From Aphanomyces cochlioides (taxonomy: Eukaryota > Oomycota > Saprolegniomycetes > Saprolegniales > Verrucalvaceae), in NCBI GenBank assembly GCA_019828595.1, contig JAHQRK010000008.1, forward strand, positions 1,984,001 to 2,048,000: a stretch of DNA of 64,000 nt, read 5' to 3'. Below, in pieces: positions 1-64,000 of this stretch. Position 1 is the stretch's first letter. Each line of letters begins with the position of its first letter. The notes under the pieces are model-generated. The model made no database searches, was not told where the DNA came from, and saw only the letters and a list, made by a program, of their open reading frames with translations. The translations under genes and the position numbers were made by a program.

Positions 1-1591
1 GGAGTAGTTTACCGTGGTGGTGAAGTTGGTAGTTGAAGACCCTGACCAGGATTTCGGAGAAAGCCTCGGGTGCTACTTGGAAGAAGGCCGCTGGCCATCC
101 ATCAGGACCAGGAGACTTGTTTGGACTCATTGTCTTGAGAGCACTACACAGCTCGGCTGCTGTGATAGGTCTGTCTAGCTCCTCGCGTTGCTCATCATTG
201 AGTTTGCGGGAGATAAACCGTATGACAGCCCTCCGCCTCGCCCGGTTTAGCCGAGGTTGTTCGCCACGAGTGGTAGTCATTATTGCCTTCCAATGGGCAG
301 TGAATCTCTCTTTGATAGTGGTAGGATCAGACACGGGAATGCCATCGACGTTGACCGTCGTGATAGGAACCTTGAGTCCTTGTGGCCTTCGAAAGAAGTG
401 GCTCGTACCGCGTTCGTTGATATTTGCATGAAAATCGAATTGCTGATCCATGCGGTATTGGCGATATTCGATTCTTGCGTTTTCCAGCGCCAACCGAGTA
501 GCATCAACGGCAGCCTCGTCGAGCAAGCCAGCTTCGTATGATCGTTGTGCAGATATATGTCTCAGTTTTAGGCTTTTGAGCTCGTGTTGCATGGATTGGA
601 GGTGGTGGCGATGACATTGTTGTAAACGTCGTTTGATTCGCTTAAGCCACCCATACCAGACGGCTCCCATGTTTGTCGATTCGTCCGCACGCATCTCAGA
701 GAGGAGGTGTGATGCCTCTTCTCGTATGGCTTTGATGACGAGCGGGTCTTTGAGTAGCTCTCTCGGCAGCCTCCAGTAGCCACGGGTCGTGGGTGTATGA
801 CTTGTAGAGAGAACGACAGTGTGCTCCAAGTGATCTCCGGCAAAGCTGTTAGTGGCATATTTTGAGCTTTGGTAGGATTGGGCAACTAAATCTTGGTCAA
901 TGAACCAGTAGTCCAGACGATTGCTTCGTCCTGGACCGCTTGCCAGTCTTTCGTGAGGGTGGTGTAGGCGCCACGCGTCGATGACTCCTAGTTGTGACAG
1001 CCAGGCAAGACATTCGACTTTTCCAAAGGTGTGATCTTGCCGTGGTTTGGAAGCATCGAGGTGTTCGTTGACAGGAAGGTTAAAATCTCCCCCAACCAGG
1101 TGTACACTGTTAGCTTCAAAAGCGCGAGGGAGACTGTCAAAGAAACTAGCCCGATGTTGAGGGGTAACTGGCGCGTAAATGTTGTGGATGTAGACTGGGG
1201 TTTCATCCCAGTACGTTTTGATCACAATATAACGGCCAGGGATATCGTGTTGTGATAAGTGCACCAGGCTTGAGAATCCAGGCATCGATTCGTGAAAGTA
1301 TGATGCAACGCCACATCGACGGTTGTTCAAATTGTCCGTGCGGGTTGTTCGTAAGTCGTTGGTAAAAAGTTTGTACTTGCTAACACCCACTTCGTTGTCG
1401 AGGTGAGTGTGGAAAGTGTCAAGATGTTTTGCGTTGTTGAGTTTCGTTTCTTGAAAGAGAACAGCTTGTGTCGGTTTCCGAAGACGCCGTGCAACAAGAT
1501 GTCCGTTTTCTTTCAGCCCATTGAGGTTGCTCGTCGTCACTTCAAGTATGGGGAGCTTGACAAAATGACCAGCCGCGACCACTTTAGCCAC
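1..1591 (-). CDS. LINE ORF2 protein, N-terminal part (A1), cut by window edge
   Basis: This is the first 530 codons of the family A endonuclease/reverse transcriptase, matching A2 ORF2. It covers the whole APE-type endonuclease (SNLNG, QETK, NIYAPV, GGDFN, RLDY and GDH motifs) and stops just before the reverse transcriptase core. No internal stop is apparent. The frame begins at a GTG inside the end of ORF1, and an in-frame TAG lies a short distance upstream with no ATG, as in all family A copies. Whether this ORF2 is complete beyond the window edge cannot be known. Confidence 0.88.
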   Translation of the reverse strand, partial: MAKVVAAGHFVKLPILEVTTSNLNGLKENGHLVARRLRKPTQAVLFQETKLNNAKHLDTFHTHLDNEVGVSKYKLFTNDLRTTRTDNLNNRRCGVASYFHESMPGFSSLVHLSQHDIPGRYIVIKTYWDETPVYIHNIYAPVTPQHRASFFDSLPRAFEANSVHLVGGDFNLPVNEHLDASKPRQDHTFGKVECLAWLSQLGVIDAWRLHHPHERLASGPGRSNRLDYWFIDQDLVAQSYQSSKYATNSFAGDHLEHTVVLSTSHTPTTRGYWRLPRELLKDPLVIKAIREEASHLLSEMRADESTNMGAVWYGWLKRIKRRLQQCHRHHLQSMQHELKSLKLRHISAQRSYEAGLLDEAAVDATRLALENARIEYRQYRMDQQFDFHANINERGTSHFFRRPQGLKVPITTVNVDGIPVSDPTTIKERFTAHWKAIMTTTRGEQPRLNRARRRAVIRFISRKLNDEQREELDRPITAAELCSALKTMSPNKSPGPDGWPAAFFQVAPEAFSEILVRVFNYQLHHHGKLL

Positions 1592-4047
1592 GGGAAGCGA
1601 TCGTTGTGAGATCCGCTAGGTCGCCGTGAATTAAAGTAGGTTCGCTTGGGTGAAACATGACTTGATTGTGGAGAGTGATATCCAAATCGTTGCTTTCGTG
1701 TAGTTGAAGGATTTTTGTCATGATGTGACACATCGATTCTCCGTCGCCAGTGTACATGAATTCCATTCTGTTCCATATGTGGAGGCCAAGGTCGGTGTAC
1801 ATCAGGAGTGACATGAGCGTTTCGGAGGATAGACTGCGTTTACCAAGGCGAGAGGGTAACGCTGTCACTGGACTTTTTGTTGAGGCCAAAATTGCCGCAT
1901 CGCTATTGAAATATAGTGGAGCATGAACTGCCATCAATACTTCTGCAATGGCCAGCACTTCTTCGACTTCAACTCTGTTGAGGACGATGTCATCATCGGT
2001 GATGATTGCCTCGATGAGTGGGAGGTTGTTGACCATCTTCTGGTCACTGAACACCGAGATCACGTGGTCGTGAGTGATTGGAGTGCCGAATGTTGCCTCG
2101 TAGAGCTGACCAAAAGATTTTGTGCCACCACCAGACGCTCTTAGCCAACGATTAAGCAGTCGAAGACGAACAAAGTATTCGAAGCTGTCACGATTGGAGA
2201 CAAAAATTTGGTGCAGTTGCAGTCCAAATTCGATTGGCGCACGTTCTAGATGGATGCAGATCGTGTCAACACGCCCGTCCGTAATCAATTTCAATAAGTT
2301 GAAGGAATCGTGCGCTAACGCTTCCTTAACTTGGGCCGGGATATGTTGTGGTGCGTTTTGAGCCTTGGTGTCAAGGTCGTTGAGCTCGGCAAGTATGACA
2401 TCGAGAGACTTCTCAAACCTTTGGATTGAGCCCTCGTGGGGTTTGATCCCGCTAATGAACTCTTCAGCGGCAACGTGCACCTTGTCACCAGATTTGAGTG
2501 TCAGCTTTGGAACAATTACTTTGACAGTGGTGTTGCCAACTGTCGTTTCGTGTTCCTCGGGCTCAACATTAGCGCGTTCGTCCAGAGCCGCAAACATGTT
2601 CGGGGAGATCCAAGGACGATCAGGAGCTGGGATTGAGCCAGCGGAGATTGGGGTTTTCTTTCTTTTGCCTGTAGTTTGAACTTCAGTCCATTCCTTGTTG
2701 CTGTCTCGGGTCGTTTTCTGCCGTTTGGCAGTGGATGTCGAGACAGCGGCGTCTCCCCGTGGGCGGTGAGGGGTTGCGTGAAGTCCATGTTGGGTGGCGA
2801 TTACATCGAGGTCAAGGCGCGCGAGCTTCTTGTCACGGTAAAACCATCCTTGACCAAACACGCGGAGGCACCGACCCTTGAAAATGAATTCTTCAATTGA
2901 TCGACCGTCATTGTGCATAGATTCGGGTATAGCTGTCCCTTCAAAATACAAGCGATAACGAGAGCTAGCCAAGCCAGTCGTCGAGGAAACTGTGGAGTAT
3001 GAGCCCCACAAAAAGCGCGGCTCAAGCTTTGACATGATGCTGAACATGAGACGTTCTTCATCCTGTCCTTGGAGACCAGATGGGATATCGATGAAATATC
3101 CATCAAGTATATGGGGCTCTGTCATGACAAATCTCTGAGAGCTGCCATCCTTTGCCACTTGGATCTTGAGAGACTCCACGCAGCTTTTTAAGAGCATCTT
3201 CAGAGGCTATGCCCCACTTGAGAAGACGATTGGAGACATCTTTCTCGCACTTGATGACATCGACAAATGCATCGTCCAAATCAAGCGCTTGGTTGTCAAA
3301 CAATAGAGATGTCATTGCCTTGGAGATGTCGATGTATTTGGTGTATTGGCCAGTGGACATTTGTAGCCAGCCAACAACATCTCTGGGGGAATGTTTTTGG
3401 ATGGGCAAAGTGTCGTCAAACGTGAGAGATCCTGTCGCGCGTTTTTGCAACAAGGACGCCAGCTCGGCCATAGTTGGTCGATAATGGCCGACGTCACTGT
3501 TCCGCTGAGCCTTGGCAGATTTAGCTCTCTGCTTGGCTTGGAATTCCCACACGCATTCGTTTGGCTTTTTGGTCGAGGTGTTCGACTCGGGTGGTATTGG
3601 CACGGAGCGTGTTGTAGCAGGAGGCGAGGCATCGATTTGAGCTTCAGGCTCCATTTCCACATCAACATTGGTGTCGCGAATCGATTGGTCTTCAGAGCGC
3701 GGCTCCAGCTCAGTGGCTTGAGTAATCGGTGGGGTATGTGGTTGGTTGTTGTTGGAGATATCCTCTATGTCTTCATCAGGCATCGGAGAAACATTATCCT
3801 TGTTGACAGTTTTGTCGCTGGTACGAGCGCTTGGTAATGGCACGCGACCACCGAGTGTAGCAAGACGTATGGGCGGTTGAGCAGCAGGCGGAGTTTTGTC
3901 GATGATTGAGTCAGGTTCATCGTCATCATCATCGTCAACAATCACCTCCATGATACTAGAAGCGTCCGAGGTATTGCGAAAGGGAGAGGCAGAAAAAGCT
4001 GAGGGCTTGTGTGCATGAGCACGGCTGGAAGAGCGGGTAGTCGCCAT
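1584..4047 (-). pseudogene. LINE ORF1 of A1, broken by a 2-bp deletion
   Basis: This is homologous over its full length to the 821-aa ORF1 of A2, A3 and A7. At about 3168-3173 the run reads ttgagagactcc where intact copies read ttgagagagactcc. One GA unit is lost, so the frame breaks near codon 292 and leaves a 314-aa N-terminal and a 537-aa C-terminal open piece. GA slippage is the simplest cause. The ATG is at 4047. Except for rare substitutions, such as a valine for alanine near 2398, the pieces match the intact copies. Confidence 0.9.
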
Positions 4048-4063
4048 GTTGTCAGTTTTGGAC

Positions 4064-4098
4064 AGTGGTACTGCGGGGTAGCTGGCAAATTGGAAACT
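4064..4098 (-). promoter_or_regulatory. Conserved 35-nt 5' terminus of the LINE (A1)
   Basis: These 35 nt are identical at the 5' end of every full-length copy of both families, although the ORFs have diverged. It is probably a transcription-start, translation or reverse-transcription signal; the role is inferred. Confidence 0.55.
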
Positions 4099-4100
4099 GC

Positions 4101-4114
4101 GCTCCTATTGCTCA
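4101..4114 (+). repeat. 14-nt tRNA-Met stub, target-site duplication left of A2 (G9T variant)
   Basis: The sequence is GCTCCTATTGCTCA, tRNA nucleotides 1-14 with T instead of G at position 9. The same T is found in the intact tRNA at 12246 on the other side of A2, which marks the two as copies of one target. Confidence 0.92.
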
Positions 4115-4192
4115 ATGTCAATGGGGAGTCTATTTGTAGTTAATGTAAACTACAAACTAATATTGCCCGAAGGCTCATCCCATTTCCAACTG
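4115..4192 (-). promoter_or_regulatory. Family A 3' UTR with two hairpins, probable RT recognition element
   Basis: Hairpin 1 has a perfect 9-bp stem, TTTGTAGTT (4133-4141) with AACTACAAA (4148-4156), and a 6-nt loop. Hairpin 2 is GCC/GGC (4165-4167 with 4172-4174), closing a UUCG loop in the transcript. The RNA ends CUCCCCAUUGACAU, directly abutting the tRNA stub. Family B keeps the same two-hairpin layout and the CUCCCCAUUG end with different stem bases. Site-specific LINEs commonly use 3' UTR structure for target-primed reverse transcription; that role here is inferred. The same segment starts at 13313, 21461, 23233, 35260, 35958, 44101, 46415 and 47127. Confidence 0.7.
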
Positions 4193-5407
4193 CTAGGCTG
4201 AATTGGAAATCAATTTGGCTTTTCGTTTTCTTGATTCGCTTCGACGTTGGGACTTCGATTTCTTCGGTGTTTGTAAGCTAACACGGCGAATATGTCGGAT
4301 AAAACTGACTCTTGGCATCTGACCCAGGGGGTATACATTTTCATTGTCTTGGATCATACATAGACTTCGGTCTATGCAGCGCTTGTATCGCTTGGCGAGG
4401 ACCCAGCAATGGGATGTTGAATCAGTGACAGAAACAACCAAGAATTCTCCGTCAGGCTCATCCAATATCGCTCTACAGATATCACGAATTGGATCACCCA
4501 CCGATTGCTTGAGCAGTTGACGGGAGAATATGGCGTCGTTGTAGTGGAATCCATGTGTGTATGCCAGCTTGAGAAAATCATGCATCTTGGAAGGGGGAAT
4601 GCCCGCGTCTTGAGGAACTCCATGGGCCTCTTTGAAACCCGAAATGACTTCTTCGCTGAGCTCAAAATTGGAGACATTCAAATTGGTAGCAACGATTCGG
4701 ATTGCAGCCGCAAGACAAGATTTGTCACTGTTGTTGCCAATTTCTAGCCACAGAGGATCCATCGCTCGAAATTCAGCAAGCGTTGGGGCGAGACCAGTGT
4801 TCGTGAGGAAGTGGGCTCCAGCTTGTCGCCATCGTTGGTACATCGCCACGGCTTCTTGACACCCGCTGAGGTCTTTTTCGTCGAACCAGTCTTTGTCGAG
4901 TCCATCCGGGCGTTGAAACTTCCAGTTGACTTGGTATTGAATAGTTGAAATTCGATTTCGCATTGATGCCACTTCGCGGTGGTCATCGATAAACAACACT
5001 TCATCGATGTCATCATCGTCGGTTGGAATTCGCAGAGTGCGTGGGCGGTTGGTTGGGGCATCAGCCGTTGTCGCATTCGTTTGTGGCCTGGCTGGAACAG
5101 AAACATCGTCCAATAGATCCATGAGGGATGGTAGCGGAGATCCATTGTCATTGCCCAAGGGGTCAAATTCGCGGGTGCTCGAGTTCAAAATGGACATATC
5201 AGGAGTAAATTGGTGTTCTTCAGTTGTAACTGGACTTGAAGGACGAGTGTCGGATGATTGCGTCATAGGTACAGAAATCTCAACTCCATCCACTCCCTCA
5301 AGAGTAATCCCTGGAGACATCGAGCTCCCCACACCTCGTGTAGTTATGGGTCTCGACGTCTGCGCGGGGAGTACGCTATCGGCAGTGAAAATCGTTGAAG
5401 CTTCCAT
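4193..5407 (-). CDS. ORF3: chromodomain-like plus putative cysteine-protease-like protein (A2)
   Basis: This 404-aa protein is encoded downstream of ORF2 in family A only. The ATG at 5407 is the first in frame; the frame is open upstream to 5569 and beyond, but without ATG. Residues 1-130 are Ser/Thr/Pro-rich and end in an acidic run. Residues about 146-195 resemble a chromodomain (Y158, V160, W162, K163, W174, then DL and a helix). Residues about 219-365 carry a Cys-His-Asp pattern, C231 in SCLAAA, H333 in SHCWVL and D354 in IQDN, in the order used by papain-like and C39-like peptidases. The tail (379-399) is Lys/Arg-rich and could be nuclear-targeting. The 213 nt between ORF2 and this ATG hold no other gene. 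Both domain calls come from motif reading and need a profile search. Confidence 0.72.
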   Translation of the reverse strand: MEASTIFTADSVLPAQTSRPITTRGVGSSMSPGITLEGVDGVEISVPMTQSSDTRPSSPVTTEEHQFTPDMSILNSSTREFDPLGNDNGSPLPSLMDLLDDVSVPARPQTNATTADAPTNRPRTLRIPTDDDDIDEVLFIDDHREVASMRNRISTIQYQVNWKFQRPDGLDKDWFDEKDLSGCQEAVAMYQRWRQAGAHFLTNTGLAPTLAEFRAMDPLWLEIGNNSDKSCLAAAIRIVATNLNVSNFELSEEVISGFKEAHGVPQDAGIPPSKMHDFLKLAYTHGFHYNDAIFSRQLLKQSVGDPIRDICRAILDEPDGEFLVVSVTDSTSHCWVLAKRYKRCIDRSLCMIQDNENVYPLGQMPRVSFIRHIRRVSLQTPKKSKSQRRSESRKRKAKLISNSA

Positions 5408-5620
5408 TGTTGTTGTCTTGGGTAAAATCAAAAGTGAGTCTTGGAGAATTGTTTTGAGATTCTCACTGAACTTATTCTCAGTTGCGACACTTGAGTCAGG
5501 CACGATTTGATTGGGCAGTGAAATGTTTTGCGCGGATCGTGAGTGATGGTCGCCAGGATTCCCAATCAAAAATTCAGCTGGGATACCAAGTCAAGAATAC
5601 AGCTGGGGCTTGTAATCAAA

Positions 5621-8600
5621 TTACTGGTGTTCAACTCGAAAAGACATGGGATATTTTTCGAATAGCTCGTTGTATCCAGCTTGAGAGAAAAGGACTGAGA
5701 CCGCTTCGATGATGTTTCGATAGTCGAAGTCGTCAGGCGAGAGCAAACGAATTGTTCGCCTGATGGAAGCTGTCCAACTGACAAATATAATCTCGTTCCA
5801 TAGTAAAATCGGTAGAGGCCTTTTGCCATCGAACTTGGTTGCATTTCTTTGAGTCCATAAGGAGTACGTGATGGAAGCACAAAGGAGGGACCATAATTTG
5901 AATAATGCGTCATGCAGGTGTTTTCCTCGCGTATTGGTCTTGAAGCGACTGATATTCGTGGTGGTTGCCCAATCAAACTTAACACCATAAGCTCTCCATG
6001 CTCGCTCTTGGAACATCCAAACTTGATGTACATGATGACATGTATGGAAGGCATGATGAAAAGTCTCAACATCCGAGCAATCTTCATAGACACAACAAAT
6101 AGCGTCAGGGTTTTGGATCTGCATATAGGAAAACCTCGAGTTGACGGGTAACATCTTCATGTGCAATCGAAACCATACATCGCCTTGAACAGGTGGAGGT
6201 AGATTACACACAGTACGAATGAGACGGATATACTTTGCTATGTCTTTGTCAGTTCTTGTCGTAGTCTTCATAGGATGTATAGCTTCAGTCTGGGGGGCGT
6301 GGTAAGCTAAATGCACCACGTTTTTCTTGGGCCACGACTCGAAAGGTAAATCAGCATCCTTGATTCTGGCTGTAAACGGATGTTGACAAGTCGGGACATT
6401 AGGCAGTGGCGACCCTTGCCGAATGTCAAACGATCGAACAACTTTGTCGAAGATTCGTGTGAGTTGATTGTAAATGTCGGTTGTGCGGGGCAATGTGGCA
6501 AAGTCCATGACTCCGTCCTGGTTTAGACAAACTTGGGCAGCTGGATTGTTCGACGACATTCGGTTCACGAACATGGTCTCTGTTGGCCAAGCGCCATGTG
6601 GGGTCAGGAAATCCTTCAGGCATCTGAGACCATTTTTGGCCCCGTGGCGGCACCAGAGACGCATGTCTTCATCTTTCACGACATTTGCTAACATCTTAGC
6701 AGAGCCGAAGTGCATTGCGTCGTAGGCTGTGAGCCATACCGGGAGGTTCAGTACCGTGTCGAGATTTGGAGGCACGCCGATTCGCTTACTCATGTCTGTG
6801 GCTGACCAATGTTTCCAAGTATCAAGCCACAGTGGATGGAGCTCGCGAAGCAAAAGCCACTTGGAGCTTGCATTTGGGTAGTATGAAAGAAAATCGAATG
6901 GGTGACTGTCTCGGAATAACTGATGTATTGTGCGGCTAAATTGTCGCTGTACAAGTTTCTTCCACACCAGGATTTCACCAGGAGAATCGGCAGACATAAA
7001 GAGCTGTAAACGAAGAAGGCGTTGTGTTCGCAGCCTCGATGCAATGTGGGGGATTCCCAGGCCTAAAGGCTTGTCGTACTGCCACCTTCTATGGATTGAG
7101 GGACGGTAACTCTCATCGAGCTGGGTCTTGCGGCAAAGTATGAACTTGTTTAACATTTGTTGCCACGTAACGACCATAGCAGGAGGCACAGGTACAACGG
7201 CTGTTACATGCCACAACATAGATAGCAACATCGTGGAGGCAATAAGCTTTCGGCCCTGCAATGTCCTTGCTCGTTTACCCCATAGTTGAAAGGACGAGAT
7301 GAATTTGTCGTTGAGTTTTTGAAGTTGGGAGTCAGCCGAAAGTCGATGGCCAAAGAGAATACCAAGATATTTCGTACACTGACCAGTTGGTACGATATTG
7401 AGCAAACCATCTGCTTCGATGTCTTCTTGATCGAGATGGTCGTTGAGAACCAAGGTCATGCACTTGGAACGATTCAGACGGGCCCCTGAAGCCGTGCAAA
7501 ACTCTTCCACAATTGCCATTTGCTCCACAGCAGATTGCAGCGAGTTTGATAACAACGTCGAGTCGTCGGCAAAGAATATACTCGTAATAACTGAGTCGTG
7601 GGGGAGAGCGATTCCAAGATGTGGGGACGCTCGGAGCATCTCACCAAGAGATTCTAGGTATAGGACGAACAGTAGGCATGATAAAGGACAGCCTTGTTTG
7701 ACGCCTCGGGTAGGTCGGATCTTAGGGCCAAGCTCGCCATTGAAGATGATCTGGACCAAAGGTGAGTCGTACAAAAGAGCTACCCACGCAATGAAACCAT
7801 CACCAGTGTTGACTTCTCTCAGCACATCAAGCATAAATTCTCGATCCACCATGTCGTACGCTTTCGAAAAGTCAAGGAATGTTGCATAGTAGTCGTGATC
7901 TTCGTTGGTGCAAAACGTTTGCAAAGTTTGCACAAGCAGGACGTGGTCATGCAGCCGTCGTCCTGGGACAAAGCCAGCTTGACTTGGGTGAATGAGATGA
8001 GGAGCTACTGTAGCCAGGCGATAAGCGAGGGCACGGGATAGTATCTTCACCTCCACTGACATGAGTGCAATAGGTCGGTAGTTTCCAGGATCGCCTCGAT
8101 CACCAGCTTTGAAGAGCAGAGCCACAGCACTACGCCTTTGTTGAAGGAGTAGTTTACCGTGGTGGTGAAGTTGGTAGTTGAAGACCCTGACCAGGATTTC
8201 GGAGAAAGCCTCGGGTGCTACTTGGAAGAAGGCCGCTGGCCATCCATCAGGACCAGGAGACTTGTTTGGACTCATTGTCTTGAGAGCACTACACAGCTCG
8301 GCTGCTGTGATAGGTCTGTCTAGCTCCTCGCGTTGCTCATCATTGAGTTTGCGGGAGATAAACCGTATGACAGCCCTCCGCCTCGCCCGGTTTAGCCGAG
8401 GTTGTTCGCCACGAGTGGTAGTCATTATTGCCTTCCAATGGGCAGTGAATCTCTCTTTGATAGTGGTAGGATCAGACACGGGAATGCCATCGACGTTGAC
8501 CGTCGTGATAGGAACCTTGAGTCCTTGTGGCCTTCGAAAGAAGTGGCTCGTACCGCGTTCGTTGATATTTGCATGAAAATCGAATTGCTGATCCATGCGG

Positions 8601-9736
8601 TATTGGCGATATTCGATTCTTGCGTTTTCCAGCGCCAACCGAGTAGCATCAACGGCAGCCTCGTCGAGCAAGCCAGCTTCGTATGATCGTTGTGCAGATA
8701 TATGTCTCAGTTTTAGGCTTTTGAGCTCGTGTTGCATGGATTGGAGGTGGTGGCGATGACATTGTTGTAAACGTCGTTTGATTCGCTTAAGCCACCCATA
8801 CCAGACGGCTCCCATGTTTGTCGATTCGTCCGCACGCATCTCAGAGAGGAGGTGTGATGCCTCTTCTCGTATGGCTTTGATGACGAGCGGGTCTTTGAGT
8901 AGCTCTCTCGGCAGCCTCCAGTAGCCACGGGTCGTGGGTGTATGACTTGTAGAGAGAACGACAGTGTGCTCCAAGTGATCTCCGGCAAAGCTGTTAGTGG
9001 CATATTTTGAGCTTTGGTAGGATTGGGCAACTAAATCTTGGTCAATGAACCAGTAGTCCAGACGATTGCTTCGTCCTGGACCGCTTGCCAGTCTTTCGTG
9101 AGGGTGGTGTAGGCGCCACGCGTCGATGACTCCTAGTTGTGACAGCCAGGCAAGACATTCGACTTTTCCAAAGGTGTGATCTTGCCGTGGTTTGGAAGCA
9201 TCGAGGTGTTCGTTGACAGGAAGGTTAAAATCTCCCCCAACCAGGTGTACACTGTTAGCTTCAAAAGCGCGAGGGAGACTGTCAAAGAAACTAGCCCGAT
9301 GTTGAGGGGTAACTGGCGCGTAAATGTTGTGGATGTAGACTGGGGTTTCATCCCAGTACGTTTTGATCACAATATAACGGCCAGGGATATCGTGTTGTGA
9401 TAAGTGCACCAGGCTTGAGAATCCAGGCATCGATTCGTGAAAGTATGATGCAACGCCACATCGACGGTTGTTCAAATTGTCCGTGCGGGTTGTTCGTAAG
9501 TCGTTGGTAAAAAGTTTGTACTTGCTAACACCCACTTCGTTGTCGAGGTGAGTGTGGAAAGTGTCAAGATGTTTTGCGTTGTTGAGTTTCGTTTCTTGAA
9601 AGAGAACAGCTTGTGTCGGTTTCCGAAGACGCCGTGCAACAAGATGTCCGTTTTCTTTCAGCCCATTGAGGTTGCTCGTCGTCACTTCAAGTATGGGGAG
9701 CTTGACAAAATGACCAGCCGCGACCACTTTAGCCAC
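5621..9736 (-). CDS. ORF2: LINE endonuclease / reverse transcriptase (A2), 1371 aa
   Basis: This is the enzyme that nicks the tRNA gene and copies the element RNA into it. Order: APE-type endonuclease (about 14-262) with SNLNG (N22, N24), QETK (E48), NIYAPV, GGDFN (D169), RLDY (D227) and GDH (D253, H254); reverse transcriptase with SPGPDGWP (493-500), FLDFSKAYD (D622), GVKQGCPLS and FADD (D724, D725); then a C-terminal region with a C-x5-C-x7-H-x4-C zinc-binding motif (C1214, C1220, H1228, C1233) like the zf-RVT domain of plant and protist LINEs. The frame begins at GTG within the ORF1 end; no ATG lies between the upstream in-frame TAG and the endonuclease core, so translation probably depends on ORF1 (+1 shift or reinitiation). 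P696S is private to this copy. The exact clade is not assigned. Confidence 0.93.
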   Translation of the reverse strand: MAKVVAAGHFVKLPILEVTTSNLNGLKENGHLVARRLRKPTQAVLFQETKLNNAKHLDTFHTHLDNEVGVSKYKLFTNDLRTTRTDNLNNRRCGVASYFHESMPGFSSLVHLSQHDIPGRYIVIKTYWDETPVYIHNIYAPVTPQHRASFFDSLPRAFEANSVHLVGGDFNLPVNEHLDASKPRQDHTFGKVECLAWLSQLGVIDAWRLHHPHERLASGPGRSNRLDYWFIDQDLVAQSYQSSKYATNSFAGDHLEHTVVLSTSHTPTTRGYWRLPRELLKDPLVIKAIREEASHLLSEMRADESTNMGAVWYGWLKRIKRRLQQCHRHHLQSMQHELKSLKLRHISAQRSYEAGLLDEAAVDATRLALENARIEYRQYRMDQQFDFHANINERGTSHFFRRPQGLKVPITTVNVDGIPVSDPTTIKERFTAHWKAIMTTTRGEQPRLNRARRRAVIRFISRKLNDEQREELDRPITAAELCSALKTMSPNKSPGPDGWPAAFFQVAPEAFSEILVRVFNYQLHHHGKLLLQQRRSAVALLFKAGDRGDPGNYRPIALMSVEVKILSRALAYRLATVAPHLIHPSQAGFVPGRRLHDHVLLVQTLQTFCTNEDHDYYATFLDFSKAYDMVDREFMLDVLREVNTGDGFIAWVALLYDSPLVQIIFNGELGPKIRPTRGVKQGCPLSCLLFVLYLESLGEMLRASPHLGIALPHDSVITSIFFADDSTLLSNSLQSAVEQMAIVEEFCTASGARLNRSKCMTLVLNDHLDQEDIEADGLLNIVPTGQCTKYLGILFGHRLSADSQLQKLNDKFISSFQLWGKRARTLQGRKLIASTMLLSMLWHVTAVVPVPPAMVVTWQQMLNKFILCRKTQLDESYRPSIHRRWQYDKPLGLGIPHIASRLRTQRLLRLQLFMSADSPGEILVWKKLVQRQFSRTIHQLFRDSHPFDFLSYYPNASSKWLLLRELHPLWLDTWKHWSATDMSKRIGVPPNLDTVLNLPVWLTAYDAMHFGSAKMLANVVKDEDMRLWCRHGAKNGLRCLKDFLTPHGAWPTETMFVNRMSSNNPAAQVCLNQDGVMDFATLPRTTDIYNQLTRIFDKVVRSFDIRQGSPLPNVPTCQHPFTARIKDADLPFESWPKKNVVHLAYHAPQTEAIHPMKTTTRTDKDIAKYIRLIRTVCNLPPPVQGDVWFRLHMKMLPVNSRFSYMQIQNPDAICCVYEDCSDVETFHHAFHTCHHVHQVWMFQERAWRAYGVKFDWATTTNISRFKTNTRGKHLHDALFKLWSLLCASITYSLWTQRNATKFDGKRPLPILLWNEIIFVSWTASIRRTIRLLSPDDFDYRNIIEAVSVLFSQAGYNELFEKYPMSFRVEHQ

Positions 9737-12194
9737 GGGAAGCGATCGTTGTGAGATCCGCTAGGTCGCCGTGAATTAAAGTAGGTTCGCTTGGGTGAAA
9801 CATGACTTGATTGTGGAGAGTGATATCCAAATCGTTGCTTTCGTGTAGTTGAAGGATTTTTGTCATGATGTGACACATCGATTCTCCGTCGCCAGTGTAC
9901 ATGAATTCCATTCTGTTCCATATGTGGAGGCCAAGGTCGGTGTACATCAGGAGTGACATGAGCGTTTCGGAGGATAGACTGCGTTTACCAAGGCGAGAGG
10001 GTAACGCTGTCACTGGACTTTTTGTTGAGGCCAAAATTGCCGCATCGCTATTGAAATATAGTGGAGCATGAACTGCCATCAATACTTCTGCAATGGCCAG
10101 CACTTCTTCGACTTCAACTCTGTTGAGGACGATGTCATCATCGGTGATGATTGCCTCGATGAGTGGGAGGTTGTTGACCATCTTCTGGTCACTGAACACC
10201 GAGATCACGTGGTCGTGAGTGATTGGAGTGCCGAATGTTGCCTCGTAGAGCTGACCAAAAGATTTTGTGCCACCACCAGACGCTCTTAGCCAACGATTAA
10301 GCAGTCGAAGACGAACAAAGTATTCGAAGCTGTCACGATTGGAGACAAAAATTTGGTGCAGTTGCAGTCCAAATTCGATTGGCGCACGTTCTAGATGGAT
10401 GCAGATCGTGTCAACACGCCCGTCCGTAATCAATTTCAATAAGTTGAAGGAATCGTGCGCTAACGCTTCCTTAACTTGGGCCGGGATATGTTGTGGTGCG
10501 TTTTGAGCCTTGGTGTCAAGGTCGTTGAGCTCGGCAAGTATGGCATCGAGAGACTTCTCAAACCTTTGGATTGAGCCCTCGTGGGGTTTGATCCCGCTAA
10601 TGAACTCTTCAGCGGCAACGTGCACCTTGTCACCAGATTTGAGTGTCAGCTTTGGAACAATTACTTTGACAGTGGTGTTGCCAACTGTCGTTTCGTGTTC
10701 CTCGGGCTCAACATTAGCGCGTTCGTCCAGAGCCGCAAACATGTTCGGGGAGATCCAAGGACGATCAGGAGCTGGGATTGAGCCAGCGGAGATTGGGGTT
10801 TTCTTTCTTTTGCCTGTAGTTTGAACTTCAGTCCATTCCTTGTTGCTGTCTCGGGTCGTTTTCTGCCGTTTGGCAGTGGATGTCGAGACAGCGGCGTCTC
10901 CCCGTGGGCGGTGAGGGGTTGCGTGAAGTCCATGTTGGGTGGCGATTACATCGAGGTCAAGGCGCGCGAGCTTCTTGTCACGGTAAAACCATCCTTGACC
11001 AAACACGCGGAGGCACCGACCCTTGAAAATGAATTCTTCAATTGATCGACCGTCATTGTGCATAGATTCGGGTATAGCTGTCCCTTCAAAATACAAGCGA
11101 TAACGAGAGCTAGCCAAGCCAGTCGTCGAGGAAACTGTGGAGTATGAGCCCCACAAAAAGCGCGGCTCAAGCTTTGACATGATGCTGAACATGAGACGTT
11201 CTTCATCCTGTCCTTGGAGACCAGATGGGATATCGATGAAATATCCATCAAGTATATGGGGCTCTGTCATGACAAATCTCTGAGAGCTGCCATCCTTTGC
11301 CACTTGGATCTTGAGAGAGACTCCACGCAGCTTTTTAAGAGCATCTTCAGAGGCTATGCCCCACTTGAGAAGACGATTGGAGACATCTTTCTCGCACTTG
11401 ATGACATCGACAAATGCATCGTCCAAATCAAGCGCTTGGTTGTCAAACAATAGAGATGTCATTGCCTTGGAGATGTCGATGTATTTGGTGTATTGGCCAG
11501 TGGACATTTGTAGCCAGCCAACAACATCTCTGGGGGAATGTTTTTGGATGGGCAAAGTGTCGTCAAACGTGAGAGATCCTGTCGCGCGTTTTTGCAACAA
11601 GGACGCCAGCTCGGCCATAGTTGGTCGATAATGGCCGACGTCACTGTTCCGCTGAGCCTTGGCAGATTTAGCTCTCTGCTTGGCTTGGAATTCCCACACG
11701 CATTCGTTTGGCTTTTTGGTCGAGGTGTTCGACTCGGGTGGTATTGGCACGGAGCGTGTTGTAGCAGGAGGCGAGGCATCGATTTGAGCTTCAGGCTCCA
11801 TTTCCACATCAACATTGGTGTCGCGAATCGATTGGTCTTCAGAGCGCGGCTCCAGCTCAGTGGCTTGAGTAATCGGTGGGGTATGTGGTTGGTTGTTGTT
11901 GGAGATATCCTCTATGTCTTCATCAGGCATCGGAGAAACATTATCCTTGTTGACAGTTTTGTCGCTGGTACGAGCGCTTGGTAATGGCACGCGACCACCG
12001 AGTGTAGCAAGACGTATGGGCGGTTGAGCAGCAGGCGGAGTTTTGTCGATGATTGAGTCAGGTTCATCGTCATCATCATCGTCAACAATCACCTCCATGA
12101 TACTAGAAGCGTCCGAGGTATTGCGAAAGGGAGAGGCAGAAAAAGCTGAGGGCTTGTGTGCATGAGCACGGCTGGAAGAGCGGGTAGTCGCCAT
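9729..12194 (-). CDS. ORF1: LINE nucleic-acid-binding-type protein (A2), 821 aa
   Basis: This is the first frame of the family A LINE, with ATG at 12194, 51 nt from the element 5' end. ORF1 proteins of LINEs normally coat the RNA and form the RNP; that role is inferred from position. The N-terminal 165 residues are disordered, Ser/Pro/Asp-rich, with a six-residue Asp run. A conserved block follows (WEFQAKQRAK to about 440) with RYRLYFEG, FKGRCLRVFGQGWF and YRDKKLARLDLD. Next comes a basic GKRKKT patch, and then a C-terminal block conserved with family B from WISPNMF onward. I see no CCHC knuckle or recognisable RRM. Frame continuation into the tRNA gene upstream of the ATG is fortuitous. The stop overlaps the ORF2 start by 8 nt. 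Confidence 0.88.
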   Translation of the reverse strand: MATTRSSSRAHAHKPSAFSASPFRNTSDASSIMEVIVDDDDDDEPDSIIDKTPPAAQPPIRLATLGGRVPLPSARTSDKTVNKDNVSPMPDEDIEDISNNNQPHTPPITQATELEPRSEDQSIRDTNVDVEMEPEAQIDASPPATTRSVPIPPESNTSTKKPNECVWEFQAKQRAKSAKAQRNSDVGHYRPTMAELASLLQKRATGSLTFDDTLPIQKHSPRDVVGWLQMSTGQYTKYIDISKAMTSLLFDNQALDLDDAFVDVIKCEKDVSNRLLKWGIASEDALKKLRGVSLKIQVAKDGSSQRFVMTEPHILDGYFIDIPSGLQGQDEERLMFSIMSKLEPRFLWGSYSTVSSTTGLASSRYRLYFEGTAIPESMHNDGRSIEEFIFKGRCLRVFGQGWFYRDKKLARLDLDVIATQHGLHATPHRPRGDAAVSTSTAKRQKTTRDSNKEWTEVQTTGKRKKTPISAGSIPAPDRPWISPNMFAALDERANVEPEEHETTVGNTTVKVIVPKLTLKSGDKVHVAAEEFISGIKPHEGSIQRFEKSLDAILAELNDLDTKAQNAPQHIPAQVKEALAHDSFNLLKLITDGRVDTICIHLERAPIEFGLQLHQIFVSNRDSFEYFVRLRLLNRWLRASGGGTKSFGQLYEATFGTPITHDHVISVFSDQKMVNNLPLIEAIITDDDIVLNRVEVEEVLAIAEVLMAVHAPLYFNSDAAILASTKSPVTALPSRLGKRSLSSETLMSLLMYTDLGLHIWNRMEFMYTGDGESMCHIMTKILQLHESNDLDITLHNQVMFHPSEPTLIHGDLADLTTIASRG

Positions 12195-12210
12195 GTTGTC
12201 AGTTTTGGAC

Positions 12211-12245
12211 AGTGGTACTGCGGGGTAGCTGGCAAATTGGAAACT
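12211..12245 (-). promoter_or_regulatory. Conserved 35-nt 5' terminus of the LINE (A2)
   Basis: It is identical to the termini of A1, A3, A7, B2 and B3. Here it joins the first tRNA base with no extra nucleotides, so tRNA and LINE start back to back on opposite strands. Confidence 0.55.
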
Positions 12246-12318
12246 GCTCCTATTGCTCAGTTGGTAGAGCGTCAGTCTCATAATCTGAAGGTCGCCAGTT
12301 CGATCCTGGCTGGGAGCA
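12246..12318 (+). tRNA. tRNA-Met(CAT), elongator; unit 1, G9T variant
   Basis: This is a 73-nt cloverleaf. Acceptor GCTCCTA pairs with TGGGAGC, the D stem is GCTC/GAGC, the anticodon loop is CTCATAA (CAT), and the T arm is GCCAG-TTCGATC-CTGGC with discriminator A. G1-C72 and the normal TTC T-loop point to the elongator, not the initiator. Position 9 is T instead of G, in the A box (TTGCTCAGTTGG), which could weaken transcription. The 5' flank is the 5' end of LINE A2, so the gene was rebuilt by target-site duplication. T runs follow as terminators. Confidence 0.95.
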
Positions 12319-12321
12319 GCC

Positions 12322-12337
12322 TTTTTCATCCCTTTTT
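12322..12337 (+). terminator. Pol III terminator of the unit 1 tRNA
   Basis: Two TTTTT runs lie 4 and 15 nt after the discriminator base. Confidence 0.8.
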
Positions 12338-12442
12338 CTTGCCGCACTTGAACCGACATTCTCACAAAATCAAGCACACTACCATCGACACACAACAAGT
12401 ATCACTCTGTCCCCTCGTCGTCAAAATAGCACCACCAGTCAA

Positions 12443-13118
12443 CTAACACACACATTCCATTTGCCACACAAGGCCAGACGCATCGAAATGTTGTACCAAC
12501 ACACTACTCAATATACCTGCACCGACATATGCGCAAGTCTGTGAACGCGGCCAAAAACATCGCTCGTTCAGTCCTCCTGAGATCTCTTCTTTGCATGCAC
12601 TCATGCCACTTTGTGTCGTGACAACAAGAACACTACTAAACACCGCGGTCCCAATCACTGATCACATGTATTACCTCGTTAGACGCAGAGGCTTAATATT
12701 GAATCCCCACGTTGCTTGATAAACGAAAGGTTGACAATACGACAGGAAAAACTCACGAACGTCTCACTCTTAGCTCTCAAAAGCAGTTCAATAGTGCCAG
12801 TGATTTCGATAGTAGTGTCTACAGTCGAAATGAACCAGGGATCGTAGAGTCTCCATATTGCGAATACTTTTACACAAATGAATGCCGCTGTGGCTACAGT
12901 GGTAAAGTGTCAATGGGTTTGTTTTGAATGGAATGAGAAGTGTGTTTACGCAAGGACTCGATGTGTTTGTGCGCATCCTTCCAGCAAGCATACATCAAGA
13001 AAAGTGTAGCGTCGGTCACCGGGGTAAACGCCATGCATTTGTATATGTTTCTAAGGTTCAAGAATACATGAGAAAGGATCCGTCGATGAGTTCCAGCATT
13101 TTTAGTCGTTGGTGGCAT
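12443..13118 (-). CDS. Candidate three-exon small membrane protein gene in spacer, unit 1
   Basis: It has the same predicted structure as unit 2 (see 27468-28143): exons 13118-12950, 12893-12768 and 12657-12443. It is the full-length form with the GTGTGTTAG end. Splicing is predicted only. Confidence 0.35.
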
Positions 13119-13298
13119 GTATGAAGTCTTGTAGACGTCAGTATCTCTATTTTTGAGGTGGTTTCAAGTGGAAGAAATGTTTGAATTTTTGGTAAGGCGA
13201 AAGATGGAGTGCGAGTAGTTTGAGACGAGAGTGGGGTATGAATAGGAAGGTGTTTGAATGGTGGATTTAGAATTTGAAGTGTCTAATCAAGGCATGCC

Positions 13299-13312
13299 GC
13301 TCCTATGGCTCA
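13299..13312 (+). repeat. 14-nt tRNA-Met stub left of A3 (start of unit 2)
   Basis: The sequence is GCTCCTATGGCTCA, preceded by the native 5' flank ggcatgcc. It lies exactly 1053 bp after the unit 1 tRNA start. It retains part of the A box and no B box, so it is not a functional tRNA gene. Confidence 0.93.
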
Positions 13313-13390
13313 ATGTCAATGGGGAGTCTATTTGTAGTTAATGTAAACTACAAACTAATATTGCCCGAAGGCTCATCCCATTTCCAACTG

Positions 13391-14605
13391 CTAGGCTGAA
13401 TTGGAAATCAATTTGGCTTTTCGTTTTCTTGATTCGCTTCGACGTTGGGACTTCGATTTCTTCGGTGTTTGTAAGCTAACACGGCGAATATGTCGGATAA
13501 AACTGACTCTTGGCATCTGACCCAGGGGGTATACATTTTCATTGTCTTGGATCATACATAGACTTCGGTCTATGCAGCGCTTGTATCGCTTGGCGAGGAC
13601 CCAGCAATGGGTTGTTGAATCAGTGACAGAAACAACCAAGAATTCTCCGTCAGGCTCATCCAATATCGCTCTACAGATATCACGAATTGGATCGCCCACC
13701 GATTGCTTGAGCAGTTGACGGGAGAATATGGCGTCGTTGTAGTGGAATCCATGTGTGTATGCCAGCTTGAGAAAATCATGCATCTTGGAAGGGGGAATGC
13801 CCGCGTCTTGAGGAACTCCATGGGCCTCTTTGAAACCCGAAATGACTTCTTCGCTGAGCTCAAAATTGGAGACATTCAAATTGGTAGCAACGATTCGGAT
13901 TGCAGCCGCAAGACAAGATTTGTCACTGTTGTTGCCAATTTCTAGCCACAGAGGATCCATCGCTCGAAATTCAGCAAGCGTTGGGGCGAGACCAGTGTTC
14001 GTGAGGAAGTGGGCTCCAGCTTGTCGCCATCGTTGGTACATCGCCACGGCTTCTTGACACCCGCTGAGGTCTTTTTCGTCGAACCAGTCTTTGTCGAGTC
14101 CATCCGGGCGTTGAAACTTCCAGTTGACTTGGTATTGAATAGTTGAAATTCGATTTCGCATTGATGCCACTTCGCGGTGGTCATCGATAAACAACACTTC
14201 ATCGATGTCATCATCGTCGGTTGGAATTCGCAGAGTGCGTGGGCGGTTGGTTGGGGCATCAGCCGTTGTCGCATTCGTTTGTGGCCTGGCTGGAACAGAA
14301 ACATCGTCCAATAGATCCATGAGGGATGGTAGCGGAGATCCATTGTCATTGCCCAAGGGGTCAAATTCGCGGGTGCTCGAGTTCAAAATGGACATATCAG
14401 GAGTAAATTGGTGTTCTTCAGTTGTAACTGGACTTGAAGGACGAGTGTCGGATGATTGCGTCATAGGTACAGAAATCTCAACTCCATCCACTCCCTCAAG
14501 AGTAATCCCTGGAGACATCGAGCTCCCCACACCTCGTGTAGTTATGGGTCTCGACGTCTGCGCGGGGAGTACGCTATCGGCAGTGAAAATCGTTGAAGCT
14601 TCCAT
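13391..14605 (-). CDS. ORF3: chromodomain-like plus putative cysteine-protease-like protein (A3)
   Basis: This is a 404-aa product from the ATG at 14605, with the same domain layout and putative C231/H333/D354 residues as A2 ORF3. A one-base deletion about 25 nt upstream breaks the open frame that precedes the ATG in other copies but leaves the protein intact. This supports the internal ATG as the real start, or else means this copy lacks an N-terminal extension. Confidence 0.72.
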   Translation of the reverse strand: MEASTIFTADSVLPAQTSRPITTRGVGSSMSPGITLEGVDGVEISVPMTQSSDTRPSSPVTTEEHQFTPDMSILNSSTREFDPLGNDNGSPLPSLMDLLDDVSVPARPQTNATTADAPTNRPRTLRIPTDDDDIDEVLFIDDHREVASMRNRISTIQYQVNWKFQRPDGLDKDWFDEKDLSGCQEAVAMYQRWRQAGAHFLTNTGLAPTLAEFRAMDPLWLEIGNNSDKSCLAAAIRIVATNLNVSNFELSEEVISGFKEAHGVPQDAGIPPSKMHDFLKLAYTHGFHYNDAIFSRQLLKQSVGDPIRDICRAILDEPDGEFLVVSVTDSTTHCWVLAKRYKRCIDRSLCMIQDNENVYPLGQMPRVSFIRHIRRVSLQTPKKSKSQRRSESRKRKAKLISNSA

Positions 14606-14817
14606 TGTTGTTGTCTTGGGTAAAATCAAAGTGAGTCTTGGAGAATTGTTTTGAGATTCTCACTGAACTTATTCTCAGTTGCGACACTTGAGTCAGGCAC
14701 GATTTGATTGGGCAGTGAAATGTTTTGCGCGGATCGTGAGTGATGGTCGCCAGGATTCCCAATCAAAAATTCAGCTGGGATACCAAGTCAAGAATACAGC
14801 TGGGGCTTGTAATCAAA

Positions 14818-17800
14818 TTACTGGTGTTCAACTCGAAAAGACATGGGATATTTTTCGAATAGCTCGTTGTATCCAGCTTGAGAGAAAAGGACTGAGACCG
14901 CTTCGATGATGTTTCGATAGTCGAAGTCGTCAGGCGAGAGCAAACGAATTGTTCGCCTGATGGAAGCTGTCCAACTGACAAATATAATCTCGTTCCATAG
15001 TAAAATCGGTAGAGGCCTTTTGCCATCGAACTTGGTTGCATTTCTTTGAGTCCATAAGGAGTACGTGATGGAAGCACAAAGGAGGGACCATAATTTGAAT
15101 AATGCGTCATGCAGGTGTTTTCCTCGCGTATTGGTCTTGAAGCGACTGATATTCGTGGTGGTTGCCCAATCAAACTTAACACCATAAGCACTCCATGCTC
15201 GCTCTTGGAACATCCAAACTTGATGTACATGATGACATGTATGGAAGGCATGATGAAAAGTCTCAACATCCGAGCAATCTTCATAGACACAACAAATAGC
15301 GTCAGGGTTTTGGATCTGCATATAGGAAAACCTCGAGTTGACGGGTAACATCTTCATGTGCAATCGAAACCATACATCGCCTTGAACAGGTGGAGGTAGA
15401 TTACACACAGTACGAATGAGACGGATATACTTTGCTATGTCTTTGTCAGTTCTTGTCGTAGTCTTCATAGGATGTATAGCTTCAGTCTGGGGGGCGTGGT
15501 AAGCTAAATGCACCACGTTTTTCTTGGGCCACGACTCGAAAGGTAAATCAGCATCCTTGATTCTGGCTGTAAACGGATGTTGACAAGTCGGGACATTAGG
15601 CAGTGGCGACCCTTGCCGAATGTCAAACGATCGAACAACTTTGTCGAAGATTCGTGTGAGTTGATTGTAAATGTCGGTTGTGCGGGGCAATGTGGCAAAG
15701 TCCATGACTCCGTCCTGGTTTAGACAAACTTGGGCAGCTGGATTGTTCGACGACATTCGGTTCACGAACATGGTCTCTGTTGGCCAAGCGCCATGTGGGG
15801 TCAGGAAATCCTTCAGGCATCTGAGACCATTTTTGGCCCCGTGGCGGCACCAGAGACGCATGTCTTCATCTTTCACGACATTTGCTAACATCTTAGCAGA
15901 GCCGAAGTGCATTGCGTCGTAGGCTGTGAGCCATACCGGGAGGTTCAGTACCGTGTCGAGATTTGGAGGCACGCCGATTCGCTTACTCATGTCTGTGGCT
16001 GACCAATGTTTCCAAGTATCAAGCCACAGTGGATGGAGCTCGCGAAGCAAAAGCCACTTGGAGCTTGCATTTGGGTAGTATGAAAGAAAATCGAATGGGT
16101 GACTGTCTCGGAATAACTGATGTATTGTGCGGCTAAATTGTCGCTGTACAAGTTTCTTCCACACCAGGATTTCACCAGGAGAATCGGCAGACATAAAGAG
16201 CTGTAAACGAAGAAGGCGTTGTGTTCGCAGCCTCGATGCAATGTGGGGGATTCCCAGGCCTAAAGGCTTGTCGTACTGCCACCTTCTATGGATTGAGGGA
16301 CGGTAACTCTCATCGAGCTGGGTCTTGCGGCAAAGTATGAACTTGTTTAACATTTGTTGCCACGTAACGACCATAGCAGGAGGCACAGGTACAACGGCTG
16401 TTACATGCCACAACATAGATAGCAACATCGTGGAGGCAATAAGCTTTCGGCCCTGCAATGTCCTTGCTCGTTTACCCCATAGTTGAAAGGACGAGATGAA
16501 TTTGTCGTTGAGTTTTTGAAGTTGGGAGTCAGCCGAAAGTCGATGGCCAAAGAGAATACCAAGATATTTCGTACACTGACCAGTTGGTACGATATTGAGC
16601 AAACCATCTGCTTCGATGTCTTCTTGATCGAGATGGTCGTTGAGAACCAAGGTCATGCACTTGGAACGATTCAGACGGGCCCCTGAAGCCGTGCAAAACT
16701 CTTCCACAATTGCCATTTGCTCCACAGCAGATTGCAGCGAGTTTGATAACAACGTCGAGTCGTCGGCAAAGAATATACTCGTAATAACTGAGTCGTGGGG
16801 GAGAGCGATTCCAAGATGTGGGGACGCTCGGAGCATCTCACCAAGAGGTTCTAGGTATAGGACGAACAGTAGGCATGATAAAGGACAGCCTTGTTTGACG
16901 CCTCGGGTAGGTCGGATCTTAGGGCCAAGCTCGCCATTGAAGATGATCTGGACCAAAGGTGAGTCGTACAAAAGAGCTACCCACGCAATGAAACCATCAC
17001 CAGTGTTGACTTCTCTCAGCACATCAAGCATGAATTCTCGATCCACCATGTCGTACGCTTTCGAAAAGTCAAGGAATGTTGCATAGTAGTCGTGATCTTC
17101 GTTGGTGCAAAACGTTTGCAAAGTTTGCACAAGCAGGACGTGGTCATGCAGCCGTCGTCCTGGGACAAAGCCAGCTTGACTTGGGTGAATGAGATGAGGA
17201 GCTACTGTAGCCAGGCGATAAGCGAGGGCACGGGATAGTATCTTCACCTCCACTGACATGAGTGCAATAGGTCGGTAGTTTCCAGGATCGCCTCGATCAC
17301 CAGCTTTGAAGAGCAGAGCCACAGCACTACGCCTTTGTTGAAGGAGTAGTTTACCGTGGTGGTGAAGTTGGTAGTTGAAGACCCTGACCAGGATTTCGGA
17401 GAAAGCCTCGGGTGCTACTTGGAAGAAGGCCGCTGGCCATCCATCAGGACCAGGAGACTTGTTTGGACTCATTGTCTTGAGAGCACTACACAGCTCGGCT
17501 GCTGTGATAGGTCTGTCTAGCTCCTCGCGTTGCTCATCATTGAGTTTGCGGGAGATAAACCGTATGACAGCCCTCCGCCTCGCCCGGTTTAGCCGAGGTT
17601 GTTCGCCACGAGTGGTAGTCATTATTGCCTTCCAATGGGCAGTGAATCTCTCTTTGATAGTGGTAGGATCAGACACGGGAATGCCATCGACGTTGACCGT
17701 CGTGATAGGAACCTTGAGTCCTTGTGGCCTTCGAAAGAAGTGGCTCGTACCACGTTCGTTGACATTTGCATGAAAATCGAATTGCTGATCCATGCGGTAT

Positions 17801-18933
17801 TGGCGATATTCGATTCTTGCGTTTTCCAGCGCCAACCGAGTAGCATCAACGGCAGCCTCGTCGAGCAAGCCAGCTTCGTATGATCGTTGTGCAGATATAT
17901 GTCTCAGTTTTAGGCTTTTGAGCTCGTGTTGCATGGATTGGAGGTGGTGGCGATGACATTGTTGTAAACGTCGTTTGATTCGCTTAAGCCACCCATACCA
18001 GACGGCTCCCATGTTTGTCGATTCGTCCGCACGCATCTCAGAGAGGAGGTGTGATGCCTCTTCTCGTATGGCTTTGATGACGAGCGGGTCTTTGAGTAGC
18101 TCTCTCGGCAGCCTCCAGTAGCCACGGGTCGTGGGTGTATGACTTGTAGAGAGAACGACAGTGTGCTCCAAGTGATCTCCGGCAAAGCTGTTAGTGGCAT
18201 ATTTTGAGCTTTGGTAGGATTGGGCAACTAAATCTTGGTCAATGAACCAGTAGTCCAGACGATTGCTTCGTCCTGGACCGCTTGCCAGTCTTTCGTGAGG
18301 GTGGTGTAGGCGCCACGCGTCGATGACTCCTAGTTGTGACAGCCAGGCAAGACATTCGACTTTTCCAAAGGTGTGATCTTGCCGTGGTTTGGAAGCATCG
18401 AGGTGTTCGTTGACAGGAAGGTTAAAATCTCCCCCAACCAGGTGTACACTGTTAGCTTCAAAAGCGCGAGGGAGACTGTCAAAGAAACTAGCCCGATGTT
18501 GAGGGGTAACTGGCGCGTAAATGTTGTGGATGTAGACTGGGGTTTCATCCCAGTACGTTTTGATCACAATATAACGGCCAGGGATATCGTGTTGTGATAA
18601 GTGCACCAGGCTTGAGAATCCAGGCATCGATTCGTGAAAGTATGATGCAACGCCACATCGACGGTTGTTCAAATTGTCCGTGCGGGTTGTTCGTAAGTCG
18701 TTGGTAAAAAGTTTGTACTTGCTAACACCCACTTCGTTGTCGAGGTGAGTGTGGAAAGTGTCAAGATGTTTTGCGTTGTTGAGTTTCGTTTCTTGAAAGA
18801 GAACAGCTTGTGTCGGTTTCCGAAGACGCCGTGCAACAAGATGTCCGTTTTCTTTCAGCCCATTGAGGTTGCTCGTCGTCACTTCAAGTATGGGGAGCTT
18901 GACAAAATGACCAGCCGCGACCACTTTAGCCAC
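14818..18933 (-). CDS. ORF2: LINE endonuclease / reverse transcriptase (A3), 1371 aa
   Basis: It is complete and open, with all endonuclease motifs (SNLNG, QETK, GGDFN, RLDY, GDH), RT motifs (FLDFSKAYD, FADD) and the C/C/H/C zinc motif. It has the consensus LYLEPLGEM where A2 has serine, and S instead of R at residue 1248. It starts in the +1 frame at GTG, overlapping the ORF1 stop by 8 nt, with no ATG. Confidence 0.94.
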   Translation of the reverse strand: MAKVVAAGHFVKLPILEVTTSNLNGLKENGHLVARRLRKPTQAVLFQETKLNNAKHLDTFHTHLDNEVGVSKYKLFTNDLRTTRTDNLNNRRCGVASYFHESMPGFSSLVHLSQHDIPGRYIVIKTYWDETPVYIHNIYAPVTPQHRASFFDSLPRAFEANSVHLVGGDFNLPVNEHLDASKPRQDHTFGKVECLAWLSQLGVIDAWRLHHPHERLASGPGRSNRLDYWFIDQDLVAQSYQSSKYATNSFAGDHLEHTVVLSTSHTPTTRGYWRLPRELLKDPLVIKAIREEASHLLSEMRADESTNMGAVWYGWLKRIKRRLQQCHRHHLQSMQHELKSLKLRHISAQRSYEAGLLDEAAVDATRLALENARIEYRQYRMDQQFDFHANVNERGTSHFFRRPQGLKVPITTVNVDGIPVSDPTTIKERFTAHWKAIMTTTRGEQPRLNRARRRAVIRFISRKLNDEQREELDRPITAAELCSALKTMSPNKSPGPDGWPAAFFQVAPEAFSEILVRVFNYQLHHHGKLLLQQRRSAVALLFKAGDRGDPGNYRPIALMSVEVKILSRALAYRLATVAPHLIHPSQAGFVPGRRLHDHVLLVQTLQTFCTNEDHDYYATFLDFSKAYDMVDREFMLDVLREVNTGDGFIAWVALLYDSPLVQIIFNGELGPKIRPTRGVKQGCPLSCLLFVLYLEPLGEMLRASPHLGIALPHDSVITSIFFADDSTLLSNSLQSAVEQMAIVEEFCTASGARLNRSKCMTLVLNDHLDQEDIEADGLLNIVPTGQCTKYLGILFGHRLSADSQLQKLNDKFISSFQLWGKRARTLQGRKLIASTMLLSMLWHVTAVVPVPPAMVVTWQQMLNKFILCRKTQLDESYRPSIHRRWQYDKPLGLGIPHIASRLRTQRLLRLQLFMSADSPGEILVWKKLVQRQFSRTIHQLFRDSHPFDFLSYYPNASSKWLLLRELHPLWLDTWKHWSATDMSKRIGVPPNLDTVLNLPVWLTAYDAMHFGSAKMLANVVKDEDMRLWCRHGAKNGLRCLKDFLTPHGAWPTETMFVNRMSSNNPAAQVCLNQDGVMDFATLPRTTDIYNQLTRIFDKVVRSFDIRQGSPLPNVPTCQHPFTARIKDADLPFESWPKKNVVHLAYHAPQTEAIHPMKTTTRTDKDIAKYIRLIRTVCNLPPPVQGDVWFRLHMKMLPVNSRFSYMQIQNPDAICCVYEDCSDVETFHHAFHTCHHVHQVWMFQERAWSAYGVKFDWATTTNISRFKTNTRGKHLHDALFKLWSLLCASITYSLWTQRNATKFDGKRPLPILLWNEIIFVSWTASIRRTIRLLSPDDFDYRNIIEAVSVLFSQAGYNELFEKYPMSFRVEHQ

Positions 18934-21391
18934 GGGAAGCGATCGTTGTGAGATCCGCTAGGTCGCCGTGAATTAAAGTAGGTTCGCTTGGGTGAAACAT
19001 GACTTGATTGTGGAGAGTGATATCCAAATCGTTGCTTTCGTGTAGTTGAAGGATTTTTGTCATGATGTGACACATCGATTCTCCGTCGCCAGTGTACATG
19101 AATTCCATTCTGTTCCATATGTGGAGGCCAAGGTCGGTGTACATCAGGAGTGACATGAGCGTTTCGGAGGATAGACTGCGTTTACCAAGGCGAGAGGGTA
19201 ACGCTGTCACTGGACTTTTTGTTGAGGCCAAAATTGCCGCATCGCTATTGAAATATAGTGGAGCATGAACTGCCATCAATACTTCTGCAATGGCCAGCAC
19301 TTCTTCGACTTCAACTCTGTTGAGGACGATGTCATCATCGGTGATGATTGCCTCGATGAGTGGGAGGTTGTTGACCATCTTCTGGTCACTGAACACCGAG
19401 ATCACGTGGTCGTGAGTGATTGGAGTGCCGAATGTTGCCTCGTAGAGCTGACCAAAAGATTTTGTGCCACCACCAGACGCTCTTAGCCAACGATTAAGCA
19501 GTCGAAGACGAACAAAGTATTCGAAGCTGTCACGATTGGAGACAAAAATTTGGTGCAGTTGCAGTCCAAATTCGATTGGCGCACGTTCTAGATGGATGCA
19601 GATCGTGTCAACACGCCCGTCCGTAATCAATTTCAATAAGTTGAAGGAATCGTGCGCTAACGCTTCCTTAACTTGGGCCGGGATATGTTGTGGTGCGTTT
19701 TGAGCCTTGGTGTCAAGGTCGTTGAGCTCGGCAAGTATGGCATCGAGAGACTTCTCAAACCTTTGGATTGAGCCCTCGTGGGGTTTGATCCCGCTAATGA
19801 ACTCTTCAGCGGCAACGTGCACCTTGTCACCAGATTTGAGTGTCAGCTTTGGAACAAATACTTTGACAGTGGTGTTGCCAACTGTCGTTTCGTGTTCCTC
19901 GGGCTCAACATTAGCGCGTTCGTCCAGAGCCGCAAACATGTTCGGGGAGATCCAAGGACGATCAGGAGCTGGGATTGAGCCAGCGGAGATTGGGGTTTTC
20001 TTTCTTTTGCCTGTAGTTTGAACTTCAGTCCATTCCTTGTTGCTGTCTCGGGTCGTTTTCTGCCGTTTGGCAGTGGATGTCGAGACAGCGGCGTCTCCCC
20101 GTGGGCGGTGAGGGGTTGCGTGAAGTCCATGTTGGGTGGCGATTACATCGAGGTCAAGGCGCGCGAGCTTCTTGTCACGGTAAAACCATCCTTGACCAAA
20201 CACGCGGAGGCACCGACCCTTGAAAATGAATTCTTCAATTGATCGACCGTCATTGTGCATAGATTCGGGTATAGCTGTCCCTTCAAAATACAAGCGATAA
20301 CGAGAGCTAGCCAAGCCAGTCGTCGAGGAAACTGTGGAGTATGAGCCCCACAAAAAGCGCGGCTCAAGCTTTGACATGATGCTGAACATGAGACGTTCTT
20401 CATCCTGTCCTTGGAGACCAGATGGGATATCGATGAAATATCCATCAAGTATATGGGGCTCTGTCATGACAAATCTCTGAGAGCTGCCATCCTTTGCCAC
20501 TTGGATCTTGAGAGAGACTCCACGCAGCTTTTTAAGAGCATCTTCAGAGGCTATGCCCCACTTGAGAAGACGATTGGAGACATCTTTCTCGCACTTGATG
20601 ACATCGACAAATGCATCGTCCAAATCAAGCGCTTGGTTGTCAAACAATAGAGATGTCATTGCCTTGGAGATGTCGATGTATTTGGTGTATTGGCCAGTGG
20701 ACATTTGTAGCCAGCCAACAACATCTCTGGGGGAATGTTTTTGGATGGGCAAAGTGTCGTCAAACGTGAGAGATCCTGTCGCGCGTTTTTGCAACAAGGA
20801 CGCCAGCTCGGCCATAGTTGGTCGATAATGGCCGACGTCACTGTTCCGCTGAGCCTTGGCAGATTTAGCTCTCTGCTTGGCTTGGAATTCCCACACGCAT
20901 TCGTTTGGCTTTTTGGTCGAGGTGTTCGACTCGGGTGGTATTGGCACGGAGCGTGTTGTAGCAGGAGGCGAGGCATCGATTTGAGCTTCAGGCTCCATTT
21001 CCACATCAACATTGGTGTCGCGAATCGATTGGTCTTCAGAGCGCGGCTCCAGCTCAGTGGCTTGAGTAATCGGTGGGGTATGTGGTTGGTTGTTGTTGGA
21101 GATATCCTCTATGTCTTCATCAGGCATCGGAGAAACATTATCCTTGTTGACAGTTTTGTCGCTGGTACGAGCGCTTGGTAATGGCACGCGACCACCGAGT
21201 GTAGCAAGACGTATGGGCGGTTGAGCAGCAGGCGGAGTTTTGTCGATGATTGAGTCAGGTTCATCGTCATCATCATCGTCAACAATCACCTCCATGATAC
21301 TAGAAGCGTCCGAGGTATTGCGAAAGGGAGAGGCAGAAAAAGCTGAGGGCTTGTGTGCATGAGCACGGCTGGAAGAGCGGGTAGTCGCCAT
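18926..21391 (-). CDS. ORF1: LINE nucleic-acid-binding-type protein (A3), 821 aa
   Basis: It is complete, starting at ATG 21391 and ending in ...ASRG-TAA. It has the same acidic, disordered N-terminus, central conserved block, GKRKKT patch and C-terminal block as A2, with isoleucine to phenylalanine in the VKVFVPKL segment. The 5' UTR is 55 nt including the 4 extra junction bases. Confidence 0.9.
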   Translation of the reverse strand: MATTRSSSRAHAHKPSAFSASPFRNTSDASSIMEVIVDDDDDDEPDSIIDKTPPAAQPPIRLATLGGRVPLPSARTSDKTVNKDNVSPMPDEDIEDISNNNQPHTPPITQATELEPRSEDQSIRDTNVDVEMEPEAQIDASPPATTRSVPIPPESNTSTKKPNECVWEFQAKQRAKSAKAQRNSDVGHYRPTMAELASLLQKRATGSLTFDDTLPIQKHSPRDVVGWLQMSTGQYTKYIDISKAMTSLLFDNQALDLDDAFVDVIKCEKDVSNRLLKWGIASEDALKKLRGVSLKIQVAKDGSSQRFVMTEPHILDGYFIDIPSGLQGQDEERLMFSIMSKLEPRFLWGSYSTVSSTTGLASSRYRLYFEGTAIPESMHNDGRSIEEFIFKGRCLRVFGQGWFYRDKKLARLDLDVIATQHGLHATPHRPRGDAAVSTSTAKRQKTTRDSNKEWTEVQTTGKRKKTPISAGSIPAPDRPWISPNMFAALDERANVEPEEHETTVGNTTVKVFVPKLTLKSGDKVHVAAEEFISGIKPHEGSIQRFEKSLDAILAELNDLDTKAQNAPQHIPAQVKEALAHDSFNLLKLITDGRVDTICIHLERAPIEFGLQLHQIFVSNRDSFEYFVRLRLLNRWLRASGGGTKSFGQLYEATFGTPITHDHVISVFSDQKMVNNLPLIEAIITDDDIVLNRVEVEEVLAIAEVLMAVHAPLYFNSDAAILASTKSPVTALPSRLGKRSLSSETLMSLLMYTDLGLHIWNRMEFMYTGDGESMCHIMTKILQLHESNDLDITLHNQVMFHPSEPTLIHGDLADLTTIASRG

Positions 21392-21407
21392 GTTGTCAGT
21401 TTTGGAC

Positions 21408-21442
21408 AGTGGTACTGCGGGGTAGCTGGCAAATTGGAAACT
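21408..21442 (-). promoter_or_regulatory. Conserved 35-nt 5' terminus of the LINE (A3)
   Basis: It is identical to the other full-length termini; four extra bases (gctc) separate it from the target 14-mer. Confidence 0.55.
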
Positions 21443-21446
21443 GCTC

Positions 21447-21460
21447 GCTCCTATGGCTCA
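21447..21460 (+). repeat. 14-nt tRNA-Met stub between A3 and A4
   Basis: GCTCCTATGGCTCA marks the A4 insertion site in the tRNA gene rebuilt by A3. Confidence 0.92.
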
Positions 21461-21538
21461 ATGTCAATGGGGAGTCTATTTGTAGTTAATGTAAACTACA
21501 AACTAATATTGCCCGAAGGCTCATCCCATTTCCAACTG

Positions 21539-22747
21539 CTAGGCTGAATTGGAAATCAATTTGGCTTTTCGTTTTCTTGATTCGCTTCGACGTTGGGACT
21601 TCGATTTCTTCGGTGTTTGTAAGCTAACACGGCGAATATGTCGGATAAAACTGACTCTTGGCATCTGACCCAGGGGGTATACATTTTCATTGTCTTGGAT
21701 CATACATAGACTTCGGTCTATGCAGCGCTTGTATCGCTTGGCGAGGACCCAGCAATGGGATGTTGAATCAGTGACAGAAACAACCAAGAATTCTCCGTCA
21801 GGCTCATCCAATATCGCTCTACAGATATCACGAATTGGATCACCCACCGATTGCTTGAGCAGTTGACGGGAGAATATGGCGTCGTTGTAGTGGAATCCAT
21901 GTGTGTATGCCAGCTTGAGAAAATCATGCATCTTGGAAGGGGGAATGCCCGCGTCTTGAGGAACTCCATGGGCCTCTTTGAAACCCGAAATGACTTCTTC
22001 GCTGAGCTCAAAATTGGAGACATTCAAATTGGTAGCAACGATTCGGATTGCAGCCGCAAGACAAGATTTGTCACTGTTGTTGCCAATTTCTAGCCACAGA
22101 GGATCCATCGCTCGAAATTCAGCAAGCGTTGGGGCGAGACCAGTGTTCGTGAGGAAGTGGGCTCCAGCTTGTCGCCATCGTTGGTACATCGCCACGGCTT
22201 CTTGACACCCGCTGAGGTCTTTTTCGTCGAACCAGTCTTTGTCGAGTCCATCCGGGCGTTGAAACTTCCAGTTGACTTGGTATTGAATAGTTGAAATTCG
22301 ATTTCGCATTGATGCCACTTCGCGGTGGTCATCGATAAACAACACTTCATCGATGTCATCATCGTCGGTTGGAATTCGCAGAGTGCGTGGGCGGTTGGTT
22401 GGGGCATCAGCCGTTGTCGCATTCGTTTGTGGCCTGGCTGGAACAGAAACATCGTCCAATAGATCCATGAGGGATGGTAGCGGAGATCCATTGTCATTGC
22501 CCAAGGGGTCAAATTCGCGGGTGCTCGAGTTCAAAATGGACATATCAGGAGTAAATTGGTGTTCTTCAGTTGTAACTGGACTTGAAGGACGAGTGTCTTG
22601 CGTCATAGGTACAGAAATCTCAACTCCATCCACTCCCTCAAGAGTAATCCCTGGAGACATCGAGCTCCCCACACCTCGTGTAGTTATGGGTCTCGACGTC
22701 TGCGCGGGGAGTACGCTATCGGCAGTGAAAATCGTTGAAGCTTCCAT
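21539..22747 (-). CDS. ORF3 (A4), 402 aa, two-residue in-frame deletion
   Basis: It is complete from the ATG at 22747. Six bases are missing near 22597, removing two serines of the MTQSSDTRPSS stretch in the disordered N-terminal region. The chromodomain-like and putative Cys-His-Asp residues are kept. Because the host element is truncated, expression would need an outside promoter. Confidence 0.65.
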   Translation of the reverse strand: MEASTIFTADSVLPAQTSRPITTRGVGSSMSPGITLEGVDGVEISVPMTQDTRPSSPVTTEEHQFTPDMSILNSSTREFDPLGNDNGSPLPSLMDLLDDVSVPARPQTNATTADAPTNRPRTLRIPTDDDDIDEVLFIDDHREVASMRNRISTIQYQVNWKFQRPDGLDKDWFDEKDLSGCQEAVAMYQRWRQAGAHFLTNTGLAPTLAEFRAMDPLWLEIGNNSDKSCLAAAIRIVATNLNVSNFELSEEVISGFKEAHGVPQDAGIPPSKMHDFLKLAYTHGFHYNDAIFSRQLLKQSVGDPIRDICRAILDEPDGEFLVVSVTDSTSHCWVLAKRYKRCIDRSLCMIQDNENVYPLGQMPRVSFIRHIRRVSLQTPKKSKSQRRSESRKRKAKLISNSA

Positions 22748-22960
22748 TGTTGTTGTCTTGGGTAAAATCAAAAGTGAGTCTTGGAGAATTGTTTTGAGAT
22801 TCTCACTGAACTTATTCTCAGTTGCGACACTTGAGGCAGGCACGATTTGATTGGGCAGTGAAATGTTTTGCGCGGATCGTGAGTGATGGTCGCCAGGATT
22901 CCCAATCAAAAATTCAGCTGGGATACCAAGTCAAGAATACAGCTGGGGCTTGTAATCAAA

Positions 22961-23218
22961 TTACTGGTGTTCAACTCGAAAAGACATGGGATATTTTTCG
23001 AATAGCTCGTTGTATCCAGCTTGAGAGAAAAGGACTGAGACCGCTTCGATGATGTTTCGATAGTCGAAGTCGTCAGGCGAGAGCAAACGAATTGTTCGCC
23101 TGATGGAAGCTGTCCAACTGACAAATATAATCTCGTTCCATAGTAAAATCGGTAGAGGCCTTTTGCCATCGAACTTGGTTGCATTTCTTTGAGTCCATAA
23201 GGAGTACGTGATGGAAGC
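22961..23218 (-). pseudogene. ORF2 C-terminal fragment (A4)
   Basis: This is the last 85 codons of family A ORF2, from SITYSLWTQRN to the RVEHQ end. It has no endonuclease, RT or zinc motif and no start. Confidence 0.85.
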
Positions 23219-23232
23219 GCTCCTATGGCTCA
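23219..23232 (+). repeat. 14-nt tRNA-Met stub between A4 and A5
   Basis: GCTCCTATGGCTCA forms the target junction of A5. Confidence 0.92.
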
Positions 23233-23310
23233 ATGTCAATGGGGAGTCTATTTGTAGTTAATGTAAACTACAAACTAATATTGCCCGAAGGCTCATCCCA
23301 TTTCCAACTG

Positions 23311-24525
23311 CTAGGCTGAATTGGTAATCAATTTGGCTTTTCGTTTTCTTGATTCGCTTCGACGTTGGGACTTCGATTTCTTCGGTGTTTGTAAGCTAAC
23401 ACGGCGAATATGTCGGATAAAACTGACTCTTGGCATCTGACCCAGGGGGTATACATTTTCATTGTCTTGGATCATACATAGACTTCGGTCTATGCAGCGC
23501 TTGTATCGCTTGGCGAGGACCCAGCAATGGGATGTTGAATCAGTGACAGAAACAACCAAGAATTCTCCGTCAGGCTCATCCAATATCGCTCTACAGATAT
23601 CACGAATTGGATCACCCACCGATTGCTTGAGCAGTTGACGGGAGAATATGGCGTCGTTGTAGTGGAATCCATGTGTGTATGCCAGCTTGAGAAAATCATG
23701 CATCTTGGAAGGGGGAATGCCCGCGTCTTGAGGAACTCCATGGGCCTCTTTGAAACCCGAAATGACTTCTTCGCTGAGCTCAAAATTGGAGACATTCAAA
23801 TTGGTAGCAACGATTCGGATTGCAGCCGCAAGACAAGATTTGTCACTGTTGTTGCCAATTTCTAGCCACAGAGGATCCATCGCTCGAAATTCAGCAAGCG
23901 TTGGGGCGAGACCAGTGTTCGTGAGGAAGTGGGCTCCAGCTTGTCGCCATCGTTGGTACATCGCCACGGCTTCTTGACACCCGCTGAGGTCTTTTTCGTC
24001 GAACCAGTCTTTGTCGAGTCCATCCGGGCGTTGAAACTTCCAGTTGACTTGGTATTGAATAGTTGAAATTCGATTTCGCATTGATGCCACTTCGCGGTGG
24101 TCATCGATAAACAACACTTCATCGATGTCATCATCGTCGGTTGGAATTCGCAGAGTGCGTGGGCGGTTGGTTGGGGCATCAGCCGTTGTCGCATTCGTTT
24201 GTGGCCTGGCTGGAACAGAAACATCGTCCAATAGATCCATGAGGGATGGTAGCGGAGATCCATTGTCATTGCCCAAGGGGTCAAATTCGCGGGTGCTCGA
24301 GTTCAAAATGGACATATCAGGAGTAAATTGGTGTTCTTCAGTTGTAACTGGACTTGAAGGACGAGTGTCGGATGATTGCGTCATAGGTACAGAAATCTCA
24401 ACTCCATCCACTCCCTCAAGAGTAATCCCTGGAGACATCGAGCTCCCCACACCTCGTGTAGTTATGGGTCTCGACGTCTGCGCGGGGAGTACGCTATCGG
24501 CAGTGAAAATCGTTGAAGCTTCCAT
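23311..24525 (-). CDS. ORF3 (A5), 404 aa
   Basis: It is complete from the ATG at 24525 and differs at the C-terminus (LITNSA instead of LISNSA). The same chromodomain-like and putative protease-like residues as in A2 are present. It lies in a truncated element with no 5' UTR. Confidence 0.65.
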   Translation of the reverse strand: MEASTIFTADSVLPAQTSRPITTRGVGSSMSPGITLEGVDGVEISVPMTQSSDTRPSSPVTTEEHQFTPDMSILNSSTREFDPLGNDNGSPLPSLMDLLDDVSVPARPQTNATTADAPTNRPRTLRIPTDDDDIDEVLFIDDHREVASMRNRISTIQYQVNWKFQRPDGLDKDWFDEKDLSGCQEAVAMYQRWRQAGAHFLTNTGLAPTLAEFRAMDPLWLEIGNNSDKSCLAAAIRIVATNLNVSNFELSEEVISGFKEAHGVPQDAGIPPSKMHDFLKLAYTHGFHYNDAIFSRQLLKQSVGDPIRDICRAILDEPDGEFLVVSVTDSTSHCWVLAKRYKRCIDRSLCMIQDNENVYPLGQMPRVSFIRHIRRVSLQTPKKSKSQRRSESRKRKAKLITNSA

Positions 24526-24738
24526 TGTTGTTGTCTTGGGTAAAATCAAAAGTGAGTCTTGGAGAATTGTTTTGAGATTCTCACTGAACTTATTCTCAGT
24601 TGCGACACTTGAGTCAGGCACGATTTGATTGGGCAGTGAAATGTTTTGCGCGGATCGTGAGTGATGGTCGCCAGGATTCCCAATCAAAAATTCAGCTGGG
24701 ATACCAAGTCAAGAATACAGCTGGGGCTTGTAATCAAA

Positions 24739-27270
24739 TTACTGGTGTTCAACTCGAAAAGACATGGGATATTTTTCGAATAGCTCGTTGTATCCAGCTT
24801 GAGAGAAAAGGACTGAGACCGCTTCGATGATGTTTCGATAGTCGAAGTCGTCAGGCGAGAGCAAACGAATTGTTCGCCTGATGGAAGCTGTCCAACTGAC
24901 AAATATAATCTCGTTCCATAGTAAAATCGGTAGAGGCCTTTTGCCATCGAACTTGGTTGCATTTCTTTGAGTCCATAAGGAGTACGTGATGGAAGCACAA
25001 AGGAGGGACCATAATTTGAATAATGCGTCATGCAGGTGTTTTCCTCGCGTATTGGTCTTGAAGCGACTGATATTCGTGGTGGTTGCCCAATCAAACTTAA
25101 CACCATAAGCACTCCATGCTCGCTCTTGGAACATCCAAACTTGATGTACATGATGACATGTATGGAAGGCATGATGAAAAGTCTCAACATCCGAGCAATC
25201 TTCATAGACACAACAAATAGCGTCAGGGTTTTGGATCTGCATATAGGAAAACCTCGAGTTGACGGGTAACATCTTCATGTGCAATCGAAACCATACATCG
25301 CCTTGAACAGGTGGAGGTAGATTACACACAGTACGAATGAGACGGATATACTTTGCTATGTCTTTGTCAGTTCTTGTCGTAGTCTTCATAGGATGTATAG
25401 CTTCAGTCTGGGGGGCGTGGTAAGCTAAATGCACCACGTTTTTCTTGGGCCACGACTCGAAAGGTAAATCAGCATCCTTGATTCTGGCTGTAAACGGATG
25501 TTGACAAGTCGGGACATTAGGCAGTGGCGACCCTTGCCGAATGTCAAACGATCGAACAACTTTGTCGAAGATTCGTGTGAGTTGATTGTAAATGTCGGTT
25601 GTGCGGGGCAATGTGGCAAAGTCCATGACTCCGTCCTGGTTTAGACAAACTTGGGCAGCTGGATTGTTCGACGACATTCGGTTCACGAACATGGTCTCTG
25701 TTGGCCAAGCGCCATGTGGGGTCAGGAAATCCTTCAGGCATCTGAGACCATTTTTGGCCCCGTGGCGGCACCAGAGACGCATGTCTTCATCTTTCACGAC
25801 ATTTGCTAACATCTTAGCAGAGCCGAAGTGCATTGCGTCGTAGGTTGTGAGCCATACCGGGAGGTTCAGTACCGTGTCGAGATTTGGAGGCACGCCGATT
25901 CGCTTACTCATGTCTGTGGCTGACCAATGTTTCCAAGTATCAAGCCACAGTGGATGGAGCTCGCGAAGCAAAAGCCACTTGGAGCTTGCATTTGGGTAGT
26001 ATGAAAGAAAATCGAATGGGTGACTGTCTCGGAATAACTGATGTATTGTGCGGCTAAATTGTCGCTGTACAAGTTTCTTCCACACCAGGATTTCACCAGG
26101 AGAATCGGCAGACATAAAGAGCTGTAAACGAAGAAGGCGTTGTGTTCGCAGCCTCGATGCAATGTGGGGGATTCCCAGGCCTAAAGGCTTGTCGTACTGC
26201 CACCTTCTATGGATTGAGGGACGGTAACTCTCATCGAGCTGGGTCTTGCGGCAAAGTATGAACTTGTTTAACATTTGTTGCCACGTAACGACCATAGCAG
26301 GAGGCACAGGTACAACGGCTGTTACATGCCACAACATAGATAGCAACATCGTGGAGGCAATAAGCTTTCGGCCCTGCAATGTCCTTGCTCGTTTACCCCA
26401 TAGTTGAAAGGACGAGATGAATTTGTCGTTGAGTTTTTGAAGTTGGGAGTCAGCCGAAAGTCGATGGCCAAAGAGAATACCAAGATATTTCGTACACTGA
26501 CCAGTTGGTACGATATTGAGCAAACCATCTGCTTCGATGTCTTCTTGATCGAGATGGTCGTTGAGAACCAAGGTCATGCACTTGGAACGATTCAGACGGG
26601 CCCCTGAAGCCGTGCAAAACTCTTCCACAATTGCCATTTGCTCCACAGCAGATTGCAGCGAGTTTGATAACAACGTCGAGTCGTCGGCAAAGAATATACT
26701 CGTAATAACTGAGTCGTGGGGGAGAGCGATTCCAAGATGTGGGGACGCTCGGAGCATCTCACCAAGAGGTTCTAGGTATAGGACGAACAGTAGGCATGAT
26801 AAAGGACAGCCTTGTTTGACGCCTCGGGTAGGTCGGATCTTAGGGCCAAGCTCGCCATTGAAGATGATCTGGACCAAAGGTGAGTCGTACAAAAGAGCTA
26901 CCCACGCAATGAAACCATCACCAGTGTTGACTTCTCTCAGCACATCAAGCATGAATTCTCGATCCACCATGTCGTACGCTTTCGAAAAGTCAAGGAATGT
27001 TGCATAGTAGTCGTGATCTTCGTTGGTGCAAAACGTTTGCAAAGTTTGCACAAGCAGGACGTGGTCATGCAGCCGTCGTCCTGGGACAAAGCCAGCTTGA
27101 CTTGGGTGAATGAGATGAGGAGCTACTGTAGCCAGGCGATAAGCGAGGGCACGGGATAGTATCTTCACCTCCACTGACATGAGTGCAATAGGTCGGTAGT
27201 TTCCAGGATCGCCTCGATCACCAGCTTTGAAGAGCAGAGCCACAGCACTACGCCTTTGTTGAAGGAGTAC
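24739..27270 (-). pseudogene. ORF2 fragment with RT and zinc domain (A5), 5'-truncated
   Basis: 843 codons of ORF2 starting at LLQQRRSAVALLFKAGD: the full RT core (FLDFSKAYD, FADD) and the zinc motif, but no endonuclease. The frame runs on into the antisense of the adjacent tRNA gene without a stop, which gives an artificial longer ORF. No authentic start is present. Confidence 0.88.
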
Positions 27271-27343
27271 GCTCCTATGGCTCAGTTGGTAGAGCGTCAG
27301 TCTCATAATCTGAAGGTCGCCAGTTCGATCCTGGCTGGGAGCA
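27271..27343 (+). tRNA. tRNA-Met(CAT), elongator; unit 2
   Basis: It has the consensus 73-nt cloverleaf with A box TGGCTCAGTTGG (8-19) and B box GTTCGATCC (53-61). The 5' flank is LINE A5, so this gene is the restored downstream copy of the target. Confidence 0.97.
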
Positions 27344-27346
27344 GCC

Positions 27347-27362
27347 TTTTTCATCCCTTTTT
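27347..27362 (+). terminator. Pol III terminator of the unit 2 tRNA
   Basis: TTTTT at 27347-27351 and again at 27358-27362. Confidence 0.82.
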
Positions 27363-27467
27363 CTTGCCGCACTTGAACCGACATTCTCACAAAATCAAGC
27401 ACACTACCATCGACACACAACAAGTATCACTCTGTCCCCTCGTCGTCAAAATAGCACCACCAGTCAA

Positions 27468-28143
27468 CTAACACACACATTCCATTTGCCACACAAGGCC
27501 AGACGCATCGAAATGTTGTACCAACACACTACTCAATATACCTGCACCGACATATGCGCAAGTCTGTGAACGCGGCCAAAAACATCGCTCGTTCAGTCCT
27601 CCTGAGATCTCTTCTTTGCATGCACTCATGCCACTTTGTGTCGTGACAACAAGAACACTACTAAACACCGCGGTCCCAATCACTGATCACATGTATTACC
27701 TCGTTAGACGCAGAGGCTTAATATTGAATCCCCACGTTGCTTGATAAACGAAAGGTTGACAATACGACAGGAAAAACTCACGAACGTCTCACTCTTAGCT
27801 CTCAAAAGCAGTTCAATAGTGCCAGTGATTTCGATAGTAGTGTCTACAGTCGAAATGAACCAGGGATCGTAGAGTCTCCATATTGCGAATACTTTTACAC
27901 AAATGAATGCCGCTGTGGCTACAGTGGTAAAGTGTCAATGGGTTTGTTTTGAATGGAATGAGAAGTGTGTTTACGCAAGGACTCGATGTGTTTGTGCGCA
28001 TCCTTCCAGCAAGCATACATCAAGAAAAGTGTAGCGTCGGTCACCGGGGTAAACGCCATGCATTTGTATATGTTTCTAAGGTTCAAGAATACATGAGAAA
28101 GGATCCGTCGATGAGTTCCAGCATTTTTAGTCGTTGGTGGCAT
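27468..28143 (-). CDS. Candidate three-exon small membrane protein gene in spacer, unit 2
   Basis: Three minus-strand open segments join in frame by plausible introns. Exon 1 is 28143-27975 (ATG; MPPTTKNAG...). Intron 1 is 27974-27919 (56 nt, GTAAAC...CTGTAG). Exon 2 is 27918-27793. Intron 2 is 27792-27683 (110 nt, GTGAGA...GATCAG, with a GTCTAAC branch-like site about 20 nt before the AG). Exon 3 is 27682-27468. The sum is 510 nt, or 169 aa plus stop. Hydrophobic stretches (FICVKVFAIW, VFSSVLVV, YVGAGILSSVLV) suggest membrane segments. I recognise no family. It is conserved only as part of a homogenised repeat, so selection cannot be judged. It could be non-coding. Confidence 0.4.
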
Positions 28144-28323
28144 GTATGAAGTCTTGTAGACGTCAGTATCTCTATTTTTGAGGTGGTTTCAAGTGGAAGA
28201 AATGTTTGAATTTTTGGTAAGGCGAAAGATGGAGTGCGAGTAGTTTGAGACGAGAGTGGGGTATGAATAGGAAGGTGTTTGAATGGTGGATTTAGAATTT
28301 GAAGTGTCCAATCAAGGCATGCC

Positions 28324-28396
28324 GCTCCTATGGCTCAGTTGGTAGAGCGTCAGTCTCATAATCTGAAGGTCGCCAGTTCGATCCTGGCTGGGAGCA
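28324..28396 (+). tRNA. tRNA-Met(CAT), elongator; unit 3, uninterrupted
   Basis: It has the consensus cloverleaf with native 5' flank ggcatgcc and no LINE insertion. Confidence 0.97.
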
Positions 28397-28399
28397 GCC

Positions 28400-28415
28400 T
28401 TTTTCATCCCTTTTT
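28400..28415 (+). terminator. Pol III terminator of the unit 3 tRNA
   Basis: Two TTTTT runs, as in unit 2. Confidence 0.82.
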
Positions 28416-28538
28416 CTTGCCGCACTTGAACCGACATTCTCACAAAATCAAGCACACTACCATCGACACACAACAAGTATCACTCTGTCCCCTCGTCGTC
28501 AAAATAGCACCACCAGTCAACTAACACACACATTCCAT

Positions 28539-29196
28539 TTACCACACAAGGCCAGACGCATCGAAATGTTGTACCAACACACTACTCAATATACCTGCAC
28601 CGACATATGCGCAAGTCTGTGAACGCGGCCAAAAACATCGCTCGTTCAGTCCTCCTGAGATCTCTTCTTTGCATGCACTCATGCCACTTTGTGTCGTGAC
28701 AACAAGAACACTACTAAACACCGCGGTCCCAATCACTGATCACATGTATTACCTCGTTAGACGCAGAGGCTTAATATTGAATCCCCACGTTGCTTGATAA
28801 ACGAAAGGTTGACAATACGACAGGAAAAACTCACGAACGTCTCACTCTTAGCTCTCAAAAGCAGTTCAATAGTGCCAGTGATTTCGATAGTAGTGTCTAC
28901 AGTCGAAATGAACCAGGGATCGTAGAGTCTCCATATTGCGAATACTTTTACACAAATGAATGCCGCTGTGGCTACAGTGGTAAAGTGTCAATGGGTTTGT
29001 TTTGAATGGAATGAGAAGTGTGTTTACGCAAGGACTCGATGTGTTTGTGCGCATCCTTCCAGCAAGCATACATCAAGAAAAGTGTAGCGTCGGTCACCGG
29101 GGTAAACGCCATGCATTTGTATATGTTTCTAAGGTTCAAGAATACATGAGAAAGGATCCGTCGATGAGTTCCAGCATTTTTAGTCGTTGGTGGCAT
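28539..29196 (-). CDS. Candidate spliced spacer gene, unit 3 (C-terminus six residues shorter)
   Basis: It has the same exons as unit 2. The A variant turns the glutamine codon after ...SGLVW into TAA, removing the last six residues (QMECVC). Confidence 0.33.
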
Positions 29197-29376
29197 GTAT
29201 GAAGTCTTGTAGACGTCAGTATCTCTATTTTTGAGGTGGTTTCAAGTGGAAGAAATGTTTGAATTTTTGGTAAGGCGAAAGATGGAGTGCGAGTAGTTTG
29301 AGACGAGAGTGGGGTATGAATAGGAAGGTGTTTGAATGGTGGATTTAGAATTTGAAGTGTCCAATCAAGGCATGCC

Positions 29377-29449
29377 GCTCCTATGGCTCAGTTGGTAGAG
29401 CGTCAGTCTCATAATCTGAAGGTCGCCAGTTCGATCCTGGCTGGGAGCA
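29377..29449 (+). tRNA. tRNA-Met(CAT), elongator; unit 4, uninterrupted
   Basis: It has the consensus cloverleaf with native flanks. Confidence 0.97.
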
Positions 29450-29452
29450 GCC

Positions 29453-29468
29453 TTTTTCATCCCTTTTT
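29453..29468 (+). terminator. Pol III terminator of the unit 4 tRNA
   Basis: Two TTTTT runs. Confidence 0.82.
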
Positions 29469-29573
29469 CTTGCCGCACTTGAACCGACATTCTCACAAAA
29501 TCAAGCACACTACCATCGACACACAACAAGTATCACTCTGTCCCCTCGTCGTAAAAATAGCACCACCAGTCAA

Positions 29574-30249
29574 CTAACACACACATTCCATTTGCCACAC
29601 AAGGCCAGACGCATCGAAATGTTGTACCAACACACTACTCAATATACCTGCACCGACATATGCGCAAGTCTGTGAACGCGGCCAAAAACATCGCTCGTTC
29701 AGTCCTCCTGAGATCTCTTCTTTGCATGCACTCATGCCACTTTGTGTCGTGACAACAAGAACACTACTAAACACCGCGGTCCCAATCACTGATCACATGT
29801 ATTACCTCGTTAGACGCAGAGGCTTAATATTGAATCCCCACGTTGCTTGATAAACGAAAGGTTGACAATACGACAGGAAAAACTCACGAACGTCTCACTC
29901 TTAGCTCTCAAAAGCAGTTCAATAGTGCCAGTGATTTCGATAGTAGTGTCTACAGTCGAAATGAACCAGGGATCGTAGAGTCTCCATATTGCGAATACTT
30001 TTACACAAATGAATGCCGCTGTGGCTACAGTGGTAAAGTGTCAATGGGTTTGTTTTGAATGGAATGAGAAGTGTGTTTACGCAAGGACTCGATGTGTTTG
30101 TGCGCATCCTTCCAGCAAGCATACATCAAGAAAAGTGTAGCGTCGGTCACCGGGGTAAACGCCATGCATTTGTATATGTTTCTAAGGTTCAAGAATACAT
30201 GAGAAAGGATCCGTCGATGAGTTCCAGCATTTTTAGTCGTTGGTGGCAT
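29574..30249 (-). CDS. Candidate spliced spacer gene, unit 4
   Basis: Full-length form, structure as in unit 2: exons 30249-30081, 30024-29899 and 29788-29574. Confidence 0.35.
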
Positions 30250-30429
30250 GTATGAAGTCTTGTAGACGTCAGTATCTCTATTTTTGAGGTGGTTTCAAGT
30301 GGAAGAAATGTTTGAATTTTTGGTAAGGCGAAAGATGGAGTGCGAGTAGTTTGAGACGAGAGTGGGGTATGAATAGGAAGGTGTTTGAATGGTGGATTTA
30401 GAATTTGAAGTGTCCAATCAAGGCATGCC

Positions 30430-30502
30430 GCTCCTATGGCTCAGTTGGTAGAGCGTCAGTCTCATAATCTGAAGGTCGCCAGTTCGATCCTGGCTGGGAG
30501 CA
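30430..30502 (+). tRNA. tRNA-Met(CAT), elongator; unit 5, uninterrupted
   Basis: It has the consensus cloverleaf with native flanks. Confidence 0.97.
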
Positions 30503-30505
30503 GCC

Positions 30506-30521
30506 TTTTTCATCCCTTTTT
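30506..30521 (+). terminator. Pol III terminator of the unit 5 tRNA
   Basis: Two TTTTT runs. Confidence 0.82.
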
Positions 30522-30644
30522 CTTGCCGCACTTGAACCGACATTCTCACAAAATCAAGCACACTACCATCGACACACAACAAGTATCACTCTGTCCCCTC
30601 GTCGTCAAAATAGCACCACCAGTCAACTAACACACACATTCCAT

Positions 30645-31302
30645 TTACCACACAAGGCCAGACGCATCGAAATGTTGTACCAACACACTACTCAATATAC
30701 CTGCACCGACATATGCGCAAGTCTGTGAACGCGGCCAAAAACATCGCTCGTTCAGTCCTCCTGAGATCTCTTCTTTGCATGCACTCATGCCACTTTGTGT
30801 CGTGACAACAAGAACACTACTAAACACCGCGGTCCCAATCACTGATCACATGTATTACCTCGTTAGACGCAGAGGCTTAATATTGAATCCCCACGTTGCT
30901 TGATAAACGAAAGGTTGACAATACGACAGGAAAAACTCACGAACGTCTCACTCTTAGCTCTCAAAAGCAGTTCAATAGTGCCAGTGATTTCGATAGTAGT
31001 GTCTACAGTCGAAATGAACCAGGGATCGTAGAGTCTCCATATTGCGAATACTTTTACACAAATGAATGCCGCTGTGGCTACAGTGGTAAAGTGTCAATGG
31101 GTTTGTTTTGAATGGAATGAGAAGTGTGTTTACGCAAGGACTCGATGTGTTTGTGCGCATCCTTCCAGCAAGCATACATCAAGAAAAGTGTAGCGTCGGT
31201 CACCGGGGTAAACGCCATGCATTTGTATATGTTTCTAAGGTTCAAGAATACATGAGAAAGGATCCGTCGATGAGTTCCAGCATTTTTAGTCGTTGGTGGC
31301 AT
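30645..31302 (-). CDS. Candidate spliced spacer gene, unit 5 (short C-terminus)
   Basis: As in unit 3, the A variant gives a stop after ...SGLVW. Confidence 0.33.
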
Positions 31303-31482
31303 GTATGAAGTCTTGTAGACGTCAGTATCTCTATTTTTGAGGTGGTTTCAAGTGGAAGAAATGTTTGAATTTTTGGTAAGGCGAAAGATGGAGTGCGAGT
31401 AGTTTGAGACGAGAGTGGGGTATGAATAGGAAGGTGTTTGAATGGTGGATTTAGAATTTGAAGTGTCCAATCAAGGCATGCC

Positions 31483-31496
31483 GCTCCTATGGCTCA
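31483..31496 (+). repeat. 14-nt tRNA-Met stub left of B1 (start of unit 6)
   Basis: GCTCCTATGGCTCA with native upstream flank, followed directly by the family B 3' end (ctgcaatgg). This shows that family B uses the same nucleotide as family A. Confidence 0.93.
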
Positions 31497-33139
31497 CTGC
31501 AATGGGGAGGTATATTAATAGACTTTCAATATCTACTAATACTAATATTGCCTACTAACGGCTCATCCCACTTCCAAATGCTTCAGCAGATTTTCTACTT
31601 TGGGCTTTGGAGTACAGCGATTTTTGACTTGTTGAATAAATACTTGGGGCTTGTTAATTTGGGGCTGAAGGTTGGAGCGCGAGCAAAGTCGGGTACTTGG
31701 CTACCAGTGGGCGATAGACAGGTTGTCTATGCAAAGTATTGATTGCTGAAATTGCTTCCACTCGTTGAGGGCTGTCAACTTCTTGGAGGCGAAGCCATCT
31801 GCGGATCGATGCATGCCATCGGATGAAGCTGACTTCTTGCCAAATTTCTGGCGGAGGCGGCTCCTTCGATTCGAACTTGGCGGCGTTGTGCGTTGTCCAA
31901 ATATAGTGAAGGTTGGAAGCACACAGAAGAGCCCAGAGCACAAACAGTATGTCTTGAAGCTGGCTACCGCGTTCGTTGACTTGAAAGCGGTCGATGTTGG
32001 TGATGGCAGTCCAATCGAAATTGACACCGAAGCATCGCCAAGCGGTCGCGTGAAAACGCCAAAGGGGATACACGCGAGAGCAGGTGTGGAAGGCGTGGTG
32101 TTGGTTCTCCGGTGCGTCGCAATTGGTATAGACACAGCAAATTACGTCTGGCTGCTGAGGTTGCAAGTAGAACAAGCGCGAGTTGACAGGCAGCATGTTG
32201 AACAACAGTCGAAACCAAACGTCGCCATGGAGGGGAGGCGGCCAACGGCATGTTTTGCGGATGAGTCGCACGTAGGTCGCAATATCTTGTTGCTCGACGC
32301 GGGACGATGTCGCCACTGGGTGCGGTTTTCCATCCGAAGGGGCGTGATGCGCCAAACGTGATACGAGTCGCTTGGGCCAACGCTCGAAGGATAGCAATTG
32401 ATCTTTGAAAAGTGCCTTGAAAGGGTGACTTGTTGTATCGATATCGGTCAAAGCAGTTCCAGTTCGAACGCCAGACGTGCGGAGGACTTGGTCGAATATC
32501 TTGGTGAGGTGGCTATAAACTTGACCAGCACGTTCGGGTGCTGCAAATCCCATCGCGCCGTTCGCTTGTAACGTCACTTGTGCCGCACGGTTGTTGGATG
32601 ACAGTCGATCAATAAACGCAGCTCTTGTAGGCCATGTCCCTTGCCGTGTCAAGAAGTCTTTGAGGCAGTAGAAACCGTTTTGAGACGCATGTCTACACCA
32701 TCGACGACACAGAGCAGTCTTCACGACATTTGATGTAGCACCCGCAGGACCAACTTGCAGAGCGGGGTAGGATGTCAGCCACACGGGGAGGTTCAAAAGT
32801 TCTTCGAGGCTTGGTGGCGAAGCGGTTCGCTTGGCCATAGGTGTGGCGGCCCATTGATGCCAAATGTCGTGCCAAAGAGGATGCAGCTCCCACAAAAACA
32901 ACCACTTGGAGCTGTGGTTGGGGAAGTACGTGAGAAAGTCGAACGGGTGGGTGTCGCGATACAGCTTGTTCATGACACGGGAAAATTGTCTCTTGACAAG
33001 CAACTTCCATGGGGCAAATGTGTTGGGTGAATTGGGCTGCATCAAGAGTTGGAGCCGCAGCAGTCGCTGAGTCCGAAGCTTCGAAGCCACATGCGGAATA
33101 CCGAGGCCGAGTTTTTGATCGAACTGCCACTTGCGGCAA
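31497..33139 (-). mobile_element. 5'-truncated family B LINE, copy B1 (1643 bp)
   Basis: It holds the 157-nt family B 3' UTR and the ORF2 C-terminal third. It is truncated at ttgcggcaa directly against an intact tRNA-Met at 33140. It is a lone insertion, with no stacking on this tRNA. Confidence 0.94.
31654..33139 (-). pseudogene. Family B ORF2 C-terminal fragment (B1)
   Basis: About 495 codons, from the region after the RT thumb through the zinc-binding motif (CCVYTNC...HHAFHTC) to the ALQPSAPN end. It contains no endonuclease or RT catalytic residues. A glutamate replaces lysine in FESKEPPPPE relative to B2 and B3. Confidence 0.88.
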
Positions 33140-33212
33140 GCTCCTATGGCTCAGTTGGTAGAGCGTCAGTCTCATAATCTGAAGGTCGCCAGTTCGATCC
33201 TGGCTGGGAGCA
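33140..33212 (+). tRNA. tRNA-Met(CAT), elongator; unit 6, restored after B1
   Basis: It has the consensus cloverleaf. The 5' flank is LINE B1; the native flank stays with the stub at 31483. Confidence 0.97.
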
Positions 33213-33215
33213 GCC

Positions 33216-33231
33216 TTTTTCATCCCTTTTT
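33216..33231 (+). terminator. Pol III terminator of the unit 6 tRNA
   Basis: Two TTTTT runs. Confidence 0.82.
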
Positions 33232-33354
33232 CTTGCCGCACTTGAACCGACATTCTCACAAAATCAAGCACACTACCATCGACACACAACAAGTATCACT
33301 CTGTCCCCTCGTCGTCAAAATAGCACCACCAGTCAACTAACACACACATTCCAT

Positions 33355-34012
33355 TTACCACACAAGGCCAGACGCATCGAAATGTTGTACCAACACACTA
33401 CTCAATATACCTGCACCGACATATGCGCAAGTCTGTGAACGCGGCCAAAAACATCGCTCGTTCAGTCCTCCTGAGATCTCTTCTTTGCATGCACTCATGC
33501 CACTTTGTGTCGTGACAACAAGAACACTACTAAACACCGCGGTCCCAATCACTGATCACATGTATTACCTCGTTAGACGCAGAGGCTTAATATTGAATCC
33601 CCACGTTGCTTGATAAACGAAAGGTTGACAATACGACAGGAAAAACTCACGAACGTCTCACTCTTAGCTCTCAAAAGCAGTTCAATAGTGCCAGTGATTT
33701 CGATAGTAGTGTCTACAGTCGAAATGAACCAGGGATCGTAGAGTCTCCATATTGCGAATACTTTTACACAAATGAATGCCGCTGTGGCTACAGTGGTAAA
33801 GTGTCAATGGGTTTGTTTTGAATGGAATGAGAAGTGTGTTTACGCAAGGACTCGATGTGTTTGTGCGCATCCTTCCAGCAAGCATACATCAAGAAAAGTG
33901 TAGCGTCGGTCACCGGGGTAAACGCCATGCATTTGTATATGTTTCTAAGGTTCAAGAATACATGAGAAAGGATCCGTCGATGAGTTCCAGCATTTTTAGT
34001 CGTTGGTGGCAT
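33355..34012 (-). CDS. Candidate spliced spacer gene, unit 6 (short C-terminus)
   Basis: Structure as in unit 3. Confidence 0.33.
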
Positions 34013-34192
34013 GTATGAAGTCTTGTAGACGTCAGTATCTCTATTTTTGAGGTGGTTTCAAGTGGAAGAAATGTTTGAATTTTTGGTAAGGCGAAAGATG
34101 GAGTGCGAGTAGTTTGAGACGAGAGTGGGGTATGAATAGGAAGGTGTTTGAATGGTGGATTTAGAATTTGAAGTGTCCAATCAAGGCATGCC

Positions 34193-34265
34193 GCTCCTAT
34201 GGCTCAGTTGGTAGAGCGTCAGTCTCATAATCTGAAGGTCGCCAGTTCGATCCTGGCTGGGAGCA
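34193..34265 (+). tRNA. tRNA-Met(CAT), elongator; unit 7, uninterrupted
   Basis: It has the consensus cloverleaf with native flanks. Confidence 0.97.
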
Positions 34266-34268
34266 GCC

Positions 34269-34284
34269 TTTTTCATCCCTTTTT
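34269..34284 (+). terminator. Pol III terminator of the unit 7 tRNA
   Basis: Two TTTTT runs. Confidence 0.82.
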
Positions 34285-34389
34285 CTTGCCGCACTTGAAC
34301 CGACATTCTCACAAAATCAAGCACACTACCATCGACACACAACAAGTATCACTCTGTCCCCTCGTCGTCAAAATAGCACCACCAGTCAA

Positions 34390-35065
34390 CTAACACACAC
34401 ATTCCATTTGCCACACAAGGCCAGACGCATCGAAATGTTGTACCAACACACTACTCAATATACCTGCACCGACATATGCGCAAGTCTGTGAACGCGGCCA
34501 AAAACATCGCTCGTTCAGTCCTCCTGAGATCTCTTCTTTGCATGCACTCATGCCACTTTGTGTCGTGACAACAAGAACACTACTAAACACCGCGGTCCCA
34601 ATCACTGATCACATGTATTACCTCGTTAGACGCAGAGGCTTAATATTGAATCCCCACGTTGCTTGATAAACGAAAGGTTGACAATACGACAGGAAAAACT
34701 CACGAACGTCTCACTCTTAGCTCTCAAAAGCAGTTCAATAGTGCCAGTGATTTCGATAGTAGTGTCTACAGTCGAAATGAACCAGGGATCGTAGAGTCTC
34801 CATATTGCGAATACTTTTACACAAATGAATGCCGCTGTGGCTACAGTGGTAAAGTGTCAATGGGTTTGTTTTGAATGGAATGAGAAGTGTGTTTACGCAA
34901 GGACTCGATGTGTTTGTGCGCATCCTTCCAGCAAGCATACATCAAGAAAAGTGTAGCGTCGGTCACCGGGGTAAACGCCATGCATTTGTATATGTTTCTA
35001 AGGTTCAAGAATACATGAGAAAGGATCCGTCGATGAGTTCCAGCATTTTTAGTCGTTGGTGGCAT
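34390..35065 (-). CDS. Candidate spliced spacer gene, unit 7
   Basis: Full-length form, structure as in unit 2: exons 35065-34897, 34840-34715 and 34604-34390. Confidence 0.35.
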
Positions 35066-35245
35066 GTATGAAGTCTTGTAGACGTCAGTATCTCTATTTT
35101 TGAGGTGGTTTCAAGTGGAAGAAATGTTTGAATTTTTGGTAAGGCGAAAGATGGAGTGCGAGTAGTTTGAGACGAGAGTGGGGTATGAATAGGAAGGTGT
35201 TTGAATGGTGGATTTAGAATTTGAAGTGTCCAATCAAGGCATGCC

Positions 35246-35259
35246 GCTCCTATGGCTCA
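35246..35259 (+). repeat. 14-nt tRNA-Met stub left of A6 (start of unit 8)
   Basis: GCTCCTATGGCTCA with native upstream flank. It opens the five-element stack A6-A10. Confidence 0.93.
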
Positions 35260-35943
35260 ATGTCAATGGGGAGTCTATTTGTAGTTAATGTAAACTACAA
35301 ACTAATATTGCCCGAAGGCTCATCCCATTTCCAACTGCTAGGCTGAATTGGAAATCAATTTGGCTTTTCGTTTTCTTGATTCGCTTCGACGTTGGGACTT
35401 CGATTTCTTCGGTGTTTGTAAGCTAACACGGCGAATATGTCGGATAAAACTGACTCTTGGCATCTGACCCAGGGGGTATACATTTTCATTGTCTTGGATC
35501 ATACATAGACTTCGGTCTATGCAGCGCTTGTATCGCTTGGCGAGGACCCAGCAATGGGATGTTGAATCAGTGACAGAAACAACCAAGAATTCTCCGTCAG
35601 GCTCATCCAATATCGCTCTACAGATATCACGAATTGGATCACCCACCGATTGCTTGAGCAGTTGACGGGAGAATATGGCGTCGTTGTAGTGGAATCCATG
35701 TGTGTATGCCAGCTTGAGAAAATCATGCATCTTGGAAGGGGGAATGCCCGCGTCTTGAGGAACTCCATGGGCCTCTTTGAAACCCGAAATGACTTCTTCG
35801 CTGAGCTCAAAATTGGAGACATTCAAATTGGTAGCAACGATTCGGATTGCAGCCGCAAGACAAGATTTGTCACTGTTGTTGCCAATTTCTAGCCACAGAG
35901 GATCCATCGCTCGAAATTCAGCAAGCGTTGGGGCGAGACCAGC
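35260..35943 (-). mobile_element. 5'-truncated family A LINE, copy A6 (684 bp)
   Basis: It has only the 3' UTR and the last 201 codons of ORF3. It ends at gagaccag plus one extra base. Its truncation point lies within about 27 nt of those of A9 and A10. Confidence 0.93.
35338..35942 (-). pseudogene. ORF3 C-terminal fragment (A6)
   Basis: It starts at residue 204 (TGLAPTL...). It keeps the whole putative Cys-His-Asp domain but lacks the chromodomain-like part and the start. Confidence 0.82.
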
Positions 35944-35957
35944 GCTCCTATGGCTCA
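35944..35957 (+). repeat. 14-nt tRNA-Met stub between A6 and A7
   Basis: GCTCCTATGGCTCA. Confidence 0.92.
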
Positions 35958-36035
35958 ATGTCAATGGGGAGTCTATTTGTAGTTAATGTAAACTACAAAC
36001 TAATATTGCCCGAAGGCTCATCCCATTTCCAACTG

Positions 36036-37250
36036 CTAGGCTGAATTGGAAATCAATTTGGCTTTTCGTTTTCTTGATTCGCTTCGACGTTGGGACTTCG
36101 ATTTCTTCGGTGTTTGTAAGCTAACACGGCGAATATGTCGGATAAAACTGACTCTTGGCATCTGACCCAGGGGGTATACATTTTCATTGTCTTGGATCAT
36201 ACATAGACTTCGGTCTATGCAGCGCTTGTATCGCTTGGCGAGGACCCAGCAATGGGATGTTGAATCAGTGACAGAAACAACCAAGAATTCTCCGTCAGGC
36301 TCATCCAATATCGCTCTACAGATATCACGAATTGGATCACCCACCGATTGCTTGAGCAGTTGACGGGAGAATATGGCGTCGTTGTAGTGGAATCCATGTG
36401 TGTATGCCAGCTTGAGAAAATCATGCATCTTGGAAGGGGGAATGCCCGCGTCTTGAGGAACTCCATGGGCCTCTTTGAAACCCGAAATGACTTCTTCGCT
36501 GAGCTCAAAATTGGAGACATTCAAATTGGTAGCAACGATTCGGATTGCAGCCGCAAGACAAGATTTGTCACTGTTGTTGCCAATTTCTAGCCACAGAGGA
36601 TCCATCGCTCGAAATTCAGCAAGCGTTGGGGCGAGACCAGTGTTCGTGAGGAAGTGGGCTCCAGCTTGTCGCCATCGTTGGTACATCGCCACGGCTTCTT
36701 GACACCCGCTGAGGTCTTTTTCGTCGAACCAGTCTTTGTCGAGTCCATCCGGGCGTTGAAACTTCCAGTTGACTTGGTATTGAATAGTTGAAATTCGATT
36801 TCGCATTGATGCCACTTCGCGGTGGTCATCGATAAACAACACTTCATCGATGTCATCATCGTCGGTTGGAATTCGCAGAGTGCGTGGGCGGTTGGTTGGG
36901 GCATCAGCCGTTGTCGCATTCGTTTGTGGCCTGGCTGGAACAGAAACATCGTCCAATAGATCCATGAGGGATGGTAGCGGAGATCCATTGTCATTGCCCA
37001 AGGGGTCAAATTCGCGGGTGCTCGAGTTCAAAATGGACATATCAGGAGTAAATTGGTGTTCTTCAGTTGTAACTGGACTTGAAGGACGAGTGTCGGATGA
37101 TTGCGTCATAGGTACAGAAATCTCAACTCCATCCACTCCCTCAAGAGTAATCCCTGGAGACATCGAGCTCCCCACACCTCGTGTAGTTATGGGTCTCGAC
37201 GTCTGCGCGGGGAGTACGCTATCGGCAGTGAAAATCGTTGAAGCTTCCAT
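36036..37250 (-). CDS. ORF3 (A7), 404 aa
   Basis: It is complete from the ATG at 37250, with the same domain layout as A2. Upstream of the ATG one codon differs in the open leader (ENMFS instead of ENKFS), which has no effect on the ATG-initiated protein. Confidence 0.68.
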   Translation of the reverse strand: MEASTIFTADSVLPAQTSRPITTRGVGSSMSPGITLEGVDGVEISVPMTQSSDTRPSSPVTTEEHQFTPDMSILNSSTREFDPLGNDNGSPLPSLMDLLDDVSVPARPQTNATTADAPTNRPRTLRIPTDDDDIDEVLFIDDHREVASMRNRISTIQYQVNWKFQRPDGLDKDWFDEKDLSGCQEAVAMYQRWRQAGAHFLTNTGLAPTLAEFRAMDPLWLEIGNNSDKSCLAAAIRIVATNLNVSNFELSEEVISGFKEAHGVPQDAGIPPSKMHDFLKLAYTHGFHYNDAIFSRQLLKQSVGDPIRDICRAILDEPDGEFLVVSVTDSTSHCWVLAKRYKRCIDRSLCMIQDNENVYPLGQMPRVSFIRHIRRVSLQTPKKSKSQRRSESRKRKAKLISNSA

Positions 37251-37463
37251 TGTTGTTGTCTTGGGTAAAATCAAAAGTGAGTCTTGGAGAATTGTTTTGA
37301 GATTCTCACTGAACATATTCTCAGTTGCGACACTTGAGTCAGGCACGATTTGATTGGGCAGTGAAATGTTTTGCGCGGATCGTGAGTGATGGTCGCCAGG
37401 ATTCCCAATCAAAAATTCAGCTGGGATACCAAGTCAAGAATACAGCTGGGGCTTGTAATCAAA

Positions 37464-40400
37464 TTACTGGTGTTCAACTCGAAAAGACATGGGATATTTT
37501 TCGAATAGCTCGTTGTATCCAGCTTGAGAGAAAAGGACTGAGACCGCTTCGATGATGTTTCGATAGTCGAAGTCGTCAGGCGAGAGCAAACGAATTGTTC
37601 GCCTGATGGAAGCTGTCCAACTGACAAATATAATCTCGTTCCATAGTAAAACGGTAGAGGCTTTTTGCCATCGAACTTGGTTGCATTTCTTTGAGTCCAT
37701 AAGGAGTACGTGATGGAAGCACAAAGGAGGGACCATAATTTGAATAATGCGTCATGCAGGTGTTTTCCTCGCGTATTGGTCTTGAAGCGACTGATATTCG
37801 TGGTGGTTGCCCAATCAAACTTAACACCATAAGCACTCCATGCTCGCTCTTGGAACATCCAAACTTGATGTACATGATGACATGTATGGAAGGCATGATG
37901 AAAAGTCTCAACATCCGAGCAATCTTCGTAGACACAACAAATAGCGTCAGGGTTTTGGATCTGCATATAGGAAAACCTCGAGTTGACGGGTAACATCTTC
38001 ATGTGCAATCGAAACCATACATCGCCTTGAACAGGTGGAGGTAGATTACACACAGTACGAATGAGACGGATATACTTTGCTATGTCTTTGTCAGTTCTTG
38101 TCGTAGTCTTCATAGGATGTATAGCTTCAGTCTGGGGGGCGTGGTAAGCTAAATGCACCACGTTTTTCTTGGGCCACGACTCGAAAGGTAAATCAGCATC
38201 CTTGATTCTGGCTGTAAACGGATGTTGACAAGTCGGGACATTAGGCAGTGGCGACCCTTGCCGAATGTCAAACGATCGAACAACTTTGTCGAAGATTCGT
38301 GTGAGTTGATTGTAAATGTCGGTTGTGCGGGGCAATGTGGCAAAGTCCATGACTCCGTCCTGGTTTAGACAAACTTGGGCAGCTGGATTGTTCGACGACA
38401 TTCGGTTCACGAACATGGTCTCTGTTGGCCAAGCGCCATGTGGGGTCAGGAAATCCTTCAGGCATCTGAGACCATTTTTGGCCCCGTGGCGGCACCAGAG
38501 ACGCATGTCTTCATCTTTCACGACATTTGCTAACATCTTAGCAGAGCCGAAGTGCATTGCGTCGTAGGCTGTGAGCCATACCGGGAGGTTCAGTACCGTG
38601 TCGAGATTTGGAGGCACGCCGATTCGCTTACTCATGTCTGTGGCTGACCAATGTTTCCAAGTATCAAGCCACAGTGGATGGAGCTCGCGAAGCAAAAGCC
38701 ACTTGGAGCTTGCATTTGGGTAGTATGAAAGAAAATCGAATGGGTGACTGTCTCGGAATAACTGATGTATTGTGCGGCTAAATTGTCGCTGTACAAGTTT
38801 CTTCCACACCAGGATTTCACCAGGAGAATCGGCAGACATAAAGAGCTGTAAACGAAGAAGGCGTTGTGTTCGCAGCCTCGATGCAATGTGGGGGATTCCC
38901 AAGCCTAAAGGCTTGTCGTACTGCCACCTTCTATGGATTGAGGGACGGTAACTCTCATCGAGCTGGGTCTTGCGGCAAAGTATGAACTTGTTTAACATTT
39001 GTTGCCACGTAACGACCATAGCAGGAGGCACAGGTACAACGGCTGTTACATGCCACAACATAGATAGCAACATCGTGGAGGCAATAAGCTTTCGGCCCTG
39101 CAATGTCCTTGCTCGTTTACCCCATAGTTGAAAGGACGAGATGAATTTGTCGTTGAGTTTTTGAAGTTGGGAGTCAGCCGAAAGTCGATGGCCAAAGAGA
39201 ATACCAAGATATTTCGTACACTGACCAGTTGGTACGATATTGAGCAAACCATCTGCTTCGATGTCTTCTTGATCGAGATGGTCGTTGAGAACCAAGGTCA
39301 TGCACTTGGAACGATTCAGACGGGCCCCTGAAGCCGTGCAAAACTCTTCCACAATTGCCATTTGCTCCACAGCAGATTGCAGCGAGTTTGATAACAACGT
39401 CGAGTCGTCGGCAAAGAATATACTCGTAATAACTGAGTCGTGGGGAGAGCGATTCCAAGATGTGGGGACGCTCGGAGCATCTCACCAAGAGGTTCTAGGT
39501 ATAGGACGAACAGTAGGCATGATAAAGGACAGCCTTGTTTGACGCCTCGGGTAGGTCGGATCTTAGGGCCAAGCTCGCCATTGAAGATGATCTGGACCAA
39601 AGGTGAGTCGTACAAAAGAGCTACCCACGCAATGAAACCATCACCAGTGTTGACTTCTCTCAGCACATCAAGCATGAATTCTCGATCCACCATGTCGTAC
39701 GCTTTCGAAAAGTCAAGGAATGTTGCATAGTAGTCGTGATCTTCGTTGGTGCAAAACGTTTGCAAAGTTTGCACAAGCAGGACGTGGTCATGCAGCCGTC
39801 GTCCTGGGACAAAGCCAGCTTGACTTGGGTGAATGAGATGAGGAGCTACTGTAGCCAGGCGATAAGCGAGGGCACGGGATAGTATCTTCACCTCCACTGA
39901 CATGAGTGCAATAGGTCGGTAGTTTCCAGGATCGCCTCGATCACCAGCTTTGAAGAGCAGAGCCACAGCACTACGCCTTTGTTGAAGGAGTAGTTTACCG
40001 TGGTGGTGAAGTTGGTAGTTGAAGACCCTGACCAGGATTTCGGAGAAAGCCTCGGGTGCTACTTGGAAGAAGGCCGCTGGCCATCCATCAGGACCAGGAG
40101 ACTTGTTTGGACTCATTGTCTTGAGAGCACTACACAGCTCGGCTGCTGTGATAGGTCTGTCTAGCTCCTCGCGTTGCTCATCATTGAGTTTGCGGGAGAT
40201 AAACCGTATGACAGCCCTCCGCCTCGCCCGGTTTAGCCGAGGTTGTTCGCCACGAGTGGTAGTCATTATTGCCTTCCAATGGGCAGTGAATCTCTCTTTG
40301 ATAGTGGTAGGATCAGACACGGGAATGCCATCGACGTTGACCGTCGTGATAGGAACCTTGAGTCCTTGTGGCCTTCGAAAGAAGTGGCTCGTACCACGTT

Positions 40401-41577
40401 CGTTGACATTTGCATGAAAATCGAATTGCTGATCCATGCGGTATTGGCGATATTCGATTCTTGCGTTTTCCAGCGCCAACCGAGTAGCATCAACGGCAGC
40501 CTCGTCGAGCAAGCCAGCTTCGTATGATCGTTGTGCAGATATATGTCTCAGTTTTAGGCTTTTGAGCTCGTGTTGCATGGATTGGAGGTGGTGGCGATGA
40601 CATTGTTGTAAACGTCGTTTGATTCGCTTAAGCCACCCATACCAGACGGCTCCCATGTTTGTCGATTCGTCCGCACGCATCTCAGAGAGGAGGTGTGATG
40701 CCTCTTCTCGTATGGCTTTGATGACGAGCGGGTCTTTGAGTAGCTCTCTCGGCAGCCTCCAGTAGCCACGGGTCGTGGGTGTATGACTTGTAGAGAGAAC
40801 GACAGTGTGCTCCAAGTGATCTCCGGCAAAGCTGTTAGTGGCATATTTTGAGCTTTGGTAGGATTGGGCAACTAAATCTTGGTCAATGAACCAGTAGTCC
40901 AGACGATTGCTTCGTCCTGGACCGCTTGCCAGTCTTTCGTGAGGGTGGTGTAGGCGCCACGCGTCGATGACTCCTAGTTGTGACAGCCAGGCAAGACATT
41001 CGACTTTTCCAAAGGTGTGATCTTGCCGTGGTTTGGAAGCATCGAGGTGTTCGTTGACAGGAAGGTTAAAATCTCCCCCAACCAGGTGTACACTGTTAGC
41101 TTCAAAAGCGCGAGGGAGACTGTCAAAGAAACTAGCCCGATGTTGAGGGGTAACTGGCGCGTAAATGTTGTGGATGTAGACTGGGGTTTCATCCCAGTAC
41201 GTTTTGATCACAATATAACGGCCAGGGATATCGTGTTGTGATAAGTGCACCAGGCTTGAGAATCCAGGCATCGATTCGTGAAAGTATGATGCAACGCCAC
41301 ATCGACGGTTGTTCAAATTGTCCGTGCGGGTTGTTCGTAAGTCGTTGGTAAAAAGTTTGTACTTGCTAACACCCACTTCGTTGTCGAGGTGAGTGTGGAA
41401 AGTGTCAAGATGTTTTGCGTTGTTGAGTTTCGTTTCTTGAAAGAGAACAGCTTGTGTCGGTTTCCGAAGACGCCGTGCAACAAGATGTCCGTTTTCTTTC
41501 AGCCCATTGAGGTTGCTCGTCGTCACTTCAAGTATGGGGAGCTTGACAAAATGACCAGCCGCGACCACTTTAGCCAC
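37464..41577 (-). pseudogene. ORF2 of A7 with two frameshifts
   Basis: It matches family A ORF2 end to end. The first deletion is in a G run at 39442-39445 (four G instead of five), near residue 713, just before the FADD motif. The second loses a T near 37651, in the last part after the zinc motif. The result is a 753-aa N-terminal piece with endonuclease and most of the RT, a middle piece with FADD and the zinc motif, and a short tail. Confidence 0.92.
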
Positions 41578-44035
41578 GGGAAGCGATCGTTGTGAGATCC
41601 GCTAGGTCGCCGTGAATTAAAGTAGGTTCGCTTGGGTGAAACATGACTTGATTGTGGAGAGTGATATCCAAATCGTTGCTTTCGTGTAGTTGAAGGATTT
41701 TTGTCATGATGTGACACATCGATTCTCCGTCGCCAGTGTACATGAATTCCATTCTGTTCCATATGTGGAGGCCAAGGTCGGTGTACATCAGGAGTGACAT
41801 GAGCGTTTCGGAGGATAGACTGCGTTTACCAAGGCGAGAGGGTAACGCTGTCACTGGACTTTTTGTTGAGGCCAAAATTGCCGCATCGCTATTGAAATAT
41901 AGTGGAGCATGAACTGCCATCAATACTTCTGCAATGGCCAGCACTTCTTCGACTTCAACTCTGTTGAGGACGATGTCATCATCGGTGATGATTGCCTCGA
42001 TGAGTGGGAGGTTGTTGACCATCTTCTGGTCACTGAACACCGAGATCACGTGGTCGTGAGTGATTGGAGTGCCGAATGTTGCCTCGTAGAGCTGACCAAA
42101 AGATTTTGTGCCACCACCAGACGCTCTTAGCCAACGATTAAGCAGTCGAAGACGAACAAAGTATTCGAAGCTGTCACGATTGGAGACAAAAATTTGGTGC
42201 AGTTGCAGTCCAAATTCGATTGGCGCACGTTCTAGATGGATGCAGATCGTGTCAACACGCCCGTCCGTAATCAATTTCAATAAGTTGAAGGAATCGTGCG
42301 CTAACGCTTCCTTAACTTGGGCCGGGATATGTTGTGGTGCGTTTTGAGCCTTGGTGTCAAGGTCGTTGAGCTCGGCAAGTATGGCATCGAGAGACTTCTC
42401 AAACCTTTGGATTGAGCCCTCGTGGGGTTTGATCCCGCTAATGAACTCTTCAGCGGCAACGTGCACCTTGTCACCAGATTTGAGTGTCAGCTTTGGAACA
42501 AATACTTTGACAGTGGTGTTGCCAACTGTCGTTTCGTGTTCCTCGGGCTCAACATTAGCGCGTTCGTCCAGAGCCGCAAACATGTTCGGGGAGATCCAAG
42601 GACGATCAGGAGCTGGGATTGAGCCAGCGGAGATTGGGGTTTTCTTTCTTTTGCCTGTAGTTTGAACTTCAGTCCATTCCTTGTTGCTGTCTCGGGTCGT
42701 TTTCTGCCGTTTGGCAGTGGATGTCGAGACAGCGGCGTCTCCCCGTGGGCGGTGAGGGGTTGCGTGAAGTCCATGTTGGGTGGCGATTACATCGAGGTCA
42801 AGGCGCGCGAGCTTCTTGTCACGGTAAAACCATCCTTGACCAAACACGCGGAGGCACCGACCCTTGAAAATGAATTCTTCAATTGATCGACCGTCATTGT
42901 GCATAGATTCGGGTATAGCTGTCCCTTCAAAATACAAGCGATAACGAGAGCTAGCCAAGCCAGTCGTCGAGGAAACTGTGGAGTATGAGCCCCACAAAAA
43001 GCGCGGCTCAAGCTTTGACATGATGCTGAACATGAGACGTTCTTCATCCTGTCCTTGGAGACCAGATGGGATATCGATGAAATATCCATCAAGTATATGG
43101 GGCTCAGTCATGACAAATCTCTGAGAGCTGCCATCCTTTGCCACTTGGATCTTGAGAGAGACTCCACGCAGCTTTTTAAGAGCATCTTCAGAGGCTATGC
43201 CCCACTTGAGAAGACGATTGGAGACATCTTTCTCGCACTTGATGACATCGACAAATGCATCGTCCAAATCAAGCGCTTGGTTGTCAAACAATAGAGATGT
43301 CATTGCCTTGGAGATGTCGATGTATTTGGTGTATTGGCCAGTGGACATTTGTAGCCAGCCAACAACATCTCTGGGGGAATGTTTTTGGATGGGCAAAGTG
43401 TCGTCAAACGTGAGAGATCCTGTCGCGCGTTTTTGCAACAAGGACGCCAGCTCGGCCATAGTTGGTCGATAATGGCCGACGTCACTGTTCCGCTGAGCCT
43501 TGGCAGATTTAGCTCTCTGCTTGGCTTGGAATTCCCACACGCATTCGTTTGGCTTTTTGGTCGAGGTGTTCGACTCGGGTGGTATTGGCACGGAGCGTGT
43601 TGTAGCAGGAGGCGAGGCATCGATTTGAGCTTCAGGCTCCATTTCCACATCAACATTGGTGTCGCGAATCGATTGGTCTTCAGAGCGCGGCTCCAGCTCA
43701 GTGGCTTGAGTAATCGGTGGGGTATGTGGTTGGTTGTTGTTGGAGATATCCTCTATGTCTTCATCAGGCATCGGAGAAACATTATCCTTGTTGACAGTTT
43801 TGTCGCTGGTACGAGCGCTTGGTAATGGCACGCGACCACCGAGTGTAGCAAGACGTATGGGCGGTTGAGCAGCAGGCGGAGTTTTGTCGATGATTGAGTC
43901 AGGTTCATCGTCATCATCATCGTCAACAATCACCTCCATGATACTAGAAGCGTCCGAGGTATTGCGAAAGGGAGAGGCAGAAAAAGCTGAGGGCTTGTGT
44001 GCATGAGCACGGCTGGAAGAGCGGGTAGTCGCCAT
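41570..44035 (-). CDS. ORF1 (A7), 821 aa
   Basis: It is complete from the ATG at 44035 (51-nt 5' UTR) to TAA at 41570, with all blocks described for A2 ORF1. The apparent upstream extension runs into the antisense of the tRNA stub and is not real. Confidence 0.88.
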   Translation of the reverse strand: MATTRSSSRAHAHKPSAFSASPFRNTSDASSIMEVIVDDDDDDEPDSIIDKTPPAAQPPIRLATLGGRVPLPSARTSDKTVNKDNVSPMPDEDIEDISNNNQPHTPPITQATELEPRSEDQSIRDTNVDVEMEPEAQIDASPPATTRSVPIPPESNTSTKKPNECVWEFQAKQRAKSAKAQRNSDVGHYRPTMAELASLLQKRATGSLTFDDTLPIQKHSPRDVVGWLQMSTGQYTKYIDISKAMTSLLFDNQALDLDDAFVDVIKCEKDVSNRLLKWGIASEDALKKLRGVSLKIQVAKDGSSQRFVMTEPHILDGYFIDIPSGLQGQDEERLMFSIMSKLEPRFLWGSYSTVSSTTGLASSRYRLYFEGTAIPESMHNDGRSIEEFIFKGRCLRVFGQGWFYRDKKLARLDLDVIATQHGLHATPHRPRGDAAVSTSTAKRQKTTRDSNKEWTEVQTTGKRKKTPISAGSIPAPDRPWISPNMFAALDERANVEPEEHETTVGNTTVKVFVPKLTLKSGDKVHVAAEEFISGIKPHEGSIQRFEKSLDAILAELNDLDTKAQNAPQHIPAQVKEALAHDSFNLLKLITDGRVDTICIHLERAPIEFGLQLHQIFVSNRDSFEYFVRLRLLNRWLRASGGGTKSFGQLYEATFGTPITHDHVISVFSDQKMVNNLPLIEAIITDDDIVLNRVEVEEVLAIAEVLMAVHAPLYFNSDAAILASTKSPVTALPSRLGKRSLSSETLMSLLMYTDLGLHIWNRMEFMYTGDGESMCHIMTKILQLHESNDLDITLHNQVMFHPSEPTLIHGDLADLTTIASRG

Positions 44036-44051
44036 GTTGTCAGTTTTGGAC

Positions 44052-44086
44052 AGTGGTACTGCGGGGTAGCTGGCAAATTGGAAACT
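44052..44086 (-). promoter_or_regulatory. Conserved 35-nt 5' terminus of the LINE (A7)
   Basis: Identical to the other full-length termini, with no extra bases at the junction. Confidence 0.55.
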
Positions 44087-44100
44087 GCTCCTATGGCTCA
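44087..44100 (+). repeat. 14-nt tRNA-Met stub between A7 and A8
   Basis: GCTCCTATGGCTCA. Confidence 0.92.
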
Positions 44101-44178
44101 ATGTCAATGGGGAGTCTATTTGTAGTTAATGTAAACTACAAACTAATATTGCCCGAAGGCTCATCCCATTTCCAACTG

Positions 44179-45393
44179 CTAGGTTGAATTGGAAATCAAT
44201 TTGGCTTTTCGTTTTCTTGATTCGCTTCGACGTTGGGACTTCGATTTCTTCGGTGTTTGTAAGCTAACACGGCGAATATGTCGGATAAAACTGACTCTTG
44301 GCATCTGACCCAGGGGGTATACATTTTCATTGTCTTGGATCATACATAGACTTCGGTCTATGCAGCGCTTGTATCGCTTGGCGAGGACCCAGCAATGGGA
44401 TGTTGAATCAGTGACAGAAACAACCAAGAATTCTCCGTCAGGCTCATCCAATATCGCTCTACAGATATCACGAATTGGATCACCCACCGATTGCTTGAGC
44501 AGTTGACGGGAGAATATGGCGTCGTTGTAGTGGAATCCATGTGTGTATGCCAGCTTGAGAAAATCATGCATCTTGGAAGGGGGAATGCCCGCGTCTTGAG
44601 GAACTCCATGGGCCTCTTTGAAACCCGAAATGACTTCTTCGCTGAGCTCAAAATTGGAGACATTCAAATTGGTAGCAACGATTCGGATTGCAGCCGCAAG
44701 ACAAGATTTGTCACTGTTGTTGCCAATTTCTAGCCACAGAGGATCCATCGCTCGAAATTCAGCAAGCGTTGGGGCGAGACCAGTGTTCGTGAGGAAGTGG
44801 GCTCCAGCTTGTCGCCATCGTTGGTACATCGCCACGGCTTCTTGACACCCGCTGAGGTCTTTTTCGTCGAACCAGTCTTTGTCGAGTCCATCCGGGCGTT
44901 GAAACTTCCAGTTGACTTGGTATTGAATAGTTGAAATTCGATTTCGCATTGATGCCACTTCGCGGTGGTCATCGATAAACAACACTTCATCGATGTCATC
45001 ATCGTCGGTTGGAATTCGCAGAGTGCGTGGGCGGTTGGTTGGGGCATCAGCCGTTGTCGCATTCGTTTGTGGCCTGGCTGGAACAGAAACATCGTCCAAT
45101 AGATCCATGAGGGATGGTAGCGGAGATCCATTGTCATTGCCCAAGGGGTCAAATTCGCGGGTGCTCGAGTTCAAAATGGACATATCAGGAGTAAATTGGT
45201 GTTCTTCAGTTGTAACTGGACTTGAAGGACGAGTGTCGGATGATTGCGTCATAGGTACAGAAATCTCAACTCCATCCACTCCCTCAAGAGTAATCCCTGG
45301 AGACATCGAGCTCCCCACACCTCGTGTAGTTATGGGTCTCGACGTCTGCGCGGGGAGTACGCTATCGGCAGTGAAAATCGTTGAAGCTTCCAT
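44179..45393 (-). CDS. ORF3 (A8), 404 aa
   Basis: It is complete from the ATG at 45393; the final residue is Thr instead of Ala. Domain residues are as in A2. It sits in a truncated element. Confidence 0.65.
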   Translation of the reverse strand: MEASTIFTADSVLPAQTSRPITTRGVGSSMSPGITLEGVDGVEISVPMTQSSDTRPSSPVTTEEHQFTPDMSILNSSTREFDPLGNDNGSPLPSLMDLLDDVSVPARPQTNATTADAPTNRPRTLRIPTDDDDIDEVLFIDDHREVASMRNRISTIQYQVNWKFQRPDGLDKDWFDEKDLSGCQEAVAMYQRWRQAGAHFLTNTGLAPTLAEFRAMDPLWLEIGNNSDKSCLAAAIRIVATNLNVSNFELSEEVISGFKEAHGVPQDAGIPPSKMHDFLKLAYTHGFHYNDAIFSRQLLKQSVGDPIRDICRAILDEPDGEFLVVSVTDSTSHCWVLAKRYKRCIDRSLCMIQDNENVYPLGQMPRVSFIRHIRRVSLQTPKKSKSQRRSESRKRKAKLISNST

Positions 45394-45621
45394 TGTTGTT
45401 GTCTTGGGTAAAATCAAAAGTGAGTCTTGGAGAATTGTTTTGAGATTCTCACTGAACTTATTCTCAGTTGCGACACTTGAGTCAGGCACGATTTGATTGG
45501 GCAGTGAAATGTTTTGCGCGGATCGTGAGTGATGGTCGCCAGGATTCCCAATCAAAAATTCAGCTGGGATACCAAGTCAAGAATACAGCTGGGGCTTGTA
45601 ATCAAATTACTGGTGTTCAAC

Positions 45622-46400
45622 TCAAAAAGACATGGGATATTTGTCGAATAGCTCGTTGTATCCAGCTTGAGAGAAAAGGACTGAGACCGCTTCGATGATG
45701 TTTCGATAGTCGAAGTCGTCAGGCGAGAGCAAACGAATTGTTCGCCTGATGGAAGCTGTCCAACTGACAAATATAATCTCGTTCCATAGTAAAATCGGTA
45801 GAGGCTTTTTGCCATCGAACTTGGTTGCATTTCTTTGAGTCCATAAGGAGTACGTGATGGAAGCACAAAGGAGGGACCATAATTTGAATAATGCGTCATG
45901 CAGGTGTTTTCCTCGCGTATTGGTCTTGAAGCGACTGATATTCGTGGTGGTTGCCCAATCAAACTTAACACCATAAGCACTCCATGCTCGCTCTTGGAAC
46001 ATCCAAACTTGATGTACATGATGACATGTATGGAAGGCATGATGAAAAGTCTCAACATCCGAGCAAACTTCGTAGACACAACAAATAGCGTCAGGGTTTT
46101 GGATCTGCATATAGGAAAACCTCGAGTTGACGGGTAACATCTTCATGTGCAATCGAAACCATACATCGCCTTGAACAGGTGGAGGTAGATTACACACAGT
46201 ACGAATGAGACGGATATACTTTGCTATGTCTTTGTCAGTTCTTGTCGTAGTCTTCATAGGATGTATAGCTTCAGTCTGGGGGGCGTGGTAAGCTAAATGC
46301 ACCACGTTTTTCTTGGGCCACGACTCGAAAGGTAAATCAGCATCCTTGATTCTGGCTGTAAACGGATGTTGACAAGTCGGGACATTAGGCAGTGGCGACT
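45622..46400 (-). pseudogene. ORF2 C-terminal fragment (A8), early stop
   Basis: It includes the zinc motif, where CCVYEVC replaces CCVYEDC. An arginine codon became TGA (45624-45622), removing the last five residues (RVEHQ). There is no start, endonuclease or RT. Confidence 0.86.
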
Positions 46401-46414
46401 GCTCCTATGGCTCA
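46401..46414 (+). repeat. 14-nt tRNA-Met stub between A8 and A9
   Basis: GCTCCTATGGCTCA. Confidence 0.92.
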
Positions 46415-47112
46415 ATGTCAATGGGGAGTCTATTTGTAGTTAATGTAAACTACAAACTAATATTGCCCGAAGGCTCATCCCATTTCCAACTGCTAGGCTG
46501 AATTGGAAATCAATTTGGCTTTTCGTTTTCTTGATTCGCTTCGACGTTGGGACTTCGATTTCTTCGGTGTTTGTAAGCTAACACGGCGAATATGTCGGAT
46601 AAAACTGACTCTTGGCATCTGACCCAGGGGGTATACATTTTCATTGTCTTGGATCATACATAGACTTCGGTCTATGCAGCGCTTGTATCGCTTGGCGAGG
46701 ACCCAGCAATGGGATGTTGAATCAGTGACAGAAACAACCAGGAATTCTCCGTCAGGCTCATCCAATATCGCTCTACAGATATCACGAATTGGATCACCCA
46801 CCGATTGCTTGAGCAGTTGACGGGAGAATATGGCGTCGTTGTAGTGGAATCCATGTGTGTATGCCAGCTTGAGAAAATCATGCATCTTGGAAGGGGGAAT
46901 GCCCGCGTCTTGAGGAACTCCATGGGCCTCTTTGAAACCCGAAATGACTTCTTCGCTGAGCTCAAAATTGGAGACATTCAAATTGGTGGCAACGATTCGG
47001 ATTGCAGCCGCAAGACAAGATTTGTCACTGTTGTTGCCAATTTCTAGCCACAGAGGATCCATCGCTCGAAATTCAGCAAGCGTTGGGGCGAGACCAGTGT
47101 TCGTGAGGAAGT
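46415..47112 (-). mobile_element. 5'-truncated family A LINE, copy A9 (698 bp)
   Basis: 3' UTR plus ORF3 C-terminus. It is truncated at cgtgaggaagt, where the intact sequence continues into gggctcc, similar to the target start GCTCC. Confidence 0.93.
46493..47112 (-). pseudogene. ORF3 C-terminal fragment (A9)
   Basis: It retains the putative protease-like half (C231, H333 and D354 equivalents) and lacks the chromodomain-like part. Confidence 0.82.
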
Positions 47113-47126
47113 GCTCCTATGGCTCA
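47113..47126 (+). repeat. 14-nt tRNA-Met stub between A9 and A10
   Basis: GCTCCTATGGCTCA. Confidence 0.92.
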
Positions 47127-47837
47127 ATGTCAATGGGGAGTCTATTTGTAGTTAATGTAAACTACAAACTAATATTGCCCGAAGGCTCATCCCATTTCCA
47201 ACTGCTAGGCTGAATTGGAAATCAATTTGGCTTTTCGTTTTCTTGATTCGCTTCGACGTTGGGACTTCGATTTCTTCGGTGTTTGTAAGCTAACACGGCG
47301 AATATGTCGGATAAAACTGACTCTTGGCATCTGACCCAGGGGGTATACATTTTCATTGTCTTGGATCATACATAGACTTCGGTCTATGCAGCGCTTGTAT
47401 CGCTTGGCGAGGACCCAGCAATGGGATGTTGAATCAGTGACAGAAACAACCAAGAATTCTCCGTCAGGCTCATCCAATATCGCTCTACAGATATCACGAA
47501 TTGGATCACCCACCGATTGCTTGAGCAGTTGACGGGAGAATATGGCGTCGTTGTAGTGGAATCCATGTGTGTATGCCAGCTTGAGAAAATCATGCATCTT
47601 GGAAGGGGGAATGCCCGCGTCTTGAGGAACTCCATGGGCCTCTTTGAAACCCGAAATGACTTCTTCGCTGAGCTCAAAATTGGAGACATTCAAATTGGTA
47701 GCAACGATTCGGATTGCAGCCGCAAGACAAGATTTGTCACTGTTGTTGCCAATTTCTAGCCACAGAGGATCCATCGCTCGAAATTCAGCAAGCGTTGGGG
47801 CGAGACCAGTGTTCGTGAGGAAGTGGGCTCCAGCTTG
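47127..47837 (-). mobile_element. 5'-truncated family A LINE, copy A10 (711 bp)
   Basis: 3' UTR plus ORF3 C-terminus, truncated at ccagcttg. It lies next to the intact tRNA at 47838, so it is the expected youngest member of the A6-A10 stack. Confidence 0.93.
47205..47837 (-). pseudogene. ORF3 C-terminal fragment (A10)
   Basis: It starts around residue 195 (QAGAHFLTNTG...) and keeps the putative Cys-His-Asp half. An artificial longer frame reads in from antisense tRNA sequence. Confidence 0.82.
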
Positions 47838-47910
47838 GCTCCTATGGCTCAGTTGGTAGAGCGTCAGTCTCATAATCTGAAGGTCGCCAGTTCGATCCTG
47901 GCTGGGAGCA
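47838..47910 (+). tRNA. tRNA-Met(CAT), elongator; unit 8, restored after five insertions
   Basis: It has the consensus cloverleaf; its original 5' flank is now 12.6 kb away at 35246. Confidence 0.97.
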
Positions 47911-47913
47911 GCC

Positions 47914-47929
47914 TTTTTCATCCCTTTTT
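47914..47929 (+). terminator. Pol III terminator of the unit 8 tRNA
   Basis: Two TTTTT runs. Confidence 0.82.
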
Positions 47930-48034
47930 CTTGCCGCACTTGAACCGACATTCTCACAAAATCAAGCACACTACCATCGACACACAACAAGTATCACTCT
48001 GTCCCCTCGTCGTCAAAATAGCACCACCAGTCAA

Positions 48035-48710
48035 CTAACACACACATTCCATTTGCCACACAAGGCCAGACGCATCGAAATGTTGTACCAACACACTACT
48101 CAATATACCTGCACCGACATATGCGCAAGTCTGTGAACGCGGCCAAAAACATCGCTCGTTCAGTCCTCCTGAGATCTCTTCTTTGCATGCACTCATGCCA
48201 CTTTGTGTCGTGACAACAAGAACACTACTAAACACCGCGGTCCCAATCACTGATCACATGTATTACCTCGTTAGACGCAGAGGCTTAATATTGAATCCCC
48301 ACGTTGCTTGATAAACGAAAGGTTGACAATACGACAGGAAAAACTCACGAACGTCTCACTCTTAGCTCTCAAAAGCAGTTCAATAGTGCCAGTGATTTCG
48401 ATAGTAGTGTCTACAGTCGAAATGAACCAGGGATCGTAGAGTCTCCATATTGCGAATACTTTTACACAAATGAATGCCGCTGTGGCTACAGTGGTAAAGT
48501 GTCAATGGGTTTGTTTTGAATGGAATGAGAAGTGTGTTTACGCAAGGACTCGATGTGTTTGTGCGCATCCTTCCAGCAAGCATACATCAAGAAAAGTGTA
48601 GCGTCGGTCACCGGGGTAAACGCCATGCATTTGTATATGTTTCTAAGGTTCAAGAATACATGAGAAAGGATCCGTCGATGAGTTCCAGCATTTTTAGTCG
48701 TTGGTGGCAT
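48035..48710 (-). CDS. Candidate spliced spacer gene, unit 8
   Basis: Full-length form, structure as in unit 2: exons 48710-48542, 48485-48360 and 48249-48035. Confidence 0.35.
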
Positions 48711-48890
48711 GTATGAAGTCTTGTAGACGTCAGTATCTCTATTTTTGAGGTGGTTTCAAGTGGAAGAAATGTTTGAATTTTTGGTAAGGCGAAAGATGGA
48801 GTGCGAGTAGTTTGAGACGAGAGTGGGGTATGAATAGGAAGGTGTTTGAATGGTGGATTTAGAATTTGAAGTGTCCAATCAAGGCATGCC

Positions 48891-48904
48891 GCTCCTATGG
48901 CTCA
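48891..48904 (+). repeat. 14-nt tRNA-Met stub left of B2 (start of unit 9)
   Basis: GCTCCTATGGCTCA with native upstream flank. The intact tRNA of this unit must lie beyond the window. Confidence 0.93.
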
Positions 48905-49061
48905 CTGCAATGGGGAGGTATATTAATAGACTTTCAATATCTACTAATACTAATATTGCCTACTAACGGCTCATCCCACTTCCAAATGCTTCAGCAGATT
49001 TTCTACTTTGGGCTTTGGAGTACAGCGATTTTTGACTTGTTGAATAAATACTTGGGGCTTG

Positions 49062-52000
49062 TTAATTTGGGGCTGAAGGTTGGAGCGCGAGCAAAGTCGG
49101 GTACTTGGCTACCAGTGGGCGATAGACAGGTTGTCTATGCAAAGTATTGATTGCTGATATTGCTTCCACTCGTTGAGGGCTGTCAACTTCTTGGAGGCGA
49201 AGCCATCTGCGGATCGATGCATGCCATCGGATGAAGCTGACTTCTTGCCAAATTTCTGGCGGAGGCGGCTTCTTCGATTCGAACTTGGCGGCGTTGTGCG
49301 TTGTCCAAATATAGTGAAGGTTGGAAGCACACAGAAGAGCCCAGAGCACAAACAGTATGTCTTGAAGCTGGCTACCGCGTTCGTTGACTTGAAAGCGGTC
49401 GATGTTGGTGATGGCAGTCCAATCGAAATTGACACCGAAGCATCGCCAAGCGGTCGCGTGAAAACGCCAAAGGGGATACACGCGAGAGCAGGTGTGGAAG
49501 GCGTGGTGTTGGTTCTCCGGTGCGTCGCAATTGGTATAGACACAGCAAATTACGTCTGGCTGCTGAGGTTGCAAGTAGAACAAGCGCGAGTTGACAGGCA
49601 GCATGTTGAACAACAGTCGAAACCAAACGTCGCCATGGAGGGGAGGCGGCCAACGGCATGTTTTGCGGATGAGTCGCACGTAGGTCGCAATATCTTGTTG
49701 CTCGACGCGGGACGATGTCGCCACTGGGTGCGGTTTTCCATCCGAAGGGGCGTGATGCGCCAAACGTGATACGAGTCGCTTGGGCCAACGCTCGAAGGAT
49801 AGCAATTGATCTTTGAAAAGTGCCTTGAAAGGGTGACTTGTTGTATCGATATCGGTCAAAGCAGTTCCAGTTCGAACGCCAGACGTGCGGAGGACTTGGT
49901 CGAATATCTTGGTGAGGTGGCTATAAACTTGACCAGCACGTTCGGGTGCTGCAAATCCCATCGCGCCGTTCGCTTGTAACGTCACTTGTGCCGCACGGTT
50001 GTTGGATGACAGTCGATCAATAAACGCAGCTCTTGTAGGCCATGTCCCTTGCCGTGTCAAGAAGTCTTTGAGGCAGTGGAAACCGTTTTGAGACGCATGT
50101 CTACACCATCGACGACACAGAGCAGTCTTCACGACATTTGATGTAGCACCCGCAGGACCAACTTGCAGAGCGGGGTAGGATGTCAGCCACACGGGGAGGT
50201 TCAAAAGTTCTTCGAGGCTTGGTGGCGAAGCGGTTCGCTTGGCCATAGGTGTGGCGGCCCATTGATGCCAAATGTCGTGCCAAAGAGGATGCAGCTCCCA
50301 CAAAAACAACCACTTGGAGCTGTGGTTGGGGAAGTACGTGAGAAAGTCGAACGGGTGGGTGTCGCGATACAGCTTGTTCATGACACGGGAAAATTGTCTC
50401 TTGACAAGCAACTTCCATGGGGCAAATGTGTTGGGTGAATTGGGCTGCATCAAGAGTTGGAGCCGCAGCAGTCGCTGAGTCCGAAGCTTCGAAGCCACAT
50501 GCGGAATACCGAGGCCGAGTTTTTGATCGAACTGCCACTTGCGGCAAATAGTTGAGCGATGATGGTCGGTGATTTGCGTCTTCCGACCAAGGATGTACTT
50601 GTTGACCATTCTTTGCCAAACGGCAACCATCGTTGGAGGCACATACACTGCAGCCGTGACATGCCATAACAACGACAACAACATGGTCGATACGATGAGT
50701 TTGCGGCCTTGGATGGTTCGCGCACGACTTCCCCACGTTTGAAACGCAGCCAGAAACTTGTCGTTCAGTTGCTGGACTTGAAAATCGCGCGGCAGTCGGT
50801 GGCCAAAGAGAATACCAAGGTATTTCACTGGCTTCTCGCTCGGCAAGACGTTCAAGAGGCCACCATCGTCGATGTCTTCGATATCGAGATTGTTGTTGAG
50901 CGCCAAAGTCATGCACTTGGCAACGTTGAGACGAGCTCCAGACACAGAGCAAAAGTCTTCGACAATTGCCATTTACTCGACCGCCGCTTGGAGGGATGAC
51001 GAGAGTAGAGTCGTGTCGTCGGCAAAGTAGATGCTCGTCAGTGAGTCTCCATTTGGAAGGGGAATACCAAAATCAGGAGATCCGCGTAGCATTTCGCCGA
51101 GTGGCTCGAGGTAAAGTACGAAGAGCATGCACGATAGGGGGCAACCTTGCTTGACTCCGCGGGTAGGCCGTATGGTAGGGCCAAGACCGTCGTTGAAAAT
51201 GATCTGGACCAGAGGCGTATTGTAAAGCAACTGAACCCAAGACACAAATGTGGGACCGATGTTCATCTCCTTGAGTACGTCGAAGAGAAAGCCTTGGTCA
51301 ACCATATCGTATGCCTTGGAAAAGTCGAGAAACGTCGCGTAGTAGTCGTGGTCTTCATTGGTACAGAAAGTCTGCAATGCTTGTACCAGCATCACGTGGT
51401 CGTGCAAGCGACGGCCAGGGACAAAACCAGCTTGGCTTGGGTGAGCGAGGTATGGGGCAACTTGTGCAAGACGGTAGGCCAGCGCCCGCGATAGAATCTT
51501 GACTTCAACCGACATGAGAGTAATCGGCCGATAGTTGCCAGGGTCGCCTCTGTCTCCAGCCTTGAACAAGAGCGCCACTGCACTTCGGCGTTGTTGGAGC
51601 AGGAGGTGACCGTGATGGGTGAGTTGGTAGTTGAACACCTTGAGCAGGATTTGGGCGAATACGTCCGGGGAGACTTGAAAGAAAGCTGCAGGCCAGCCGT
51701 CTGAACCAGGAGACTTGTTCGGGTTCATAGACTTGAGCGCGCCGCACAGGTCTTCCGCCGTGAGAGGACTTTCCAGAGCGTCGCGCTGTTCTTGAGTGAG
51801 ACGTCGAGTAATGGCTCGAATGATAGCTCGGCGACGGGCCCGATTCAACGGTGGTTGGTCTCTTGGAGTGACCATGATGTTTTTCCAATGAGACGTAAAA
51901 CCAGCCTTGACTTCAGACGGGTCAGTCGACGTTACACCGTTGATTGTCACGGACGAGAGCGGCACTTTGATCCCCTTGGGTCGACGAAAAAAGTGACTGG

Positions 52001-53216
52001 TACCTCGCTCGTTGACGTTGGCGTGAAAGTCGAATTGCTGATCCAGGTTGAACTGTCGGTACTCGCTGCGGGCAGTGTCAAGGGCTTGACGGGCGGTATT
52101 AACAATGGATGTCTCAACGAGTCCCATGTCGAATGCTCGGCGGGAAGTAAGCCACTTCATCTTGAGGCTGTTGAGTGTGTACTTCATCGAGTCAATGTAC
52201 TGGCGATGACTGACTTGGAGACGCTTCTTCATTCTCTTCAACCAGCCGTACCACTTTGCGCCAAAGTTTTGAGTGTCGTCTGCGCGCATCTCGTCCAAAA
52301 GTTGATTGGCTTCGGCCTTGATCGCTGCGACTACTTGAGGGTTCTTTAAGAGCTCACGGGGGAGGCGCCAGTAACTTCGGTCGGGAGCTCGCTGCTCGCA
52401 GGAGAGGACCACTTTGTGTTCCATGTGGTCGCCTGCAAAGCTGCTTGGGGAATAGCTTGAACGTGCGTACGTTTGAGCGACGATATCTTGGTCCACAAAC
52501 AGGTAGTCGAGGCGGTTGCTTCGACCAGGGCCGCTGTAAACGCGCTCGTTGGGGTGGTGCATCCTCCACGCATCGATAACACCAAGTGCTGAAAGCCAGG
52601 CAATGCATTCCGCCTTACCAGCGTTGTGGTCTTGGCGAGGTCGAGTCGCGTCCAGATGCTCTTCCAGGGGTAAGTTGAAATCGCCTCCGACAAAGTGAAT
52701 GCTGTCGTCTTCAAAGTCGCGAGGCAGATCGTCGAAAAACGGTGCTCGAGAGTGAGCGATAACCGGGGCATAGACGTTGTGAAAGTACACAGGAACGCCG
52801 TCCCACTGAGTTCGAACAACCATGTATCTTCCAGGTCGGTCATGGGTGGTCAAGTGTTGCAGGTCGAGGAATCCAGGCATGGATCCATGGAAATACGATG
52901 CCACACCGCAGCGCCGATTGTTGAGTGAGTCGACGCGATCAGTGCGGAGATCGTTGGTGAAGAGCTTGTATTTGCCAACGCCTACTTCGTTGTTGAGGTG
53001 GAGTTGGAAGGTTTCGAGATGTTTGATGTTATTGATTTTGGTTTCTTGAAAGAAAACGGCTTGGGTCGGAATTTGGAGTCGCCGCGCCACAAGATGTCCG
53101 TTGTCTTTCAGCCCATTGAGGTTGGCAGTGGTCAGTTCGAGTATGGGGAACTTGGTGAAGAGACCGGCCGCGACCACCTTAGCCACGGAACGCGACAGAC
53201 GTTGCGTTCGCAACAT
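49062..53216 (-). pseudogene. Family B ORF2 with one nonsense codon (B2)
   Basis: It is otherwise identical in layout to B3 ORF2 (1384 aa). Codon 748, the glutamine of VEQMAIVEDF, is TAA at 50975-50973. The stop falls just after the RT FADD motif and removes the thumb and zinc-binding region. The upstream 747 codons keep the endonuclease and RT catalytic residues. Confidence 0.93.
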
Positions 53217-56178
53217 CTCCCAGCATGAGTGTCTGAGTGTCGGGTTGGAACATCACTTGGTTGTCGAAGGTGGGGTCCAGGGAGCCAGCCTCATGGAATT
53301 CCAGGATCGTGGTCAAGACGTATCGCGACTTCTCGTCTTCGCCGGCATACAACGTTTCCATGATATTCCAAATCAAGAGGCCGAAGCTCGTGTCAAGCAA
53401 TATGGCAGATAGCGATACGCCCGACAAACAGCGGGAGCCCAAATGAGAAGCCAGTGCAGTGACCGGGTACTTGGTAGAGGCCACGATCGCAGCATCACTG
53501 TTGTAGTACGTTGGAGCATGAATGGCCAAGAGAACTTCTGCCACAGCCAACACTTCTTCCAGGTCGCCGCGGTGGAGGGAAATCTCGTCGCCGTCAATGG
53601 TAGTATCGATGAAGTCGATGTTCTTGAATAGCTCGATGTTGCTGAAGATGGCTTGAACGTGCTCGCGGGTCATACGCACACCCCACGTCAATGAGTACAG
53701 CTGGGAGAACGGTTTGTCTCCACCCCAAGTCGCTCGAAGCCACCGATGGAGGAGGCGTTGTCTCACAAAGTACTCAAAGCATGCACGGTCTTCATCAAAA
53801 AGTCGGTGCAGTTGCAAGCCAAATTCAATCGGGGAACGCTCGAGATGGCTACACAGCATATCGACGCGGCCGTCGTTGATGAGTTGGGCAAGGTTGAACG
53901 AGCTGTTGGTCACTGCATCTTCGACTTGGGTTGAGAGATGCAATGGAACTTTGGCTGTCTTGGTGTCGAGGTCTTGTAGTTCGGCGAGAATTTCGTCAAG
54001 AGACATTTCTATGCGCTTGGGAACGCCATCTTGGATCTTGGTGCCGCCGACAAATTGACCGGACGTAGGGAGGTGGGGAGGGTCATCCGAGACGTCCAGC
54101 TTGGGTACAATCGTTGAGATCTTGTAATCGCCAAACTGAGCAACGTGTTCCTCGGGGTTGACACACACACGTTCGTCGAGGGCTTCAAACATGTTGGGCG
54201 AAATCCAAGAGCGGCCATGCTCGGGGGAATCCACTTGCTGTTGCGTCTTCTTGCGCTTGCCTCTCGACGCCTTGACGCCAGTCCACTGCGGAGGGTTGGC
54301 TTGCGCAGTTTTCCGACGTTTTGGCGCCTTGGGAGTCGAAGAAGGCGGGTTGGTTGGGCTGGGAGCTGGCTTGTTCAATCCATATTGGCGGGACGTTGCA
54401 TCAAGGTCCAAACGAACCAAGTTCTTGTCACGAAAATACCACCCTTGACCGTACACGCGGAGACAACGGCCCTTGAAAAGAATTTCTTCGACGAGACGGC
54501 CGTCGCGCTGTATGGTCGTTGGTACGGAGGTTCCTTCAAAGTAAAGGCGGTACCGAGAGCTCGCCATACCGCTTGAAGAGGAAACGTTGGGGTAGGAGCC
54601 CCACAGGAAGCGTGGCTCCAACTTGGTCATGACGTCGAAGATCAGGCGCTCTTCGTCTTGATCTTGAAGGCCTTGAGGGATGTCCATGAAAAATCCGCCG
54701 AGGACGTGCGGAACGTTCATCGTGAAGTGTTGGGACGAGCCATCTCGAGCGACTTGAATCTTAAACGCGATGCCTCGCAGCTTCGTCATCGCTTCGTGAG
54801 AGGCAACACCCCACTTGAGCATGCGGTTCGGGATGTCCTTCTCGCATCTCACAATGTCAGCAATCGCAGTGTCGAGGCCGAGGGCTTGGTTGTCGAAAAG
54901 GATCGATGCCATGGCAGCTGAAACATCGATGGTCTTCGTGTGTGCACCCGTGGGCATCTGCAACCAGCCGACGATGCCGCGCGCCGAGTGCTTCTGGATC
55001 GGGAGGGTGTCTTCAAACGTGAGGGTTCCAGCAGCACGCTTGCGAAGGAGGGGTTCGAGTTCCTCCATCGTGGGCTGGTAAGGAGCAACGTCCTTGGTCT
55101 TGATGGCCTTGGGAGACTGAGACCGCTGTTGCGCTTGGAAGGCCCATACGTCGTTGGGGGCCTGGCGGTTGTTGGGTTGGCCACGGCCAGGTGTCTGGGC
55201 TCCGCCAGATTGAGAAATGTTTTCCAAATGCGATCCGGGTGAAGCCTGAGACGATGGCTGGCGGACTGAGTGAGAGTCCGAGTCGTGCGTCAGACCAACA
55301 CTCAAGCGTGCGTCAGAGGCTTGGTCTTGTCCGGACCCTGTCCCATGGTGGACAGAGTCACACGTTTGACCTTCACTCGCGTTGGACTTCGAGAAGCTTC
55401 CATGGGTGACTTGGTCTTGAGTATTCCCATGACCAACACTGGCCACAGGGTTGTTCGCGATTGTTCCAGATCTTGCCCGATGATTCTTCGAGAAGAGACC
55501 ATCACTCATGGAGCGACTAGTCTCGATGGGATCTTGACCTGTCGCCAGAGTGGACTTGTCGCTCGGGGGATTCTTCGAGAAGGGACCTTCACTCAGGGAT
55601 GGACTGTTCTCGAATCTTCCTTGACATGTCGTCATGTTGACGTCGGTGCTTGAGCGAGTCTTCGAGAAGCCACTATCACTCGTCGAGAGAACATTCTCGA
55701 AAGGAACAGAACCCAACGGAGTCTTGCCAGGCAAGCCACCATCACTCACGATGGACGTGGTTGATGGAGATTCTTCGGGCAAGGTCGTTGACGTCATGAG
55801 CACATCTTCCGAGGTTGGAACGCCGTCTTGCCAGGCTTCGTCGCAAGTGTCAGAGGTCGTTGGATCATTCGCGGGATCGCAAGCCTTCGTCGAGCGAGTC
55901 ACAGGCAAGGGTTCAAAACGGCGCGGTTTCGAAGGGGTTGCACGTTGACGTGGAAACGGAACGCGCGTTGGAGTAGGGAGCGGATTCGTAGACGCGTCAT
56001 GATGCGAAGCGTTGGAAGCATCGTCGACGTCCTCTTCCAACGACGACGCCATGTCGGTATCGCTTGGGGATGGGTCAGCAACGACGATGACGTCCATATC
56101 GCTGGGGCTGGACGCCGAGGGAGAGAACGCGGAGGAGCAAGATGGGGCACGAGGGTTGGTCGAGCGGGTAGCAACCAT
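53179..56178 (-). CDS. Family B ORF1, 999 aa (B2)
   Basis: Starts at ATG 56178 (MVATRSTNP). It is longer than family A ORF1 because of an extended Ser/Thr-rich N-terminal region (about 1-350) with a degenerate FSK-containing repeat of roughly 30 residues occurring about four times (55380-55690). From WAFQAQQRSQS on it aligns with family A: QPTMEEL, RYRLYFEG, FKGRCLRVYGQGWYFRDK, a basic GKRKKT patch, WISPNMF and the C-terminal block ending FRG. There is no CCHC knuckle. The RNA-binding role is inferred from position. It overlaps ORF2 by 38 nt. Confidence 0.88.
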   Translation of the reverse strand: MVATRSTNPRAPSCSSAFSPSASSPSDMDVIVVADPSPSDTDMASSLEEDVDDASNASHHDASTNPLPTPTRVPFPRQRATPSKPRRFEPLPVTRSTKACDPANDPTTSDTCDEAWQDGVPTSEDVLMTSTTLPEESPSTTSIVSDGGLPGKTPLGSVPFENVLSTSDSGFSKTRSSTDVNMTTCQGRFENSPSLSEGPFSKNPPSDKSTLATGQDPIETSRSMSDGLFSKNHRARSGTIANNPVASVGHGNTQDQVTHGSFSKSNASEGQTCDSVHHGTGSGQDQASDARLSVGLTHDSDSHSVRQPSSQASPGSHLENISQSGGAQTPGRGQPNNRQAPNDVWAFQAQQRSQSPKAIKTKDVAPYQPTMEELEPLLRKRAAGTLTFEDTLPIQKHSARGIVGWLQMPTGAHTKTIDVSAAMASILFDNQALGLDTAIADIVRCEKDIPNRMLKWGVASHEAMTKLRGIAFKIQVARDGSSQHFTMNVPHVLGGFFMDIPQGLQDQDEERLIFDVMTKLEPRFLWGSYPNVSSSSGMASSRYRLYFEGTSVPTTIQRDGRLVEEILFKGRCLRVYGQGWYFRDKNLVRLDLDATSRQYGLNKPAPSPTNPPSSTPKAPKRRKTAQANPPQWTGVKASRGKRKKTQQQVDSPEHGRSWISPNMFEALDERVCVNPEEHVAQFGDYKISTIVPKLDVSDDPPHLPTSGQFVGGTKIQDGVPKRIEMSLDEILAELQDLDTKTAKVPLHLSTQVEDAVTNSSFNLAQLINDGRVDMLCSHLERSPIEFGLQLHRLFDEDRACFEYFVRQRLLHRWLRATWGGDKPFSQLYSLTWGVRMTREHVQAIFSNIELFKNIDFIDTTIDGDEISLHRGDLEEVLAVAEVLLAIHAPTYYNSDAAIVASTKYPVTALASHLGSRCLSGVSLSAILLDTSFGLLIWNIMETLYAGEDEKSRYVLTTILEFHEAGSLDPTFDNQVMFQPDTQTLMLGDVANATSVAFRG

Positions 56179-56195
56179 ATTGTCAGATAGCGTAG

Positions 56196-56230
56196 AGTGG
56201 TACTGCGGGGTAGCTGGCAAATTGGAAACT
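56196..56230 (-). promoter_or_regulatory. Conserved 35-nt 5' terminus of the LINE (B2)
   Basis: Identical to the family A terminus although the adjoining 5' UTR and ORF1 N-terminus differ. Confidence 0.58.
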
Positions 56231-56231
56231 G

Positions 56232-56245
56232 GCTCCTATGGCTCA
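56232..56245 (+). repeat. 14-nt tRNA-Met stub between B2 and B3
   Basis: GCTCCTATGGCTCA. Confidence 0.92.
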
Positions 56246-56402
56246 CTGCAATGGGGAGGTATATTAATAGACTTTCAATATCTACTAATACTAATATTGC
56301 CTACTAACGGCTCATCCCACTTCCAAATGCTTCAGCAGATTTTCTACTTTGGGCTTTGGAGTACAGCGATTTTTGACTTGTTGAATAAATACTTGGGGCT
56401 TG
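56246..56402 (-). promoter_or_regulatory. Family B 3' UTR with two hairpins, probable RT recognition element
   Basis: Hairpin 1 pairs TATTAATAGA (56262-56271) with TCTACTAATA (56281-56290), 10 bp including one G-U in the transcript, with a 9-nt loop. Hairpin 2 pairs GCC (56299-56301) with GGC (56309-56311). The transcript ends CUCCCCAUUGCAG. The arrangement matches family A with different stem bases. The same segment starts at 31497, 48905 and 63586. Confidence 0.68.
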
Positions 56403-59400
56403 TTAATTTGGGGCTGAAGGTTGGAGCGCGAGCAAAGTCGGGTACTTGGCTACCAGTGGGCGATAGACAGGTTGTCTATGCAAAGTATTGATTGCTGAAA
56501 TTGCTTCCACTCGTTGAGGGCTGTCAACTTCTTGGAGGCGAAGCCATCTGCGGATCGATGCATGCCATCGGATGAAGCTGACTTCTTGCCAAATTTCTGG
56601 CGGAGGCGGCTTCTTCGATTCGAACTTGGCGGCGTTGTGCGTTGTCCAAATATAGTGAAGGTTGGAAGCACACAGAAGAGCCCAGAGCACAAACAGTATG
56701 TCTTGAAGCTGGCTACCGCGTTCGTTGACTTGAAAGCGGTCGATGTTGGTGATGGCAGTCCAATCGAAATTGACACCGAAGCATCGCCAAGCGGTCGCGT
56801 GAAAACGCCAAAGGGGATACACGCGAGAGCAGGTGTGGAAGGCGTGGTGTTGGTTCTCCGGTGCGTCGCAATTGGTATAGACACAGCAAATTACGTCTGG
56901 CTGCTGAGGTTGCAAGTAGAACAAGCGCGAGTTGACAGGCAGCATGTTGAACAACAGTCGAAACCAAACGTCGCCATGGAGGGGAGGCGGCCAACGGCAT
57001 GTTTTGCGGATGAGTCGCACGTAGGTCGCAATATCTTGTTGCTCGACGCGGGACGATGTCGCCACTGGGTGCGGTTTTCCATCCGAAGGGGCGTGATGCG
57101 CCAAACGTGATACGAGTCGCTTGGGCCAACGCTCGAAGGATAGCAATTGATCTTTGAAAAGTGCCTTGAAAGGGTGACTTGTTGTATCGATATCGGTCAA
57201 AGCAGTTCCAGTTCGAACGCCAGACGTGCGGAGGACTTGGTCGAATATCTTGGTGAGGTGGCTATAAACTTGACCAGCACGTTCGGGTGCTGCAAATCCC
57301 ATCGCGCCGTTCGCTTGTAACGTCACTTGTGCCGCACGGTTGTTGGATGACAGTCGATCAATAAACGCAGCTCTTGTAGGCCATGTCCCTTGCCGTGTCA
57401 AGAAGTCTTTGAGGCAGTGGAAACCGTTTTGAGACGCATGTCTACACCATCGACGACACAGAGCAGTCTTCACGACATTTGATGTAGCACCCGCAGGACC
57501 AACTTGCAGAGCGGGGTAGGATGTCAGCCACACGGGGAGGTTCAAAAGTTCTTCGAGGCTTGGTGGCGAAGCGGTTCGCTTGGCCATAGGTGTGGCGGCC
57601 CATTGATGCCAAATGTCGTGCCAAAGAGGATGCAGCTCCCACAAAAACAACCACTTGGAGCTGTGGTTGGGGAAGTACGTGAGAAAGTCGAACGGGTGGG
57701 TGTCGCGATACAGCTTGTTCATGACACGGGAAAATTGTCTCTTGACAAGCAACTTCCATGGGGCAAATGTGTTGGGTGAATTGGGCTGCATCAAGAGTTG
57801 GAGCCGCAGCAGTCGCTGAGTCCGAAGCTTCGAAGCCACATGCGGAATACCGAGGCCGAGTTTTTGATCGAACTGCCACTTGCGGCAAATAGTTGAGCGA
57901 TGATGGTCGGTGATTTGCGTCTTCCGACCAAGGATGTACTTGTTGACCATTCTTTGCCAAACGGCAACCATCGTTGGAGGCACATACACTGCAGCCGTGA
58001 CATGCCATAACAACGACAACAACATGGTCGATACGATGAGTTTGCGGCCTTGGATGGTTCGCGCACGACTTCCCCACGTTTGAAACGCAGCCAGAAACTT
58101 GTCGTTCAGTTGCTGGACTTGAAAATCGCGCGGCAGTCGGTGGCCAAAGAGAATACCAAGGTATTTCACTGGCTTCTCGCTCGGCAAGACGTTCAAGAGG
58201 CCACCATCGTCGATGTCTTCGATATCGAGATTGTTGTTGAGCGCCAAAGTCATGCACTTGGCAACGTTGAGACGAGCTCCAGACACAGAGCAAAAGTCTT
58301 CGACAATTGCCATTTGCTCGACCGCCGCTTGGAGGGATGACGAGAGTAGAGTCGTGTCGTCGGCAAAGTAGATGCTCGTCAGTGAGTCTCCATTTGGAAG
58401 GGGAATACCAAAATCAGGAGATCCGCGTAGCATTTCGCCGAGTGGCTCGAGGTAAAGTACGAAGAGCATGCACGATAGGGGGCAACCTTGCTTGACTCCG
58501 CGGGTAGGCCGTATGGTAGGGCCAAGACCGTCGTTGAAAATGATCTGGACCAGAGGCGTATTGTAAAGCAACTGAACCCAAGACACAAATGTGGGACCGA
58601 TGTTCATCTCCTTGAGTACGTCGAAGAGAAAGCCTTGGTCAACCATATCGTATGCCTTGGAAAAGTCGAGAAACGTCGCGTAGTAGTCGTGGTCTTCATT
58701 GGTACAGAAAGTCTGCAATGCTTGTACCAGCATCACGTGGTCGTGCAAGCGACGGCCAGGGACAAAACCAGCTTGGCTTGGGTGAGCGAGGTATGGGGCA
58801 ACTTGTGCAAGACGGTAGGCCAGCGCCCGCGATAGAATCTTGACTTCAACCGACATGAGAGTAATCGGCCGATAGTTGCCAGGGTCGCCTCTGTCTCCAG
58901 CCTTGAACAAGAGCGCCACTGCACTTCGGCGTTGTTGGAGCAGGAGGTGACCGTGATGGGTGAGTTGGTAGTTGAACACCTTGAGCAGGATTTGGGCGAA
59001 TACGTCCGGGGAGACTTGAAAGAAAGCTGCAGGCCAGCCGTCTGAACCAGGAGACTTGTTCGGGTTCATAGACTTGAGCGCGCCGCACAGGTCTTCCGCC
59101 GTGAGAGGACTTTCCAGAGCGTCGCGCTGTTCTTGAGTGAGACGTCGAGTAATGGCTCGAATGATAGCTCGGCGACGGGCCCGATTCAACGGTGGTTGGT
59201 CTCTTGGAGTGACCATGATGTTTTTCCAATGAGACGTAAAACCAGCCTTGACTTCAGACGGGTCAGTCGACGTTACACCGTTGATTGTCACGGACGAGAG
59301 CGGCACTTTGATCCCCTTGGGTCGACGAAAAAAGTGACTGGTACCTCGCTCGTTGACGTTGGCGTGAAAGTCGAATTGCTGATCCAGGTTGAACTGTCGG

Positions 59401-60557
59401 TACTCGCTGCGGGCAGTGTCAAGGGCTTGACGGGCGGTATTAACAATGGATGTCTCAACGAGTCCCATGTCGAATGCTCGGCGGGAAGTAAGCCACTTCA
59501 TCTTGAGGCTGTTGAGTGTGTACTTCATCGAGTCAATGTACTGGCGATGACTGACTTGGAGACGCTTCTTCATTCTCTTCAACCAGCCGTACCACTTTGC
59601 GCCAAAGTTTTGAGTGTCGTCTGCGCGCATCTCGTCCAAAAGTTGATTGGCTTCGGCCTTGATCGCTGCGACTACTTGAGGGTTCTTTAAGAGCTCACGG
59701 GGGAGGCGCCAGTAACTTCGGTCGGGAGCTCGCTGCTCGCAGGAGAGGACCACTTTGTGTTCCATGTGGTCGCCTGCAAAGCTGCTTGGGGAATAGCTTG
59801 AACGTGCGTACGTTTGAGCGACGATATCTTGGTCCACAAACAGGTAGTCGAGGCGGTTGCTTCGACCAGGGCCGCTGTAAACGCGCTCGTTGGGGTGGTG
59901 CATCCTCCACGCATCGATAACACCAAGTGCTGAAAGCCAGGCAATGCATTCCGCCTTACCAGCGTTGTGGTCTTGGCGAGGTCGAGTCGCGTCCAGATGC
60001 TCTTCCAGGGGTAAGTTGAAATCGCCTCCGACAAAGTGAATGCTGTCGTCTTCAAAGTCGCGAGGCAGATCGTCGAAAAACGGTGCTCGAGAGTGAGCGA
60101 TAACCGGGGCATAGACGTTGTGAAAGTACACAGGAACGCCGTCCCACTGAGTTCGAACAACCATGTATCTTCCAGGTCGGTCATGGGTGGTCAAGTGTTG
60201 CAGGTCGAGGAATCCAGGCATGGATCCATGGAAATACGATGCCACACCGCAGCGCCGATTGTTGAGTGAGTCGACGCGATCAGTGCGGAGATCGTTGGTG
60301 AAGAGCTTGTATTTGCCAACGCCTACTTCGTTGTTGAGGTGGAGTTGGAAGGTTTCGAGATGTTTGATGTTATTGATTTTGGTTTCTTGAAAGAAAACGG
60401 CTTGGGTCGGAATTTGGAGTCGCCGCGCCACAAGATGTCCGTTGTCTTTCAGCCCATTGAGGTTGGCAGTGGTCAGTTCGAGTATGGGGAACTTGGTGAA
60501 GAGACCGGCCGCGACCACCTTAGCCACGGAACGCGACAGACGTTGCGTTCGCAACAT
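56403..60557 (-). CDS. Family B ORF2: LINE endonuclease / reverse transcriptase, 1384 aa (B3)
   Basis: Intact. Starts at a true ATG (60557), 38 nt inside the ORF1 end, in the +1 frame. Endonuclease motifs: ANLNG (N32, N34), QETK (E58), NVYAPV, GGDFN (D179), RLDY (D237), GDH (D263, H264). RT motifs: SPGSDGWP, FLDFSKAYD, GVKQGCPLS and FADD (about 732-735). The C-terminal zinc motif is CCVYTNC...HHAFHTC. It is about ten residues longer at the N-terminus than family A, where the ATG is missing. It makes the same cut as family A ORF2 despite clear sequence divergence. ORF1 of the same copy is broken. Confidence 0.94.
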   Translation of the reverse strand: MLRTQRLSRSVAKVVAAGLFTKFPILELTTANLNGLKDNGHLVARRLQIPTQAVFFQETKINNIKHLETFQLHLNNEVGVGKYKLFTNDLRTDRVDSLNNRRCGVASYFHGSMPGFLDLQHLTTHDRPGRYMVVRTQWDGVPVYFHNVYAPVIAHSRAPFFDDLPRDFEDDSIHFVGGDFNLPLEEHLDATRPRQDHNAGKAECIAWLSALGVIDAWRMHHPNERVYSGPGRSNRLDYLFVDQDIVAQTYARSSYSPSSFAGDHMEHKVVLSCEQRAPDRSYWRLPRELLKNPQVVAAIKAEANQLLDEMRADDTQNFGAKWYGWLKRMKKRLQVSHRQYIDSMKYTLNSLKMKWLTSRRAFDMGLVETSIVNTARQALDTARSEYRQFNLDQQFDFHANVNERGTSHFFRRPKGIKVPLSSVTINGVTSTDPSEVKAGFTSHWKNIMVTPRDQPPLNRARRRAIIRAITRRLTQEQRDALESPLTAEDLCGALKSMNPNKSPGSDGWPAAFFQVSPDVFAQILLKVFNYQLTHHGHLLLQQRRSAVALLFKAGDRGDPGNYRPITLMSVEVKILSRALAYRLAQVAPYLAHPSQAGFVPGRRLHDHVMLVQALQTFCTNEDHDYYATFLDFSKAYDMVDQGFLFDVLKEMNIGPTFVSWVQLLYNTPLVQIIFNDGLGPTIRPTRGVKQGCPLSCMLFVLYLEPLGEMLRGSPDFGIPLPNGDSLTSIYFADDTTLLSSSLQAAVEQMAIVEDFCSVSGARLNVAKCMTLALNNNLDIEDIDDGGLLNVLPSEKPVKYLGILFGHRLPRDFQVQQLNDKFLAAFQTWGSRARTIQGRKLIVSTMLLSLLWHVTAAVYVPPTMVAVWQRMVNKYILGRKTQITDHHRSTICRKWQFDQKLGLGIPHVASKLRTQRLLRLQLLMQPNSPNTFAPWKLLVKRQFSRVMNKLYRDTHPFDFLTYFPNHSSKWLFLWELHPLWHDIWHQWAATPMAKRTASPPSLEELLNLPVWLTSYPALQVGPAGATSNVVKTALCRRWCRHASQNGFHCLKDFLTRQGTWPTRAAFIDRLSSNNRAAQVTLQANGAMGFAAPERAGQVYSHLTKIFDQVLRTSGVRTGTALTDIDTTSHPFKALFKDQLLSFERWPKRLVSRLAHHAPSDGKPHPVATSSRVEQQDIATYVRLIRKTCRWPPPLHGDVWFRLLFNMLPVNSRLFYLQPQQPDVICCVYTNCDAPENQHHAFHTCSRVYPLWRFHATAWRCFGVNFDWTAITNIDRFQVNERGSQLQDILFVLWALLCASNLHYIWTTHNAAKFESKKPPPPEIWQEVSFIRWHASIRRWLRLQEVDSPQRVEAISAINTLHRQPVYRPLVAKYPTLLALQPSAPN

Positions 60558-63518
60558 CTCCCAGCATGAGTGTCTGAGTGTCGGGTTGGAACATCACTTG
60601 GTTGTCGAAGGTGGGGTCCAGGGAGCCAGCCTCATGGAATTCCAGGATCGTGGTCAAGACGTATCGCGACTTCTCGTCTTCGCCGGCATACAACGTTTCC
60701 ATGATATTCCAAATCAAGAGGCCGAAGCTCGTGTCAAGCAATATGGCAGATAGCGATACGCCCGACAAACAGCGGGAGCCCAAATGAGAAGCCAGTGCAG
60801 TGACCGGGTACTTGGTAGAGGCCACGATCGCAGCATCACTGTTGTAGTACGTTGGAGCATGAATGGCCAAGAGAACTTCTGCCACAGCCAACACTTCTTC
60901 CAGGTCGCCGCGGTGGAGGGAAATCTCGTCGCCGTCAATGGTAGTATCGATGAAGTCGATGTTCTTGAATAGCTCGATGTTGCTGAAGATGGCTTGAACG
61001 TGCTCGCGGGTCATACGCACACCCCACGTCAATGAGTACAGCTGGGAGAACGGTTTGTCTCCACCCAAGTCGCTCGAAGCCACCGATGGAGGAGGCGTTG
61101 TCTCACAAAGTACTCAAAGCATGCACGGTCTTCATCAAAAAGTCGGTGCAGTTGCAAGCCAAATTCAATCGGGGAACGCTCGAGATGGCTACACAGCATG
61201 TCGACGCGGCCGTCGTTGATGAGTTGGGCAAGGTTGAACGAGCTGTTGGTCACTGCATCTTCGACTTGGGTTGAGAGATGCAATGGAACTTTGGCTGTCT
61301 TGGTGTCGAGGTCTTGTAGTTCGGCGAGAATTTCGTCAAGAGACATTTCTATGCGCTTGGGAACGCCATCTTGGATCTTGGTGCCGCCGACAAATTGACC
61401 GGACGTAGGGAGGTGGGGAGGGTCATCCGAGACGTCCAGCTTGGGTACAATCGTTGAGATCTTGTAATCGCCAAACTGAGCAACGTGTTCCTCGGGGTTG
61501 ACACACACACGTTCGTCGAGGGCTTCAAACATGTTGGGCGAAATCCAAGAGCGGCCATGCTCGGGGGAATCCACTTGCTGTTGCGTCTTCTTGCGCTTGC
61601 CTCTCGACGCCTTGACGCCAGTCCACTGCGGAGGGTTGGCTTGCGCAGTTTTCCGACGTTTTGGCGCCTTGGGAGTCGAAGAAGGCGGGTTGGTTGGGCT
61701 GGGAGCTGGCTTGTTCAATCCATATTGGCGGGACGTTGCATCAAGGTCCAAACGAACCAAGTTCTTGTCACGAAAATACCACCCTTGACCGTACACGCGG
61801 AGACAACGGCCCTTGAAAAGAATTTCTTCGACGAGACGGCCGTCGCGCTGTATGGTCGTTGGTACGGAGGTTCCTTCAAAGTAAAGGCGGTACCGAGAGC
61901 TCGCCATACCGCTTGAAGAGGAAACGTTGGGGTAGGAGCCCCACAGGAAGCGTGGCTCCAACTTGGTCATGACGTCGAAGATCAGGCGCTCTTCGTCTTG
62001 ATCTTGAAGGCCTTGAGGGATGTCCATGAAAAATCCGCCGAGGACGTGCGGAACGTTCATCGTGAAGTGTTGGGACGAGCCATCTCGAGCGACTTGAATC
62101 TTAAACGCGATGCCTCGCAGCTTCGTCATCGCTTCGTGAGAGGCAACACCCCACTTGAGCATGCGGTTCGGGATGTCCTTCTCGCATCTCACAATGTCAG
62201 CAATCGCAGTGTCGAGGCCGAGGGCTTGGTTGTCGAAAAGGATCGATGCCATGGCAGCTGAAACATCGATGGTCTTCGTGTGTGCACCCGTGGGCATCTG
62301 CAACCAGCCGACGATGCCGCGCGCCGAGTGCTTCTGGATCGGGAGGGTGTCTTCAAACGTGAGGGTTCCAGCAGCACGCTTGCGAAGGAGGGGTTCGAGT
62401 TCCTCCATCGTGGGCTGGTAAGGAGCAACGTCCTTGGTCTTGATGGCCTTGGCAGACTGAGACCGCTGTTGCGCTTGGAAGGCCCATACGTCGTTGGGGG
62501 CCTGGCGGTTGTTGGGTTGGCCACGGCCAGGTGTCTGGGCTCCGCCAGATTGAGAAATGTTTTCCAAATGCGATCCGGGTGAAGCCTGAGACGACGGCTG
62601 GCGGACTGAGTGAGAGTCCGAGTCGTGCGTCAGACCAACACTCAAGCGTGCGTCAGAGGCTTGGTCTTGTCCGGACCCTGTCCCATGGTGGACAGAGTCA
62701 CACGTTTGACCTTCACTCGCGTTGGACTTCGAGAAGCTTCCATGGGTGACTTGGTCTTGAGTATTCCCATGACCAACACTGGCCACAGGGTTGTTCGCGA
62801 TTGTTCCAGATCTTGCCCGATGATTCTTCGAGAAGAGACCATCACTCATGGAGCGACTAGTCTCGATGGGATCTTGACCTGTCGCCAGAGTGGACTTGTC
62901 GCTCGGGGGATTCTTCGAGAAGGGACCTTCACTCAGGGATGGACTGTTCTCGAATCTTCCTTGACATGTCGTCATGTTGACGTCGGTGCTTGAGCGAGTC
63001 TTCGAGAAGCCACTATCACTCGTCGAGAGAACATTCTCGAAAGGAACAGAACCCAACGGAGTCTTGCCAGGCAAGCCACCATCACTCACGATGGACGTGG
63101 TTGATGGAGATTCTTCGGGCAAGGTCGTTGACGTCATGAGCACATCTTCCGAGGTTGGAACGCCGTCTTGCCAGGCTTCGTCGCAAGTGTCAGAGGTCGT
63201 TGGATCATTCGCGGGATCGCAAGCCTTCGTCGAGCGAGTCACAGGCAAGGGTTCAAAACGGCGCGGTTTCGAAGGGGTTGCACGTTGACGTGGAAACGGA
63301 ACGCGCGTTGGAGTAGGGAGCGGATTCGTAGACGCGTCATGATGCGAAGCGTTGGAAGCATCGTCGACGTCCTCTTCCAACGACGACGCCATGTCGGTAT
63401 CGCTTGGGGATGGGTCAGCAACGACGATGACGTCCATATCGCTGGGGCTGGACGCCGAGGGAGAGAACGCGGAGGAGCAAGATGGGGCACGAGGGTTGGT
63501 CGAGCGGGTAGCAACCAT
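60520..63518 (-). pseudogene. Family B ORF1 with one-base deletion (B3)
   Basis: It matches B2 ORF1 except for a C run at 61064-61066 (three C instead of four in B2), which shifts the frame near codon 818 and ends the protein soon after. The remaining 187-codon frame continues to the normal end. Confidence 0.92.
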
Positions 63519-63535
63519 ATTGTCAGATAGCGTAG

Positions 63536-63570
63536 AGTGGTACTGCGGGGTAGCTGGCAAATTGGAAACT
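63536..63570 (-). promoter_or_regulatory. Conserved 35-nt 5' terminus of the LINE (B3)
   Basis: Identical to all other full-length termini. Confidence 0.58.
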
Positions 63571-63571
63571 G

Positions 63572-63585
63572 GCTCCTATGGCTCA
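63572..63585 (+). repeat. 14-nt tRNA-Met stub between B3 and B4
   Basis: GCTCCTATGGCTCA. Confidence 0.92.
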
Positions 63586-64000
63586 CTGCAATGGGGAGGT
63601 ATATTAATAGACTTTCAATATCTACTAATACTAATATTGCCTACTAACGGCTCATCCCACTTCCAAATGCTTCAGCAGATTTTCTACTTTGGGCTTTGGA
63701 GTACAGCGATTTTTGACTTGTTGAATAAATACTTGGGGCTTGTTAATTTGGGGCTGAAGGTTGGAGCGCGAGCAAAGTCGGGTACTTGGCTACCAGTGGG
63801 CGATAGACAGGTTGTCTATGCAAAGTATTGATTGCTGAAATTGCTTCCACTCGTTGAGGGCTGTCAACTTCTTGGAGGCGAAGCCATCTGCGGATCGATG
63901 CATGCCATCGGATGAAGCTGACTTCTTGCCAAATTTCTGGCGGAGGCGGCTCCTTCGATTCGAACTTGGCGGCGTTGTGCGTTGTCCAAATATAGTGAAG
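63586..64000 (-). mobile_element. Family B LINE, copy B4, 3' end only (runs off the window)
   Basis: 3' UTR and the start of the ORF2 C-terminus, matching B1 in reading ggctccttcg where B2 and B3 read ggcttcttcg. Confidence 0.92.
63743..64000 (-). CDS. Family B ORF2 C-terminal end (B4), cut by window edge
   Basis: The last 86 codons including the stop at 63743, open to the window end. Completeness is unknown. Confidence 0.8.
   Translation of the reverse strand, partial: LHYIWTTHNAAKFESKEPPPPEIWQEVSFIRWHASIRRWLRLQEVDSPQRVEAISAINTLHRQPVYRPLVAKYPTLLALQPSAPN

Follow-up and report, generated by a model that had tools for sequence, protein, structure and literature searches.

APE-type LINEs of Aphanomyces cochlioides appear to insert at one base of the tRNA A box and to restore the interrupted gene

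Two LINE families, A and B, in a stretch of the Aphanomyces cochlioides genome, together with two further families, C and D, elsewhere in this genome, are very probably target-specific APE-type elements that insert at the A box of tRNA genes, duplicate tRNA nucleotides 1-14, restore the gene and pile up into stacks (probability about 0.9). The stretch, hereafter the window, is 64,000 nt long (C78:1984001-2048000) and comes from a genome of 76.2 Mb in 94 contigs.

The window is enclosed by a tandem array of tRNA-Met genes with a repeat unit of 1053 bp, and matches to this unit extend over ~C78:1.88-2.27 Mb. Large arrays of a single tRNA type are on record for Phytophthora infestans (PMC9584435). 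We observed 21 occurrences of the first 14 nt of tRNA-Met (≤1 mismatch) in the window, where 0.02 are expected; chance was rejected as the source of the pattern. Eight of them head complete tRNA-Met genes, and the other 13 directly precede a LINE 3′ end, which belongs to family A in nine cases (ATGTCAATGGGGAG...) and to family B in four (CTGCAATGGGGAGG...). All 13 3′ junctions fall after tRNA nucleotide 14, as a sequence-only reading of this DNA had claimed. That reading had given one 14-mer for all of them; the base of insertion is indeed the same each time, but the junction at 4101 and the gene at 12246 carry a G-to-T variant at nucleotide 9 (GCTCCTATTGCTCA).

The features of the window are as follows (positions in the window, strand, description).

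4101-4114, plus: tRNA-Met nt 1-14 stub, T variant; 3′ junction, precedes a family A 3′ end
4115-12245, minus: family A LINE, full length, 8131 bp
4193-5569, minus: family A third ORF, 458 aa
5621-9736, minus: family A ORF2, with N-terminal APE-type endonuclease, RT and C-terminal zf-RVT-like region
9729-12197, minus: family A ORF1, ~820 aa, without Pfam match
12246-12318, plus: restored complete tRNA-Met gene closing stack 1 at its 5′ end, with G-to-T at nt 9
13299-13312, plus: tRNA stub, 3′ junction, first in stack 2
13313-21446, minus: family A LINE, full length, extra bases at the 5′ junction
21447-21460, plus: tRNA stub, 3′ junction
21461-23218, minus: family A LINE, 5′-truncated
23219-23232, plus: tRNA stub, 3′ junction
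23233-27270, minus: family A LINE, 5′-truncated
27271-27343, plus: complete tRNA-Met gene closing stack 2
27271-28323, plus: tRNA-Met tandem repeat unit, 1053 bp; following units at 28324, 29377 and 30430
31483-31496, plus: tRNA stub, 3′ junction of stack 3
31497-33139, minus: family B LINE, 5′-truncated
33140-33212, plus: complete tRNA-Met gene closing stack 3
34193-34265, plus: complete tRNA-Met gene
35246-35259, plus: tRNA stub, 3′ junction, first in stack 4
35260-35943, minus: family A LINE, 5′-truncated
35958-44086, minus: family A LINE, full length; stub at 35944-35957
44101-46400, minus: family A LINE, 5′-truncated; stub at 44087-44100
46415-47112, minus: family A LINE, 5′-truncated; stub at 46401-46414
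47127-47837, minus: family A LINE, 5′-truncated; stub at 47113-47126
47838-47910, plus: complete tRNA-Met gene closing stack 4
48905-56231, minus: family B LINE, full length, 7327 bp; stub at 48891-48904
56246-63571, minus: family B LINE, full length, 7326 bp; stub at 56232-56245
56403-60557, minus: family B ORF2, 64% identical to family A ORF2
61029-63560, minus: family B ORF1, 58% identical to family A over 482 residues
63572-63585, plus: tRNA stub, 3′ junction of a family B element running beyond the window

On the tRNA sense strand the layout is thus a stub of nucleotides 1-14, a LINE in antisense orientation whose 3′ end has no tail, and a complete tRNA gene. The insertions form five stacks. 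All four that end inside the window finish with a complete tRNA-Met gene (12246, 27271, 33140 and 47838), in agreement with the sequence-only reading; the fifth leaves the window, and a complete repeat unit begins at C78:2054912, the expected end of its third full-length family B copy. Full-length elements measure 8,131 bp in family A and 7,326 bp in family B and account for three of the nine A copies and two of the three B copies that have both ends in the window; the remaining copies are 5′-truncated at differing positions. Compared with the reference copies, those in the window show an identity of 99.6% or more. On the right-hand side 12 junctions can be seen here, of full-length and truncated elements alike, and they lead back to tRNA nucleotide 1. 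The duplication does consist of nucleotides 1-14, with the gene restored against the element 5′ end, as had been proposed, except that up to four extra bases may intervene between the two.

Judged by their predicted reverse transcriptase and endonuclease, and by copies that are 5′-truncated but share a fixed 3′ end, with a target-site duplication of ~14-15 bp, the families are APE-type non-LTR retrotransposons (LINEs). ORF2 comprises an N-terminal APE-type endonuclease, a reverse transcriptase and a C-terminal Cys-His region, and it matches RVT_1 of Pfam with E-values of 1.4e-32 (A) and 3.4e-34 (B). Its best solved relative is the LINE-1 ORF2 protein (E 1.1e-56), the match spanning both endonuclease and reverse transcriptase; R2 ranks behind it with a match confined to the RT region. 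The endonuclease of family C passes the Pfam Exo_endo_phos cut-off (47.9 bits against 24.5), whereas that of family A and of one family B copy scores ~17 bits, under the cut-off, and the other B ORF2 has no listed match. The residues G168, D169, N171, G252, D253 and H254 of the endonuclease are invariant in 18 aligned relatives. The ORF2 proteins of A and B are 64% identical, and the ORFs are open in some copies and frameshifted in others. Those close relatives that carry an organism name come from Aphanomyces, with A. astaci and A. invadans among the species, and from Thraustotheca. No relatives were found among viral and prokaryote contigs, and a search tying relatives in other species to target sites returned nothing.

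The range of targets was read from 127 distinct junctions of A and B (57 and 70, respectively) on 17 contigs, a non-random sample drawn from match lists out of ~427 in total. Every one of the 127 follows nucleotides 1-14, of a tRNA gene in 126 cases and of a tRNA-like SINE in one. For the short B stretches the source list already required TRGCTCA, and the independent test there consists of the seven bases before this motif only; the list from which the first 20 short A stretches were taken had no such requirement. Twelve 14-mers precede the 127 junctions. Eleven mark where a tRNA gene begins, and these represent ten genes and eight isotypes, namely Met (with its T variant), Asn, Ile, Tyr, Phe, Thr, Ala-AGC, Ala-CGC, Lys-TTT and Lys-CTT, and the twelfth is the A box of the tRNA-like SINE. 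Met, Asn, Ile, Phe, Thr, Lys and Ala were called by ARAGORN on complete or SINE-interrupted copies, and Tyr was assigned by eye from its anticodon and intron. T8, G10, C11, T12, C13, A14, G15 and G18 are invariant among the 11 targets compared. The T variant of Met, which was excluded from this comparison, differs at nucleotide 9; as it is targeted too, nucleotide 9 is not strictly required.

Genome-wide, many copies with unrelated flanks, the observation named by the sequence-only reading as speaking against it, were not found for family A. We counted 203 family A 3′ ends (22-mer, 1 mismatch allowed), 203 with TRGCTCA of the A box in front of them (29-mer, 1 mismatch allowed over its length, which admits TTGCTCA variants; at least two of the 203 ends are TTGCTCA) and 203 matches to an internal 30-mer of the 3′ UTR (≤3 mismatches), the equality being one of counts and not site by site, with ~100 places listed per search. 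These equal counts leave no room for a sizeable set of family A copies elsewhere, unless these lack the 3′ UTR that was probed. Family B gave 224 ends (21-mer, 1 mismatch) and, with a second and different pattern, 220 junctions of exact TRGCTCA and 3′ end; the few ends not common to both patterns were left unread. The 5′ end common to A and B occurs 167 times in the genome, and in 163 of these TRGCTCA follows after a gap of 7-12 bases, the four full-length 5′ ends outside this pattern being left unread. Copy counts are not counts of insertion events, because whole units were amplified, as seen for the family B ends at C34:3905697-3919806, which alternate at a spacing of 2.3-2.4 kb.

The same base is also used by two more distant families. 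Family C is represented by C1 (~C23:3871345-3880298) and C2 (~C24:44407-53087; coordinates worked out by hand), whose 3′ end differs from that of A and B (GTGTACAATCGCG...) and is preceded by TCCTCTATAGCTCA (Asn) and GGGGATGTAGCTCA (Ala). The 5′ ends of C1 and C2 adjoin nucleotide 1, sometimes with an extra G, in Met, Asn, Tyr, Ala and Lys genes. The endonuclease of family A aligns with that of family C (C1) at 36% identity, and the RT region at ~50%. Family D was found at five places in Ile genes (GGTCGTATAGCTCA then ATGACAATCGGGG), and the C terminus of its ORF2 is 32% identical to family A. Since the insertion base is common to families with such widely diverged proteins, the simplest reading is that the A-box base specificity would be an old, inherited trait of A-D. 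One locus (L105) had been considered as a SINE missing its end. This was rejected, since it carries nearly the family C 3′ end, and the locus is probably better explained as family C inserted at the A box of the SINE.

The duplication can be followed through a natural tracer. In the stack that ends at 12246, the leftmost junction (C78:1978134) has the normal G at nucleotide 9, while T is present at C78:1978676, at C78:1979954, at window position 4101 and in the complete gene that terminates the stack. If a G-to-T change came after the first insertion, copying of nucleotides 1-14 with restoration on the 5′ side predicts exactly this order of G, T, T, T and a gene with T. The order is as expected had the change arisen in the restored gene and then been copied by three later insertions, and it supports a true target-site duplication with sequential stacking, the order of stacking being read from the sequence in this one stack. 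At the other side of the elements, among the 100 matches listed of the 163 5′ junctions, 60 lead directly to nucleotide 1, 23 have one extra base and 17 have two to four; the 7-12-base gap of the pattern hides longer extras. Classified by target gene, family, 5′ position and extra bases, the loci read comprise 47 distinct 5′ junction types, which indicates many independent insertions. Amplification of a single insertion was accordingly rejected, given these 47 types and the ten tRNA genes.

Among other explanations, the one that fares best is that Pol III factors (TFIIIB/TFIIIC) recruit the element, as with TRE5-A or Ty3, and that the endonuclease itself has a weak sequence preference. All sites read lie where a tRNA gene, or a tRNA-like SINE carrying an A box, begins, as this explanation would have it, and eight bare TRGCTCA sites on the minus strand of the window are without insertion; TRGCTCA by itself is therefore insufficient, and a longer sequence or protein cues are needed. 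The 3′ junction, however, is exact to the base. Moreover, in the dimeric arrays sampled, a small control confined to C2 and C24, the two neighbours in a unit are not treated alike although all should be Pol III genes: on contig C2 all four junctions read lie in Thr and none was seen in the Val-CAC gene beside it, and on C24 Ala is hit and the adjacent His was not seen hit. The unhit Val-CAC and His genes lack C11 and C13, which argues that the sequence is needed, with help from Pol III factors still compatible. We consider recruitment with a weak sequence preference rather unlikely.

A spread of few ancient insertions by unequal crossing-over or gene conversion appears far less probable again. 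The near identity of the window copies to the reference copies would suit it, as would the periodic amplification on C34, yet it has to account for the 47 types of 5′ junction and for insertions in ten different tRNA genes, and gene conversion would have to place the same G-to-T change at all four places of the tracer stack. We regard an assembly artefact, i.e. collapsed or mis-joined repeats, as barely credible: the arrays are highly repetitive and were judged from the assembly and not from reads, but the junction is base-exact on 17 contigs with differing tRNA genes and 5′ flanks. Finally, specificity for the tRNA-Met gene alone, which the sequence-only reading had put forward, is already refuted, since the same base is used in Asn, Ile, Tyr, Phe, Thr, two Ala and two Lys genes and in the tRNA-like SINE, and all 13 window junctions are in tRNA-Met because the window sits inside a tRNA-Met array.

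For target-specific insertion at the A box, the general LINE pathway suggests the following course. The endonuclease would nick the sense strand of the tRNA gene 3′ of A14 (TRGCTCA^G), and the 3′ OH of GCTCA would prime reverse transcription from the fixed, tail-less 3′ end of the element RNA. The cut in the other strand would lie at a distance of ~14-15 bp, either at tRNA nucleotide 1 or immediately ahead of it, and repair would then duplicate nucleotides 1-14. The sequence-only reading had deduced the same two nicks, between nucleotides 14 and 15 of the sense strand and near nucleotide 1 of the other, and the geometry of the junctions fits them; the nicks themselves, like the order of the strand cuts, we infer. 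Both internal promoter boxes and the 3′ flank are retained, and the 5′ flank alone is replaced, by the LINE 5′ end. The restored gene would serve as a fresh target, so that elements would pile into stacks that finish with a complete gene. The restored genes are presumably transcribed, and the conserved 5′ bases of the LINE may possibly double as its own 5′ UTR and as the upstream region of the tRNA.

Eukaryotic tRNA genes generally contain an A box. We tentatively propose, as a possibility somewhat short of an even chance, that this LINE lineage uses the Pol III internal promoter as its insertion site: the common A box would open many tRNA families at once, the duplication of nucleotides 1-14 would restore the gene, and the LINE 5′ end, lying head to head with it, would become the new upstream region, with a divergent promoter that may be common to both. 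If true, such a promoter, common to the element and the restored gene, would make the insertion harmless and self-renewing. The A-box elements offer a natural case of an L1-like endonuclease-RT machine that inserts at a single base of a promoter both essential and conserved, and has done so hundreds of times over with no net gene loss. The system makes it testable how APE endonucleases reach single-base specificity, and whether this stems from A-box DNA or from Pol III factors; it likewise opens to test how duplication length can convert a harmful target site into one that is renewed permanently. Targeted DNA insertion is a field in which site-specific LINEs are also of interest.

The endonuclease of the NeSL clade is of the restriction type, and Keno, Mutsu and Dewa are affiliated with Tx1. 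We found an N-terminal APE-type endonuclease in our elements; NeSL and Utopia (RLE-type) elements are marked by a restriction-like one C-terminal to the RT. LINEs of the NeSL/LIN group are, like A-D, non-LTR elements site-specific in tRNA genes: NeSL-1_TV for tRNA-Pro, LIN15_SM for tRNA-Arg and LIN25_SM for tRNA-Glu (PMC4640811). They differ from A and B in that one tRNA type is given per element, and the accessible text of that source mentions no tRNA-restoring duplication (PMC4640811). Utopia shares with our families an oomycete host and site specificity in small-RNA gene arrays, with intact U2 genes upstream of the insertions, and differs in its restriction-like endonuclease and its U2 snRNA target; its authors favour a deletion upon insertion but also allow for recombination or for a duplication that was lost (PMC4640811). 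Dada-tIA, -tIB and -tY of Perkinsus also insert in the A box, and their proposed target-site duplication TAGCTC overlaps the motif of A-D, but they are DNA transposons with a transposase, a duplication of 6-7 bp and an own tRNA type per family (PMC3706591). Our elements encode a reverse transcriptase and generate a duplication of ~14-15 bp; one of 6 bp would probably fail to rebuild a tRNA gene. The Dictyostelium TRE5 and TRE3 are APE-type LINEs that use tRNA genes as landmarks, but their insertion sites lie 40-54 bp upstream or 40-150 bp downstream of the tRNA gene and not within it (PMC5911963); 126 of our 127 junctions follow nucleotide 14 of the tRNA gene itself, the remaining one being in the SINE. 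Keno (U2), for which an APE-like endonuclease is described, Mutsu (5S rRNA) and Dewa (tRNA-Leu spacer) are likewise LINEs on multicopy RNA genes; their targets are other ones, and none is described inside a tRNA A box in the accessible parts of these sources (PMC4640811, PMC3706591). The comparisons offered by the sequence-only reading lacked the tRNA-Pro, -Arg and -Glu LINEs (PMC4640811) and Dada (PMC3706591).

LINEs inside tRNA genes and DNA transposons of the A box are thus already known. The combination of an APE-type lineage, one A-box base, many isotypes and a restored gene appears to be new: no report of such a LINE was found in a partial coverage of the literature, which had Repbase outside its scope and may miss a described family. 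Nor did the papers found on Aphanomyces or on tRNA-specific LINEs describe these elements.

A third ORF, of 458 aa, precedes the 3′ end of family A and is absent from family B. Neither this ORF nor ORF1 of A and B matched a Pfam family. A PDB sequence search with the third ORF gave one match only, which was not used (E 0.91), and its AlphaFold2 model, built from four sequences, had a mean pLDDT of 38.6, too poor for a structure search; its homologues are three proteins, one of them from A. cochlioides. A protease or a chromodomain had been read into it by eye, and neither is claimed here. As for the element ends, a hairpin is predicted in the last 100 nt at the 3′ end of both A and B, and it could serve the reverse transcriptase as a recognition element. 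Over their first 69 bp A and B share 85% identity, this being the sole match between the two families in that megablast run, and a more sensitive blastn search also aligned their 3′ ends, at 76% identity over 84 bp.

A SINE of about 350 bp, whose head resembles tRNA-Thr by eye (GGGAAATTGGCTCAGTGGTAGAGC...ATATACTCAATAAA), interrupts tRNA genes at the anticodon arm, as observed at the loci that were read. Among the eight full copies on which this tally of targets is based, the host gene was still called by ARAGORN in five (Val, two Ala, Arg and one odd call), and the host sequence was tRNA-like by eye in the other three. The target-site duplications were about 15–16 bp in both cases measured by eye (Val and Ala), from which two the duplication length is taken. 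Genome-wide, we counted 123 copies of the 15-mer of the SINE head and 136 copies of its tail.

SINE loci and LINE insertions in SINEs (contigs of the same genome)
L102, L103, L104 and L106-L110: SINE loci
C15:1127623-1507038 and C24: SINE heads
C15:1207845 (L057) and C5:377004 (L105): insertions of LINE families A and C at the SINE A box

On contig C12, two SINE-type tails (C12:2525778 and C12:2527060) lie 1.3 kb from each other and point in opposite directions, and there was no exact SINE head on this contig among the matches listed. It is possible that this pair represents the partner LINE of the SINE, or else older copies.

LINE families A and C were each found at the A box of the SINE, at one locus each, which indicates that these LINEs also target a tRNA-like A box that does not belong to a genuine tRNA gene.

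We compared the full-length elements of family A (4115-12245, minus strand) and family B (56246-63571, minus strand), and observed 85% identity over the 5′ 69 bp by megablast, with no further match beyond this segment in the same run; their 3′ ends were 76% identical across 84 bp (blastn). The third ORF of family A (4193-5569) encodes 458 aa, follows ORF2 on the side of the element's 3′ end, and is absent from family B. A metagenome protein is 57–59% identical to it over part of the ORF, and a Pfam search assigned no domain to it. Another protein relative, P0066 (264 aa), appears by eye to join part of this ORF to a stretch like the C terminus of family B ORF2, and this junction of family A-like and family B-like parts suggests that P0066 comes from a chimeric copy in the A. 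cochlioides genome.

Along C34:3905697-3919806, the spacing of the family B 3′ ends alternates between 2.29 and 2.41 kb, which shows that a unit was amplified in tandem after it had received the insertions.
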